A DNA stretch of 64,000 bases. It comes from Leishmania infantum JPCM5. Its lineage: Eukaryota; Euglenozoa; Kinetoplastea; Trypanosomatida; Trypanosomatidae. The notes under the pieces were generated by a model. It saw only the letters and a program-made list of their open reading frames with translations, ran no database searches and was not told where the DNA came from. The stretch covers positions 537,001 to 601,000 of the forward strand of contig NC_009403.2 of NCBI RefSeq assembly GCF_000002875.2, given 5' to 3'. This document shows positions 1-64,000 of the stretch, in pieces. Positions within the stretch are counted from its first letter, which is position 1. Each line of letters starts with the position of its first letter. A program made the translations under genes and the position numbers.

Positions 1-378
1 CAGGGCCAGGGGCAGCAGCAGCAGTGGAACGAGGAAGACTACTACCAGTACTACGGCGCCTACGCTGGACAGGCGAGCGGCATTGAATTTCAGGGCAACG
101 CCGCTGCTCAGCTTGGCGAGGGAAGCAGCTATGTGGACGCATCTAGCTCCGCGCACGCGCAGAACGCCAGCAGCGGCGTCGATCCCACCTTGTATGAGCC
201 GGAATCAGTCACTGTCACGGGCTATGGCGCTGGCTACGACCCCTCGGCGGTAGGCCCGGAGCCGGCTCAGGCGGCAACGACTGCAGGCAGCGGCGAAGCT
301 CAGGCCGAGGAAGACGAAGACGACGAGTACGAGCTAGTCATGGAAAACGGGCAGTGGGTGTCACGCAAGCGGATGTAG
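1..378 (+). CDS. 3' end of a Q/Y-rich, acidic-tailed hypothetical protein
   Basis: The frame is open from the first base of the window, so the start codon lies upstream. Visible are 125 residues rich in Gln, Tyr, Gly and Ala (a QGQGQQQQ run followed by an EDYYQYY patch), then an acidic stretch (EEDEDDEYE) and a short basic end, SRKRM. No catalytic motif or known fold is visible in this tail. Such Q/Y/G-rich, acidic ends occur on RNA-binding and splicing-associated proteins, but that is only a compositional hint. The stop is TAG at 376-378. Codon use is GC-rich at third positions like the other genes here, and the same + strand continues through the window. Confidence 0.75.
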   Translation, partial: QGQGQQQQWNEEDYYQYYGAYAGQASGIEFQGNAAAQLGEGSSYVDASSSAHAQNASSGVDPTLYEPESVTVTGYGAGYDPSAVGPEPAQAATTAGSGEAQAEEDEDDEYELVMENGQWVSRKRM

Positions 379-1177
379 CTGCATCGCTTTTCATGGCTTT
401 GGCTCTCTCCATCGGCGTGTGGGACGACATATATGTGTGATGGTGTCCGCGCGTGCGAAGGAATAGCAGAAGACATGCGGTGAGGGTTTATGGATTGTTG
501 AAGCCGGCCAAAGGAGGAGGTGCGAGGTAAGGCGCTCGCCCACCAATCAACACCAGCGCCTGCCTCCTCCTCTCTCTCGCACCTTTTCTATATAGTAGCC
601 CGAGTAATCGAAAGGAAAGAAAGGGGGGGTGCAGGCCACCGTGGCCAGCACTCCACGGGCACGAACATATATGCCAGCACTTGCTTGAGTGTCTCTTAGT
701 GATGCCCCTCGGCGTCTCACACGCGCCTTGTATGAGGCGGTGCAACTCGCCGAACCAGACGCATCATCATCGAGTGTCACGAACCCGATAACCCCCACCC
801 ACTCCTCTGCCTCCTTGATGCGTCGCTGCAACATGGGACAAGGACCTTGTTATTCGTGCTGCTGCTGGAGCGCCCCTGAACGCATTCCTGTGTGTTCTTT
901 TCTCTTCCTCTCGCTTAACCATCCGTCTGCACAGAAGCACGCGTGCATCCACTCTGCAGCGACCACATCCGTCACAAATCCATCTCTCTATACGTGCGTG
1001 TGTGTGTGTGTGTGTGTGTGTGCGTGTGCGTGTCTTGCGTTTTCGTTCGTGTTCGGTGTTCTGGCTCGTGCACGCCGACAAAGCACTCGAGCGGCAGCGT
1101 GAGATCATCGCCGTCATCGTCATCGTCCATCTCCTCCATCCACGGATCACCTCCTCGACTCTCTTCTCATTGCACCA
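379..1177. other. intergenic spacer
   Basis: There is no supportable gene. It holds a (GT)n tract around 997-1032 and a pyrimidine-rich stretch around 1120-1175 just before the next ATG, which could serve the trans-splicing of the SPFH gene. Open frames here are short and low-complexity. Confidence 0.6.
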
Positions 1178-2011
1178 ATGGGCACTTGCCCGTCCATCTC
1201 TCAGTCCGAGGTCGGTATCGTCGAGACTTGTGGCCGCTTCTCCTACACTGCCGACCCCGGCATCCACTGCCTGTGGTGCGGCTCCATCCTCGTTCGCCGC
1301 ATTACTCTTCGCCTGCAGGAGTACGAGCTGAAGGTGGAGTCGAAAACAAAGGACAACGTGTTTGTGACCCTATCGCTCGTCATACAGTACCAAGTGGCCC
1401 CTGACAAGCTCGCCGAGGTGTACTACGCATGCGACTCGTCGCTGGAGTGCATGCGGGACTACGTCTTGAACTCGATTCGTGCGAAGATTCCTCTGTACAA
1501 GCTGGAGGCGCTGTACGTCGAGCGCGGCACCATCTCGCAGCAGCTGAAGGATGAGGTTGACGCAATCATCAACACCTATGGCATCGAGATCGTGTCCGCC
1601 CTCATCTCCGACATTGACCCTGGCGCGGAGATCACGAAGGCGATGAACGAGGTGCAGAAGTTTCAGCGGCTGCGCGTCGCCTCCGTGGACGCTGCGGAGA
1701 CAGAAAAGCTGAAGCGCGTGCGTGCTGCTGAGGCTCGGTGCGAGGCGCGTCGTCTCTCCGGTGAGGGTCTCGCCGAGCAGCGCAAGGCCATCGTCGCTGG
1801 TCTGATGCAGTCCATCGAGGACGTGCAGAGTGAGGTGCGCGACTTGTCCTCCAACGACGCAACGAACATGCTGCTAATGAACCAGTACTACGACACGCTG
1901 CAAGCCATCGCCGCAAACAGCAGTTCAAGTGTCATTATGTTGGAGTCGAATGGCGGGCTGGAGAAGGTGGCGGCGCAGCTGCGCCAGGGCGTGACGCACA
2001 TGATGCGGTGA
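1178..2011 (+). CDS. SPFH/HIR-type (stomatin-prohibitin-like) membrane scaffold protein, copy 1
   Basis: The protein has 277 residues. The start is the first ATG of the open frame and gives MGTCPS, which fits an N-myristoylation signal (Gly2, Ser6) with a palmitoylatable Cys4, so peripheral membrane anchoring is likely. EVGIVETCGRF near residue 11 and the ADPGIHCL segment match the opening of SPFH domains of the plant HIR type. The domain runs to about residue 190 and includes the VESKTKDNVFV strand. It is followed by the RLSGEGLAEQRKAI helix (near 191) and NQYYDTL (near 234), both typical of HIR proteins. Family members oligomerise into membrane microdomain scaffolds; the client here is unknown. 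A diverged tandem paralogue follows at 4201. The family call is firm; the role is inferred. Confidence 0.88.
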   Translation: MGTCPSISQSEVGIVETCGRFSYTADPGIHCLWCGSILVRRITLRLQEYELKVESKTKDNVFVTLSLVIQYQVAPDKLAEVYYACDSSLECMRDYVLNSIRAKIPLYKLEALYVERGTISQQLKDEVDAIINTYGIEIVSALISDIDPGAEITKAMNEVQKFQRLRVASVDAAETEKLKRVRAAEARCEARRLSGEGLAEQRKAIVAGLMQSIEDVQSEVRDLSSNDATNMLLMNQYYDTLQAIAANSSSSVIMLESNGGLEKVAAQLRQGVTHMMR

Positions 2012-4200
2012 GAGCGAACGAGGGGGAAAACACGGCTGTGAGCTCACGCAGCAGTCCTGCCATCTTCGGGGCATCTGCACACACGCACGCCACATCTCTT
2101 TCTCTTTCTTCGCTTTCAAAGTCAGCGCCCCGCTGTCTGAGCTCTTGGAAGCTCGCACGCTCGCGCATTTTCTCTTTTCCTTCTTTCGAGTGCGATGCGT
2201 CGCGTGTTTTTTGCTTTGCTGATGTTTTTTTCGTGGGTTGTTGGCGCACCTCTGCATGTGCGTCTGTCTGCCGGAGAAGGGGGCGAGGAGGAAGGAGGGG
2301 GTTGCGCTGTAAAGCTCGCGTATTACGTATCCTGCCGCTGTCTCGCCCTCTGTCTGTGTGTGCGTGTGCAATTCTTGTTGCTCTATGGATGCACATATGT
2401 GAAGAGTCGACAATAAGGAGAGGAGCGGCACCTCTGCGCCTGCGTCCAACGGATCGCCTCTTTCGTGGTCGTCGTCTGCGGGGGCGTGTACGGCTGTTCT
2501 TGTTGTTGTCGCTCTTGTTGTTGCGTTCTTTTGCCTCGCTTAGACTATGCATCCTTGCCTCCGCTCACCCTGGCGCGCCAGCCCGCATGCGTTGCTTGGC
2601 GTGGGTGTGTGCATCCCTGTCTGCGCGCCTTCGCCTTGAGCTCCGCCTTGTGTCGCTCTTCTCCTGATTGGTTGCATCGCGGCAGCATCACCGCCGACGT
2701 GTCGGCACACACACAAACACGAGCAGGCAGGCTCACCACTATGAAGGCTAGGAAGCGATTTAGCGAAAAAGAAAAGGCGAGGAAGGCTGGTGCGCCACGC
2801 ATAGACTTAGACACGCGCCCATCACGCGCGTGCTAACGCATATCGCTCGCCACCACCACCACCCCCTTTTTGTGTGTGTTTGGTTGCCATGACGCTGCTC
2901 GAATCATACACGTTGTTGTTCTTGTCGTGCCTGCTCCCATCGCTCCACCCTTGGGCATGCGCTGGGCAGAGGATGGGCATGTCCAGTTCCTTTCTACATA
3001 CATATACAGGCACATACACATATGCGTATATATATATATACATGTATACATATTCTTTCGACGAGGTGCGATTCTTCCGCTCACGCACGCACGCAGACAC
3101 GCAAGCCGCCTCATATTCGTATTTATATCTCTGTTCATTGTATCGGTATGGCTGCCCGTGTGACTGCGTGGCTTCCCCCACCCACCTCACCCCAGACAAC
3201 GGAACGGAAACCAAAAAAAAAATGCCAAGCTTTCGTGTGGATACGAAAGTCGATCGATATGGAGAGGGAAAAAGGGGGAGGCGGGGCGGGCCTTTCCGTT
3301 GACTCCGTTCCGCAGATGACGGCGGCACGCGGCGCCCCCTCCTCCGGTGAAGCGCCCGCTTCCCAAAGCTGTCGAAGAACACAACGTGAGCGTGTAAGGA
3401 GGGGGAGGGGAGGGGAGGGGAGGGGAGGGGAGGGGGGCGATCGCGAGAGGGAGAGTCGCACACGCGAACCCGAGAGATGAGAGTGTCTTCTTGACGCATG
3501 GAAACTGGGCTACGCTTCCATCCCCGCTCCACCCCCGGCTCTCTGCACTTCTGCCTCTTCCCCCCTTCGAACCTTGATCGCCTCCCCGCTGTCACCCCTC
3601 ACTTGCATGAGGAGCACCTCTGGCACTGGCTATGGTGGGCGCGCTTGAAGAAGCGTTGACGATGTCCTGCCTTTGACTGCTTCTTTTCTCTATGGATACC
3701 ACCTTCATCATCCTTGCCTCCTCTGTTCCTCTCTTCTTTCTTGTTTCATTTTTTTCTCTCTGCGCTGGCACCCATCCGCGGCCGCGTTGTTGCCTCACAT
3801 CTCATCTGCTGCGCATGCGCGTCTACTTCGCAGGCAATTCAGCCCTATCGTCCTCCCTCCCTCCCACCCTCCCTCCGCACCCCTTACACACATGACTACG
3901 CCCTAGCGCCCACCCTCATCTCCGCACGCGTCGTTTCGATTTTTGTTCGTCTTCGCTCCCTTTCTGCTGCCCACGTAAATCCGCGCTTGTTGTTGCTCGC
4001 TCGGCTGTCCTCGTGACTTTCCCTGGTGTGTGTGTGTGTGTGTGTGACGTGCGCGTGTGGGTAGCCGCACCTCCCTCCGTCGCTTAATCGTGTCGTCTCT
4101 CGTCGATTTTCGTGTCTTTGTGCTTGTTTCGGCTGTGGCTCGCTCGGTTTTCTGTCACGCCTGGACCGTCTGGGCGGCTCGCGCCTGCTCGACGAGGAAA
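2012..4200. other. intergenic spacer between the two SPFH genes
   Basis: No gene is supportable. It carries TA-rich and CA-rich microsatellites (around 3000-3050), a G-rich pentamer repeat (3397-3438), long C/T tracts (3700-3890) and a GT repeat just before the next gene (4025-4047). The open frames on both strands are repetitive in composition. Confidence 0.6.
3397..3438 (+). repeat. (GGGGA)n pentanucleotide minisatellite
   Basis: About seven consecutive GGGGA-type units are seen, giving many G-runs of four or more within about 40 bases. This composition can form a G-quadruplex on the + strand and lies in the spacer between the two SPFH genes. Confidence 0.85.
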
Positions 4201-5052
4201 ATGACCTTCTGCGGCTGTGGGTGCGTGTCGACGTCGGAGGTCGGCATTATCGAGAACTGCGGCAAGTTTGACCGCACTGCCGACCCGGGCTGCTTCTGCA
4301 TAGTTCCGTGTGTCGAGTCGGTGCGCGGTGTCGTCTCACTCAAGGTCGCCATCTCCACCGTTCGGGTAGAAACCAAAACACGCGACAACGCCGTCGTCAA
4401 CATTGAGACCCGGTTGCACTACAAGGTCATCGCCGAGTACGCCGAGGATGCCTTCTACCGCTTCTCGAACCCCTCAGAGCAGATCGCGAGCTTCGCTGCC
4501 AGCATAGTGCGTGGCGAGGTGCCGAAGTACACGTTGGACGAGCTGTTCCTCATGTCTGACGAAATCAAGAAGGTGGTCAGTGCCGAGCTGACCGAGAAGC
4601 TGTGCGGCTTCGGCTTCTCGCTGGAGAGCACGCTGCTCACCCGCATCGAGCCAAGCGCGAGTGTGAAGACGGCCATTTCGCAGACGCAGATCAACGCGTA
4701 CCGCCGCACGGCAGCTGAGCACGAGTCGGAGCTGAATAAGATTTTGGCGGTGAAGGCGGCCGAGGCAGATTACGAGGAGAAGAGACTCTCCGGTGTGGGC
4801 CTCGCCCAGGAGCGCCAGGCGATTATGAAGGGCCTGAAGAGCAGCATCGAGTCTTTCGTGAACGCCGTGCCGAGTATGCGCGCAAAGGATGTTATGAACC
4901 TGCTTCTGCTGAACCAGTACTTTGACGCCATGAAGGAAGTGGGCTCGGGGAAGTCGAATAAACTCATCCTGATGCCCAATACGTGCGGTGCCGCCCCGAA
5001 CTTCATGGCTGATCTCGTGGCAGCACAGGCCGGGGCGGCGAGGATGATGTGA
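4201..5052 (+). CDS. SPFH/HIR-type (stomatin-prohibitin-like) membrane scaffold protein, copy 2
   Basis: The protein has 283 residues. The open frame extends upstream but without an ATG, so the first ATG at 4201 is taken; it gives MTFCGCGCVSTSEVG. Cys4, Cys6 and Cys8 are candidate palmitoylation sites, while the myristoylation glycine of copy 1 is missing. EVGIIENCGKF, ADPGCFC and VETKTRDNAVV match copy 1 and HIR proteins. RLSGVGLAQERQAI (near 195) and DVMNLLLLNQYFDAM (near 231-245) are the HIR C-terminal helices. It has clearly diverged from copy 1 but is collinear with it, indicating an old tandem duplication. It is probably a membrane-raft scaffold; partner and location cannot be read from the sequence. 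Confidence 0.88.
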   Translation: MTFCGCGCVSTSEVGIIENCGKFDRTADPGCFCIVPCVESVRGVVSLKVAISTVRVETKTRDNAVVNIETRLHYKVIAEYAEDAFYRFSNPSEQIASFAASIVRGEVPKYTLDELFLMSDEIKKVVSAELTEKLCGFGFSLESTLLTRIEPSASVKTAISQTQINAYRRTAAEHESELNKILAVKAAEADYEEKRLSGVGLAQERQAIMKGLKSSIESFVNAVPSMRAKDVMNLLLLNQYFDAMKEVGSGKSNKLILMPNTCGAAPNFMADLVAAQAGAARMM

Positions 5053-6755
5053 TGGTGAACCGCTGGAAGCCAAAACGGCCGGGCTACAGAGGGAGAAGGA
5101 GCTGCGTGAAGTGGAGAAAAGGGAGCGAACGAAGCTGCATCGTGTACTACGAGAGAGCGGTTAGGCGGAGGCGAGGGCGAGGGGGTCGGGGGTGTCGGGG
5201 GCTCAGGCAGAGCGGGAAGGGCAGGCCTCGTGCAAATTCGCACATATAGATAGGAATAGACAAGCAGCGGTGCGCACGCGCACGCCTGGTGCCGCGTGGC
5301 ACGCAGAGGGCTCACTGTGCATTTTCCCTTTCTCTTCGATTATGATTTGCCTTCTTTCTTTGTTTTACCTTCTCTCTCTTTCTGTGTGTGTGTATGTGTG
5401 CATGCCCTCGCTCTAGACGGTTCCGCACTCGTGTGCTGCCTCCTCAGCGTACCCTTTCGTTGTCTATCTTCTTGTTTGCGCGCACGCTCTCCGTCACATG
5501 TCCTGATCGCTAGCGTCGATACCACACGAAGAGCGAGAGGGCAAGAAGAACAGCAGCGAAGGTTGTCGGTGGTGTCGTTATCCGCCTACCCCCACCCCCG
5601 GGCAGCCCTGGCGTTTGTGTAGAACATCGACGCATCCCCCCCTCCCCCACGGCCTTCCTCATACCTCCCTCTCACTGACGTTTCCGCCCAAGTGCCACCT
5701 ACGCGAGCACGTGCCGACAAGGGCATGCAGCGGTGTGCCGTCATTCCTTGAGGCCTGTCACTAACTCTCCGAGGCAATCATTCTGAAGCGACAGCAGCTG
5801 CTGCAAGCAAGGAAAGGGGATAAAGACGGAGCTCTCATGTCGCCGGCTTGTGTGCGTGCAATGTGAGTGGGCTGGTGCGAGTGCCGGCACGCCCGTTCGC
5901 TTGACGGTGTTGAACAGATCCCTTTACGCCATCAAGGCCCACAGCGGGCGTGTGTGTACTTGCGCGTCTGTCGGCTCGTCTGCCCTGTACGACTCGGTGA
6001 GTTTTCATGTGTGCACTACCTGCGCGGCACCGTTCGCTAGTGTCGTGTTGCATACACAGACACACATATATGTATCTTGTAAGGTGTTGCTCCGACATTC
6101 TTTTTCTTTGCGTTTTTATTTTCTGGCGTCTTTCTCCATCCCTCTCTGTGCGCCTGTGTGTACATGTGTGTGTGTGTGTGTGTTCGCTTAAGAACTCGCA
6201 CATGCTGTTGTCTTTGTCTCTCTTCCTCCTCCTCCCCCCACACACACACACCGCGCCCGCCTCCCTGCGGTCGCGTCCAGCGTTCCGCGTCATGAGCTTC
6301 TCCGTCTGGTTGCCTATGAGTGTGTCTATCGAGATGTCACGCGCGCATAGGCATGCCGCACTCTGGTCTGTCCTATAAAAGGCCCCCAGCAACTCTGGCG
6401 ACTCCAAGGTCGGAAGCATCCACCTGCACTGCATCGAACGCAGACACGCTCGCTGTCTCTGTGCAGCAGCCGGCTCCCCTTGCTTTTGTACCACCACCGC
6501 TACGGCCACCGTCTGATGTGAGTTTGACTTCTCTCTTGCTAACCTCGCCTCTCTCGCGCCGACCACTTCTCGAAAAGACCTCAACCGCATCAGCCACCAC
6601 GCCCACCGCCCCACCCCGCGCATCACCACCGCCGTCAGTCCCCTCCCCCTCACTGCGCTGCACGGACGCCTGCCTGGACACAGACACGCATACACACGGA
6701 ACCGGCCCTTTTATACGACTCCCATCTTCTCTTTACCGGTTCTCCGCCACTCAAG
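5053..6755. other. intergenic spacer
   Basis: No gene is supportable. It contains GT/CA microsatellites (5385-5400, 6160-6185, 6238-6252) and pyrimidine-rich stretches (6590-6660, 6720-6750) ahead of the next gene. Antisense frames across 5835-6695 are made of repeat-encoded Thr/His and Arg runs and look non-coding. Confidence 0.6.
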
Positions 6756-9320
6756 ATGCCCTTCCGCGCCCACGTTGGTCAGCACCTCCTCCGGGAGACA
6801 GCAGCTATGGGTCTGCCGGAACTGCTTGTCCCGCCCTTTGAGTGGCCGCTCGTCATCACAGCGTTGGACGTGCTCGAGAGTACGAATCGCGCATCAGCGC
6901 AGCCGCCCGACACCGACGTGAACGATGTTGCCGCCGCCTTTGAGGACATCCGCGATGATGTCATGGAACCGGAGTGCGTTGCAGCGCCGTGGGAGGCGCA
7001 GCGCCACCACCGGCGTGCAGTGTGCTGTCTGGTTCAGCAGCTCGCCGGTCCGCAATTTCGGGTTCTGCCATGGGACCCGGACGCTATGCAGCAGCGCGTG
7101 GTCGCCTCCACTACCCCATCGCGGGGGCCGCCCCTGACGCTGCCAGCTCTGCCGCCTCGCCGTGTGTTCCTCGCGGAGAGCACCGACTTCGCCGGTCGCG
7201 GGTGCGTCGTGAAGCTGCTCCCTGCACCTGCCCTGCAGCGCAGCCATGCACACATGGGGGCGATCTCGAGTGCGACTGGCCCGTCGACCCCTGGCTCTCC
7301 CGCGTTCACTCAGCGATGGTCCCCGTACTGCCCTGTAGAGGAGCCCGCAGTAGCAGGGGAGGTGGCTGCTCTTCTTCACCTTCGGACTGCTACCTCACCT
7401 CGCGATGGCCGTGATGGAGTGCTCGGGCGACGAGTTCTCGAAGCACACCCCAACGTCGTCACCTTATTTGGAGTAGTCACCGCCGAGGAGAGGGTGTGCT
7501 GCTGCGGGTACGCCGGCGGCATCGAAACGCCGATAGCCACGGCGGCGATGACGCACGGAGCAGGTCTTGTCGAGGGTGTCGATCCCGCTGCTGTTTCCCT
7601 CTGCCAAGTGCGTGCAGTGCTGTTGGAGAACGTCTCCGGCGGTGCGTGGTGCGACTTCCTCGCCACCTACGGCAAGTTTCTGACGCCTCTATGCGTCATG
7701 CGCTGGTTCAGGGACGTGGTTACCGGCCTGGCGCACCTTCACAGCCGCTTTATCGCCCACGGCAACCTCACGCCGGCCAACCTTCTGGTGCGGCTGACAG
7801 CTGCTGGGCCACAAGGCGTCTGTGGGGGCGCGGGCGCCGCCGCTCAGGGGTACGACTGCGTGAAGCCGCTGCTGGAAGCGCTGACACCCTCGGCGGACAT
7901 CGTCGAGATCACGGGCGCCAACGGCTCTGCTACGGTGCGGTGCGAGCAGATGATCGTCTCGGCGCTGCTGGAGAGAACGCAGCTGGTTCTCAGCGGTTTC
8001 CGCTGCGCGGCGCGGATGAGCAATGACGACGGCGGCTGGGCTGCTGCGCATGCTGCGGAGACGGAAGACGACGTGCTTTTCGGACGCAGTGCTGCGGACA
8101 AGGGTCGGCGTTCGCTGCGGACAGAGTCTCGCGAACCCCGCACTGATGCGGTGGGCGCATGTGCCGCTGCTGCGGATCTGTGGAACGCGGCCTTTGCATT
8201 CTACCTGCTGCTTGTCGGCGGCGCGACGGCGGTGGCCCGCGGGTGGGGTGCACTCGCGACGTCTGACACTGGTCTGGGCGGAGCTGGAACCCCGAAACAT
8301 CTGCGTGGTTTTGTTGCGAGTCGCCTACCACGGCTGGTGAGCATGCGGTTCCCAGGAGCGCTGTCAACGGACCCGGTGCAGAGTGTGGACGGTAGGAGCG
8401 AGAGCGCCTGCGAAGTGGCGCAGGGCTACTCGGGCCCGGAGATGGTCGCACGCCTCGTATCGCACACCGACGCATCAGGTGCCGTGCTGCCTCTCAACGC
8501 AGCTCAAATGGGATTGCAGCTGCGTCTGCTGTGGACGGCGCTTCCCCGCGAGTTTCTCGAGATTCTGGACAATATCCTGCAGGGCGACGGGGATGCCGCC
8601 AACCGGCAGACGGCGGCAGAAACTGCGCGCCTTGTGGACCAAATAATGGCCTCGCCGCCAGTGCTGCAGCGGTGCATCGTATGTGCCGTACCCCCGCCTG
8701 CACTGCTGCTGGAGCAATGGCTGGACTACCTGCAGGACTCATGGAGTGACTCCTTCGTGTGCCGCCCGATGGCGCGCATGCCGCTGGAGCGCGCACTGCA
8801 GGACGCGGCTACTCGCATGCTGTGTCTGCGCGTCGCAAGTGGCGTATGTGATGCGGCTCCGCGATGGCTGCAACTGGCCAGCTGGCGAGCCCGTCTGCTC
8901 GAGCTCGAGGGCTTGCTCAGGCAGCCAGCGGAGGTGCTGGAGGAGTGGGCGGCGGTGAGCAACAGTGCGCTCCTTCTGCAAAGCGCGCTGAGATGGTTAT
9001 CTCAGCTCCGAGCCGGTACCCGTCAGCTGGAGCTGCCGCGCGCTGACGTCACCATCCTCTTGGGCAACAGCGTGCTCCGTGCCCTGGATGAGGTGACATT
9101 CGCCTATGAAGAGCAACCCGACAGAAGTCGCGGCACCACGCTCGGTTTCCACGACGCCTTTCGGTGCTTCGTTGCGCGCTGCGTCGCGGGCGGGCAGCCA
9201 CCGTCGCCACCACTTCTGGAGGAACTTATCCTCCACGTCGTCATGGCGGTCTGTTCCCATCTGCCACGCACCTTCAACGCGCGAGAGGGCCGCCTTGCGT
9301 GCAAGTATGTGCGGGGTTGA
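6756..9320 (+). CDS. protein-kinase-fold protein, probable pseudokinase
   Basis: The protein has 854 residues and starts at the first in-frame ATG. A kinase-like N-lobe is suggested by GRGCVVKLL (Lys near 153, in the position of the VAIK lysine) and by VAGEVAALLHL (Glu near 202, helix C-like). The hinge may be VRAVLLENVSGGAWCDFL. The catalytic-loop equivalent reads HGNLTPANLLV (near 335), where canonical kinases have HRDLKPxNxL, so the catalytic Asp is replaced by Asn. The DFG position looks like SGF in LVLSGF. A helix-F-like DLWNAAFAFYLLLVGG follows. The region after about 560 is helical and not recognised. Loss of HRD and DFG aspartates argues for a signalling scaffold rather than an active enzyme. 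An unusual active kinase cannot be excluded from sequence alone. Confidence 0.7.
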   Translation: MPFRAHVGQHLLRETAAMGLPELLVPPFEWPLVITALDVLESTNRASAQPPDTDVNDVAAAFEDIRDDVMEPECVAAPWEAQRHHRRAVCCLVQQLAGPQFRVLPWDPDAMQQRVVASTTPSRGPPLTLPALPPRRVFLAESTDFAGRGCVVKLLPAPALQRSHAHMGAISSATGPSTPGSPAFTQRWSPYCPVEEPAVAGEVAALLHLRTATSPRDGRDGVLGRRVLEAHPNVVTLFGVVTAEERVCCCGYAGGIETPIATAAMTHGAGLVEGVDPAAVSLCQVRAVLLENVSGGAWCDFLATYGKFLTPLCVMRWFRDVVTGLAHLHSRFIAHGNLTPANLLVRLTAAGPQGVCGGAGAAAQGYDCVKPLLEALTPSADIVEITGANGSATVRCEQMIVSALLERTQLVLSGFRCAARMSNDDGGWAAAHAAETEDDVLFGRSAADKGRRSLRTESREPRTDAVGACAAAADLWNAAFAFYLLLVGGATAVARGWGALATSDTGLGGAGTPKHLRGFVASRLPRLVSMRFPGALSTDPVQSVDGRSESACEVAQGYSGPEMVARLVSHTDASGAVLPLNAAQMGLQLRLLWTALPREFLEILDNILQGDGDAANRQTAAETARLVDQIMASPPVLQRCIVCAVPPPALLLEQWLDYLQDSWSDSFVCRPMARMPLERALQDAATRMLCLRVASGVCDAAPRWLQLASWRARLLELEGLLRQPAEVLEEWAAVSNSALLLQSALRWLSQLRAGTRQLELPRADVTILLGNSVLRALDEVTFAYEEQPDRSRGTTLGFHDAFRCFVARCVAGGQPPSPPLLEELILHVVMAVCSHLPRTFNAREGRLACKYVRG

Positions 9321-12300
9321 GCAGGCTCACTTCCTTCTCTGCTTTCCCTCGTCACCTGACTCTTCAGTTCGATTGGAGTCATGTCGTTCCTGTGGTGGCT
9401 GCTCTGCGTGCGTGTGCGTGTGCTCAACGGACTCTCGCTGTGTGTTTTGCTTTGTCGTGAGTTTTGTTTGTGTCGGTAAGGGTGTATGCGCATCTGCGTG
9501 TGCACCATCGCTGTTTGGCCGATGAGATACGCCAAACACTCGCAGACACGCGCCCCCCTTCCCTCTTCGTTGGTTCTCTCGCTTTCTCTCTCTTGTTATG
9601 TCGTGCCCGCGCAGGCGGGTGAGGGAGGGGAGGGGCGGAGTTGAACAGGAAGACACAACGGGAGGAACGCCGCGTGTCTGTGTGGCCCTCATGTGGCCTT
9701 CTTTCCGTGCCCTCGTTATTCTTTTTTTTCCGTTTTTCGATTTTTGTTTCCGTTGTCGTCGTTACCTAGCGGCTTCTAACAGAACATGCTCACACGACAA
9801 GCTCCCTCACTCGCCCACAAACATACACACACACTCATGCACGCACCTGCGCGCCTGTCTTTCTCCATCCGTCTCTATCTTTGTATGCATTACAGACACG
9901 CGAAATAGTCCCCCCCCCTCCTCCTTTTCCTGCCCGTCTCGAGGTCCAGGCATAAAACGGCGCCCTACGCACGCGCAAGAGGCATACGCGTGGGCGCTTT
10001 TCTTCTTCCTCCGTTTCTTTTATGTGACGTTCCCTTCTCCCGCTCGCCCTCTCTAGCTTGATATCTCTGTCCATCCTGATATCACCTCCTCTTACGCAGA
10101 GCCTTCGTGGTGCCTTGATATTGCCATATATATTTCTTATATATATATATATATGTATATATTTGTGCCGATGCATGCATATATATAGCTGTATATATAT
10201 ATATATATACTGATAAATTTATAGTGATATAGGTATGTGTTTATATATAGTATGTATATTTATATGCGTATATTTATGCTGTTTTCTTTTTTGAAAAAAA
10301 AAATGCTACATATTTCTACCTTTGTGCATGTGTTTGTCTGTAGTTGCGTGTGCGCTGCCGCCTCACTCTCACGCTTATTGGACTCGCCTGTTTTGCCACA
10401 CGTGCGTCAGGGCGGCCGCCACCACCATCACAGGCTCCGCATCGGCTTTCCTCTCTCTCCCACACTTGGTACTCTGTTGTTGTATTTTGTTTTCTTGTTC
10501 GTCGTCTTCTCCGTTCTTTTCCCTCTCCCTGTGGGTCGTGTACTCGACCTAATCATGCCCACCCCGCCACCTTCTCACGCATGCTCGTTCCTCATTGGGG
10601 TGTACACATACCGCGCTGCGGGCCATCATGCTGGCAAGCTACACACCCATCTGTTGATATAGAAAAAGGATTACGAAGCGGAGGGGAGAGGCCGCAGTGG
10701 CATTGGTGCCTCGCAAGAAGAAAGCGAAGGCACACCTTATCACTATCACTAATCCATCGTGATTTACAGCTTATTCTCCTGTCGTCGCATCTCTCCTCAC
10801 CACACCACCCAAAGCAGCCCCGTGCAATTTTTTCTTTTTCGGGCACAGCTACGCAGGTCACTATATGTATATGTGCCCGTATGTGTGATGGTCAGCGCGC
10901 CTTCTTCCCTCTTTTTCTTTTGGTGTGTATGTGTGTGTGTGTGTGTGTGTGTGCACGCGTGCTCAGCGAATGGCGTGCACTGCGGCAACGCCCCCCCCCT
11001 CTCTCCCTCTCTCCCTTCCTTTGCCTTGCCCTCCCCTCCCTCCCAAACCGTATTTGCTTGTACTTCTCTGCCGCCTCTCTCTCTATCAATGGCGACAGTG
11101 AGATGGCCATAAAGACGGCATCGCTTCCTTGTACGCACTCTCCTCTGAGCCCCCTTCCTCCTCCTCTCCCCTCCTCCCCCCTCCACACACACACACACTT
11201 GGCCCTTACCTCACCCCGATGAAAGCCGCGGTCTCAGCGCAGCTAGACATCACCCTCCCCCCTCCCCCAGACATCACCACCCTTTTCTTCGTTTCTCTCC
11301 TCTACTGCCTCGCCCTCTCTCTTTCTCTCTCCCTCCGTGTGTGTTCGTGTGTGTCTGTCGTCTTCTGCCGCTGCCATCTTGATGTACTGCCCGTGTCAGC
11401 ACTAGGCATAAGAATTGGAAGGGAGTGGAGACGAGTCACACAGATCAACCATGATAGTGGAGCTAGAGCGTGTATGGTGTGCGTGCGTCAGTGCGGACCT
11501 CCTCAGTGCCTCGACACAGCCGCGGACCGCTTCAACACGGCATCAGAGACTTCTTTTTTTTTTGGTTTGTTTGTTTGTTGGTGGTGTTTTCCTGCCGACC
11601 TTACAACTGCAAGGTGAGATCAGCTGCGTCCTTGCGGCCGTGTCTAGCTCGCTGGATTCTCTATGTTACGCCCATGAGTGACGGCGTCGTTGGCCTCGTT
11701 CAGTGCAGAATCGCTTGGAAGGAATAAAAAGAGTGCTCAGACGCATCACCGCTGCCTGCGTGTGTGCTACCGGTGGTTCTCTCTTCTGCCTGCGCGCCGC
11801 CCTTGCAGCAGTTGTTTGTCGGCGAGGCACTCATGCACGCGTCGAGATAAAGGAATGTTCTTTCCTCGCCGTACGCGCTTGCGCTGTCAACACTGTAGTG
11901 TGGTGCCTGAGATGGCGGTGGCTGTTCGGCTGTACTCTCCGCGCCTTGAGCAAGCCTCAGCATCGAGCCGCTGTCACCAGACACACGCATCCTCACGTTT
12001 TGTCTTCTCTCGCCCCTCCATTCCCTCTTGACCACGCTGCGGTCTCCTCGTTGGCCGTCGTATCCCCGGCGCTGATTCCTCTGTATCGGTGCATCTCCGT
12101 CTTGCGGCAGAGGCCGCAGAACCGCTGAGCAATCCTGCTAGAGCCCACACGCACACGTACACAAGTACTGGCACAGAGCCTACCCAGAGCGCTAGGCTCA
12201 CGGTGTGTTGGCCATCACCACCGCAACCGTGCACCTCTCTTTCTGTCTCTCGCGTTGCGCTTCTCTCATGCGCCCTCCCTTACCCCCCTCCCTTACCCCC

Positions 12301-12678
12301 CTCCCACACACACACACGAAAAAAAAAAGCGAAGGCCCCACGCGGAGGATCGCCTGCCCACACGCACTCACGAAAGCCCTATAGACGCACACCACCCATA
12401 TCTTCAATCCTTATTGGTTTGCTCACCCTTGAACCGTCACCACTGTAGAAGACACATAGACATAACACATACACGCACACACGCGCCATCACGCTCGCAG
12501 GCTCAAAAATCAAGAGAGCACTGGCACAGCGCTTAGTGGTGTATTCATTGCTTTCAACACGCACGAAGTGCGACACTTTCCTTTTTTCCTTCGTATCTGC
12601 CACGCACGTCTACAACTCACCGTGCGCTCCCGTGCGTCTCTTTGCCTGTGTGTGTGTGTGTGTGTGTGCGTGTGTGCG
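9321..12678. other. long intergenic spacer (3.4 kb)
   Basis: No gene is supportable. The stretch is C/T-rich on the + strand. It contains an AT-rich microsatellite block (10110-10290), a GT repeat (10925-10955), C-runs and CA repeats (11180-11200, 12300-12315), and ends with a GT repeat at about 12649-12675 immediately before the next ATG. The longer open frames (such as 10344-11222) lack an ATG and have low-complexity translations. Confidence 0.6.
10110..10290. repeat. AT-rich (TA)n microsatellite block
   Basis: Several (TA)n runs are interspersed with ATGTATAT-type units over about 180 bases. They stand out sharply in this GC-rich chromosome. Confidence 0.85.
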
Positions 12679-15591
12679 ATGGACGCAGTACAGACGGGAG
12701 GTGGGCACCTCGTCAGCGGTGCCGCCAGTGCGGGCTTCACGTACGCAGAGTACTGGCAAACGCTGATGGCCACAGCCGAGCACACGGGGCAGACTCTTCG
12801 CGCGGATGGCTCCCACGAGCCTGCCCCTTCCCTACAAAGACCTACACCGACCCCCCCGCCCCCATCGCGACGCGTGGCGCCGGGCAGGCAGAGCAGTGCT
12901 GCCGCCAACGTCACACCGCGCGCACCGCCTAGTCATCTGACAGAGGCTGGTACGTACCGTCTCAACCTTGCCCTCACGCCCAGCCCTCACCAAGCGCAGC
13001 GATCACCTCTACTGCAGCATCAGGAGCCGCTGCGCACGACAACGATGTCCAATCATGTTGGCGAGAGAGAGAGAGGAGAGTGGATCGCGAGGGCGATGCG
13101 AGCGGGCAAAGAAGCCTCCGCTCCTGCTGGGCAGTCGGTCCGCAAGCCGTCGAGTGCGCGGAAGTCTCCGCCACCTGCGGAGCGCGCTAGGTCACGGGGC
13201 CCTCCGTCGTCAGCACTCGACACTGCGGCCGACCCCAGCGTTGAGGACGCCGGTCCAACCAGGGCAACGGATTCGATACGTGAGCAACGGGCGCGCGCCA
13301 CAGTGATCGGAGGCACTCGTCAGGCGGGGAGCTCCGTCGGCGATCAGCGAGACTCATCTGCCCCATCAGCCGACAAAGACCTTGTGGACTCGCCTCGCCA
13401 ACACTCCTCCGCAGCAGACAGCACCTCAGCTCAGCACGCCTTCTCGCTCACTGCAGGAACACCACCAGTGGATGCTGTATACGCCTATACGCCGGATGAC
13501 CTCGTCGTGAAGGCGGCTCAGTGCTATGAGGAATGGCGTCGGTGCGTCATGGAGGGCAGCATAGACACCGAAGACGACAATGATTCGACACGGGAATGCT
13601 GTTTCAGTGGCGAAGATAGCTCTATGGCAGGGAAGGGCGAGCCTGGTGATGCTGTGCATCGAATCAGCCCCCCTGAAAGCCGTGCGCGCGAGGGCGCGGA
13701 GTCGCATGGCGCCGCAGCGCCGAACTACACTCCCAGCGCTCTGTCACGCACGCCCACCAACAACAGGCGTGGTGCACTCAATCCAGACAGAAGCAAAGTC
13801 CGTTCTGATGGGAAGTCCTTGCTCTCCCCAGCGTGCACGCGAGGAAAACAGACACCCTCTCGCGCCGAGGGCACCCAAAGCCGTATCCACAGCGCTGAGA
13901 CAGCAACACATGGCTTAACGAGCGGGAGACGAGACCGAGAGGGTGACACAGACTCAGCCATCACGGCGGCAGTGACGTTGGCATCGCTGTTCACGTGGAT
14001 GGATGCGTCACCGGCCGCGAAGAGCCCATCTCCGCACGTCGCATCAGCGGCTTCCACCGTCTTTCGTAGCGTCAGAGCGCTCGATGAAAAGGTAGCGGAA
14101 CGGCTCACCGTAGAAGACGAGGTGGAGACAACGGTAGCGAAGCCAGGGGCCCGCTCCAACGGCGCGATACGGCCATCACAGCAGCAGCGCCACAAGCACC
14201 CTTTGATTCAGGCGCGTCACTGCTTTCATCAGCGAGCCGAAAGGATTCCGAAGATGGCCGCGAGCACATCCCGCCCCGAGCCGACACACCGGACATACAT
14301 GAGCAAGGACGTGCGCAGTGTTGATGAGGCTTCGGGCTCGTTGCAGAGCTCCCCCGTGGCAGAGGCCGACGTGGACGACGCGCATAACGCGGCGCCGCTC
14401 AGCTTTGTTTACCGCCGCCTCTTCGCAGACGAGGTCGAGGACTGTGGCGGCGGTGTCGCTGATGCCCGTCATCCCGAGAGAGGTGGCGTCACAAACGCCG
14501 ATGGCGCTCTCTCTCTGGACACGCCTTCTTCTGGCAAGGAAGGGCAGGAGCGGTTGCCGGCTGGCGCACTTGATGTCCTCGCCGAGTGTGAGAGCGAGGT
14601 GACGAGGATGATGAGCAGCGACGCTGCCCACAACCTAACCACGTTGGCTGAAGTCGATCATGTTCGAGAGACCTTGATTGAGCTCAGCAGCTGCTGCAGC
14701 AGCATCGAAGATCGCAGCGATCCCGTTGGTGAAGCAGAACTCAACGAAAACGAGATCGCGTCACACACGGAAGCCAACCTTCACCAGGGAGCAAGTAATT
14801 CTTCGCACGGCGCACCATCTCTCAACGGGAGCCGGAGCAACCCGAGCTTGCCGAGCGTTTCCCGCCTCTCCTTGCCGTCTTCGGTACCGCCTGTCGACAA
14901 GGGCAAACGTGACGGTCCGGATCGAGCAGAGATGACCGATAGTGAAGCGCAGGTGCCCCCAGCTGTCGCCGCGAGACCCTTGCTGTGCCGTGATCACCCC
15001 CTGTGGTGTAAGCATCACGCCTCCGTGTCGATGCTGTACGCGTCGCGGCTGCTGCCCAGTGAGCAGGCCAATGATGAGCTGCAGCTCTTTCTCTGCTGGG
15101 CGCAAGAGAAGGCCGAACGGCAAAGTCGATGGAGGCAGCATCATCACAACAGCGACACCGGCGGATCTTCGGAGACGGTGCTCGTGAGGAGCGAGCTTGG
15201 GGCAGGTCCGCATGTGTCTTGCGCGGCCGCCGAGGTGTACAAGGGAGCCTACGCCATGGCACGACGTGGCAAGTGGGTTGGTGCGCCTCTGTCGCGGGTG
15301 CAGCGAGATAGTGTCAGCGGCAACAGCGAGCGAGACGCAGCTGTAGGTGCGTTGCCGGTAGGATTCGCCTCCGCACAGGCCACGTCTCCATCCCGCCAGC
15401 AGGCGCCACCCTTACCTCACCCAGTAGTGTTTGTGGCCGCACCCGTGCAACGCAGCGAAGCGGCGCGGCCGTCGACACCATCCGAAGATGTCGATTGGAC
15501 GGTCACGCCGTCCGCCGCGCCGTCGCGCTTTGTCGAGTGGATCGCGACGGAGGTGGACCCCTACGAGAGCCTCCTCTTCTCCCCTCTGTGA
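12679..15591 (+). CDS. hypothetical low-complexity protein, 970 aa
   Basis: The open frame starts earlier but runs through a GT microsatellite without an ATG, so the first ATG at 12679 (MDAVQTGGGHLVSG) is chosen. The protein is mostly disordered, rich in Ser, Ala, Arg, Pro and charged residues, with no signal peptide or membrane segment. Two ordered islands stand out: an N-terminal FTYAEYWQTLMATAEHTG segment, and residues about 774-830 with HPLWCKHHASVSMLYASRLL followed by a helical NDELQLFLCWAQEKAERQ. The Cys/His content of the second island could bind metal, but no known finger spacing is recognised. The function is unknown. Length, codon bias and an uninterrupted frame of 970 codons support a real gene. 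Confidence 0.8.
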   Translation: MDAVQTGGGHLVSGAASAGFTYAEYWQTLMATAEHTGQTLRADGSHEPAPSLQRPTPTPPPPSRRVAPGRQSSAAANVTPRAPPSHLTEAGTYRLNLALTPSPHQAQRSPLLQHQEPLRTTTMSNHVGERERGEWIARAMRAGKEASAPAGQSVRKPSSARKSPPPAERARSRGPPSSALDTAADPSVEDAGPTRATDSIREQRARATVIGGTRQAGSSVGDQRDSSAPSADKDLVDSPRQHSSAADSTSAQHAFSLTAGTPPVDAVYAYTPDDLVVKAAQCYEEWRRCVMEGSIDTEDDNDSTRECCFSGEDSSMAGKGEPGDAVHRISPPESRAREGAESHGAAAPNYTPSALSRTPTNNRRGALNPDRSKVRSDGKSLLSPACTRGKQTPSRAEGTQSRIHSAETATHGLTSGRRDREGDTDSAITAAVTLASLFTWMDASPAAKSPSPHVASAASTVFRSVRALDEKVAERLTVEDEVETTVAKPGARSNGAIRPSQQQRHKHPLIQARHCFHQRAERIPKMAASTSRPEPTHRTYMSKDVRSVDEASGSLQSSPVAEADVDDAHNAAPLSFVYRRLFADEVEDCGGGVADARHPERGGVTNADGALSLDTPSSGKEGQERLPAGALDVLAECESEVTRMMSSDAAHNLTTLAEVDHVRETLIELSSCCSSIEDRSDPVGEAELNENEIASHTEANLHQGASNSSHGAPSLNGSRSNPSLPSVSRLSLPSSVPPVDKGKRDGPDRAEMTDSEAQVPPAVAARPLLCRDHPLWCKHHASVSMLYASRLLPSEQANDELQLFLCWAQEKAERQSRWRQHHHNSDTGGSSETVLVRSELGAGPHVSCAAAEVYKGAYAMARRGKWVGAPLSRVQRDSVSGNSERDAAVGALPVGFASAQATSPSRQQAPPLPHPVVFVAAPVQRSEAARPSTPSEDVDWTVTPSAAPSRFVEWIATEVDPYESLLFSPL

Positions 15592-16596
15592 GCGTGCTTG
15601 GTCTGCCTCGCCTTGGCAGCCGTCGGGCGTGCAACGGAAATCACACGCAAGCACGCAAAGGATGACAAGCTGCAAGGATCGGAGGACGATGCGCGACGCA
15701 AGCCGGTGCGGTGTGCCTGGGCCCTTGTCGCCGTGATATTCTCTCATACCTTTTTCGTTTCTTTTTCGATCGTATGGTCCTTCCGTCGCGTCGGACCTTG
15801 CTGCCGGTGGAGCTCACAACGCCATTACAGACAGGTACACGCGCGCATGCGCACACATGATTCGGCACGTTGGCATGCAAACCTCCCTCCTGAAGTTGTG
15901 CGCGGTCCTCAGACATGCAAGCGCTGACGAAGGTGGAGAGAAAGAAGGTCACGAAGGCAGCAGCAGCAGCAGCACCGGCTGAACACCCGCGCAACAGCCG
16001 TCCTTGTCCGCATTTTGATTGCCTCTACGCTCGTCACGCCATTCCTGTGTGGAAGACGGATAGCTGGCAGGGTAGATGCGGGCGAGGCGGCCATATGCAG
16101 GGTCGCTCCTCTGCTGTCGTGCCTGAATTGCATTCGCGTTCGCCACCGCCAATGCCGACCTCTCACCCTCGAACGAAAACGAAACACCTTCGCAATCGCT
16201 CTCTCTCCTGCATGCTGCACCACCCATACTGCTCTTGAGAAGACATAACAGCAGGTTCCGTCGCTCTTTACAGTACCAGCTGAGCGATGCTTTCGGCGTG
16301 CGTGTGCGTGTGCGAGCGTTATCGGCTTCAAAACGCACAGACACGCGTGCGCAACGAGATCGAAAGACGCATCAAGAGACCAATAATGGAAAGAATCAGA
16401 GGCGTCCTGGAAAAGAGAGAAACACGCGCTCCGCTCGCTGTGGGGCGAAGGGGAGAGGGATATCATCATTACAATCCTTTCAGTGCGTCAGTCTCTGAGT
16501 GGATAGGGAAAGCGCGACATTTACGCGAGCCTGCATGCATACACGCATGCTCGCCTTGCATGCTTGATTAATCTCTGTTTGTGTGTTTCGAGGTGT
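15592..16596. other. intergenic spacer
   Basis: No gene is supportable. It has a short CAG repeat near 15958-15975 and mixed sequence; the open frames on both strands are short. It ends at a degenerate MBOAT gene. Confidence 0.55.
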
Positions 16597-17335
16597 ATGT
16601 ACTCGCAGGCCATTGATTACTTAATGGTGTGTGCGCACCTCGCCTCCCTTTTTCGTGGCTATCGTTGCTCGCTGCGCCGCTTCACCGGCATCGACATCGC
16701 CATGCCGTTCGGCGCTTACTACGCCTACCACGGCGCTGCCGTGGACAGAAAAGGTCTCGGTGAGGCGCACTAACTGCTTCAAGGCGTACGTGCTGTGGCG
16801 CGGCGGCTGGCCGCCATCCGCGACGTTGCAAAGGTGCTGTGGCTGTGAGCAGAGGAGCGCGTGTGGACGGACCTGATATCGGGGCTGAACGTATTCTCGA
16901 TCTGCGCGCCGCGCGTGGTAGCCTTCGCGGCGAACCGCTACAAGGCGACCTGTGCGAGCGACACCGGCAACACCGAAGCGAGGGGCCGCCTTTTCTCCAA
17001 GTACCGCTCACAGTGCCCGCGCGACGTCGCTGTCTACACGCTGCTGGGCTACACCGCCCATCTGCTGCAGCTGCCGCCGCCGCTTGCTGAACCGCTGCGC
17101 ACGCACAATGTCTTCGTCTCTTACTTGGTGAGGCGCACACTAGCAGCGCCTCAGCGCCTTCCTCGGGTCCGACTGGATCCTCGCCGACCTCGCGCCGTAC
17201 CAGATCCTCAGCATAGCCCTCTACACGCACATGATTCATCTGCCCCTCGAGCTCAGCACCATCTGGAATCTCTCGCGCGGGATGGCGCTGCTCAACGGCG
17301 TCGATACACCGGAAGACATGCCCGCGTTTCTAAGC
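16597..17335 (+). pseudogene. diverged GUP/MBOAT acyltransferase pseudogene fragment
   Basis: Frame-by-frame translation aligns with the middle of the GUP proteins downstream. APRVVAFAANRYKA matches STLRLIAFNYDLWEA. FSKYRSQCPRDVAVY matches CYKYRTEYARDPADY. YTAHLLQLPPPLAEP followed by THNVFVSYL matches YVLFPPLYLAGPMSSFNAFVSH. IWNLSRGMALLNGVDTPEDM matches the segment just before the catalytic WH motif. The frame is broken by TAA at 16771, TGA at 16846 and a frameshift near 17140, and the protein is cut before the RDWHASFNLW motif. It is more diverged from the array than the array copies are from each other. No start codon or N-terminus is recognisable. It is a dead paralogue, apparently truncated next to a retroelement remnant. 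Confidence 0.72.
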
Positions 17336-18914
17336 CGATGTGGTCCGCGAAGGCAGAAGGAAAGCGCACGAAATGCTCGCAAAGGGCAAAGCCTCTTCAG
17401 CCTAGCCACTCATGTCGTGCGGCGCTGCGTTCGTTGCGTCAAGGACAGGGTGCAGGCCACGGGCAACCCCCTTTGACCTGTGCGTGCTACCGCTCGGTAC
17501 AAGCACCGGATTGTCCGATATCGTGTCTTGCGGAGACTAGGCGACCACCGGCAAGCTGGTCGAGAGGTTCACGGTGCCCCGCTACTCACCTGCAACGGAG
17601 TTGGCGTATCTGAAGAGTCGTCTGTGCGGTGCGTCGATAACGAAGGATGGCGTGCTCGAAGACCGCTCCAGCGATAACGCCTTTCAGGGTTTCTTCCGCA
17701 CCTGCGCAAACAAGTTTATGTTTGTGAAGGCGGCTCCTCCTTGGAGGGAGGCGACAACGCCAACGGTGAACAACACGTCGAGGCCGCGGATATGGCGAAT
17801 ACCGAAGCTGTAATCATGGAGTTCCCGCGGCGGGGAACGATTTGCGCAAAGAACCTGCCAGGCCGAGGTCGAGGCAACGCCCGGCGCGGCCGAGACGGCA
17901 ACCGTCGACGTGACAACCAGACGCCTCGGTACCGCGACGGAAGTGATGCGACCGCTGAATCCTCCAAGGATGGGGCCACCGATCTTGCATTGGAAAAGAA
18001 CGGGTGAGAGCCCCTGCGAGCGAGGAGGTGGAGGCGCAGCCGCCGAATGCCCTTCGGTGGAGCCCGTGCTGAAAGGTGGACGCTGCTGCACGGCTTGCGG
18101 TCGCGCTCCGCTTTGGCTGTGTTGGAAATGGAGCACCGCGCACCACTGCGGATGCCCATCTCTTCCCTGCTGCTCACACGCCACCACGGGATCGCTGGCG
18201 TCATCGAGGAGGGTGAGCACGGAGGCTCCGGAGCTGCACATCTTTGACGCAGCACCAGCGTAAGAGGTGCGCAAGCATCTAAAGAAAACGCTTTCTGCGC
18301 ATTGGTCAGGCATCGCAGCGCCCGTCAGTGGATGTGCCCGGCAGAAGCGCGACAGTGGCGGCGGAAAACTTTTCTAGGATCGCCACGGTTTGCGCCGGAC
18401 ATCTAGGCGCGGACGTGGGGCGCGCCGACTCCACCGCTCGCCGGTCGCGCGTTTTCCTGACGGATGTGCTTCAGCACTATCACGTAAACAGCTCTGGAAG
18501 CCAGCGCGCGCGCTGCTCGACCGACGCCCCTCGACAGTAGACTGTGGCGACGCAGACGCCGGCTTTTTTTGGGGGGCGGAAGCGCTTCCGATACGAAATG
18601 TATTGACGAGCTGCTCCGCAAGGTCACGTAGGTAGGGGGCGCTTGCGCACACGGCACACGGTGAAGCCCGCGAAACCCAGGCTGGGGGGAGGGCGGGAGC
18701 CGCGCGTTGGCAATCTGCAGGCCTGGGGGTGCACGGTGCAAACGTTTTTTCTGTCTCTGAAGTGAAGGGGAGGCGGCGGAGGATCCCCGGGCCGAATATG
18801 CACTCTGTCACCGGCAAGGAAGACTTCCCACCATTGACGAACCCCGAGAAGGCGGGAGCATGTACACGAGGGCTGCGGAACGCCTAGCACACTATCCCAC
18901 CGTCCGTTTTTTTT
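17336..18914. other. degenerate sequence, probably the 5' part of a retroelement remnant
   Basis: Short open pieces in shifting + frames lie here, for example TGKLVERFTVPRYSPATEL from about 17545 and EVRKHLKKTLSAHW near 18270. The second piece weakly resembles the H-x-x-R region of a tyrosine recombinase, but the motif is incomplete and I do not claim it. Its position directly upstream of RT and RNase H remnants suggests decayed gag or recombinase sequence. Confidence 0.35.
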
Positions 18915-20122
18915 TTGATGCGTTTGAAGCTGCTAGTCCGCTTCGGTGAAGCGGTTCGTGATGCACTTGTTCCGCGGTTGACCTCGTATGGGTGTCTGCG
19001 CCTGACAGCACGGCCAACAGGTGCGCGATGGAGCGCGGCCGTGGGCCCGGGTATCACACGCATGATCGTGGGCATGCCGACCGCCGCGACAATCCTCACC
19101 GGTATCACCGGCACGATGCTTGCCACGAGGGAAGGCTACAAGCAAGTTTTGCTTTCAGCCGTACGCGCAATCCTCAGATGTGTTGGACAGACGAACCTGC
19201 TGCCATCCCCCAGACAGAGGAACTAGGGCGCAAAAGGAATACGGGGCGACTGCAGGTGGCACACGATGAGCTGAGCTTTCGTGAGGCCAAACATATATAT
19301 GTATTTCCGTGGCGGCACGGCCGTGAGCGATATTCGCCTCGCACTCACTCCATTCAGTGGCAAAGCCGGCGTTAGCGATGCGCGCCGAAGCCTTTACCTG
19401 CGGTCTTGTTGCCTTTACGTGTCGCTGGCAATGAATGCTCTGTATGCAGCTATGATGCGCCCACCCAACCTTTTTTTTCCCGGTTGTTGCTCGAGAGGGC
19501 ATCGTTGTGTCTACCGTCTGGTGGATCGGGGCAGAGAACGGGTCTCACCGCTTCCGTACCTGGACCCTCACGCGCGAAGCCTGACGAGAGGTCAAGGCTC
19601 GCCGGCTCATGCAGAACCCGTGGTGGCAGATCTCACCTGAGATGGACGTTGGTGACGACGGGCGAAACACATGGCTACATCAATGTCACTGACGCCTCGG
19701 CTGAGAGCTGGGGTGCCTTAACTCGCTGGCGCACCGGCGACGGTTTCCAGTGCCAGCAAAGGTTGGTGAGCAACCTTGAAGGCGAGCACAGCTCCCTACC
19801 GCGAAACGAAACCCTGCACTTCACGGCAAAGTATTCGGTGCGCGCGGATCCAGCGGCGGCGTTGAGACCCCTCAACCTGCTTTACCGCTGTTGTCCGGAA
19901 GAGGGTCAGAAGTGAGCTGTGATGGCCGGCCGCATCACCACTGTGCGTGCGCAACGACGACAGAGCGGTTACGGTGGGGTCGGGAGAGAAGACGTCGTGA
20001 ACGCCCTGCGAGAGTGCATGCACTCCCTTGTCCACAAGAAGAATATGCAGGTGGCATTCTTCTACATGGCAGGCGAAACCAACCCTGCCGATGGCCTCCC
20101 TCGCGGCATTGACGCTTACTAA
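18915..20122 (+). mobile_element. degenerate TATE/VIPER-like (DIRS-type) retroelement, RT-RNase H part
   Basis: CLRLTARPTGARWSAAVG followed by ITRMIVG (about 18996-19080) resembles the RT segment of kinetoplastid VIPER/TATE elements, where a small residue-G-A-R-W-S block precedes the active site. Downstream, INVTDASAESWGAL (about 19680) looks like the first RNase H aspartate motif. HFTAKYSVRADPAAALRPLN (about 19820) matches the middle of the domain, and FFYMAGETNPADGLPRG (about 20060) is the typical RNase H end. Between these blocks frames shift and stops occur, so the element is inactive. No terminal repeats were found by eye. Family assignment rests on motif order and the GARWS and NPADGLPRG signatures. 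A DIRS/Ngaro-type element is likely; calling it TATE rather than VIPER is inference. Confidence 0.6.
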
Positions 20123-21182
20123 CCCTGCACAGAGGATCAGGCTCCCGTGCAAGCGACTTTGGACTTCCGAGACAGCCAAGCACTCATTGCTCCCCCGTAC
20201 GGGTAATCCTCTAGCTGACAAGAGAAACGGAGTGGCTACGGATGGGGGTACTACGCGAGACTGCACTAGCGGGGTAGTCGTCCATAAATCTATCGAGCAT
20301 CTCAAAGAAGCGTGATGCCCCTCGATGGGCAACAAACCGGTGCGGCCATGCGAGACGTCTGCGCACCGCGTTTGTGGCCGAAGTGGCGCGTTCCCCTGAA
20401 TTCCCCCATCCCCGCTGAGCATCTTTCCACTTTCAATCAGGAAATCGGCGGGCACGACCCAGCATGGCCTGCGCATGCTCCCTCTCCTCGCGAGCACCGC
20501 TTCAGGTCGAATGCACACCCAGAAACGAAGAAAAAGAAATCGCCATTCGATTCTTAGCTGCCGCAGGTTGTCACACCTTCTCCCTCGCAAGGACGTGGAG
20601 AAGGCGAGGCAGAGAACTGGCAGGACGGGAAGCTAAGAGTCTCTGCTCGGAGCAAGAATCTTGGACGGTGACAGACCCTACTGTTGCCTCTCGGCAGCGG
20701 CTGAAAGCCTTGATGGGCGCGTACGCGGAAATGCGCCGTTGTGCTTCTTTCACTCTCTCCTTTCTGTCTCCCTGTCGCTCTGCCTCGTTGAACCGACGGC
20801 AAACCCGCCGTTTTATGCAGGAGCTGTGGAAGCCATACAGACTAAGGAAGAAAGGCAGAGCACCTCTCGACTTGCGCTTGCCTGTCGGTCGGTCTGAGTT
20901 CCTTCTCTATCTTTTCACGGGCGGTGCGTCACTGAGTGCGACACGCTTCATGGACGTTGGTCGTCACCATCGTTGTCAGGCGTACTCCTTGTGTGCTTAG
21001 CCTTTGTTATTCTAATTAAGGTCAACCGGCGTGTGAGCGTGGGGCCTGCCGTATTGGGTGCGCCTACATCTGCTACCGGCTTGCTTTCGTGCGAGCCAAG
21101 ATCACAGCTGTAAAGGCTATTGTGTGTATGCGTGTCTGTGTGCGTCGGCATATCGTCAGAAACGCCGCCCACCCCTGCTATA
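20123..21182. other. spacer, possible tail of the retroelement
   Basis: No gene is supportable. The + frame at 20464-21000 has no recognisable motif. The last 20 or so bases before 21183 are shared with the 5' flank of the gene at 58301. Confidence 0.45.
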
Positions 21183-21551
21183 ATGTTCGGCCGTCGTGTC
21201 TTTGCGAGCGCACCGCTCCCACGCCATATGTGGGCGAAGCTGCACATCCAAAACGCGGCCCAGGCGCAGCGCATGCTGCCCTCTCTCGCCCCTCTTGCCG
21301 CGGTGGAGGGAAAGCACAGCAGCTTCTGCTCCGGGCTCGCCTTCAACACGCTCTGCCGCAGCAGCGCCACGCTGGGTGGAGAGGAGGGTATGGTGAGCGA
21401 GGATGGAAAACTTGTCTCGGCTGAGGTTGCGGCAGCGTGCGCAGAGTGGTGCGCTCAGGCCCTTCGCTCAGCGATGTTGCCACTGCAGCACTTAGCGTTC
21501 AGCTCTCCCCACTCAACGTGCCTAACCTGGCAGACAAAAATGTGGCACTGA
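21183..21551 (+). CDS. small protein with presequence-like N-terminus (shared with 58301)
   Basis: The predicted protein has 122 residues and starts MFGRRVFASAPLPRHMWAK. This is basic, hydroxylated and free of acidic residues for the first 38 or so positions, which fits a mitochondrial targeting sequence. Residues 1-38 are nearly identical to those of the gene at 58301, and the DNA identity extends about 20 bases upstream of the ATG. After Ala37-Pro-Leu the two proteins become unrelated. The rest here (EVAAACAEWCAQALRSAML) is helical with no family recognised. It may be a truncated or rearranged gene rather than a functional one. The identity of the parent protein is unknown. Confidence 0.5.
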   Translation: MFGRRVFASAPLPRHMWAKLHIQNAAQAQRMLPSLAPLAAVEGKHSSFCSGLAFNTLCRSSATLGGEEGMVSEDGKLVSAEVAAACAEWCAQALRSAMLPLQHLAFSSPHSTCLTWQTKMWH

Positions 21552-23525
21552 TGTGTGCACTCACGCACAGAGAAGCCAAAGAGCGCATGGCCCAGAATAG
21601 GTCCTCCTCGATGATAAACAAAAAAACGCATGCACGCACGTGTATGTGTGCGTGTACGTGAGGAAGAAAGAGAGAGAGCGAGAGCACGTCGGTGCTAGCA
21701 TGTACGTGTGCGTCTGTGTGTGTGTGTGGCGCATATCCTGTACCTGTTTTACCTCTCTTCGGCTTGCCTTTTACTTCGACAATGGGAAGAGGGAAAGAAA
21801 GAGAAGGAAAGGGGCTGTCATTGCCGTCCTTTCGTCGCCCGCCCGTTCGCACCCCCCCCCTTCTTTCCAGTATTCACAAAATGGGTGATTTTTTGTTGTT
21901 GGTGGTTTCCTTTTATGGCCTTCGTTATCTTTCCTCTTCTCTATACATATACACGCACACACAGCTTAACATCACTGTCGTCACCGCACCGGCGGCACGC
22001 GCGAGAGCTGCGGAGGTTTGGGATGGAGGATCATCGCTGAAGGGGCGAACCAAAAAGAGGGCGAGAATAGGGAAAGAGTGAGAAAGACGCCGCGGAGACG
22101 GTCCGCGGGAAGATGGCGGCGACGAGGGCCGCACGGCGTACCGCCGGCCTCCTGCCACCATGCATTACTCTGCCGCACCGTTTTGTCTGTTGAAACACTT
22201 TGGCGCCCCACCCTTCCTTCCCCTTTTCCGCAGCAACACATCAACCTTTCTCACGCACCGCGAACCCACCGACCCCTGTGTCACGCAACTCGCCGTCGTT
22301 GTACCTTTGTGTGGCTCGAAAAGCAGATATATGCGTGTGTGCGTGCCCGCCTATCGGTCGTGATGAGGATGCTAGACGTCCGCTAGCTAGGTGGCCTTTC
22401 TGTGGTGCTTGAACGCTCTGCCAGATACACTCTACGGCGGTGCGCGTCGTCGCCGTGTGCTAACGGAGGTGGCTAGCTCAGCGCTAGGGACTTCCCCGCC
22501 CCCCGAGTCCGTTCTTTGCTGAGCCCACTACGCATGCCTTTTTGCCCTCGCATAGCACTATATACTCCTCCTAAGCCCTTCCCACATCATCATATCTCAC
22601 CTACGTCTGTCTGTGTATGCTTGACGAACACCTGCTCATCTCGTCGTGCAACTTCGAAACGTTATAGGCGCTGCACTCCCTCTCAATGCCTTCCGTTCCC
22701 ATGCATGAGCGCGGTCGTACAACCACCTGTCTCTCTTTATCGCACACACATAAACTGCCACACTACCACCACCCACCACTAATCAACGGTGAAAAGGAGA
22801 AAAAAAAACGCCCTCCCTACATCTGTTCTGGCTTGCTCGTACGCTTCGCGCCCATCATCACCCCCCCCCACACACACCTCCCCCGCGTACGCATGCACAC
22901 ACTTTTTCCTGTGTATGTGTATGTGCAACCCATGGTAGATGCGGAGAGCGGGCAAAAAACAACATAGGCTGATTTTCGACCCCAGCAGATCGCGCGCAAT
23001 CCTCATCCCGGCAGAGCGCGACGCTACCGGATAGCGAGAGGGAGAAACTGATCATCGATCATCGATTCTTTTTCTTTGTTTGTCTCCTCATCTACGCAGA
23101 TGGAGCGGGGAGCTGATGATGGTCCGGCCTCCCTCCCCTCCCCTCCCTACTCCTCAGCTCTTCGCTAACCTCACTGCCTCCGTATTTTCTCAGCTTCGGC
23201 CCTTTGTCGTGCCGCGCCTCTCTGACCGATGTGGAAGTTTTCCAGATCACTATGCTTTTTACGGATGGCACGTCATCACGGAACAGGGGCCGTTTCGCTG
23301 ACCGCCGTCCGATACCCGAGCCTTTGGAACCCGCCCAGCTGTGGTTGCAGCCGGTTCTGTAGGCATACCCCGCTCCTACCCAGATTCAGGTCCTGGATCC
23401 CTCATCACCGCCGGCAACGCCGCTTTCCGCTTCCTCGGTCGACGCGGTTAGCCGCAGCAGCGTCAAAACTGGTGTCGCCGGCGTCTGCTCAAAGCCCCGG
23501 CCGTGTCGCATGACCTGATGATGAG
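21552..23525. other. intergenic spacer
   Basis: No gene is supportable. It contains short GT/CA microsatellites (21715-21730, 21955-21965, 22863-22875), C-runs and pyrimidine-rich blocks (23110-23160) upstream of the first GUP-like locus. Confidence 0.55.
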
Positions 23526-25536
23526 ATGGAAGAAGACACGTCCGCGGCACCAGGCTTTTCATCTCCCGAGCGTCTCTTCTACGCAGTCGTCACTCTCGGC
23601 TTCCTGCTCCGCTCCTTCTCGATTGCGGCTCTCTTCTTCACCTCGAACATCAACTTCCCACGTGTCGGCGTCGGCGCGTCACATTGACTCTTGGCAGCCC
23701 ACTTCACCATCCGTGCCATCGGCTAGGACGGCTGACAAAACCCGCAGCAGCGCCCCTTTATGCGTGGCGTCCCTAGCCTGGCAATGTCCGCGGCAGTGCT
23801 CGTCGATGCTGCTCGGCTCATACGTTGGGTAACATCCCTGCTGTGTTTCATCACTGCCATTTCACGACCTCTGAGTTCTGTCGCAGCACTCTCGACTCAC
23901 CCTCAGGTGCACGGAGGAGGTGCACCGCCTTTCTGCAGCGCTCTTGGATCCTGCCCGCCTTCTACACGGTTGTGGGCGTCGTCTTCGTCATCTTTGTGCA
24001 CGGCCCGCACTTTTTCCTCCCGCTGCTCATCATCATCGCCAACTACGTCATCTTCTCGCGGCTGCAGCGCTGGTGCCCCTACTGGCTGTTCATGGTCATC
24101 ATGTGGGCCGCGCACGTCACTCTCCTGTACCTCATCGAGATCAACGATGGGTTCGAGCAGACGCCCTGGTTACAGTACTACACTTCGTGTATTCTGTCAC
24201 ACCTGCAAGCCATTCAGGAAGATGCGGAAGCAATTCCTTGGGAGCAGCGTATGCGCTGGTGCGTAGCCTTCCGCATGTCGACGCTGCGCCTCATCGCCTT
24301 CAACTACGACCTGTGGGAGGCCACGCACGCCGCCGCACGCGCGCGCGACCGTGCCAGGGCGAAGCACGACACCGGCTGCGTCGAGTGCGCGCAGCTGCGC
24401 GAGCAGAACGCAGCGTCGGCGGCCGCGCTGCCCGCCGAGGCGTTGCGCTGCTACAAGTACCGCACCGAGTACGCGCGCGACCCCGCCGACTACAACTTCC
24501 TGAACTACGCCGNCTACGTGCTGTTCCCGCCACTGTACCTTGCCGGGCCAATGTCGTCCTTCAACGCGTTCGTGTCGCACATGCGCGTGCCGAGCACGTC
24601 GATGCCGCTGCGCAAGATGGTGAGGTACGCGTTTGGCATCCTCCGCATCTACATCACGGAGTACACGCTGTTGCACTTTGTGCACATCCCGTGCCTCGGC
24701 TCGTACGCCTTCGTGATCCTTCGGATGACGTTGCTGGAGCAGGCGCACTTCCTGTTCTACATGCTGGCCTACCTGTGGCTGAAGTTCAGCTTTATATGGA
24801 AGTCGTCGCGTCTCTTCGCCATGTTCAGCGGCATCGAAGTTCCGGAGGACATGCGGCGCTGCTTCGGCAACACGCTGACGGTGCGGGGCTTCTGGCGCGA
24901 CTGGCACGCCTCCTTCAACCTGTGGATCGTGCGGTACATGTACATCCCGATGGGTGGCCGCAGCCGCGTCGCGCTGTCGGTGCTGCCCATCTTCCTGTTC
25001 ATTGCGGTGTGGCACGACCCGGCGCTGCACCTTGTCAAGTGGGCGGTGTGCATTGCCGCGATGTTCGTGGCGGAGGTGGCGGTGAGCGGGTGCTTTGGGT
25101 GGGCCGCTGCGGCGTTCCGGCGCGAGATGGCCGCCGCGGCACCGCATTCCACGAGAGGGGTGAGGATCAACAGTCAATACTCTTGGCGTATTTCTCTCCT
25201 TGCCTCGAAGACGTACTTTTGGGGCCGCCACGTCAGCCGGCACAGCCGAGCGGCAATGCGACGTCATCTGTGCTACGGTGGCTGCTTCTCGAGTATCTTG
25301 GGGGTCATGAGAGCGAATATGATGGGGTAGCCGTGCCGCACGTGCAGGCCGCCTCCAGGGAGAAGCGGGCAGCCAAGGCGCTCTTCTTCAAGGTCCTAAA
25401 AGAAGCAGGTGCATGGTTGCACATTATCTTGGCAGTCATCGTGTGCACGGCGGCCTGCAGTAGCGTGTGTACGCGGGATGTGAAGGCGAGGGGAATGGGT
25501 GCACCGCCCCATGGAGATCAACTGAAGCAGCTGTAG
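23526..25536 (+). pseudogene. mosaic GUP1-like MBOAT pseudogene (cluster copy 1)
   Basis: ATG at 23526 opens MEEDTSAAPGFSSPERLFY followed by a membrane-segment-like stretch, then stops at 23685. From about 23886 to 25143 the DNA becomes essentially identical to the array copies (MBOAT core with FWRDWHASFNLW and AVWHDPALHL), but in a different frame from the N-terminal part. After 25143 sequence identity ends abruptly. A GUP-like tail with SREKRAAKALFFKVLKEAGA and a final hydrophobic helix continues in a third frame to the stop at 25534-25536. So a diverged paralogue has received the conserved core by gene conversion or unequal exchange and is now unreadable as one protein. It carries the P-type cassette (24164-24242). 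One ambiguous base (n) lies at 24513. The core alone stays open as 23825-25330. Confidence 0.75.
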
Positions 25537-27807
25537 TGTGGCGGCATGTGACTCCCTACCACCACGCAACACCACCATCACTACAAGGGGCCTCAACCCT
25601 TCGCCCCTCAACACGCACACGCACACACCTATCCTCTACAACTCTCCCCTCCGTGTGCTTCCCGCTACCACACACTGTCTTGGTGATGGTTTACTTTTCA
25701 CTGTGACGTGCGTTCTCTGATGACCGGAGGATACCCTCACCCTCAAATCTCAGGGTCCAGTGCCCACCCACCCCCTTCGCAACTCTCTGTGCGGGAAAGC
25801 CAAGCAGCACCCCGATCCCCATCCCCTGCCAAGTGCCGAGCCGCTTCTGCTGGTGACAGGGGGGTTAGTGTTGGGTGCAGGGGCCGCGCTCAGGTCACCG
25901 AGCTGGCGCCTTGCCGTAAACGCGTGTGTCTCCTGCCGCCTCGCACCACGCGGATGGGGCCTGTGGCAGGGGCCGGGTGGTGGGGAATGGGATGCGGAGT
26001 GGCGTTGGGCCTCGCGTTGCATGGCCGAGAGATAGAGAGCGTGGACACAGGTTGGCATGCGCAACACAGCGTGTCGCTCATTTGGCCTTTTACGTTTTCC
26101 TTGTCACTTTTTTTTTCAGAGGTTTACGCTGGTCGTACTTCGGTGCAAGCTCTGCTCGTGTCTCGTTCGATGCTCACCTGCCTGTGGGGGTGGGGCGCGC
26201 CTTTGCGAGGCTCGCGTCATCTCCGCCCTTGCTCGTCCTGCTGCCGTGGCCGGCCGTCCGTGTGTGAGGATGCACGAGCACTGTTGTTGTTTGTTGTCGT
26301 GCTCGCTTTGTTGATGTTGTTTGTGGTGCTGTGTGACGCTTCTCCGCTTCTTGCCTGTGGAAAGAGTGAAAGGTTGGGGAAATACGGGGCAGGGCGACGT
26401 GATGCGTGGTCACCAAGCTTGCCCTGCTCTTGCGCACAAAATTGTGTTTGATCAGCGTCTACTCCACAAGTGGGCACAGGTACGCCACGCACGATCCGGC
26501 TCGCGCGGGAGCGTATAAAGTCCCCTGCATCACTAGGTGGTGTCTCTGTCGACCTCCTGTGTGTGCGTGTATGCGTCTGCGGTGGTTGGCTTTGATGACC
26601 CAGAAGGCAAACCTCGCCCCTCGTTCTATCGTGCGACGTCCAACTCTATCTTCCTTCTCCCGCTGCCATTTATCTCCACCTTTCCGGCCTCCCATCTCTC
26701 CCGGCATCTTCTCGTTCTTTCCGGCTCAAGACCCTTCTCCGTAATCGAGCTGCTACGGCCCCTTCCCCTGCCGGTACATGAGAGGCGGTGCGCTGTTCAC
26801 TGGCTTCACATGCACGCACCTCTCACGCGCTGAGCATCGACTGAACTTGCATCCGCTTCTGCCCTCCGCCCCATTCTCCCATTCGAGGTATCTTTGTCGA
26901 GGAAGTCAACCATCTGCTTCTCCGATGGGCATCGCTGTTCATTTTTTGTTTTGTTTTTCTTCCTCGTTTTTCTGCGTTCACACACGGCTGCCGCGTCTGC
27001 ATGTGTACACAAGCGCGTACGTGTGTGTGTGTGTGTGTGTGTGTCGGTGACTGCGTATTGACTACTTTGCGTCCATACTGTTGTTCGCGCTTGCCTTTAT
27101 TTCTTATCTTAGGTTTTTCGCTTCATTGTCGTGTGTGCGTGTGAGCACATTAAACACACTCTCTTCTCTCCCATCCTCCTTCTCCCTCTCCCCCAATATC
27201 CTCCCCAGCACCGGTCTCTCTTTCGCACCGCTGCCATGGTGAGGCACATCTTAACATTTTCTGCCGTTCATTTTTTCTTCTGCCACGTCTCTTTACCGCT
27301 CTGTAGCCTTCTGCTGTTTGTAGGCACGCCCGTGTGTGCGCGTGTGATCAGTGTCTCGGTGGCGGCGGCTGTCTCACACGTTTACGTTTTGAGGTGCCTT
27401 GTCGCTCTGCCACTCCGTCTCTGTGCTTCGTTCCTAACTACACATCCCTGCACACGCACACACAAGCACAAATATATGCATACATACACATACGCACATT
27501 AAAATATCTTTTCTATCGAAGTATTCCCCCCCCCTCCTCCCCCTCTCCATTCTCTCCCTTCCCTCTCTTTTTCTTTCTGGCTGTTGTGTGGCTCATTCCC
27601 GAGTACCACTCGCCGGGCTCCTTTTCACGCATGGGCCGGCGGCTCTCCGTGTGGTTACCGCCGCCTTGACCTTCGTACCGAGAGAGAAAGAGAGAGGCAC
27701 CGTGTTCGTGATACAGCTCGGTATCTCCGAGGTGAGGGAGCAGGCTGTTGCAGGACCGTGACGCTGGTGCTCCGTGCTTGCGGACGGGGTGATGCTGCAC
27801 TGGTGGT
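25537..27807. other. intergenic spacer with one SIDER-like repeat
   Basis: Apart from the SIDER-like element at 25748-26036 no feature is supportable. It contains a GT repeat (27019-27043) and pyrimidine-rich stretches (27160-27210, 27525-27580) upstream of the next GUP gene. Confidence 0.6.
25748..26036 (+). mobile_element. SIDER-like short degenerate retroposon (short form, copy A1)
   Basis: About 290 bases starting TCTCAGGGTCCAGTG and ending GCATGGCCGAGAGA are repeated at 32080 with only a few differences. They share blocks with the longer elements at 49166 and 58918: GGAAAGCxAAGCAGCACC, a GAGCCGCT block, and GGGGCCTGTG followed by GGGGCCGGGTGGTG. Dispersed copies in 3' flanks fit Leishmania SIDER elements, some of which are known to affect mRNA stability. 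Assignment to SIDER2 is likely but unproven. Confidence 0.65.
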
Positions 27808-30330
27808 ATGCATTCACCAATGGAGCACACCCCAACCTCGGCCAGCGGAGGTGCTGGCCGCTTTGTATCGACCTCGCCGGTGGCCCTTTCCGCAGGCAGT
27901 AGTGTGCATGCAGCACCACGGCAGCCACTCACCAGCCGCGCCGGCTCGCTCACCGAGGGCGGACTGAGCAAACCGTTGGGCAGCATTCAGGTACTCGTGT
28001 CCGAACGGGTCTCATTACCCGCCTCGCTCTCATGCGCTGCTTTGGGGTCTCTCCAGACCTCCAGTGCTGCCGAAGAAGCTTTTGTGAGCTGCTCATCGCT
28101 CCCGGCGGTGGCGGCGAAGAGTCCTTCCGCGCAGCGCTCACCTCCCTGGAAGTGCGGTCGCCTGTACTTCGTGAGCCCCACCACGGCGCTGGACGTTGGG
28201 GCCGCTGATTACAACACCGTTTACCCTCGGTGCTGCTCTCTCGAGTATCTCGCCGGGCTTGCTGTTGCCGCCTACATAATTTTGTACGGCTTCGCAGCGA
28301 TTCGAGACTTCTGCGACCGCCACGCGAAATACTACTGGATAAAACTCGTCTACCCAACTCCACTGTTCCTGCGGCTTGGCACCAATGGCTACGACAACTT
28401 GACCGATAAGCAGTGGACGGGGTTCTGCGGACAATATCCGAAGCTCCTGGGGGTGGCGCTTCTCCTTGGCGCGTGGTCAGCTCTGTGTCGAGACTCGAGG
28501 GCTTCGTCGCCTCCGTCATCTTCGTCCTCTCCGCTGTCCGCCTTTACGACAGGAAAGCAACGCGCCGATGTCGGAGACCGACGTCCTCCGGGTACTCCTC
28601 TAGCCTCCGTTTACCAACTCTGCTCCCACGCCGCCCTCACGCTCGCAGAGCGGGTCATCCTTTACCGCTCATCGTGTATTCCTGCCTTCTACACGGTTGT
28701 GGGCGTCGTCTTCGTCATCTTTGTGCACGGCCCGCACTTTTTCCTCCCGCTGCTCATCATCATCGCCAACTACGTCATCTTCTCGCGGCTGCAGCGCTGG
28801 TGCCCCTACTGGCTGTTCATGGTCATCATGTGGGCCGCGCACGTCACTCTCCTGTACCTCATCGAGATCAACGATGGGTTCGAGCAGACGTACTGGCTGC
28901 AGTACTTCGTACCCACTTCCGAGAAGGTTGCTTGGGCTGTGCTGGCCGAGGTCCGGATACCTCTCTGGAAGCAGCGTATGCGCTGGTGCGTAGCCTTCCG
29001 CATGTCGACGCTGCGCCTCATCGCCTTCAACTACGACCTGTGGGAGGCCACGCACGCCGCCGCACGCGCGCGCGACCGTGCCAGGGCGAAGCACGACACC
29101 GGCTGCGTCGAGTGCGCGCAGCTGCGCGAGCAGAACGCAGCGTCGGCGGCCGCGCTGCCCGCCGAGGCGTTGCGCTGCTACAAGTACCGCACCGAGTACG
29201 CGCGCGACCCCGCCGACTACAACTTCCTGAACTACGCCGCCTACGTGCTGTTCCCGCCACTGTACCTTGCCGGGCCAATGTCGTCCTTCAACGCGTTCGT
29301 GTCGCACATGCGCGTGCCGAGCACGTCGATGCCGCTGCGCAAGATGGTGAGGTACGCGTTTGGCATCCTCCGCATCTACATCACGGAGTACACGCTGTTG
29401 CACTTTGTGCACATCCCGTGCCTCGGCTCGTACGCCTTCGTGATCCTTCGGATGACGTTGCTGGAGCAGGCGCACTTCCTGTTCTACATGCTGGCCTACC
29501 TGTGGCTGAAGTTCAGCTTTATATGGAAGTCGTCGCGTCTCTTCGCCATGTTCAGCGGCATCGAAGTTCCGGAGGACATGCGGCGCTGCTTCGGCAACAC
29601 GCTGACGGTGCGGGGCTTCTGGCGCGACTGGCACGCCTCCTTCAACCTGTGGATCGTGCGGTACATGTACATCCCGATGGGTGGCCGCAGCCGCGTCGCG
29701 CTGTCGGTGCTGCCCATCTTCCTGTTCATTGCGGTGTGGCACGACCCGGCGCTGCACCTTGTCAAGTGGGCGGTGTGCATTGCCGCGATGTTCGTGGCGG
29801 AGGTGGCGGTGAGCGGGTGCTTTGGGTGGGCCGCTGCGGCGTTCCGGCGCGAGATGGCCGCCGCGGCACCGACGGGCGCAGTAAGTGATGCTGCGCTGGA
29901 GAACGGTCGCCCCACGAACTGCGCGCCGCGCCGCAGTCTGCTGGCACGGCTGGCGAGGCTCTCTGCGCGTCGCTTGAGCCCGCGCACGCGAGCTTGGCTG
30001 CACCGCCAAATCCGCGTTGTAGGCGGGATGTCAACTGTCTTCGCGCTTATTGTGGCAAACCTTATCGGTTTCTCGATGCAAAACAGCTCAGCTACAATCG
30101 CGAAGATTGGCACTACCTTGGAGCCCACGGATGCAGAGGACATTATCGCAAGATCATTCTCGCAGTTGACGCCGTGGTTTGCTACTGGTCTTCTCGTCTC
30201 TCTGTACACCCTGTCATCGCTAGCCGTCATTGACCGGGACATGCAAGCGCACATGATGTCATGGTTACGGCAGCAGTATAAGCTGAATAAGAGAACCAGC
30301 GGGGCAACTCCTGTCGAAGGGAGGACCTGA
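27808..30330 (+). CDS. GUP1: GUP1-like MBOAT O-acyltransferase (glycerol uptake protein), diverged cluster copy 2
   Basis: The protein has 840 residues, uninterrupted. The start ATG gives MHSPMEHTPTSASGG; Met5 is an alternative. A disordered N-tail of about 115 residues leads to YFVSPTTALDVGAADYNTVY and a polytopic membrane protein. The MBOAT signature FWRDWHASFNLWIVRYMYIP has its His near 609, and the second conserved His is in IAVWHDP (near 645). Yeast Gup1 and T. brucei Gup1 of this type add fatty acids to lyso-GPI anchors in the ER; the glycerol uptake name is historical. Residues of the N-terminal third and the last 120 residues differ strongly from the other copies, while 28684-29983 is essentially identical to them. 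That pattern is best explained by gene conversion of the core. It carries the Y-type cassette (28891-28969). A SIDER-containing spacer follows. Confidence 0.88.
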   Translation: MHSPMEHTPTSASGGAGRFVSTSPVALSAGSSVHAAPRQPLTSRAGSLTEGGLSKPLGSIQVLVSERVSLPASLSCAALGSLQTSSAAEEAFVSCSSLPAVAAKSPSAQRSPPWKCGRLYFVSPTTALDVGAADYNTVYPRCCSLEYLAGLAVAAYIILYGFAAIRDFCDRHAKYYWIKLVYPTPLFLRLGTNGYDNLTDKQWTGFCGQYPKLLGVALLLGAWSALCRDSRASSPPSSSSSPLSAFTTGKQRADVGDRRPPGTPLASVYQLCSHAALTLAERVILYRSSCIPAFYTVVGVVFVIFVHGPHFFLPLLIIIANYVIFSRLQRWCPYWLFMVIMWAAHVTLLYLIEINDGFEQTYWLQYFVPTSEKVAWAVLAEVRIPLWKQRMRWCVAFRMSTLRLIAFNYDLWEATHAAARARDRARAKHDTGCVECAQLREQNAASAAALPAEALRCYKYRTEYARDPADYNFLNYAAYVLFPPLYLAGPMSSFNAFVSHMRVPSTSMPLRKMVRYAFGILRIYITEYTLLHFVHIPCLGSYAFVILRMTLLEQAHFLFYMLAYLWLKFSFIWKSSRLFAMFSGIEVPEDMRRCFGNTLTVRGFWRDWHASFNLWIVRYMYIPMGGRSRVALSVLPIFLFIAVWHDPALHLVKWAVCIAAMFVAEVAVSGCFGWAAAAFRREMAAAAPTGAVSDAALENGRPTNCAPRRSLLARLARLSARRLSPRTRAWLHRQIRVVGGMSTVFALIVANLIGFSMQNSSATIAKIGTTLEPTDAEDIIARSFSQLTPWFATGLLVSLYTLSSLAVIDRDMQAHMMSWLRQQYKLNKRTSGATPVEGRT

Positions 30331-32773
30331 GAGAACGTATGACTGTCGGCGGATGTGAAGAGTCGCCGCCTCTGCGGACCTTCACGCTCTTTGTAGTTCT
30401 GGCGGTTGCTCTCCGGGCTGAGGGTCTGCATGCGCAGGCGGGTGCATAGGAGTGTGAGCCACTGGTGGTGTCGTCCTCATGTGCCGCTGGCATAGCTGCT
30501 TGTGGACGCCGCTCTATACATCCATTCATCTGTGCATATATATATATATATGTAGATATATGCATATACATCCGTGTGTGTGTGTTCTCCGTTTTTTATT
30601 CCCACTCATCCCAGTGCTTTCCCAAGCCAGAAGCGTCGAAGAATGAACGAATGGAGCGAAGCAGGGCAGAAAATAACTTCAAAAAAGGAAAATACGCGCA
30701 CGACGAAGCAGAATGGCGCTGAAGAAGTCAGCTACATCTGCGTGCGTGCACCGGAGGCCTCTGTGCCCATGCTAGGAGAAGCGTGTGCACGCGTCCCCGC
30801 CCTCTCCAGCCGACCCCCCTTTCGGTTTGATGTCCTACCAGTGAACTTCCTTTTTTGTTTTGCTGCCTCTTCAACATCACCTTCCCCCTCTCTCACGTAC
30901 TCCTATTTCCGTGCCGTGGCGTGTCAAACCGCGTCATCCGCGTCTGGGGTGTGTACTGCTTTGCCTTTTCTGGCACGCGCACATATCGTGTCGCCCTTCA
31001 GCTTTCCCTCGCCGGTGCTTCCTGTGTGGCCCCCTGTTCACGTTGCAGGTTGTTGTGGAACCCTCTCGTGAGTCTTGTCTTTCCACCTCTCATCCTCCAC
31101 CCTTCCTTTCACGCCCCTCGCCCCTTAGCTCTTGTCAACCCAAGTCACCGCTGCTGCCCGTTTCTTACTCTTCTCCGTCGACACGCGAACGCAAACGAGA
31201 AACCGCACATCCGCCAGCCAAGCGTGCAGCGCGCTCCCGTCCCTCTTCCAGCTTTCTATTATCCCGCGCGCGGCTGTGCCACTCGCAGAGTCCTCCCAGC
31301 TTGTCTTTCGGTTGGCAAGTCTCCTGTAGCTTCTCCCCTCCCCGTGCGAGTGCATCGTGTCTTTGCTGGCTTTCGTTTGTGCGCGTGCTCAGCACGCCGA
31401 CTCTCCTCGTTCTCGCGGATATCTCTCCCTCTCCCTGGTCGCTCTTTCCGTTCGCCCCTTCGCCGCTGAGCACCGCGCGGTGGGCGTGTTCTCGTTTCTC
31501 TTTTCGCAGGGCCCCCTCCCTCCGTCTGTGGCGCAGGCGCTCGTCTTTCTCCGCTCACCATTTTCGGTGTTCCCTTTGGCCCCTCCCCCTCCAAACTCAT
31601 CACCACGCAGCTCTCGTCGTGTTACTGCTGCTGTTATCGTCTTCGCTCCCTATCCCGCATCCTCATCTTTCTTTCACCCCAGCTTTTCCGTCCAGCCTAT
31701 CCGCAACGTCCCTCCCGGACTCACGTGTGCTACTACGCGGTGCGAGCGAGCCACAAGCCGTGGTATGCTTTGCCTGTATTCTTTTCCTTTGCAGTCGCAG
31801 TGAAGGCATCAACGCACAGGCACGGGCGTCCCACGTGTGGTTGAACTTGGTCTGCGCTCTTCCCTCTTCGCTCTCCCTCTCCGTTATGGTTGTCGCTTCT
31901 TTTCGCCACTTTGCCGTGGCTGCTTGCATCCACACGATCCCACTCACCCACTCCCGTCCATCTTCTTCGGCAGCTTGGGGTCTCCGCGTGCGGCCGACGC
32001 TTCTCTTTCTCTTTTACTCTTTCCTTCACGGCAGAAGAGGCGAGCAAGGGGGAACACACCTCTCCGTGCGTGCTATCTCAGGGTCCAGTGCCCACCCACC
32101 CCCCTCGCAACTCGCTGTGCTGGAAAGCCAAGCAGCACCCCGATCCCCATCCCCTGCCAAGTGCCGAGCCGCTTCTGCTGGTGACAGGGGGGTTAGTGTT
32201 GGGTGCAGGGGCCGCGCTCAGGTCACCGAGCTGGCGCCTTGCCGTAAACGCGTGTGTCTCCTGCCGCCTCGCACCACGCGGATGGGGCCTGTGGCAGGGG
32301 CCGGGTGGTGGGGAATGGGATGCGGAGTGGCGTTGGGCCTCGCGTTGCATGGCCGAGAGAGAGATGAGTTCACACGGCAGTGGGAAGGAAAAGCACCATT
32401 TATATTTCGTATTTGCCGCACGTTCTCCCTCACCCTTTTCAACTGAATCTTTTCTGCCGCCCCCCCCCCGCTTTCTGTGACCTCTCGCAGTGGCTGCTTG
32501 CACACATGCGCCGTACCGGCGGGGCCTCTTCCTCTTGCCCGCAGTGGTGAATGCGCAGCATCTGCGTGCCGCTCAACTTTTTCCTCCCCTTCCGGCATTC
32601 TCCGTTGTTAACCACCTCTACCATGTTTCGCCTACCCCCCCCTTTATACCCGAGTCTTGTCTGTTTGCGCCTTTCTTGTGAGCACTGCCTGTCTTGTCAC
32701 GTCGACGCTCGCTCCATCGCCGACAATTCCCACTCGCGAACCCGTAAGCCCCACTAGCTCCGCTCAGAGGATC
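30331..32773. other. intergenic spacer with one SIDER-like repeat
   Basis: A 528-codon open frame (30860-32446) exists but its translation is a Ser/Pro/Leu string from C/T-rich DNA and has no ATG-anchored domain. I treat it as non-coding. A TA repeat lies at 30536-30553. The SIDER-like element at 32080 is listed separately. Confidence 0.6.
32080..32368 (+). mobile_element. SIDER-like short degenerate retroposon (short form, copy A2)
   Basis: Nearly identical to 25748-26036, from TCTCAGGGTCCAGTG to GCATGGCCGAGAGA. It sits in the 3' flank of GUP copy 2, as A1 sits in the 3' flank of copy 1, so it may have been duplicated together with the gene neighbourhood. Confidence 0.65.
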
Positions 32774-34772
32774 ATGGCCACGCTACCAGGTCTCAGTGAA
32801 CATCTCCGTTTACTTCCCCTATCACTCACCCGCCGCATCAGACACAACCACAGCAGCAGCCAAAAAAAAGACACACAGCCCATTTCGCCCGTGAACATGC
32901 TTCCCCAGGCCCTCCAGCCGCTAGTGCCACCTCCACTTCGTGAACCCCACCACGGCGCTGGACATTGGGGCCGCCGATTACAGCACCGTTTACCCTCGGC
33001 TGTGTTCCATCGAGTATCTCGTGACCGCCGCAACGTGTCTGGGAACGATGCTTTATGGGTTTGCCGTGCTCCAGTCGTTCTGCTACAAGAATTTCTTTTC
33101 GTACCAGTGGGACACCGTCGATCCGAACCCCTTCTTTGAACGCATGGGCTCCAAGGGCTACGACGATAGCGTAGACGATCAATGGGTCGGGTTCATCACT
33201 CATTACAAGCGTTTTCTTGGTCTGGCCCTGCTGCTGGCGGGCTTTTCCGGGCTGTATCGAGCGCTGCTCTCTTACTCAACGTCATCTGCATCCCCCGTCC
33301 CCTCTGACAACACGGCCTGCTCATCACCCTCGGCGAGCAGCGAGTGCTCAGGGTCGCTGGACGGCCATGTAAAGGTGTGGATGCCACCGAGGTGGTTGGA
33401 TAAGCTACGCTCACGCGCGCGCACTCTCGGCTCACCCTCAGGTGCACGGAGGAGGTGCACCGCCTTTCTGCAGCGCTCTTGGATCCTGCCCGCCTTCTAC
33501 ACGGTTGTGGGCGTCGTCTTCGTCATCTTTGTGCACGGCCCGCACTTTTTCCTCCCGCTGCTCATCATCATCGCCAACTACGTCATCTTCTCGCGGCTGC
33601 AGCGCTGGTGCCCCTACTGGCTGTTCATGGTCATCATGTGGGCCGCGCACGTCACTCTCCTGTACCTCATCGAGATCAACGATGGGTTCGAGCAGACGTA
33701 CTGGCTGCAGTACTTCGTACCCACTTCCGAGAAGGTTGCTTGGGCTGTGCTGGCCGAGGTCCGGATACCTCTCTGGAAGCAGCGTATGCGCTGGTGCGTA
33801 GCCTTCCGCATGTCGACGCTGCGCCTCATCGCCTTCAACTACGACCTGTGGGAGGCCACGCACGCCGCCGCACGCGCGCGCGACCGTGCCAGGGCGAAGC
33901 ACGACACCGGCTGCGTCGAGTGCGCGCAGCTGCGCGAGCAGAACGCAGCGTCGGCGGCCGCGCTGCCCGCCGAGGCGTTGCGCTGCTACAAGTACCGCAC
34001 CGAGTACGCGCGCGACCCCGCCGACTACAACTTCCTGAACTACGCCGCCTACGTGCTGTTCCCGCCACTGTACCTTGCCGGGCCAATGTCGTCCTTCAAC
34101 GCGTTCGTGTCGCACATGCGCGTGCCGAGCACGTCGATGCCGCTGCGCAAGATGGTGAGGTACGCGTTTGGCATCCTCCGCATCTACATCACGGAGTACA
34201 CGCTGTTGCACTTTGTGCACATCCCGTGCCTCGGCTCGTACGCCTTCGTGATCCTTCGGATGACGTTGCTGGAGCAGGCGCACTTCCTGTTCTACATGCT
34301 GGCCTACCTGTGGCTGAAGTTCAGCTTTATATGGAAGTCGTCGCGTCTCTTCGCCATGTTCAGCGGCATCGAAGTTCCGGAGGACATGCGGCGCTGCTTC
34401 GGCAACACGCTGACGGTGCGGGGCTTCTGGCGCGACTGGCACGCCTCCTTCAACCTGTGGATCGTGCGGTACATGTACATCCCGATGGGTGGCCGCAGCC
34501 GCGTCGCGCTGTCGGTGCTGCCCATCTTCCTGTTCATTGCGGTGTGGCACGACCCGGCGCTGCACCTTGTCAAGTGGGCGGTGTGCATTGCCGCGATGTT
34601 CGTGGCGGAGGTGGCGGTGAGCGGGTGCTTTGGGTGGGCCGCTGCGGCGTTCCGGCGCGAGATGGCCGCCGCGGCACCGACGGGCGCAGTAAGTGATGCT
34701 GCGCTGGAGAACGGTCGCCCCACGAACTGCGCGCCGCGCCGCAGTCTGCTGGCACGGCTGGCGAGCTCTCTG
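32774..34772 (+). CDS. GUP1-like MBOAT O-acyltransferase, cluster copy 3 (5' frameshift, 3' end lost in gap)
   Basis: ATG at 32774 begins MATLPGLSEHLRLLPLSLTR, a leader different from that of copies 5 and 6. After about 50 codons the frame is wrong for the MBOAT body. One surplus base around 32921-32926 separates it from the body frame CHLHFVNPTTALDIG, and a TAG lies in the body frame at 32922. From there the body is open and matches copies 5 and 6, with FWRDWHASFNLW and AVWHDP present. It differs in a short block, HYKRFLG instead of HYNELVC (33208-33222), and in DDSVDD for DDSIDD. It carries the Y-type cassette (33699-33777). The 3' end runs into n at 34773 with one base missing shortly before it, so the last roughly 110 residues are not represented. 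The damage could be sequencing error or real decay. Confidence 0.7.
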
Positions 34773-34773
34773 N
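34773..34773. other. assembly gap hidden as a single n
   Basis: Left flank matches array position 39951; right flank matches position 38137, which is 41497 in the next unit. If the 3,360-bp period holds, about 1.5 kb is missing: the end of copy 3, one spacer and the start of copy 4. Several mismatches and indels cluster in the 90 bases after the n, as expected at a poor contig end. Confidence 0.8.
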
Positions 34774-36920
34774 TGGACATTGGGGCCGCCCATTACCAGC
34801 CCCGTTTACCCTCGGCTGTGTTCCATCGAGAATCTCGTGACCGCCGCAACCGTGTCTGGGAACGATGCTTTATGGGTTTGCCGTGCTCCAGTCGTTCTGC
34901 TACAAGAATTTCTTTTCGTACCAGTGGGACACCGTCGATCCGAACCCCTTCTTTGAACGCATGGGCTCCAAGGGCTACGACGATAGCATAGACGATCAAT
35001 GGGTCGGGTTCATCACTCATTACAACGAATTGGTCTGCCTGGCCCTGCTGCTGGCGGGCTTTTCCGGGCTGTATCGAGCGCTGCTCTCTTACTCAACGTC
35101 ATCTGCATCCCCCGTCCCCTCTGACAACACGGCCTGCTCATCACCCTCGGCGAGCAGCGAGTGCTCAGGGTCGCTGGACGGCCATGTAAAGGTGTGGATG
35201 CCACCGAGGTGGTTGGATAAGCTACGCTCACGCGCGCGCACTCTCGGCTCACCCTCAGGTGCACGGAGGAGGTGCACCGCCTTTCTGCAGCGCTCTTGGA
35301 TCCTGCCCGCCTTCTACACGGTTGTGGGCGTCGTCTTCGTCATCTTTGTGCACGGCCCGCACTTTTTCCTCCCGCTGCTCATCATCATCGCCAACTACGT
35401 CATCTTCTCGCGGCTGCAGCGCTGGTGCCCCTACTGGCTGTTCATGGTCATCATGTGGGCCGCGCACGTCACTCTCCTGTACCTCATCGAGATCAACGAT
35501 GGGTTCGAGCAGACGCCCTGGTTACAGTACTACACTTCGTGTATTCTGTCACACCTGCAAGCCATTCAGGAAGATGCGGAAGCAATTCCTTGGGAGCAGC
35601 GTATGCGCTGGTGCGTAGCCTTCCGCATGTCGACGCTGCGCCTCATCGCCTTCAACTACGACCTGTGGGAGGCCACGCACGCCGCCGCACGCGCGCGCGA
35701 CCGTGCCAGGGCGAAGCACGACACCGGCTGCGTCGAGTGCGCGCAGCTGCGCGAGCAGAACGCAGCGTCGGCGGCCGCGCTGCCCGCCGAGGCGTTGCGC
35801 TGCTACAAGTACCGCACCGAGTACGCGCGCGACCCCGCCGACTACAACTTCCTGAACTACGCCGCCTACGTGCTGTTCCCGCCACTGTACCTTGCCGGGC
35901 CAATGTCGTCCTTCAACGCGTTCGTGTCGCACATGCGCGTGCCGAGCACGTCGATGCCGCTGCGCAAGATGGTGAGGTACGCGTTTGGCATCCTCCGCAT
36001 CTACATCACGGAGTACACGCTGTTGCACTTTGTGCACATCCCGTGCCTCGGCTCGTACGCCTTCGTGATCCTTCGGATGACGTTGCTGGAGCAGGCGCAC
36101 TTCCTGTTCTACATGCTGGCCTACCTGTGGCTGAAGTTCAGCTTTATATGGAAGTCGTCGCGTCTCTTCGCCATGTTCAGCGGCATCGAAGTTCCGGAGG
36201 ACATGCGGCGCTGCTTCGGCAACACGCTGACGGTGCGGGGCTTCTGGCGCGACTGGCACGCCTCCTTCAACCTGTGGATCGTGCGGTACATGTACATCCC
36301 GATGGGTGGCCGCAGCCGCGTCGCGCTGTCGGTGCTGCCCATCTTCCTGTTCATTGCGGTGTGGCACGACCCGGCGCTGCACCTTGTCAAGTGGGCGGTG
36401 TGCATTGCCGCGATGTTCGTGGCGGAGGTGGCGGTGAGCGGGTGCTTTGGGGTGGGCCGCTGCGGCGTTCCGGCGCGAGATGGCCGCCGCGGCACCGACG
36501 GGCGCAGTAAGTGATGCTGCGCTGGAGAACGGTCGCCCCACGAACTGCGCGCCGCGCCGCAGTCTGCTGGCACGGCTGGCGAGGCTCTCTGCGCGTCGCT
36601 TGAGCCCGCTCGCGCAATCGTGGGTATACCGCCAATTTCGAGTGATAGCGGGCATGACCACAGTGCTCGGGCTGATCATTGCGAACTTGGTGGGTTTCTC
36701 GATGCAAAATGCGGTGGCGACTGTGGAGAAGCACGGCCTACCGTCGTCGGGGACCGATGCAGACAATGTGATCAAGAAGGCGTTTCACGGTCTCACGCCT
36801 CTCTTTACCCTAGGCCTGATTGCCTTCATGTACTCTATGTCCGCCTTGGCGGCGATGGATCGCGACATGGCCCGCCAGCAGGCATCGTACTTGAAGCTGC
36901 TCTATAGATTGAAGCAGTAG
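34774..36920 (+). CDS. GUP1-like MBOAT O-acyltransferase, cluster copy 4 (5' end lost in gap, one frameshift)
   Basis: The copy starts inside the gene after the gap. Two extra bases within 90 bases of the gap disturb the frame; from 34865 it reads TMLYGFAVLQSFCYKNFF as in copies 5 and 6. It stays open through the MBOAT core and the FWRDWHASFNLW and AVWHDP motifs. At about 36450 it has one extra G (GGGG instead of GGG), which shifts the frame so that the correct C-terminus, ending YLKLLYRLKQ, lies in another frame to the stop at 36918-36920. All three indels are typical draft-assembly errors, so the real gene may be intact. It carries the P-type cassette (35516-35594), like copy 6. Confidence 0.7.
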
Positions 36921-37946
36921 CGGCCCCGTCACGATGGCGTCACGAAGGAGTAGGTGGCACGAGTCTGCAGTGTGGATGAGCCTGTGCATCCGACTGGCGC
37001 GCGGCCCCATCTCCCTTTTGCGCCAGCCATCTATGGTTTCTTCCCCTTTCTGCGAAAGGCGTCGATGATGTCGTTTCGCAGGCTTTTTTTTGGGTCTCTG
37101 GCCTTCTCTTCCCCTCGTTCTCCAAGGAAGGTGTGTACGTGCGTGGGTAGGTGTGGGTGTGGGCGCATACCGCGCGTAGATGCATCGCCCATGGCCTCCC
37201 CCCCCCCCTCGCACTTCACCGGCCCGCCCATACGTCGACAGAAGCGCTGCCAACCGCTCTTTCGCGCGTGCCCCTGAGAGGCCCCGTCTCGCCGACTCTC
37301 CCACTCCAAGACGCTCTCCCCCTCCCCCTTTTCTTGCCTCTCACCGTTTGCAATCTTCGCTCTCCCCCACTCCCACTCGCCTCTCCGGGACTCTGCGCCT
37401 CTCAGACAACCATCTCCAATCAGAGGACCACCAACGGAAACAGTAAAAGCACAACCGTGTGAGTCAAGCACACTATAAAGCCGTGCTCATTCTTGTGTGT
37501 GTGTGTGTGTCTAGTCACCACACCTCATTTTATAGCGCTCTTGTTTGTAAATTCCTTGCGCTGTCCCTCTCCCCGTCTCATCCCTACCCATCCCCCCTCC
37601 GTATTCCTCAAGCAACCCCCTTTCACATTGCTGCTGTGGTCTATCCGCGGTGTCGCTGGCACGTGGCGTTGCGCGCGACGCTGTGTGTACGCTGGTGCGT
37701 TGGCTAGCAGGTCACCCCGTAGGCATATATATGTGAATACCAAAAGACGCCTTGAAAGCAACCACAGGCACCCAGGTACCCGCAACCACGCTCGAAGCGC
37801 GCCCTCCACCTTTACCCAGCTCATGGCTAGTCGTTACTCGTCATATTCCTGCCCCGAGTGATTTGCGATCTGCGCCGTTCTCTGTCCTGTTTCCCACCCC
37901 TCCCCTCACCGCATCGCTCTCTCTTGCGCGCTTCTCGGCAGCGACG
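36921..37946. other. array spacer between GUP copies 4 and 5
   Basis: It is identical to 40281-41306. It holds C-runs (37199-37208), a GT repeat near 37497-37510 and pyrimidine tracts (37280-37380, 37561-37609). No gene is supportable: the open frames at 36954-37277 and 37493-37861 lack a domain and repeat simply because the unit repeats. Confidence 0.6.
37561..37612 (+). promoter_or_regulatory. candidate polypyrimidine tract and AG trans-splice acceptor for GUP copy 5
   Basis: A C/T-dominated run of nearly 50 bases ends in TTCCTCAAG, giving an AG at 37611-37612 and a 5' UTR of about 335 nt. A second tract nearer the gene ends with CAG at 37939-37941, but it would leave only 5 nt before the ATG. 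The same sequence recurs at 40921-40972 for copy 6. Choice of site is inference. Confidence 0.35.
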
Positions 37947-40280
37947 ATGGAGCCAGAGAAAGCGTTCAACGAAGAGCCGGAGGCGACTGTGCAGGACCCC
38001 TCGCTGGTGTCGCCCTCGTCCCTCCTCCAAGGCTCCGCGCTGCCGTTGCTATCGCCATCCACTTCTGTCTCGCAACCACCCCGCACTGCGCCTTCGTGGA
38101 GCTGCCGCCTCCACTTCGTGAGCCCCACCACGGCGCTGGACATTGGGGCCGCCGATTACAGCACCGTTTACCCTCGGCTGTGTTCCATCGAGTATCTCGT
38201 GACCGCCGCAACGTGTCTGGGAACGATGCTTTATGGGTTTGCCGTGCTCCAGTCGTTCTGCTACAAGAATTTCTTTTCGTACCAGTGGGACACCGTCGAT
38301 CCGAACCCCTTCTTTGAACGCATGGGCTCCAAGGGCTACGACGATAGCATAGACGATCAATGGGTCGGGTTCATCACTCATTACAACGAATTGGTCTGCC
38401 TGGCCCTGCTGCTGGCGGGCTTTTCCGGGCTGTATCGAGCGCTGCTCTCTTACTCAACGTCATCTGCATCCCCCGTCCCCTCTGACAACACGGCCTGCTC
38501 ATCACCCTCGGCGAGCAGCGAGTGCTCAGGGTCGCTGGACGGCCATGTAAAGGTGTGGATGCCACCGAGGTGGTTGGATAAGCTACGCTCACGCGCGCGC
38601 ACTCTCGGCTCACCCTCAGGTGCACGGAGGAGGTGCACCGCCTTTCTGCAGCGCTCTTGGATCCTGCCCGCCTTCTACACGGTTGTGGGCGTCGTCTTCG
38701 TCATCTTTGTGCACGGCCCGCACTTTTTCCTCCCGCTGCTCATCATCATCGCCAACTACGTCATCTTCTCGCGGCTGCAGCGCTGGTGCCCCTACTGGCT
38801 GTTCATGGTCATCATGTGGGCCGCGCACGTCACTCTCCTGTACCTCATCGAGATCAACGATGGGTTCGAGCAGACGTACTGGCTGCAGTACTTCGTACCC
38901 ACTTCCGAGAAGGTTGCTTGGGCTGTGCTGGCCGAGGTCCGGATACCTCTCTGGAAGCAGCGTATGCGCTGGTGCGTAGCCTTCCGCATGTCGACGCTGC
39001 GCCTCATCGCCTTCAACTACGACCTGTGGGAGGCCACGCACGCCGCCGCACGCGCGCGCGACCGTGCCAGGGCGAAGCACGACACCGGCTGCGTCGAGTG
39101 CGCGCAGCTGCGCGAGCAGAACGCAGCGTCGGCGGCCGCGCTGCCCGCCGAGGCGTTGCGCTGCTACAAGTACCGCACCGAGTACGCGCGCGACCCCGCC
39201 GACTACAACTTCCTGAACTACGCCGCCTACGTGCTGTTCCCGCCACTGTACCTTGCCGGGCCAATGTCGTCCTTCAACGCGTTCGTGTCGCACATGCGCG
39301 TGCCGAGCACGTCGATGCCGCTGCGCAAGATGGTGAGGTACGCGTTTGGCATCCTCCGCATCTACATCACGGAGTACACGCTGTTGCACTTTGTGCACAT
39401 CCCGTGCCTCGGCTCGTACGCCTTCGTGATCCTTCGGATGACGTTGCTGGAGCAGGCGCACTTCCTGTTCTACATGCTGGCCTACCTGTGGCTGAAGTTC
39501 AGCTTTATATGGAAGTCGTCGCGTCTCTTCGCCATGTTCAGCGGCATCGAAGTTCCGGAGGACATGCGGCGCTGCTTCGGCAACACGCTGACGGTGCGGG
39601 GCTTCTGGCGCGACTGGCACGCCTCCTTCAACCTGTGGATCGTGCGGTACATGTACATCCCGATGGGTGGCCGCAGCCGCGTCGCGCTGTCGGTGCTGCC
39701 CATCTTCCTGTTCATTGCGGTGTGGCACGACCCGGCGCTGCACCTTGTCAAGTGGGCGGTGTGCATTGCCGCGATGTTCGTGGCGGAGGTGGCGGTGAGC
39801 GGGTGCTTTGGGTGGGCCGCTGCGGCGTTCCGGCGCGAGATGGCCGCCGCGGCACCGACGGGCGCAGTAAGTGATGCTGCGCTGGAGAACGGTCGCCCCA
39901 CGAACTGCGCGCCGCGCCGCAGTCTGCTGGCACGGCTGGCGAGGCTCTCTGCGCGTCGCTTGAGCCCGCTCGCGCAATCGTGGGTATACCGCCAATTTCG
40001 AGTGATAGCGGGCATGACCACAGTGCTCGGGCTGATCATTGCGAACTTGGTGGGTTTCTCGATGCAAAATGCGGTGGCGACTGTGGAGAAGCACGGCCTA
40101 CCGTCGTCGGGGACCGATGCAGACAATGTGATCAAGAAGGCGTTTCACGGTCTCACGCCTCTCTTTACCCTAGGCCTGATTGCCTTCATGTACTCTATGT
40201 CCGCCTTGGCGGCGATGGATCGCGACATGGCCCGCCAGCAGGCATCGTACTTGAAGCTGCTCTATAGATTGAAGCAGTAG
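37947..40280 (+). CDS. GUP1: GUP1-like MBOAT O-acyltransferase (glycerol uptake protein), intact array copy 5
   Basis: The protein has 777 residues. The frame is open further upstream but has no ATG before 37947 (MEPEKAFNEEPEATVQD). A disordered Ser/Pro-rich head of about 55 residues precedes LHFVSPTTALDIGAADYSTV. Multiple hydrophobic segments follow (for example YLVTAATCLGTMLYGFAVLQ and FFLPLLIIIANYVIF). The MBOAT signature FWRDWHASFNLWIVRYMYIP has its His near 558, and the second invariant His lies in IAVWHDP near 594, matching yeast Gup1. By family it acylates GPI-anchor or related lyso-lipids at the ER membrane; substrate and acyl chain are not readable here. It carries the Y-type cassette, residues about 311-337 (38877-38955). 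It differs from copy 6 only in that cassette, as far as I can see. Confidence 0.93.
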   Translation: MEPEKAFNEEPEATVQDPSLVSPSSLLQGSALPLLSPSTSVSQPPRTAPSWSCRLHFVSPTTALDIGAADYSTVYPRLCSIEYLVTAATCLGTMLYGFAVLQSFCYKNFFSYQWDTVDPNPFFERMGSKGYDDSIDDQWVGFITHYNELVCLALLLAGFSGLYRALLSYSTSSASPVPSDNTACSSPSASSECSGSLDGHVKVWMPPRWLDKLRSRARTLGSPSGARRRCTAFLQRSWILPAFYTVVGVVFVIFVHGPHFFLPLLIIIANYVIFSRLQRWCPYWLFMVIMWAAHVTLLYLIEINDGFEQTYWLQYFVPTSEKVAWAVLAEVRIPLWKQRMRWCVAFRMSTLRLIAFNYDLWEATHAAARARDRARAKHDTGCVECAQLREQNAASAAALPAEALRCYKYRTEYARDPADYNFLNYAAYVLFPPLYLAGPMSSFNAFVSHMRVPSTSMPLRKMVRYAFGILRIYITEYTLLHFVHIPCLGSYAFVILRMTLLEQAHFLFYMLAYLWLKFSFIWKSSRLFAMFSGIEVPEDMRRCFGNTLTVRGFWRDWHASFNLWIVRYMYIPMGGRSRVALSVLPIFLFIAVWHDPALHLVKWAVCIAAMFVAEVAVSGCFGWAAAAFRREMAAAAPTGAVSDAALENGRPTNCAPRRSLLARLARLSARRLSPLAQSWVYRQFRVIAGMTTVLGLIIANLVGFSMQNAVATVEKHGLPSSGTDADNVIKKAFHGLTPLFTLGLIAFMYSMSALAAMDRDMARQQASYLKLLYRLKQ

Positions 40281-41306
40281 CGGCCCCGTCACGATGGCGT
40301 CACGAAGGAGTAGGTGGCACGAGTCTGCAGTGTGGATGAGCCTGTGCATCCGACTGGCGCGCGGCCCCATCTCCCTTTTGCGCCAGCCATCTATGGTTTC
40401 TTCCCCTTTCTGCGAAAGGCGTCGATGATGTCGTTTCGCAGGCTTTTTTTTGGGTCTCTGGCCTTCTCTTCCCCTCGTTCTCCAAGGAAGGTGTGTACGT
40501 GCGTGGGTAGGTGTGGGTGTGGGCGCATACCGCGCGTAGATGCATCGCCCATGGCCTCCCCCCCCCCCTCGCACTTCACCGGCCCGCCCATACGTCGACA
40601 GAAGCGCTGCCAACCGCTCTTTCGCGCGTGCCCCTGAGAGGCCCCGTCTCGCCGACTCTCCCACTCCAAGACGCTCTCCCCCTCCCCCTTTTCTTGCCTC
40701 TCACCGTTTGCAATCTTCGCTCTCCCCCACTCCCACTCGCCTCTCCGGGACTCTGCGCCTCTCAGACAACCATCTCCAATCAGAGGACCACCAACGGAAA
40801 CAGTAAAAGCACAACCGTGTGAGTCAAGCACACTATAAAGCCGTGCTCATTCTTGTGTGTGTGTGTGTGTCTAGTCACCACACCTCATTTTATAGCGCTC
40901 TTGTTTGTAAATTCCTTGCGCTGTCCCTCTCCCCGTCTCATCCCTACCCATCCCCCCTCCGTATTCCTCAAGCAACCCCCTTTCACATTGCTGCTGTGGT
41001 CTATCCGCGGTGTCGCTGGCACGTGGCGTTGCGCGCGACGCTGTGTGTACGCTGGTGCGTTGGCTAGCAGGTCACCCCGTAGGCATATATATGTGAATAC
41101 CAAAAGACGCCTTGAAAGCAACCACAGGCACCCAGGTACCCGCAACCACGCTCGAAGCGCGCCCTCCACCTTTACCCAGCTCATGGCTAGTCGTTACTCG
41201 TCATATTCCTGCCCCGAGTGATTTGCGATCTGCGCCGTTCTCTGTCCTGTTTCCCACCCCTCCCCTCACCGCATCGCTCTCTCTTGCGCGCTTCTCGGCA
41301 GCGACG
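40281..41306. other. array spacer between GUP copies 5 and 6
   Basis: Exact repeat of 36921-37946, including the GT microsatellite, the C-run and the candidate splice tract at 40921-40972. No gene is supportable. Confidence 0.6.
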
Positions 41307-43640
41307 ATGGAGCCAGAGAAAGCGTTCAACGAAGAGCCGGAGGCGACTGTGCAGGACCCCTCGCTGGTGTCGCCCTCGTCCCTCCTCCAAGGCTCCGCGC
41401 TGCCGTTGCTATCGCCATCCACTTCTGTCTCGCAACCACCCCGCACTGCGCCTTCGTGGAGCTGCCGCCTCCACTTCGTGAGCCCCACCACGGCGCTGGA
41501 CATTGGGGCCGCCGATTACAGCACCGTTTACCCTCGGCTGTGTTCCATCGAGTATCTCGTGACCGCCGCAACGTGTCTGGGAACGATGCTTTATGGGTTT
41601 GCCGTGCTCCAGTCGTTCTGCTACAAGAATTTCTTTTCGTACCAGTGGGACACCGTCGATCCGAACCCCTTCTTTGAACGCATGGGCTCCAAGGGCTACG
41701 ACGATAGCATAGACGATCAATGGGTCGGGTTCATCACTCATTACAACGAATTGGTCTGCCTGGCCCTGCTGCTGGCGGGCTTTTCCGGGCTGTATCGAGC
41801 GCTGCTCTCTTACTCAACGTCATCTGCATCCCCCGTCCCCTCTGACAACACGGCCTGCTCATCACCCTCGGCGAGCAGCGAGTGCTCAGGGTCGCTGGAC
41901 GGCCATGTAAAGGTGTGGATGCCACCGAGGTGGTTGGATAAGCTACGCTCACGCGCGCGCACTCTCGGCTCACCCTCAGGTGCACGGAGGAGGTGCACCG
42001 CCTTTCTGCAGCGCTCTTGGATCCTGCCCGCCTTCTACACGGTTGTGGGCGTCGTCTTCGTCATCTTTGTGCACGGCCCGCACTTTTTCCTCCCGCTGCT
42101 CATCATCATCGCCAACTACGTCATCTTCTCGCGGCTGCAGCGCTGGTGCCCCTACTGGCTGTTCATGGTCATCATGTGGGCCGCGCACGTCACTCTCCTG
42201 TACCTCATCGAGATCAACGATGGGTTCGAGCAGACGCCCTGGTTACAGTACTACACTTCGTGTATTCTGTCACACCTGCAAGCCATTCAGGAAGATGCGG
42301 AAGCAATTCCTTGGGAGCAGCGTATGCGCTGGTGCGTAGCCTTCCGCATGTCGACGCTGCGCCTCATCGCCTTCAACTACGACCTGTGGGAGGCCACGCA
42401 CGCCGCCGCACGCGCGCGCGACCGTGCCAGGGCGAAGCACGACACCGGCTGCGTCGAGTGCGCGCAGCTGCGCGAGCAGAACGCAGCGTCGGCGGCCGCG
42501 CTGCCCGCCGAGGCGTTGCGCTGCTACAAGTACCGCACCGAGTACGCGCGCGACCCCGCCGACTACAACTTCCTGAACTACGCCGCCTACGTGCTGTTCC
42601 CGCCACTGTACCTTGCCGGGCCAATGTCGTCCTTCAACGCGTTCGTGTCGCACATGCGCGTGCCGAGCACGTCGATGCCGCTGCGCAAGATGGTGAGGTA
42701 CGCGTTTGGCATCCTCCGCATCTACATCACGGAGTACACGCTGTTGCACTTTGTGCACATCCCGTGCCTCGGCTCGTACGCCTTCGTGATCCTTCGGATG
42801 ACGTTGCTGGAGCAGGCGCACTTCCTGTTCTACATGCTGGCCTACCTGTGGCTGAAGTTCAGCTTTATATGGAAGTCGTCGCGTCTCTTCGCCATGTTCA
42901 GCGGCATCGAAGTTCCGGAGGACATGCGGCGCTGCTTCGGCAACACGCTGACGGTGCGGGGCTTCTGGCGCGACTGGCACGCCTCCTTCAACCTGTGGAT
43001 CGTGCGGTACATGTACATCCCGATGGGTGGCCGCAGCCGCGTCGCGCTGTCGGTGCTGCCCATCTTCCTGTTCATTGCGGTGTGGCACGACCCGGCGCTG
43101 CACCTTGTCAAGTGGGCGGTGTGCATTGCCGCGATGTTCGTGGCGGAGGTGGCGGTGAGCGGGTGCTTTGGGTGGGCCGCTGCGGCGTTCCGGCGCGAGA
43201 TGGCCGCCGCGGCACCGACGGGCGCAGTAAGTGATGCTGCGCTGGAGAACGGTCGCCCCACGAACTGCGCGCCGCGCCGCAGTCTGCTGGCACGGCTGGC
43301 GAGGCTCTCTGCGCGTCGCTTGAGCCCGCTCGCGCAATCGTGGGTATACCGCCAATTTCGAGTGATAGCGGGCATGACCACAGTGCTCGGGCTGATCATT
43401 GCGAACTTGGTGGGTTTCTCGATGCAAAATGCGGTGGCGACTGTGGAGAAGCACGGCCTACCGTCGTCGGGGACCGATGCAGACAATGTGATCAAGAAGG
43501 CGTTTCACGGTCTCACGCCTCTCTTTACCCTAGGCCTGATTGCCTTCATGTACTCTATGTCCGCCTTGGCGGCGATGGATCGCGACATGGCCCGCCAGCA
43601 GGCATCGTACTTGAAGCTGCTCTATAGATTGAAGCAGTAG
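41307..43640 (+). CDS. GUP1: GUP1-like MBOAT O-acyltransferase (glycerol uptake protein), intact array copy 6
   Basis: The protein has 777 residues and is identical to copy 5 except for residues about 311-337. There it has the P-type cassette, PWLQYYTSCILSHLQAIQ followed by EDAEAIPWEQR (42237-42315), in place of the Y type, YWLQYFVPTSEKVAWAV followed by LAEVRIPLWKQR. The two versions have the same length, keep W-L-Q-Y at the start and W-x-Q-R at the end, and share almost nothing between. The cassette follows the AHVTLLYLIEINDGFEQ membrane segment and precedes MRWCVAFRMSTLRLIAFN. MBOAT His residues are present as in copy 5. Downstream, unit identity continues to about 44065 and then stops, so this is the last array unit. 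Confidence 0.93.
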   Translation: MEPEKAFNEEPEATVQDPSLVSPSSLLQGSALPLLSPSTSVSQPPRTAPSWSCRLHFVSPTTALDIGAADYSTVYPRLCSIEYLVTAATCLGTMLYGFAVLQSFCYKNFFSYQWDTVDPNPFFERMGSKGYDDSIDDQWVGFITHYNELVCLALLLAGFSGLYRALLSYSTSSASPVPSDNTACSSPSASSECSGSLDGHVKVWMPPRWLDKLRSRARTLGSPSGARRRCTAFLQRSWILPAFYTVVGVVFVIFVHGPHFFLPLLIIIANYVIFSRLQRWCPYWLFMVIMWAAHVTLLYLIEINDGFEQTPWLQYYTSCILSHLQAIQEDAEAIPWEQRMRWCVAFRMSTLRLIAFNYDLWEATHAAARARDRARAKHDTGCVECAQLREQNAASAAALPAEALRCYKYRTEYARDPADYNFLNYAAYVLFPPLYLAGPMSSFNAFVSHMRVPSTSMPLRKMVRYAFGILRIYITEYTLLHFVHIPCLGSYAFVILRMTLLEQAHFLFYMLAYLWLKFSFIWKSSRLFAMFSGIEVPEDMRRCFGNTLTVRGFWRDWHASFNLWIVRYMYIPMGGRSRVALSVLPIFLFIAVWHDPALHLVKWAVCIAAMFVAEVAVSGCFGWAAAAFRREMAAAAPTGAVSDAALENGRPTNCAPRRSLLARLARLSARRLSPLAQSWVYRQFRVIAGMTTVLGLIIANLVGFSMQNAVATVEKHGLPSSGTDADNVIKKAFHGLTPLFTLGLIAFMYSMSALAAMDRDMARQQASYLKLLYRLKQ

Positions 43641-46557
43641 CGGCCCCGTCACGATGGCGTCACGAAGGAGTAGGTGGCACGAGTCTGCAGTGTGGATGAG
43701 CCTGTGCATCCGACTGGCGCGCGGCCCCATCTCCCTTTTGCGCCAGCCATCTATGGTTTCTTCCCCTTTCTGCGAAAGGCGTCGATGATGTCGTTTCGCA
43801 GGCTTTTTTTTGGGTCTCTGGCCTTCTCTTCCCCTCGTTCTCCAAGGAAGGTGTGTACGTGCGTGGGTAGGTGTGGGTGTGGGCGCATACCGCGCGTAGA
43901 TGCATCGCCCATGGCCTCCCCCCCCCCCTCGCACTTCACCGGCCCGCCCATACGTCGACAGAAGCGCTGCCAACCGCTCTTTCGCGCGTGCCCCTGAGAG
44001 GCCCCGTCTCGCCGACTCTCCCACTCCAAGACGCTCTCCCCCTCCCCCTTCTCTTGCCTCTCACCACTTGCCATATTTGGTGTTGCCAAGCGCATGTATC
44101 TTCTTTGTATTCGTTTTTTGTTTGAATTAATCGGCTTGGGGGTGTTGCTTGGTTGCGTCAACGAGGACTGTGGACAAACTGGCTCGTCTTCGGCACCGTG
44201 CTCACGCAGGCTTTGATCCCTGTGTGTGTGTGTGTGTGTGTGTGTGAGGATGCGCATATACGTCATTATATAGCGTTTTTTTTAAGGATTTTATGGAGAG
44301 TGTGAAAGTTGAGAAGGCATGTGAAATATCCTTTTTTTTTTGGCAGTGCACCCGTGTATTTGAGCGTGCGTCCGTGCAACTCCCACATCCGCGAAGGGCT
44401 GTCCCGCCCATGCGAGGACTTAGCGAAGCCTGAGGGAAAAGCTTGTCCGGAAAGGATCAAGAGAAAGAATCAGTGGCATTCATAGATAAAAGAGGCGCCG
44501 GAAGTTAAGGGGGAGAGACGGAATGCGGGCTATGCTACGGAAGGGTTTTTATTTGATTTTGCCTTTACTGTTACGCTGAGTTGATTCGGTGGGGATAGGG
44601 CAGATGGTGAAGGTGGTATTCTCTCTCTTTTCTTTTTTTGTTTTCGGTCATCATATCTTTTCTGTGTACGGAGGGAGGGGCTTTGGCTTATACTGTGGAC
44701 TTGTGCGGAGTTGTGTCTGCCGATGCGTATGTGTACATGTATATCAGTGTTTATGTGCCTATCTGTATGTAATAGTGGGTGTGGGTGTGTTGGTCGTCTC
44801 CTATAATCGATTTGGTTTAGTCATCCCCTCCCCCTCCCTCTCCCTCCTCTCTGTACGGTTGTTGTTTGCTTTGTCTGTCTTCGACTCGGAGTGGCAGCGG
44901 CATTTATTTTGTTGGTAGAGGGATGCTCTGCGTCTTCCGGGTTTGGGGTGCGGAACATGCAACGGTACTACCTCCTGTGGTGATGAAGGAACGTATTTTT
45001 TTTTATTTATTCTATGTCGATGTGTGTATGTATGTGTGTGTGTGTGTTTGTTTTAGCGCACCGCTACGTCTTCGGCGGCGGTGCTGTTGTCATTTTGCGT
45101 GTTGTTCGTGGCGCCGTAGATTCTTTTACCGAAATACCATCAGCGCAGCAACAGCAAACCCTCTCACCGCTCGCCTCCTACCCGACCACCATCACCACCA
45201 TCATCACTTTCTCTTCTCCATAAGTATTGTTATAGATTCGTTTTTGTTTAAACTGCTTCTTTTCGAAAGTCTCCTATCATCACGTTCCCATCATCGAGTC
45301 CCTAAGCCACTGCCAGAAGAGCCATGCCCCCCACCACCACTCCACGCCCCCTCCGCCTCATTTGAGCCTTGTACCTCTTTTCTCTGTCCCCGCCTTACCG
45401 CCCACCGCGGAGAATGAGGAAGGCTCTGGTTCTCTCTCCGTGCTCCTTCTTGGCTGCACCACCTCTTATCACCCACTTTCTTTGCGGCGGCGGCGTCAAC
45501 TGGAAAAGCAAAATGTGTTGGATGAGAAGATAAGCATACACGTACACACATACTGGCACGTATGTGTAGGAAAACAAAAGGAAACGGGCTTATCTGCGCA
45601 CTGGATCGACTAGATCACGGTGCAGCGCATGTAGTGGCCATGATGCGCCCCTGCAGGCCAGTTTAGCTCCGTTGCACGCTACGCAGGCGCGACAGTGGCA
45701 GCGTGCGCGGTCACCTCATAAGAAGGGGACTGACGGGATTCAGCAGTTGTTTTCTTCTGCTATGAGCAAAGGTCATCTATCTTGTGTGCAGGCCGGAGCA
45801 CTAGGTTTTTTTTTCTGGTATGCGGCGTCTTGCCATGCTGCACACCGCTACATCCTCGATTGCCCGCCTGTCTTTTCTCCCATCCCCCCCCCCAACCATC
45901 CGTTTTTCTTCGCGAATGATTGCCCTATGCGCGAGTCTCTGCCGTGCACTTTAACCGTTCTCTCTCTGCGGACGATATACGCGCATCCCATTCACAAGCG
46001 CACATGCAGACGCGCACACGCAGTGGCACAGCTACTATCAGCTGGCATCTTGCACACCCAAGGCACTACGAAGCACCTGTGCCGTATCGCTCGACAAAAA
46101 AAAAATTGCGCGGCCTTTTCACCGCCTACCGCTCACAGCGCGTTCGTGTTTTTGCCGTATGCTATGTGGTGAAGCGTTGTCGCTTTAACTGAGCGCAGCC
46201 GGTCGGATCGTCGCTGCTGCTGGTGTCGTGGCCGTGCCTCTCCTCTGTACTAGATCTCGTTCGTTTTTCTTTTTCTTTCTTGCGTCTCCCTCCCCCCTTT
46301 CCCTCTCGCATATAGCGTGCCCTAGAGAACAGGAACGCCTTGGTGTTGCATGTGCGAGTTTGGCTTCGGTACCAATATACGGCATCTCTCACACCTGATC
46401 AGCACACATCACACGCAAGCACACACACACGCCTGCGCGTCAAGACAAGAAGGGCCGTGGCTTATAGATTGACGGAAACTCCACACACACACGCACACAC
46501 ACACACCTGCAAAACGTTCACGTCTGTGTGTGTGTGTGTGTGTGCGTAGAAGCACTC
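43641..46557. other. spacer after the array, unique from about 44065
   Basis: The first 425 bases belong to the repeat unit. The remainder is AT-richer than most of the window, with a (GT)n at 44221-44247, T-runs (44277-44284, 44331-44341), poly-T (44997-45005), CA repeats (46485-46505) and a GT repeat (46523-46545) just before the next gene. No gene is supportable; open frames at 45672-46172 and 44866-45417 show no domain. Confidence 0.6.
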
Positions 46558-48825
46558 ATGGAAGCTGAGCCCCTCAGAATGGTGCCGAACGCCCGAAGCG
46601 CGTCCCTGTTGCACTGGGGAATGGCAGCGGCGGCCACCTCCTCTTCCACCAGTCTTGCATCGCTGCCTAGTAAAAGTGACGGCGTATGTGGCGGGGGCGG
46701 AGGCAAGAACGACGACACGGGCACTGTGCTACCGCTAAACCGCGCCACGATGGCCGATGCTGAAGCGTCGGTCAACCGCGCCTACCTCTCCCGCACCTCA
46801 CTGGAGTACATTCTCTGCGTCGCCTTTGTCGTCGTTGGCATCTTCTACTCTTGCGTCTACAGGATCGCCTGCATTGGCCGTGAGCATCACGAAGAGCTGA
46901 AGGAGAATCTTAAGCCACCATGGGCACTATACCGCTGGCTCGGCAGCAAAGGTGTGGACGTAACGGATCTGCAGTGCTACTACTTTGTGGTGGCGATGCC
47001 CCCATCCATACCGTACATGATCGGCTTCCTGCTCTTGTCACGACGACTGCGACGCCATGCCGCATCGAAGACGGCGACAGCTGTAAAAGAATCTACCATC
47101 GCTGCGGCTGGCGACGGCAAGGAGCGCAGCGGCTCGATGGCAAGCATTCACCACCCAGAGCACGTCATCGGCGACAGCAGTGTTGGTAGAGGCAGCGTCA
47201 GCCCTACGCTCCTGATTCGCAAAGACGTGTCGACCCTCCAATTCCTTCACATTATCGCTGGCATGTTCATTGCTCTGTGCCTCTGCGGGCCGGGGTTTCT
47301 CTTCGGAGTGGTAATGATGTTGCTCAATTTCTATCTGATCGCGCCTCTTTACAAGAGAGCGTCCTTTCGGGTATCCATGACGGTGATGTGGGTGATGCAC
47401 GTGTTGGTCCTCTTCTTGAACTACCACGCTGGCGGGTACCAGTTTGCCTGGTTTGGGCTCAGCTTCCTCGATAACCTGTGGTCGCCATTGATCCAGTGGA
47501 CCACCCAGTATAACATGTCGGTGCTGCGCATGATCTCCTTTAACAGTGATCTCTGGGAGTCAGTAAGCTGTGGCGAGGAGCGGCGGCAGAAGTCGCTGGC
47601 GAAGCACGCACGCACATGCATTGCCTGTGCTCAGATACGCGACCAGCACCGTCACGCCGTCACCTCTCTCCCGCCGGAGGCACTCTCGTGTTACAAGTGC
47701 CGCACAGAATGCTCACGGCACGTGGAAGAGTTCACTCTCAGCGCTTACCTCGGCTACATATTCTACCTGCCTCTTTTCATGGCGGGGCCGGTGTCGTCCT
47801 TCAACGCGTACGTGTCCTACCAGCATTACTCGGCACGGAGCATTGAGGGCAAGGCTATCTGGCGGTACGGATTTCGCTTATTGTGCCACGCTATCTTGCT
47901 AGCAACGTTGATGCACTACGTGCCTATCATGGCCATTCTGCTGACACCCGCTCCGTCAGCCAGTGGAGCGGCTGAAGCAGTGCCTGCCGCTGGGGCGATC
48001 GCAGCGGAAGGGGCTGCGCTGGCGCGCAGTAGCGGTGCTATGGCGGTCACCACGAGTAGCTCGCCAGCGGGCAACGCACTGCAGAATATGGTTAGCACAA
48101 CCACTGCAACCACAACACCCACAGCAGCCGTTGTCACCCTCTCGGTGCTGGACCAGATGGGGGTTACGGAAAAGGCGTCCCTGTTTGTACTGGCACTGGC
48201 CTTCCTGTGGGCTAAGTTCGACGTTGTGTGGCGCTTCTTCCGCTTCTTCGCGCTGCTAGACGGCTTCGACCCGCCGGAGGACATGCCGCGCTGCTTCGCC
48301 AACACTGTGAATATCCAAAGCTTCTGGCGCGACTGGCACGCCTCCTTCAACCTGTGGATCGTGCGGTACATGTACATCCCGATGGGCGGCAGTCGCACCA
48401 AGTCTCTCTCCATATTTCCCATCTTCTTCTTCATTGCCATCTGGCATGACATCGAGCTGCGTCTGATCTTCTGGGCCACAATCATGTGCACCGCATTAAT
48501 CCCTGAGATCGCGGTCACTCTCTTCTTCTCCTCCGAGAACCCGCTGGTGATGCGAATCAAGCGCTCGCCGCTCATGTGGAGGTACCTACGCGTACTCGGG
48601 ACGCAACTGGCGCTGATGGAGTTGACTGTAGCAAACCTTGTCGGCTTCTCCGTTGGTACAACCGGCGCGGCGTGGGCCGCTCAGCACATGTTTCGCGAGA
48701 TGTCCTTCACGTTCAAGATCCTCGCGCCGTGCTTTTACCTCTGCGCGGCGATCATCTCCATTCAAGACAGCGACCAGAAAGCGTATGAGCAGCAGCAACT
48801 CAAACTAAAGTACGATCTCCAGTAA
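46558..48825 (+). CDS. GUP1: GUP1-like MBOAT O-acyltransferase, diverged single-copy paralogue (copy 7)
   Basis: The protein has 755 residues. The upstream frame is a GT microsatellite without ATG; the first ATG at 46558 gives MEAEPLRMVPNARSAS. The body starts with TSLEYILCVAFVVVGIFYS and is collinear with the array copies. SVLRMISFNSDLWES matches STLRLIAFNYDLWEA, and CYKCRTECSRHVEEFTL matches CYKYRTEYARDPADYNFL. FWRDWHASFNLWIVRYMYIP is identical (His near 594), followed by IAIWHDIELRL (His near 630). Between two membrane segments, residues about 464-535, it has an Ala/Ser/Thr-rich insert (TSSSPAGNALQNMVSTTTAT and neighbours) absent from the array copies. The cassette region has a third, unrelated version. 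It has clearly escaped the homogenisation of the array. Whether this or the array is the true functional counterpart of T. brucei Gup1 is open. Confidence 0.9.
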   Translation: MEAEPLRMVPNARSASLLHWGMAAAATSSSTSLASLPSKSDGVCGGGGGKNDDTGTVLPLNRATMADAEASVNRAYLSRTSLEYILCVAFVVVGIFYSCVYRIACIGREHHEELKENLKPPWALYRWLGSKGVDVTDLQCYYFVVAMPPSIPYMIGFLLLSRRLRRHAASKTATAVKESTIAAAGDGKERSGSMASIHHPEHVIGDSSVGRGSVSPTLLIRKDVSTLQFLHIIAGMFIALCLCGPGFLFGVVMMLLNFYLIAPLYKRASFRVSMTVMWVMHVLVLFLNYHAGGYQFAWFGLSFLDNLWSPLIQWTTQYNMSVLRMISFNSDLWESVSCGEERRQKSLAKHARTCIACAQIRDQHRHAVTSLPPEALSCYKCRTECSRHVEEFTLSAYLGYIFYLPLFMAGPVSSFNAYVSYQHYSARSIEGKAIWRYGFRLLCHAILLATLMHYVPIMAILLTPAPSASGAAEAVPAAGAIAAEGAALARSSGAMAVTTSSSPAGNALQNMVSTTTATTTPTAAVVTLSVLDQMGVTEKASLFVLALAFLWAKFDVVWRFFRFFALLDGFDPPEDMPRCFANTVNIQSFWRDWHASFNLWIVRYMYIPMGGSRTKSLSIFPIFFFIAIWHDIELRLIFWATIMCTALIPEIAVTLFFSSENPLVMRIKRSPLMWRYLRVLGTQLALMELTVANLVGFSVGTTGAAWAAQHMFREMSFTFKILAPCFYLCAAIISIQDSDQKAYEQQQLKLKYDLQ

Positions 48826-49165
48826 CAGGAAGTCGTGAGGCGCGTACATGATACGACTCGCCTGGACGCCCTTCTCCCCCTCCCCCCTCTCGTCCTCTCT
48901 TCAGCTTCAGCCTCCGCCTCCGCGGCAAGGGCAACATCGCTTCCTAATCCATATTTCCCTTCGTCCCCCCCCCGTTGCTTGCTTTACGTGTGTGTGCTTC
49001 CTTCGCATCTCCCGCCATCTCCCTCCTTATGGCGTCGGCTTTAGCACTTTTCCGTGTTCTTCCTCTTTGTGTGTCCATCGTATTATTTCCATTTATATCG
49101 TTTTCGTGATCCCTGGTGACGGAGTGAGGGTGGGGGAGGGGGAGGGACATCTTGCCTTCATATAT

Positions 49166-49625
49166 CAAGGCTCAGTACCCTCCCTCCGCGGGAAAGCGAA
49201 GCAGCACCCTTCCTACTCCCCCTCTCTCTCCTATCCCTGCCAGCTGCAGAGCCGCTACTGCTATGTCGGCGCTTAGGCCGTGGGTGGGAGCTGCATTGGA
49301 GCCGCCGGCGCCTGTGAACACATTTGTGCCATCCATGTGATGGGCGAAGTGTCCGCGTGACTCCAACCCATCTCACCCGGACCCTCACACTGCCCACTGG
49401 TGTGGGGGAGCTTGAGCCCCTCTGAGGGGGCCGCACCGCGTGGCGACCACCACAATGGAAGCGGCTGTGAGGCGATCTGCGGAGCAGAGTGTGGGTAGAG
49501 TGTGAGGCAGGCGCTGTGCTCTGATAACTGGGTCGGCATATTGCTCTGACGTGTGTCTCCTGCTGCCTCGTACCACGCGGAAGGGGCCTGTGACAGGGGC
49601 CGGGTGGTGCGGAGTGGGGTTCACC
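49166..49625 (+). mobile_element. SIDER-like degenerate retroposon (long form, copy B1)
   Basis: About 460 bases beginning near CTCAGTACCCTCCCTCCGCG and ending near GTGCGGAGTGG are almost identical to 58928-59373. It shares several blocks with the short forms at 25748 and 32080, which look internally deleted by about 180 bases. It lies in the 3' flank of GUP copy 7. About 55 bases upstream is CCTGGTGACGGAG, also present upstream of copy B2. The SIDER2 class is likely. Confidence 0.68.
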
Positions 49626-49639
49626 TCATGCTTAATGGC

Positions 49640-52600
49640 GCAGAGGAGACGTTTATTGCGTTTTTCTCATACCTTGTTCCCTTTGTCAGCGTGTCCATTC
49701 TACCAGAAGCAAGCCAACAAACGCATACGCACACAACAACACCACTTGACCCGCCTCTGCTGCACCACGGCGAGGCTCCTGTCCGCGAGGACGAGCCGCT
49801 CTGCCGTCGAGTCGGGGGCACGCGTCTGGCGGGCTCCCCTCGTCCTTCCTCGTCTCTTCTACGCATGCGCGCTGCGCGATCGGCGCGGACGCGCTTGGCT
49901 GGACGGCGTCCATCGATCCGAAGCGGCCCGCGTCCACGGCCCTGCTCGAGGGCGGAGGCGGCGGCGTCTGTGGTGCGGGTGGTAGGGGGAGGGGCACTGC
50001 AGGTGCATGCCGGATGAGCTCCAGCCGCAAGTTGGCCAGAGTCAGGCCAGGGCCCCCTGAGGCCCTGCACCCGGCCTGTGTGCCGTGCATCGCCCTGACT
50101 CGCCTCAGGCCGCTGCGCGCCGTAACGTGGTGTGGAGACTCTCCGCATGGGGGCCTGGTGGGGTCGGTGGTGCAACTCGGGGTGTCCCCCGTCATGCTGC
50201 CGGCGTCCGTGCCGCATCAGCCCACCCGGCCGGATGTAGGAGATGCGGCATATGCCGCGCACATGCACTGTGGCGCTGACCGGTGTGCGTCTCTTCGCGC
50301 CTTTCCCGTCCATCACTCGTGCTCCTCTGACCTCTGCATGCCTTCTTGGATGTCATACACCGTCTATGCGTGCTGTGCTTGACCGCAGGTGCACACAGCG
50401 CTCGCATTTTCGGGCCCTGGGGCCTGTTTCCGGACGGCGTTGCTGTCCGTGCGGCTCGCTGCTGTGCGTCTGTGGCGGCGGGGGCATTCCACCCTCTCCT
50501 GAACCCGCGCGTAAGCGTGTGTCTGCGCACAGCGAGCTCACGGCTTGCCGTTGTGAAGGGGCACACAGGGGGGAGGGGGGGGCAGCCATAGACACGCGAC
50601 AGGGGAAGCGCATGCAGCGCGAGGCAGATGTGCGCGTAGCCGCATCACTGCGCGCAAGACCACAGCGCGAAGCGCGCTGCGCTTCGGGCTTCGAGCAACC
50701 CGCGAATCTCGCGTAGCATACCGGGCACAGCGCCTGGTATGCCGCCCTCACAGCGAACACAGGCAGGGGAGGGGTGGCGGTGCCGCCTGCTGCACCGCCT
50801 GCCTGCGCTTCGGTGTGGGACAGACGCCGGCAAGGAGCGCGTGTCGCATCGTGTAGTGCCGTAGCGGGGGCTGTCGGCCTGGCGTGTGAGACCGGTGGCC
50901 GGGTCCGCAATCCATGCAGTCGGAGTCGGCGCCCCTGGCATGGCTGGCTTTGCAAGCGTGCCCGCCACGTCGTTGTGCACCAGCTCCCAAGGGCCAGAGA
51001 CGGGCTGGAGTGAGGGGCGAACGCGACAGGCCAGCAGACCCGGCACCTGTGCCCCCCCGCCAATGCGTCGCGATGTGCCTTCCACCACCGCTGTCAGGCC
51101 GGTGCGGAGCGTCTTAGGAGGAAGAGCGAGTGCGCGGCTTCTGACCGGTTGCCTGCCTGCATGCCCGTATGAGAGCTGCCGAGGCATTGTGGCGGCACCG
51201 TGATCCGGCCTGCACACCTGCCGCGCCAAATGCGCGAGGTGGTCTGCTCGCGTGAGGGCGGAGAGGTGTGCAGTTGACTTCGGTGTCGCGCGCCGAAGAG
51301 TGTGCAGCACCTCGTTCTGGGGGCACTCAGCTCCACGAAGTGCTCCCGTGTCCAGTGCTCCGCCCTCCAGCGGGCGGATCGTAGTGTGGTTCGCGTGACA
51401 TCTTTCGCTGTGGAGAATGTGAGGAGTGCGAGGTCATCAGCGAAGAAGGCGCGGCGTAGTCCGGGGGTCTTGATGCGCTGCGCACTCAGCCGGTCCACCA
51501 CCATGATGGAGAGAGAAGGGCCTCGGGCCGATCCCTGTGGGACCCCGCACGGAAGCCGGGCCATCTTGGCTTTCCTCGTGCGGAAGCAAGCACAAACACG
51601 ACGGCAGGCCGACAAAGTCATGATCCGGCGAGTGTGGTTCGGGTCTGCGTTGGACCTCCTCAGCACCGTGATCTAACGAGCCAGGAGTGCGAGCGTGGAG
51701 CCGTGAGGAGGGAAGCCCGGCTGCTGTGGCTGGGGGCCTCTCCTCCAGACGGCTGCGCAGATTGCTGGTCAGCGTTACAGGGTGGTAAGACGCGGGGCCA
51801 TCATCGGGCTTGTGCGGCCTCAGGAGGTGCTCGCTGTGCCCCTCTTTTCCAGGTAGCAAGGACGCGGCCGGTGGCGACGCTCTCACTGCAGATGTTCAGC
51901 AGTGCCCTCTTGCCTTGCATCCGGAGGGCCTTGACGCTCTCAGAGTGGGTTCCGTCGAGGCCCCCGGCCGAGCGGCAGTGGCGTTCGCGGAGCGTCATGT
52001 GGAGCCGACCCACCGCGAATGGCTGGAAGGGTGTGGAGCTGGGTCTCAGTGGGACGCGGGGTGGGGCTGCCGGGTGCCGCACCGACTTCGGCTTTTGCAT
52101 CGCCAATTCGTTGGCCTGCTCTCTCGCGCTGTGGTGGCGGTAGCCTTGCATCATCGCTGGGGGTGCCGGGCCATATCCCCCCTCAAAGTGGAGAGTGGAC
52201 CGGACCGCGCACGGGTCACTTGGCGCCGTGGTGGCGGCGCCCCGGTCCTTGATGAAGCAGCCGAGCCCCGGGGTGGCGTCCGGTGACGCTTCCGTGGCCC
52301 CGTCTGCGCTGCGCCGTGCCGGGGTGTCGTTATCGCCTGCACAGGCCAGGCATCCGCCCTTAAGCCGGTCGTGCGGGGGTGGCCCCTGCCCGGTCGGATC
52401 GTCCTTTCGCGTCCCACGCCGGGTAGTGCGAGCTGGCGCCCACTCGAATCATGCGAGAGCTGAGCGCGACGTTGCTTGGCACCTGATGGAGAGAACTTCC
52501 CGAGTCACCAGGTCACTCTTAGGGGTGCAGCCGGAGGTGAGGTGTGTATCCGTCTAGTAGGGCCACCGCGGCAAAGCCAGAGCGCCCCTGCTGAAACATC

Positions 52601-52930
52601 GTTCTTTGGAGCGGGAGGGGGAGGGCGCACACCTGTGCGCATGCCCTGTTGTGCGAGCACGGAGACGCGACAGCCGCGCTTCTTTCCTCCTGCTGCACCG
52701 GCACGCTGATAACCCACGAGGCCGAATGCCGTGGTGGCATGCCCTCCTCTCGCAGAATGCAGACTTGCATCGAGGATTCGCCAAGGAGCCAGGCCCTACC
52801 AACACCGTTCGGCGCCGTTTAGTCCAGCGCAAGGCCACGGCAGCACACAGCGCAGGCTCGGCCCGGGATCACGCTCAACACCACCGCAACGCAGCCAAAG
52901 CCGAGATAAAACGGGAGGCGGACGCGTACG
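49640..52930 (-). mobile_element. degenerate ingi/L1Tc-type non-LTR retrotransposon (DIRE-like)
   Basis: Read on the - strand, pieces of a reverse transcriptase appear in the correct order. AGGLDGTHSESVKALRMQ with LATWKRG (51801-52154) is the N-terminal RT block. LRPHKPDDGPASYHPVTLTS (51437-51886) is the next block, in another frame. CGVPQGSARGPSLSIMVVDR and AFFADDLALLTF (51094-51666) contain the B motif and the FADDL catalytic site (codons near 51427-51444). Frames change between blocks, so the element is dead. Towards its 3' side (50353-51063) LCPVCYARFAG is a possible end of a C-terminal zinc finger. Outer borders are not defined; 49640 and 52930 are the limits of otherwise unexplained GC-rich sequence. 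Opposite orientation to all genes fits a retained insertion. Family: ingi-clade DIRE of Leishmania, by motif. Confidence 0.75.
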
Positions 52931-53671
52931 CGTGCTGAACCTTCGACACGATTCGCAGTGAGCTTCTCCGAACTGCTTGATGGTCGCACGTCTCTGCAGC
53001 ACCGCGCTGACCCATACCTGTCCACGGACACCAAGAGCCCGCTATTCATACCCGAGGGCAGGCTGCAGCTCTCGGTGTCCCCACGAAGAGTGGGTGCAGT
53101 GGCCACCTCGAACAAAGGAAGCCTTGATATCAATAACGTGTTTTGCGTTACCGACGGCTTTGTTCCGCCTGTATGTCGTCCGTATGAGGATGTGCATGCC
53201 GGAAGGAAGGTCTTCTGCGTAGCGTGTGTAGCTACTATGGATGCTTTCTCTCTGCCTCTCTTTCCCTCTGCCGCTACCTTTGCCCACCCTCGCTTTTCCG
53301 TCCTCCTGTGCACCGTGTGGCCCCTGCGCACACATTTGCATACACACACACACACACACACACATAGAGTCGATACACTGCACTCTGCCAAGTCGACCCC
53401 CTCCCGCACCCCCTCCCAATTTTTCAAAGTACTGTGCATCGCACACGTGCGTCCGTTCCTTTCGTTATTGGTTCTTTTTGTTTATTCACGCGCTCTCTCT
53501 CCGCCTCCTGCGGGCGGGTGTGGCTTGCCCACAAAGGAGTTGTTCGCCCTCCATCTCCCTCTTCAGGCTTTCGTTCATTCCTGTGACGGTTCCCTACCGT
53601 ACGTACCTACACGTGCGTCGCACCGCCGCTCTCCTTCGTCTTCCTCGCACCGTTCACCCCTGTTATTCGCC
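52931..53671. other. spacer upstream of the PAP2 gene
   Basis: The PAP2 frame is open back to 52958, but that part is repeat-encoded (a Thr-His run from a CA microsatellite at 53341-53364) and low in gene-like codons. Pyrimidine-rich blocks at 53400-53420 and 53490-53520 could serve trans-splicing. No separate gene is supportable. Confidence 0.55.
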
Positions 53672-54874
53672 ATGGTAGTGCTCAGCAAGAAGGAGTTCTA
53701 CTACGCGTGGAACCAGTACCACCTGCTTGACTGGATCGTCCTGACCGTCCTGCTCCTGATCTCCATGATCGTCACGATTTCGATGAAGCCGCACTGTCGA
53801 ACCTTCTCCTGGAATGACGCCACTATCGCGTACCCGAGCCATGCAGACACGTTCCCCGATTACTCGCTGGCACTCATGCTGGTGTTTTCCGTCGTGTTTT
53901 ACGTGATATTCATCTGGTACCTCGTGCGGCCACTGCAGGAGTTCGTCGGTGAGCCGCTGGACTGGTATAGCATCGGCGGTGCTGACGCCGGCACAAGCGG
54001 CGAGGGCAACGCGTACGCAGAAATGGACACTGTAGTGAACACGAGGCAGCCGCGCATCCGCGACATGCAGACTGGCCGTGGTCTGGTGTATCCGTGGCTG
54101 CGTGCACAGCTCTGGTCTGTTGGAATGGAGTCCTGCGCGACAGCGGTACTCAAGGTGTACGCCGGCCGGCTTCGACCAGACTACCTGAGCCGGCTCAAGG
54201 CAGCTGGGTACACGAGCTCGATGTCGCATCTGCCCGACCCACAGACAAACCCTGACTACTACTGCGCCCTTATGGATGCCCACCCCGCGCTGAAGGAGGG
54301 CCGGCTATCTTTTCCATCCGGGCACAGCAGCACGTCCTTTGCGGTGTGCACAGTCGTCTGTCTCTTCTTCGTCGCCCATCTGCGTCCATTTGCGCGGCAC
54401 GCCAGCTTTACCCGGCTCATTATTTGCCTGTTGCCGATCTCCGTATCGCTCATGTGTGCCGTGAGCCGCACGCGCGACAACAAGCACCATTTTTCTGACA
54501 TCATCGCCGGCTCGCTGATCGGGGTCGTCTCTGCCTTTCTGTCGTTCTACGGTAGCTTCCGGCAGGTAGGCGGAGCGGCTGGCATCTACTTTAGCCGCAC
54601 GGCGACGGACATCGAGTATGAACAGTTGCGCGAGTGGAAATCAGCTGGCGGCAACGAAGGCAGCGGTGCTGCCGTGGAGATCCCTACTGCTGGCGGCAGC
54701 AGTGCCAACTACCAATCGACTAACAAGAGGGAAGAAGCCGCGCGTTGTAGGTCTGCGTCGCCGATAAACAGGATGAACGACGCTGTGGTGACCTTCAACG
54801 ACTCGGTGCGGCGGCCGACAGGGCTGACGGAGCGGCGGTTGAACGAGGACCCAGCGGCCGTTCCGTGGATCTAA
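53672..54874 (+). CDS. PAP2-family lipid phosphatase (phosphatidic acid phosphatase-like)
   Basis: The protein has 400 residues from ATG 53672 (MVVLSKKEFYYAWNQYHL). An in-frame ATG at 53237 lies upstream, but the sequence between them is microsatellite-like. The three PAP2 motifs are present and spaced as expected: KVYAGRLRP (Lys161, K-x6-RP), PSGH (215-218) and SRTRDNKHHFSD (Ser265-Asp276, with the catalytic His272). Transmembrane helices include LLDWIVLTVLLLISMIVTIS, LALMLVFSVVFYVIFIWYLV and IIAGSLIGVVSAFLSFYGSF; the C-terminal 100 residues are polar. It should dephosphorylate phosphatidate or a related lipid phosphate at a membrane. The key residues are all present, so activity is expected. 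It sits downstream of the GUP cluster on the same strand. Confidence 0.92.
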   Translation: MVVLSKKEFYYAWNQYHLLDWIVLTVLLLISMIVTISMKPHCRTFSWNDATIAYPSHADTFPDYSLALMLVFSVVFYVIFIWYLVRPLQEFVGEPLDWYSIGGADAGTSGEGNAYAEMDTVVNTRQPRIRDMQTGRGLVYPWLRAQLWSVGMESCATAVLKVYAGRLRPDYLSRLKAAGYTSSMSHLPDPQTNPDYYCALMDAHPALKEGRLSFPSGHSSTSFAVCTVVCLFFVAHLRPFARHASFTRLIICLLPISVSLMCAVSRTRDNKHHFSDIIAGSLIGVVSAFLSFYGSFRQVGGAAGIYFSRTATDIEYEQLREWKSAGGNEGSGAAVEIPTAGGSSANYQSTNKREEAARCRSASPINRMNDAVVTFNDSVRRPTGLTERRLNEDPAAVPWI

Positions 54875-56385
54875 CCTGCACGTGCATGCGTGCCCGTACC
54901 CATGCTATGTGAAAGCTCGCTCCGTGGTCACTGTTCCCGTTAGCCCATCTCAACAAGCAGGATCGCCTGTAATGGACACAAGCACGCACGCACACACACA
55001 CACACATACACACAACATACAGGCGTGAAGCAGCGACAGCGACAGGCGCAAGAGAGGACGGGATGCGGGCGGGACGAGAGTGCTGCAGTGTATCGTCGCA
55101 GCGCTAATAAGGGCATGAGACGCAGCCGCTACTGAAACAGAGCAAGAAAGGCCTAGCGCAAGCAGCAGACATGTCGCCTGCAGATGGAGACAGAGGGCTT
55201 CCGCGAGATGAAGAGAGAGGGATAGAAGAAGAGGCGATCCAGTGCGGATAGAGACAGAAACAAGCAAAACGAAAAGCAGGAAAGCGCCCACTTGTGTGTG
55301 TCGGCGTGTGTAGGTGTATATATATATATATATTTGTATGTATGTGGGCAGGTGTGTAGCTCTCTCTATTTCTATCGGTCTCTCTCCCTTCCTCTTCGTG
55401 CACTCGCACGACATCCTCGGAAGAAGCCCGAGCAAAGAGGTCGGCAGCCTGGTCTTACGTTTATGAGACTCCTCGCCCCGCCCCTCTCTCGTCCCTTCAA
55501 GATCCTGATACATGCGTAGTAGGCTGGAAACGCGCTGTGTGGGGCTGTATGTGTGTGTGGATGTAGTGTGCGCTGACAAGGCGTGCGCGTTATCGTCTTT
55601 TTTTGTGAGGGTGAAGTCTTTCATGTCTGAATTTGTAATGGAGTGCACTCAAGCCGCGCACTTGCCTCGACTCGAAGGAGACGCGAAGGGAACAAGAAGC
55701 TCCTGCGCGTGCACCTGTGTCACCTCATTACCCTCACGGCCTTGGAGGCGTACGAATGCGCTTGGTGTGTGCTTCTAACACGTGTTTTGTGCGGTCGTGG
55801 GCTTTTGTGCATGCTCGGGTGCTTGCCTCCTCTCAACGGACGTGCCCTGCCGCTGACTCGGGGTAGAGCAGCTTCAGTCTTCTACAGGCGGGCGCATAAT
55901 GTACACCGCACAAGGACAGACAGATGCCCATGATGTGGAGTATGTGGAAGCACTTTTCAGAGTCTCCTCTCGTGTCGTGCCTCTATAACTTTGCCTGTCA
56001 TGGTGATCCCCGCATCATGCTGCGGCACCGCTGTTTGTCTGTATGAGCTGCCCTCTTCCCACTCCCTTACCTACCCACCACCACCTCCCCAAACACACAC
56101 AAACACCTCCACTTGTCGATGTCCATCCTCCTCCTCGCACCACGGTGAACTCCGTCACCCCACCTAGATGAACGGAAGCATCCATACACACAATCGCAGA
56201 GGTACGTCGCACATCAGCCATTCGCCTTTTTCTTCGTTGTCTGCGTGTGCGACTTCTTCGCTATATGTGCTTGTTTGTGGCGTTTGTACAGCCCCAAGTC
56301 GTCGGAGACGGACATCTCACATGCCCACACGTTGTCGGACTGCGCACGTTCATCTTCTACAAGGCGGAACGCCACGTACTGCACA
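54875..56385. other. intergenic spacer
   Basis: It has CA repeats (54985-55015), a TA repeat (55317-55333) and GT-rich text. No gene is supportable on either strand; the - frame 54950-55648 crosses the microsatellites. Confidence 0.55.
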
Positions 56386-56652
56386 ATGACATCTCGAGCA
56401 CGCCTTCTATTGCTGGCGTGTGTTGGGACAGTCATCGTGATTCTCCTAGTGCGTGCACAGACCGTCGTTGCGCAAGGCGACGAAGCCAACGCTGCCTTCG
56501 CGCAGCAAGAAGCGCCTGAGTCCGAGAAGGACCAGCACCTGCTGCGCCTGGTGGTCATCCTCCTTCCAGCCATGTTCGTGTTGTGGTTCATCCTGTGCAT
56601 CATCTTAGCGTACATCTACATTTGTGTGTACCCCAACTATTACACCAAGTAG
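56386..56652 (+). CDS. small secretory-pathway membrane protein, 88 aa, unknown function
   Basis: The open frame begins earlier, but ATG at 56386 gives a good signal-peptide-like start, MTSRARLLLLACVGTVIVIL, with likely cleavage after AQTVVAQ. A short acidic ectodomain (GDEANAAFAQQEAPESEKDQ) follows, then one strong hydrophobic helix (LVVILLPAMFVLWFILCIIL) and a Tyr-rich tail (YIYICVYPNYYTK). The arrangement is that of a type I single-pass membrane protein. No family is recognised. It stands alone with long spacers on both sides. The signal peptide plus helix plus intact frame make a real gene likely. Confidence 0.7.
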   Translation: MTSRARLLLLACVGTVIVILLVRAQTVVAQGDEANAAFAQQEAPESEKDQHLLRLVVILLPAMFVLWFILCIILAYIYICVYPNYYTK

Positions 56653-58300
56653 GAGGCCTCGAAGGGCCGAGCTACGAGTCTGTGATGACGGCGTGGCATC
56701 CCAGCCTTTTGTTTTCTTGTTGCGGTGAGCTTTCTGTCGAACTCACGACTGGTGTCACTCCCTTTATTCGGAGACCCCTCCCCCATGAGGAGGAAGGCGC
56801 TTTCCGTATCTGTATATGCATATATATATATATGTGTGTGTGCATGTATATTACTCTGATGGAGGCCGACCGGCCTTGTGCTTTTTTTTTTGGGGGGGGT
56901 ACCACTTTGTTTTCTACCATGTGCACAGCTTTACCATTCCTCTCTTGTTCTGTAATCGATATATGACCCCCCCCCTCTTTGTGCCTCACTCCCTGCCTAC
57001 ATATATATGTATATATGTATGTATATATATACATATATGCGTGTGTGCGCGCGCGTTGCTTCTCTGAAGCCCTCAACCTTTCTACTCAAGCGAAAGGGAC
57101 GAACGGTTGAGGCCTCCAAAGTGTGACTGGGGCGTCCCCAACGTGAGCGTCCCAACTGGGCGTGTCGAATATTCGCTCACGAAGAATGGATCGAGGGCAG
57201 GCCATCGCCGCATCCTTGTCCTCCTTCCCCTCACCATCCACCGCTCACTGCACCTTTTCTCCGGTATGGAAATCATACTTTGGCCGCTTGCCTCCCGCCG
57301 CCAATTGCGCGGCGCACGTGTGTTTGGGTACGTGTTGTGCACCTCGGGCATTTGCCAAGCCACACGCACGCAGTCAGCTCCCTTGGCCCTTCTCCTCTTT
57401 TCTACCATCTTTACCTGGGTGACCGTCCTCGGGTTCAACCTCCCCCTCGTCTTGCTTTGCTTTTCCTTCCGACTGACATGCACGCATATATATATATTTG
57501 CATATACATGCGATGGTGCAGGCGTGCCATGGACAGTGAAATGCCGACGACGAAGGCCCGCCATCTCTCTCCCCCTCGCGTCCTCCTCCCCTTCCCAAGC
57601 CAGCAAGCGAGTGCGTCGGTCCGTGCGAATATATGTAATGCTTCTTTGGTTTCCTTTACTTCTTCCTCTTATTTATTTGTGCACGGTTTGCTCCGAGCAC
57701 AACGGTGCGGCGAGATCGGAGGACAACAGCGTTTTCTTGTCGTCGTCTAGTGGCAGCGAGACCTCTGCTCTACCCGACAACGTCACTGCAGGCCTCCGCC
57801 CTCTTTGAGAGAGGGCCCCAGTGACCTTACACGGACCATTCTCTCTCGTTGTTTCCACGGTCCTTGCCTTCAGCGCAAGTCTCCTCGCCCATCCGACCTC
57901 GTTCATGTCCGCACCCGGTGAAACGGGTGGCCCCGCACGCACGCCGGCACACACAAGCGCAGGCGTATGCGCGGGTGTACGCTCTTGTATGGAAGACGCA
58001 CTCTGTTCCCGCCGGTACGGCCTCGGTGTAAGCAGCACGATGGCACACACACCGCCCAGAAGCCCGATCGACTGCAACGAATATGCTGGCTCGCGAGTGG
58101 CCTCGGTGTAACTCTCTCTCTCTCCGTCCCGCTCTCTCACTGTGGCGAGGGGAAGGAAGTACTCGCAGCCAAACATACCGGCCTTGTAACGCCTACCTCA
58201 TCTTACCTCTCCCTCTCTCTGCTCTCTTACACGTCAGTGTGTGAGCCCCGCGACGGAAAAAGCAGTCGAATCGTCACAGACGCCGCCCACCCCTGCTATA
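56653..58300. other. intergenic spacer with uncertain short frames
   Basis: TA repeats lie at 56818-56832 and 57000-57036. A 56-codon frame at 57638-57808 (MLLWFPLLLPLIYLCTVCSE) has a signal-like start but no other support, so it is noted but not called. The last 21 bases before the next ATG are shared with the flank of the gene at 21183. Confidence 0.5.
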
Positions 58301-58795
58301 ATGTTCGGCCGTCGTGTCTTTGCGAGCGCACCGCTCCCACGCCATATGTGGGCGAAGATGCACATCCAAAACGCGGCCCAGGCGCAGCGCATGCTGCCCT
58401 CTCTCGCCCCTTTGGTCTCGTCTCTGGGTCGCAGCACCAACGTTTTGAACAGCCAGGCGCTCACGCAGGCGCGTGACGGCATGGCCTCCGATCCAAGTGC
58501 CGCGTCGTTGGAGGAGTTTTCTGTGCGCTGTTTCTCCGGCTCGCTCACGACGGTGAGCTCCATCGTCTTCGGGCCAGTGAAGTTTACATTATCGGTCAGC
58601 ACACCACTCGTCAGCTTTCTAGAGTTGCTCGAACAACTAAGAATAAAGCTCATACATAGCGAAGGACTGAGGTGTGAGCCCGAAGAGCCCCGCGTCAGCT
58701 CCCCAATTCGCTTCGCCTCCCAGTTGATTCTCCCTCTCGCTTTGGCCAAGCACTGTCGTGATGTGCGGAAGAATGAGAGAAGTGAGCCGGGCTGA
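58301..58795 (+). CDS. presequence-bearing protein of unknown function (shares N-terminus with 21183)
   Basis: The predicted protein has 164 residues. It starts MFGRRVFASAPLPRHMWAKM, basic and without acidic residues, so a mitochondrial presequence is plausible. Residues 1-38 match the gene at 21183 with only one evident change. Identity at DNA level runs from about 58280 to 58416. The rest differs: a possible hydrophobic segment (TLSVSTPLVSFLELLEQL) and a basic tail. No enzyme motif is seen. Either copy could be a rearranged derivative of a longer parent gene. A SIDER-like element lies about 120 bases downstream, as expected for a 3' UTR, which supports transcription as a gene. Confidence 0.5.
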   Translation: MFGRRVFASAPLPRHMWAKMHIQNAAQAQRMLPSLAPLVSSLGRSTNVLNSQALTQARDGMASDPSAASLEEFSVRCFSGSLTTVSSIVFGPVKFTLSVSTPLVSFLELLEQLRIKLIHSEGLRCEPEEPRVSSPIRFASQLILPLALAKHCRDVRKNERSEPG

Positions 58796-58917
58796 CAAGG
58801 AGTAGTCCCGGAGCACACCCAAGCATGCACGTGTGTATGTATGCGTGTACGCATTCTCTTTTTCTACGTCTCTTTGCGCGATTCCTGGTGACGGAGGTAC
58901 ATCGCACACGGGGTGGT

Positions 58918-59405
58918 ATCTCAGGACCCAGTGCCCTCCCTCCGCGGGAAAGCGAAGCAGCACCCTTCCCACTCCCCCTCTCTCTCCTATCCCTGCCAGC
59001 TGCAGAGCCGCTACTGCTATGTCGGCGCTTAGGCCGTGGGTGGGAGCTGCATTGGAGCCGCCGGCGCCTGTGAACACATTTGTGCCATCCATGTGATGGG
59101 CGAAGTGTCCGCGTGACTCCAACCCATCTCACCCGGACCCTCACACTGCCCACTGGTGTGGGGGAGCTTGAGCCCCTCTGAGGGGGCCGCACCGCGTGGC
59201 GACCACCACAATGGAAGCGGCTGTGAGGCGATCTGCGGAGCAGAGTGTGGGTAGAGTGTGAGGCAGGCGCTGTGCTCTGATAACTGGGTCGGCATATTGC
59301 TCTGACGTGTGTCTCCTGCTGCCTCGTACCACGCGGAAGGGGCCTGTGACAGGGGCCGGGTGGTGCGGAGTGGCGTGAGCCCTCACGTCGCATGGCAGAG
59401 AGCGA
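58918..59405 (+). mobile_element. SIDER-like degenerate retroposon (long form, copy B2)
   Basis: It starts near TCTCAGGACCCAGTGCCC and ends GCATGGCAGAGAGCGATGA, nearly identical to copy B1 through most of its length. Its end resembles the GCATGGCCGAGAGA end of the short copies, so it probably defines the true 3' boundary that is blurred in B1. Confidence 0.68.
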
Positions 59406-60825
59406 TGAACACACATGGCGAAGACGTCTTTTTCGCGACTGTCGATGCATCACGAGAAAGGAGCCCTTTTACAAAGGGGAAGAAATATGCTTGGCCCTTG
59501 GATTGGGCGTGTGTGCGCGTTCGTGTTTCATGATTTCCCCACCGCCACCACCAAGAAGAACGTCGTGGGTGTTTCCCACATGGCAGAGCATATGTTTACG
59601 CTGTCGGTTGCTATGATTGTGTGTGTGTTAAAGATGCATAAGCTCTCACAGAGTTGTTTGTTCTTTGTTTTTTTCCCATGTCTTTTTTTTTCTCTCGTAG
59701 TACGCTACGCCTTGTCTTGACCCGTTCGCCATCTTGGATGTGGTTTGTGCGTGTGCGCCCCATGACGTCATTATAGGATACGGTTCATGCGACCTCCTCA
59801 TTGTTGCCAGCTGTGGGCATAACCTTAGACGCTCTTCTCTTCTCTCTCCTGCCCTCCTCCTCTCCATTGCCCTGTTAACCGAGCAAGAGATCTGAGCTGG
59901 ATGCGGAGAGGCAGAGAGAGAGAGGTGTGTGGTGTGTGTGTGTGTGTGGTGTGTGGTGGCACGTGCGTGTGTTGCATATTTGTCGGTGTTGGTGTTATGT
60001 TGTTTGTTGTTGTTTGGACGGTGTTGTGGTACGTACAAAGCGCATGCGGGTGGTGTGCGCGGGCTCAAAGAAAAAGGCGGGAGGGAGCGAGGGAGCGGCA
60101 TCACACAACTGCTCCGAGAGCACAGCTGTGGCGCGTGGCATTGTGCAGGCGGCTCTTCCTCAGATGTCAGAGACACACGCACACGCAATCGAAAGCAACT
60201 TGTACGCTCCTTACACGAGTTTTGATGAGAGAGACGGGGCAAGAGGTGGCAGCGCCGCACCACGATGGTCTCCGCTCCTGTTTCTCGCTTTTCTTTGCTC
60301 GCCCATTCGTCTTTCTCACCACCTTTCCTCAACGATCTTTGAGCTTCTCTCCAGCACCGTCAACTGCGATCCCCCCATACTGCCCTCGCTGTTCTGAGCA
60401 CGCCATAACCCCATTGCGTCAGTCGTCGTCGTGGAGGAACCCCTTGCCCAACCAACATACAAAACGCTATCGCCAACGCCCTCACTACTGTGACATAGAT
60501 AGGGTTTGCCCTGTATGGATCTCCCTCCCTCTCTCAATCGGCTGCCACCGTTGTTCTTCTGGCTGTTGTTTTACTCGTGTTATTTTCTGCTTCTTCTTGC
60601 CTGTTAGACGAAACCAACCCTTCTCGCCCTCCCTCGCGCCCCTCCCCTCCCTCCATCCTTCGTCCCTACTCACCCCACCGCTTTCTTTTTTAATTGTTGT
60701 TTGTCGTTCTGTTCGTGCCTTTCCTTCTTTTCCATTCGCGTGTGTGTGTGTGTGGGGGGGGGGGGGAGGACACCAGCGCACGCATCTCAAAGCAGACATA
60801 CGCGCATACACGCAAACCATCCGTC
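59406..60825. other. intergenic spacer
   Basis: GT repeats are at 59932-59950 and 60739-60754, the latter running straight into a G14 tract, an unusual G-rich junction about 65 bases before the next ATG. Pyrimidine-rich text (60620-60690) precedes it. No gene is supportable. Confidence 0.6.
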
Positions 60826-63069
60826 ATGGCTTCCTCCACCGAACTCATGCCGCACTCCGAGCGCGATGGCTCCGAAGGTAGTGTACCGTATCCTCATCGT
60901 GTTGGGGAGACTCTCGTTTTGGAGCTCAACACGCTTTGCCGGCTGCGCGACTTCTACGAGCAGCACACCTTCGATACACAAGGGCCGTATGCAGACTTGT
61001 TTGCGGTTCTCCTCTCATCATGCAAGCACGTGATCGATATCAACGTGGAACTCGTTCACCACATCAAGGCTCAGCAAGACCAACAGCGGCGGCAGCAGGT
61101 CGCCTGTGATGTTCTCTGTCGTGAAGCGGCACTGCAGCGTGCTGACATCAAACACCTTCGCGCCGCCCTGGAGCATCTGTCTGCGCGCAGAGCAAGTGGA
61201 GAAGCATCCGTGGTCAAGTGCGAAGATGATGATACTGGGCTTGGCAACGGCTCAGCAGCCTCGTCGCATGCTTCGCCGAAAAACGAAGCAGCTACAGCAG
61301 AGTGTTGCCAGCACGTTTCCCAAAGAAGCCCCGCGGCGTCCCTGGCACCGCAGCGCAGTACAGGTGCCGCCTCCCCTTCCTCGGCTGCAGTCGGCCTTGA
61401 GCGATCATCGTTGTCTACAGCATCAGCTTCTCTTGTAGGGCCCGTTTCGCAAGCGCACGCCACCGTGACCTTTGCCCCCACAGAAGCCCCAGCACAGCCA
61501 ATCAACTCGCTGACGCACTCCTCGCCTTCTGACCACGCCTGCGGGGGCGCATGGGCAGCAGAGATGGTGCGCCGCACGGACGCCATGCAGGGCAGCTCGG
61601 CTACCGTACTCGTGGATGGCCAGTTGTCTTCCGTGCGACTCGATGAAGAGCAGCGGAAGCAGCAGCAGTCCTCTACTGCCTTGTTTGCGCCCTCTGAAGC
61701 AAGGAAGCACCACGCCGAGGACGCCGTTGAGAGCCACCTTGAGCACTTGACGCGTCACTTTGCTGCGGTGGACCCGCGCGTGCACAAACAGCGGCGAATG
61801 TGGGGGGAGGAGGAGGACGTTGGCAGCAGGAGTCCGTCATCATCACCAGTAGCGGCTTCGGGAACGGCAGGCGAGAGTGAATTTCCTCATTCATGTACGA
61901 CTGTGGCTGGTCATGCTCGGTCAAACCCCCAGGAGTCCAGTCAACGCCAAGGAACCTCTGTCGCCTCGCCTGTCGGCACTTGGACACCACCGGCGGTACT
62001 TGTGCGTTGGCTCGACAGTCGGCTCCGTCGATGGAAAGCGGAGTGGAAAAGAGTGCTTGAAGACGTGCAGGACGCGCTTCTCCTTGATGCTACCGTCGAT
62101 GCTCAGACGTTGCGTCCGATTGCACATGCAGCAGGTCAGCAGGAGGCACATGTGAACCTAGGGACTGCCCACGAAAGAGCCTCCGAGAGCAACGGAGGCG
62201 CTGAAGCGGTCATGACTCCAAGCTGCCGTGGCGACCTTGTGTGTGTCATCCGAGCTCTTCTTTCTTCTCACGGCACGGAGCTGTACAAGCAAATCGTCGC
62301 CGAATCCACCCGACAAGTCCAACGCACCGATGAAGAACTGCATGATTTGCGCTCCAGGCTGGAGGCACTCGAGGTATACGCGCCGCATCGCTACGCCGTC
62401 ACTGCCCGACCGCCGCTGCTTGGAGTGGAGCTAGAGGACGTGCTCGAGCCGCGCATCGGAGTGCGGCTGCGCACGGTGTACCATCACTACCTCGCCGACC
62501 GCGCTGGACTCAGCGTGGGCGATGTCCTCGTCGGCGTCGGCCACCAATCCATCCAGACACGCGCGCAGCTACACGTCGTGCTGGGGGAGCTGACCCGTGA
62601 CTACAATGCGCAGTGCCACATACAGATCGAGGAAGGCTTCATGCGGAGTTTTGCCCTCGGTGATCAGTGCTGCGTCAGGGACGGCCACTGCGTTGAGTGC
62701 CATTCACCTTATCGCGAGGCAACGGTAGAAAGAAAAGGCAATGACTATGGACTTGGCCAAGAACTTCAACGCGCCCGTTCAGAAGCAGCGGCAGCGGTTG
62801 CTGGAGGCACTATCCCTAGCGACGCACGTTCGTCAGCTCGATGGATGTATATGCACTCGTCGCTTAAAGGCCGTGCAGCTATGGCAGGCTCGTCTGCCGC
62901 CGCCTCGCCCTTCCTCTCCACATTCCACAGTGCCGCCCAGCACAAGGAAAAGCTAGCCCAATATCTGCCCTACTTCGAACTGTGCCTTCACGTTGTGCGT
63001 GACGGTCGATTGCGTGACGTGACACTTCTGATTCCGCCATGGGAAGCTCTTCGATCGGCGGCGTACTAA
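60826..63069 (+). CDS. PDZ-domain protein with coiled coils, 747 aa
   Basis: The first in-frame ATG follows a repeat-encoded stretch, so 60826 (MASSTELMPHSERDG) is chosen. Residues about 60-125 are helical and Gln/Arg-rich (HHIKAQQDQQRRQQVACDVL), a likely coiled coil. A disordered Ser/Ala-rich middle follows. A second short coiled coil lies near 486-520 (QVQRTDEELHDLRSRLEALE). Residues about 529-604 look like a PDZ domain: LLGVELEDVLEPRIGVRL, then ADRAGLSVGDVLVGVGHQSI with the usual A-x-x-AGL-x-x-GD-x-L pattern. No protease catalytic triad accompanies it. The C-terminal 140 residues are not recognised. It is likely a cytoplasmic or cytoskeletal scaffold; its partner is unknown. Confidence 0.82.
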   Translation: MASSTELMPHSERDGSEGSVPYPHRVGETLVLELNTLCRLRDFYEQHTFDTQGPYADLFAVLLSSCKHVIDINVELVHHIKAQQDQQRRQQVACDVLCREAALQRADIKHLRAALEHLSARRASGEASVVKCEDDDTGLGNGSAASSHASPKNEAATAECCQHVSQRSPAASLAPQRSTGAASPSSAAVGLERSSLSTASASLVGPVSQAHATVTFAPTEAPAQPINSLTHSSPSDHACGGAWAAEMVRRTDAMQGSSATVLVDGQLSSVRLDEEQRKQQQSSTALFAPSEARKHHAEDAVESHLEHLTRHFAAVDPRVHKQRRMWGEEEDVGSRSPSSSPVAASGTAGESEFPHSCTTVAGHARSNPQESSQRQGTSVASPVGTWTPPAVLVRWLDSRLRRWKAEWKRVLEDVQDALLLDATVDAQTLRPIAHAAGQQEAHVNLGTAHERASESNGGAEAVMTPSCRGDLVCVIRALLSSHGTELYKQIVAESTRQVQRTDEELHDLRSRLEALEVYAPHRYAVTARPPLLGVELEDVLEPRIGVRLRTVYHHYLADRAGLSVGDVLVGVGHQSIQTRAQLHVVLGELTRDYNAQCHIQIEEGFMRSFALGDQCCVRDGHCVECHSPYREATVERKGNDYGLGQELQRARSEAAAAVAGGTIPSDARSSARWMYMHSSLKGRAAMAGSSAAASPFLSTFHSAAQHKEKLAQYLPYFELCLHVVRDGRLRDVTLLIPPWEALRSAAY

Positions 63070-64000
63070 GGTGGCTGCCGTCCTCCTCCTCCCACCCCCC
63101 CCCCCTGCTGACTCTCCCGAGCGCGTATGTGGTAGCGAGGTGGCGAGCAGGCGCACCGGTGCGCGCCCTCGTGAGTGCTTTTCTTTCGAGTCAAGATACA
63201 GCGCTGTTCGTTAAAATCGGTGAAGCATCCGCCACCCGCTTCTGAGAGTGCCACCCGCATCAGAAGACGGGGGAGAAAGGTGCCTCGTCAGCGAAACTCT
63301 CTCCCTGCTGCTCCGGTGCACCGCATTCGCCGAGGCTGGCGTTGGCGCCACAATAGACACAGGTGGAAGCACTTACACATGCACACACACACACACACCT
63401 CCTTAAAACGCAAAATTAAAACAGGAAAACGAGAGCCATCACTCGGCATGTGTAGGACCTGTCTTTATCATCTTGTTGCTCTGCAAATGCGCATCAAGAC
63501 AGCGAGGAGCGCGCTTGCGGCATACCCCTCAACGACCCACCCACTCACACCCCTTCTTTCCCTTTTCTTAGACCATTGAAAGAAGCGAAGAGAGACGCTC
63601 TCCGCCGCACGCCGACTCGTACCATCTCTCCCTCCCCTTCCTCCTCATCTCTCCTTGAAGCGTTCCCTTTTTCGCGTCTGTTTTTTTTTGGGGGGTGGGT
63701 TTGCGTGCTTCCCCTTAACACGACATGGTGACTCTCTTCACGCGGCGCTCACTCGCGACCTGTATTGTTTGCTTCGTGTTTTCTTCTTGTGTCGTTGTTT
63801 TGTCTGCTCCTGCTCGCTCACCCCTTCCCCTTTACCACCGCCACCAATCACGAAACGGCGACGCATCAACAGCTGTGCGTACATCCGCCGTTGCGCCTCA
63901 CTTGCTCCTTCGACCGCTATCGTCCTTTCTGCCTTCACCCGCTTCTTCCAACTTCATTTCTTTGGACGCTCTTGACCGTGCACCGGCAACTACGCCAACG
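63070..64000. other. intergenic spacer to the window end
   Basis: It contains C-runs (63097-63106), a CA repeat (63383-63399) and T/G runs near 63680-63697, with pyrimidine-rich text up to 64000 that may precede a gene outside the window. No gene is supportable. Confidence 0.55.

Follow-up and report, generated by a model that had tools for sequence, protein, structure and literature searches.

How can tandem genes that have become identical over about a kilobase keep two unrelated versions of one short segment? The question is raised by an array of six homogenized GUP1/HHAT-type gene copies, plus a diverged seventh copy, in the chromosome 19 contig (C19) of Leishmania infantum JPCM5. We analyzed a stretch of 64,000 nucleotides of this contig (C19:537001-601000), called the window below.

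The array and its two-version block

An initial annotation made from the letters alone had singled out copies 5 and 6 as identical except for one 79-bp block, and its coordinates proved to be right. When each position x was compared with x + 3360 from 36450 to 40690, all were identical except those of 38877-38955, where 48 of 79 bases differed. The two block versions, called Y and P, had also been said to recur in the other copies, and we found exact 79-mers at six of six expected positions, three Y and three P (Table 1).

Table 1 Features of the array in window coordinates (numbers with a sign are positions in the ungapped register around the block)
Feature	Position	Strand	Description	Basis or detail
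Copy 1	23896..25144	+	Only the core is shared; on its 5' and 3' sides the frames are broken in the assembly	-268 to +980 identical to copy 5
Copy 2	27808..30330	+	Complete ORF whose N and C ends are its own; core shared over 28684-29983	Core from -207 to +1092
Copy 3	32925..34772	+	Ends at the N at 34773; probably a contig end	
Copy 4	34774..36920	+	Begins directly after N 34773	End set by homology to the copy 5 stop
Copy 5	37947..40280	+	Predicted 777-aa MBOAT acyltransferase, Y version	Translation; Pfam PF03062, 106.2 bits
Copy 6	41307..43640	+	Predicted 777-aa MBOAT acyltransferase, P version	Translation; Pfam PF03062, 111.6 bits
Copy 7	46528..48825	+	Diverged paralogue outside the homogenized set; start codon uncertain	30% identity to copy 5 in the alignment
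P-type block, copy 1	24164..24242	+		Exact 79-mer
Y-type block, copy 2	28891..28969	+		Exact 79-mer
Y-type block, copy 3	33699..33777	+		Exact 79-mer
P-type block, copy 4	35516..35594	+		Exact 79-mer
Y-type block, copy 5	38877..38955	+	Residues 311-337	GC3 0.73
P-type block, copy 6	42237..42315	+	Residues 311-337	GC3 0.50
Second mini-block	33209..33221	+	Copy 3 KRFLG vs copies 4-6 NELVC	9/13 bases differ
High-GC3 homogenized core	38664..39806	+	Spans residues about 240-620 of copy 5 apart from the block	

Judged by the PF03062 profile, on which copy 7 scored 99.8 bits and all three of copies 5, 6 and 7 exceeded the curated cut-off of 27, the array proteins belong to the MBOAT family. They also have the MBOAT fold. 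His594 aligned with His379 of HHAT, the catalytic histidine, and was invariant in 20 of 20 alignment rows; identity between an array protein and human HHAT was 16-17%. The genes are thus predicted to encode MBOAT acyltransferases of the GUP1/HHAT type, and GUP1 GPI O-acyltransferase function is putative, by homology. The Gup1 proteins of Trypanosoma brucei (TbGup1) and yeast are GPI-remodeling acyltransferases that share the MBOAT family and lipid remodeling of GPI in the ER (PMC8591177, PMC4962981), and a BLAST table gives LmxM.19.1347 as the L. mexicana match to GUP1 (PMC8591177). Leishmania differs in having a multi-copy array with loop variants, whose activity is putative. Human HHAT (7urf, 7mhy and 7q1u) has a protein N terminus as its substrate, whereas the array proteins have a long N-terminal part and loops.

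The interiors of the two block versions appear unrelated, as had been proposed, since alignment of Y with P was no better than that of shuffled sequences. For DNA the global score was matched by 53.5% and the local score by 71% of 1000 shuffles, and the protein score was matched by 36% of 2000 shuffles. With the reverse complement the scores were matched by 14% and 7% of shuffles (the local score by 7% of 1000). An inversion, a compensated frameshift or a gapped relation of Y and P was considered and none was detectable; the direct comparison scored like shuffled sequence. The frame is kept across both versions, and the block lies directly upstream of a predicted membrane helix; both points agree with the initial annotation.

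In ungapped register around the block the six copies were identical from -207 to +935 (~1.1 kb) outside the block, except for one N in copy 1. Copy 1 diverged from the others at -269 and +981 and copy 2 at -208 and +1093; because each departs at its own limits, these two copies have their own ends around the same core. The copies within the genome were closer to each other than to those of other species, in that the six cores were identical (an identity that the assembly may exaggerate) and the protein core outside the loop differed by 5.6% from that of L. major. Such within-genome likeness is the mark of concerted evolution by gene conversion, to which we assign the array on these comparisons.

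The proposal that homogenization spares one short segment held for the sparing, given the identical flanks and the 48 differences within the block, and was slightly off in the claim that there is only one such segment, as a second mini-block also differs (Table 1). Its two versions (33209-33221 compared with 38387-38399) lie near the second predicted membrane helix. KRFLG resembles KTFLA of L. major and NELVC resembles NTLVC of L. panamensis, likenesses that are too short to press.

Several further observations concern single copies and the surrounding DNA. Copy 1 (window 23381-25395) has a perfect core despite its broken gene ends and could act as a conversion donor; it can be aligned to L. 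donovani gene models only as pieces in different frames. Compared with copy 5, copy 4 carries an additional base near 36449. Dispersed repeat pairs of 97-99% identity are present at 49161-49617 and 58917-59373, at 21152-21297 and 58270-58414, and at 25747-26039 and 32075-32368. Two ORFs with SPFH/Band 7 domains lie near each other (1178-2011 and 4057-5052), and an ORF of the PAP2 family lies at 52958-54874. No RNA family reached its gathering threshold in the window.

Third-position GC along the copies

We followed third-position GC (GC3) along the copies. In copy 5, GC3 was 0.74 over residues 1-239, 0.93 at 240-310 and again at 338-620, and 0.75 from residue 660 on, with a drop to the value of Table 1 within the block. 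In copy 2 the ends gave 0.67 and 0.65 and the core gave 0.90 and 0.93. GC at codon positions 1 and 2 was not raised in the core.

As the codon-usage reference for expected values we pooled 5,389 codons, drawn from copy 7, from the ends of the copy 2 and copy 5 genes and from six more ORFs in the window, which are mechanical ORFs unchecked as genes. Relative to this usage the synonymous-codon GC3 was high on both sides of the block, with 0.924 for the left part of the core (z +4.1) and 0.923 for the right part (z +8.3), whereas Y was as expected (0.708, z 0.04) and P was low (0.480, z -2.3). In 100,000 simulations under core codon usage the Y value was reached at a frequency of 0.001 and the P value never. 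Likewise, when the core was scanned in 348 overlapping windows of 26 codons, none had GC3 as low as Y or P. Synonymous-codon GC3 of copy 7 was 0.711 overall and 0.757 in its homologous core, a value slightly above expectation (z 2.7) but well below 0.92. On its left the high-GC3 stretch begins near residue 240, where the identity of copy 2 with the other copies also begins (about residue 242); on its right it ends near residue 620, which is 18 to 55 residues before identity ends in copies 1 and 2.

In the concept of GC-biased gene conversion a converted tract carries an excess of GC at synonymous sites, and such an excess was found here. The pattern looks like the result of GC-biased gene conversion that has long acted on the core and skipped the block, which is its plain reading. 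The GC3 of the core could come in part from codon selection, since copy 7 too has a slightly raised value in its core. As the step is seen inside single copies, the footprint is independent of the number of real copies. This GC3 footprint is new here and is independent support for the sparing of the segment.

Age of the two versions and paralogues in other species

To compare the two versions we searched a protein collection for relatives; the P version as query gave 16, the Y version also gave 16, and a search for the alignment gave 21, with about 8,000 candidates scored per search. The protein collection was clustered at 90% identity, which can conceal a second version from the same species. 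The P loop is carried by L. donovani P0004 and P0012 and a diverged P loop by L. mexicana P0005, and Y-like loops were found in L. major P0002 and P0018 and in L. tarentolae P0003. At their N and C ends P0004 and P0012 match the window as separate pieces, which lie as far as 2 kb from one another and in several reading frames; we took both as spliced gene models and relied only on their core. Because of the clustering, the missing P in the L. major and L. tarentolae rows is no evidence, and the finding of both versions together in the L. infantum genome only is subject to the same hiding of others.

Trees were built from 19 of 23 rows for the loop and 17 of 23 for the core (omitted from both were copy 7, L. 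shawi, copy 2 and P0018, and from the core tree also two Leptomonas pieces). In the loop tree of 28 protein columns, which are few for the number of rows, the window P, the two L. donovani P and the L. mexicana loop grouped at 100/99, whereas in the core tree of 359 columns the rows of Y (copy 5), P (copy 6) and both L. donovani proteins were identical. On this protein-level grouping the P version appears to be older than at least the L. donovani - L. mexicana split, and hence the P class is, by its protein columns, trans-species. L. major P0018 has a C end like that of copy 1 and yet a Y-like loop, whereas copy 1 has P; the version therefore changes at seemingly the same place.

The same segment is divergent among paralogues of another trypanosomatid. 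The three Lotmaria passim paralogues differed from each other at 15/29, 14/27 and 15/29 loop positions compared with 5/158, 4/158 and 7/158 in the flanks (258-310 and 338-440), with Fisher p values of 1.2e-10 to 1.5e-9. When the loop excess in Lotmaria was put to a rotation test across the entire core, it was not significant (0.085-0.125), because there is a second divergence hotspot near residues 465-507, where these paralogues differ at 20, 31 and 29 of 43 positions. Residues 465-507 align to a luminal cysteine region of HHAT. The L. braziliensis paralogues had 0/27 differences in the loop and 5/43 at 465-507, a weak counterpart of the second hotspot, and the Leptomonas pair showed no loop excess (p 0.68, on a short flank). 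Thus, the loop is a recurrent and not a universal place of divergence.

Explanations for the spared loop

The reading that we consider likely is that Y and P are two loop alleles that diverged long ago, are too unlike each other to be homogenized and have been moved whole by ordinary conversion. The central catalytic core (residues about 240-620) would evolve in concert through GC-biased gene conversion among the tandem copies, and the loop (residues 311-337, between two membrane helices and luminal by homology) would exist as the old alleles Y and P. These alleles would be too diverged to form a mendable heteroduplex and conversion could not blend them; conversion tracts would either halt at the loop or carry it over whole. 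The flanks would become identical, and the loop would stay in two versions, each pairable with any gene background. Concerted evolution with partial conversion has been described for tandem arrays of trypanosomatids, where copies are homogenized, some are chimaeric and less conserved regions may escape gene conversion (PMC1855330). These features are alike here; a two-version loop inside an otherwise identical core is not described in the available text of that report, and the GC3 footprint and the cross-species comparison are added by the present analysis. In the literature searched, which covered few subscription journals, no description of two loop versions in this array was found.

Selection could keep both loops through different specificities for acceptor or partner while conversion shuffles them, an account compatible with old alleles moved by ordinary conversion and one that we hold as plausible and tentative. 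Between L. infantum and L. mexicana the P loop differs at 12/27 positions compared with 10/156 in the flanking core (p 2.3e-6). The P class has persisted from before L. donovani and L. mexicana separated, even though in that time the P rows of L. infantum and L. mexicana have come to differ by 6.7% in the rest of the core, the same loop has diversified in Lotmaria, and net charge over the 28 loop residues compared is +1 in Y and -4 in P. However, persistence can be neutral if dissimilarity itself blocks conversion. Moreover, the Y loop is slow between L. infantum and L. major (2/27 differences compared with 7/156 in the flanks, p 0.62) and weakly fast relative to L. tarentolae (7/27, p 0.064). 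The diversifying selection that had been suggested for the block is possible, but a Y-lineage loop that changes no faster than its flanks between L. infantum and L. major speaks against a general drive to diversify.

An assembly artefact, in which the tandem copies would really be two alleles or misplaced reads and the making of a consensus would have rendered the flanks identical, must be weighed given the state of the reference. The old JPCM5 reference was built from 5x Sanger sequence, and the glycerol uptake protein locus of LinJ.19 is among the tandem arrays named as having collapsed and gained genes; chromosome 19 has 706,116 bases in the PacBio version (PMC5741766). For this reason the copy number, order and perfect identity of the array are unreliable. 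In addition, C35:844039-861466 repeats C19:554345-571772 (window 17345-34772) over 17.4 kb at 99.97% identity, with five mismatches, none of them more than 29 bases from the left edge. The repeat stops at a 102-base gap, at the base matching the single N of the window (34773) where copies 3 and 4 join. As the old contigs 19 and 35 exceed their PacBio versions by 36 and 49 kb (PMC5741766), the C35 duplicate is probably a misplaced contig. A further Y block is present in a GUP-like fragment of 1.27 kb on the minus strand near the chromosome end (C19:725835-727099), which contains one N and looks misplaced. We took both the C35 duplicate and this fragment as layout errors. These layout errors and N joins, together with the broken frames of copies 1 and 4, are what an artefact would leave, but the P loop in L. 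donovani and L. mexicana records, the Y-like loops in those of L. major and L. tarentolae, the same pattern in Lotmaria and a GC3 step that is present within single copies, and so does not depend on copy number, make an artefact quite unlikely as the source of the two versions.

A dedicated cassette-switching system that swaps the loop from a silent donor store, a form of the cassette swap that the initial annotation had entertained, would suit the sharp edges, the exact recurrence of whole blocks and the retention of a loop by copy 1, a copy broken outside its core, but is very improbable, because ordinary conversion with identical flanks suffices for whole-block transfer and no separate store was seen in the genome search. 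That search, made with each 79-mer in an imperfect assembly, gave four P and six Y places, one P and two Y of them in the C35 duplicate stretch; all ten lie in GUP-like genes or presumed assembly duplicates and none stands apart. Import of the block from elsewhere in the genome likewise had no source, as neither 79-mer had a place outside GUP-like sequence.

The two versions may have an effect on the acceptor substrate. By homology to HHAT the loop would face the ER lumen, and acyl-CoA enters HHAT from the cytosol (PMC8693861); the choice of acyl donor, one of the roles first proposed for the block, thus looks unlikely. In structure models the loop had pLDDT <50, too weak to place it relative to the tunnel. 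The block itself is a real and well-located feature, and any function of its two versions is putative. The fullest version of such a function is a combinatorial acyltransferase array, in which each gene would join its N end and C end to a common catalytic core, kept uniform through GC-biased conversion, and to a luminal recognition loop drawn from a set of at least two ancient ones. The loops, under balancing selection, would direct acylation of different GPI-type acceptors, with a parallel in Lotmaria. We regard this scheme as speculative and, taken whole, unlikely.

The array shows cleanly, in a natural setting, how conversion and divergence act on a single protein, with the core cleared of differences and one loop not, and the composition footprint records this sparing independently of the doubtful copy count. 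The copy number of the array varies among L. donovani isolates (PMC4081786, PMC5777657). If the loops set the choice of acceptor, the array would offer a way to study how the parasite adjusts its GPI-anchored surface. Dips of GC3 inside high-GC3 tandem cores offer a simple scan for spared recognition segments elsewhere and, if the combinatorial scheme were true, the GC3 step would mark recognition segments in other parasite arrays.
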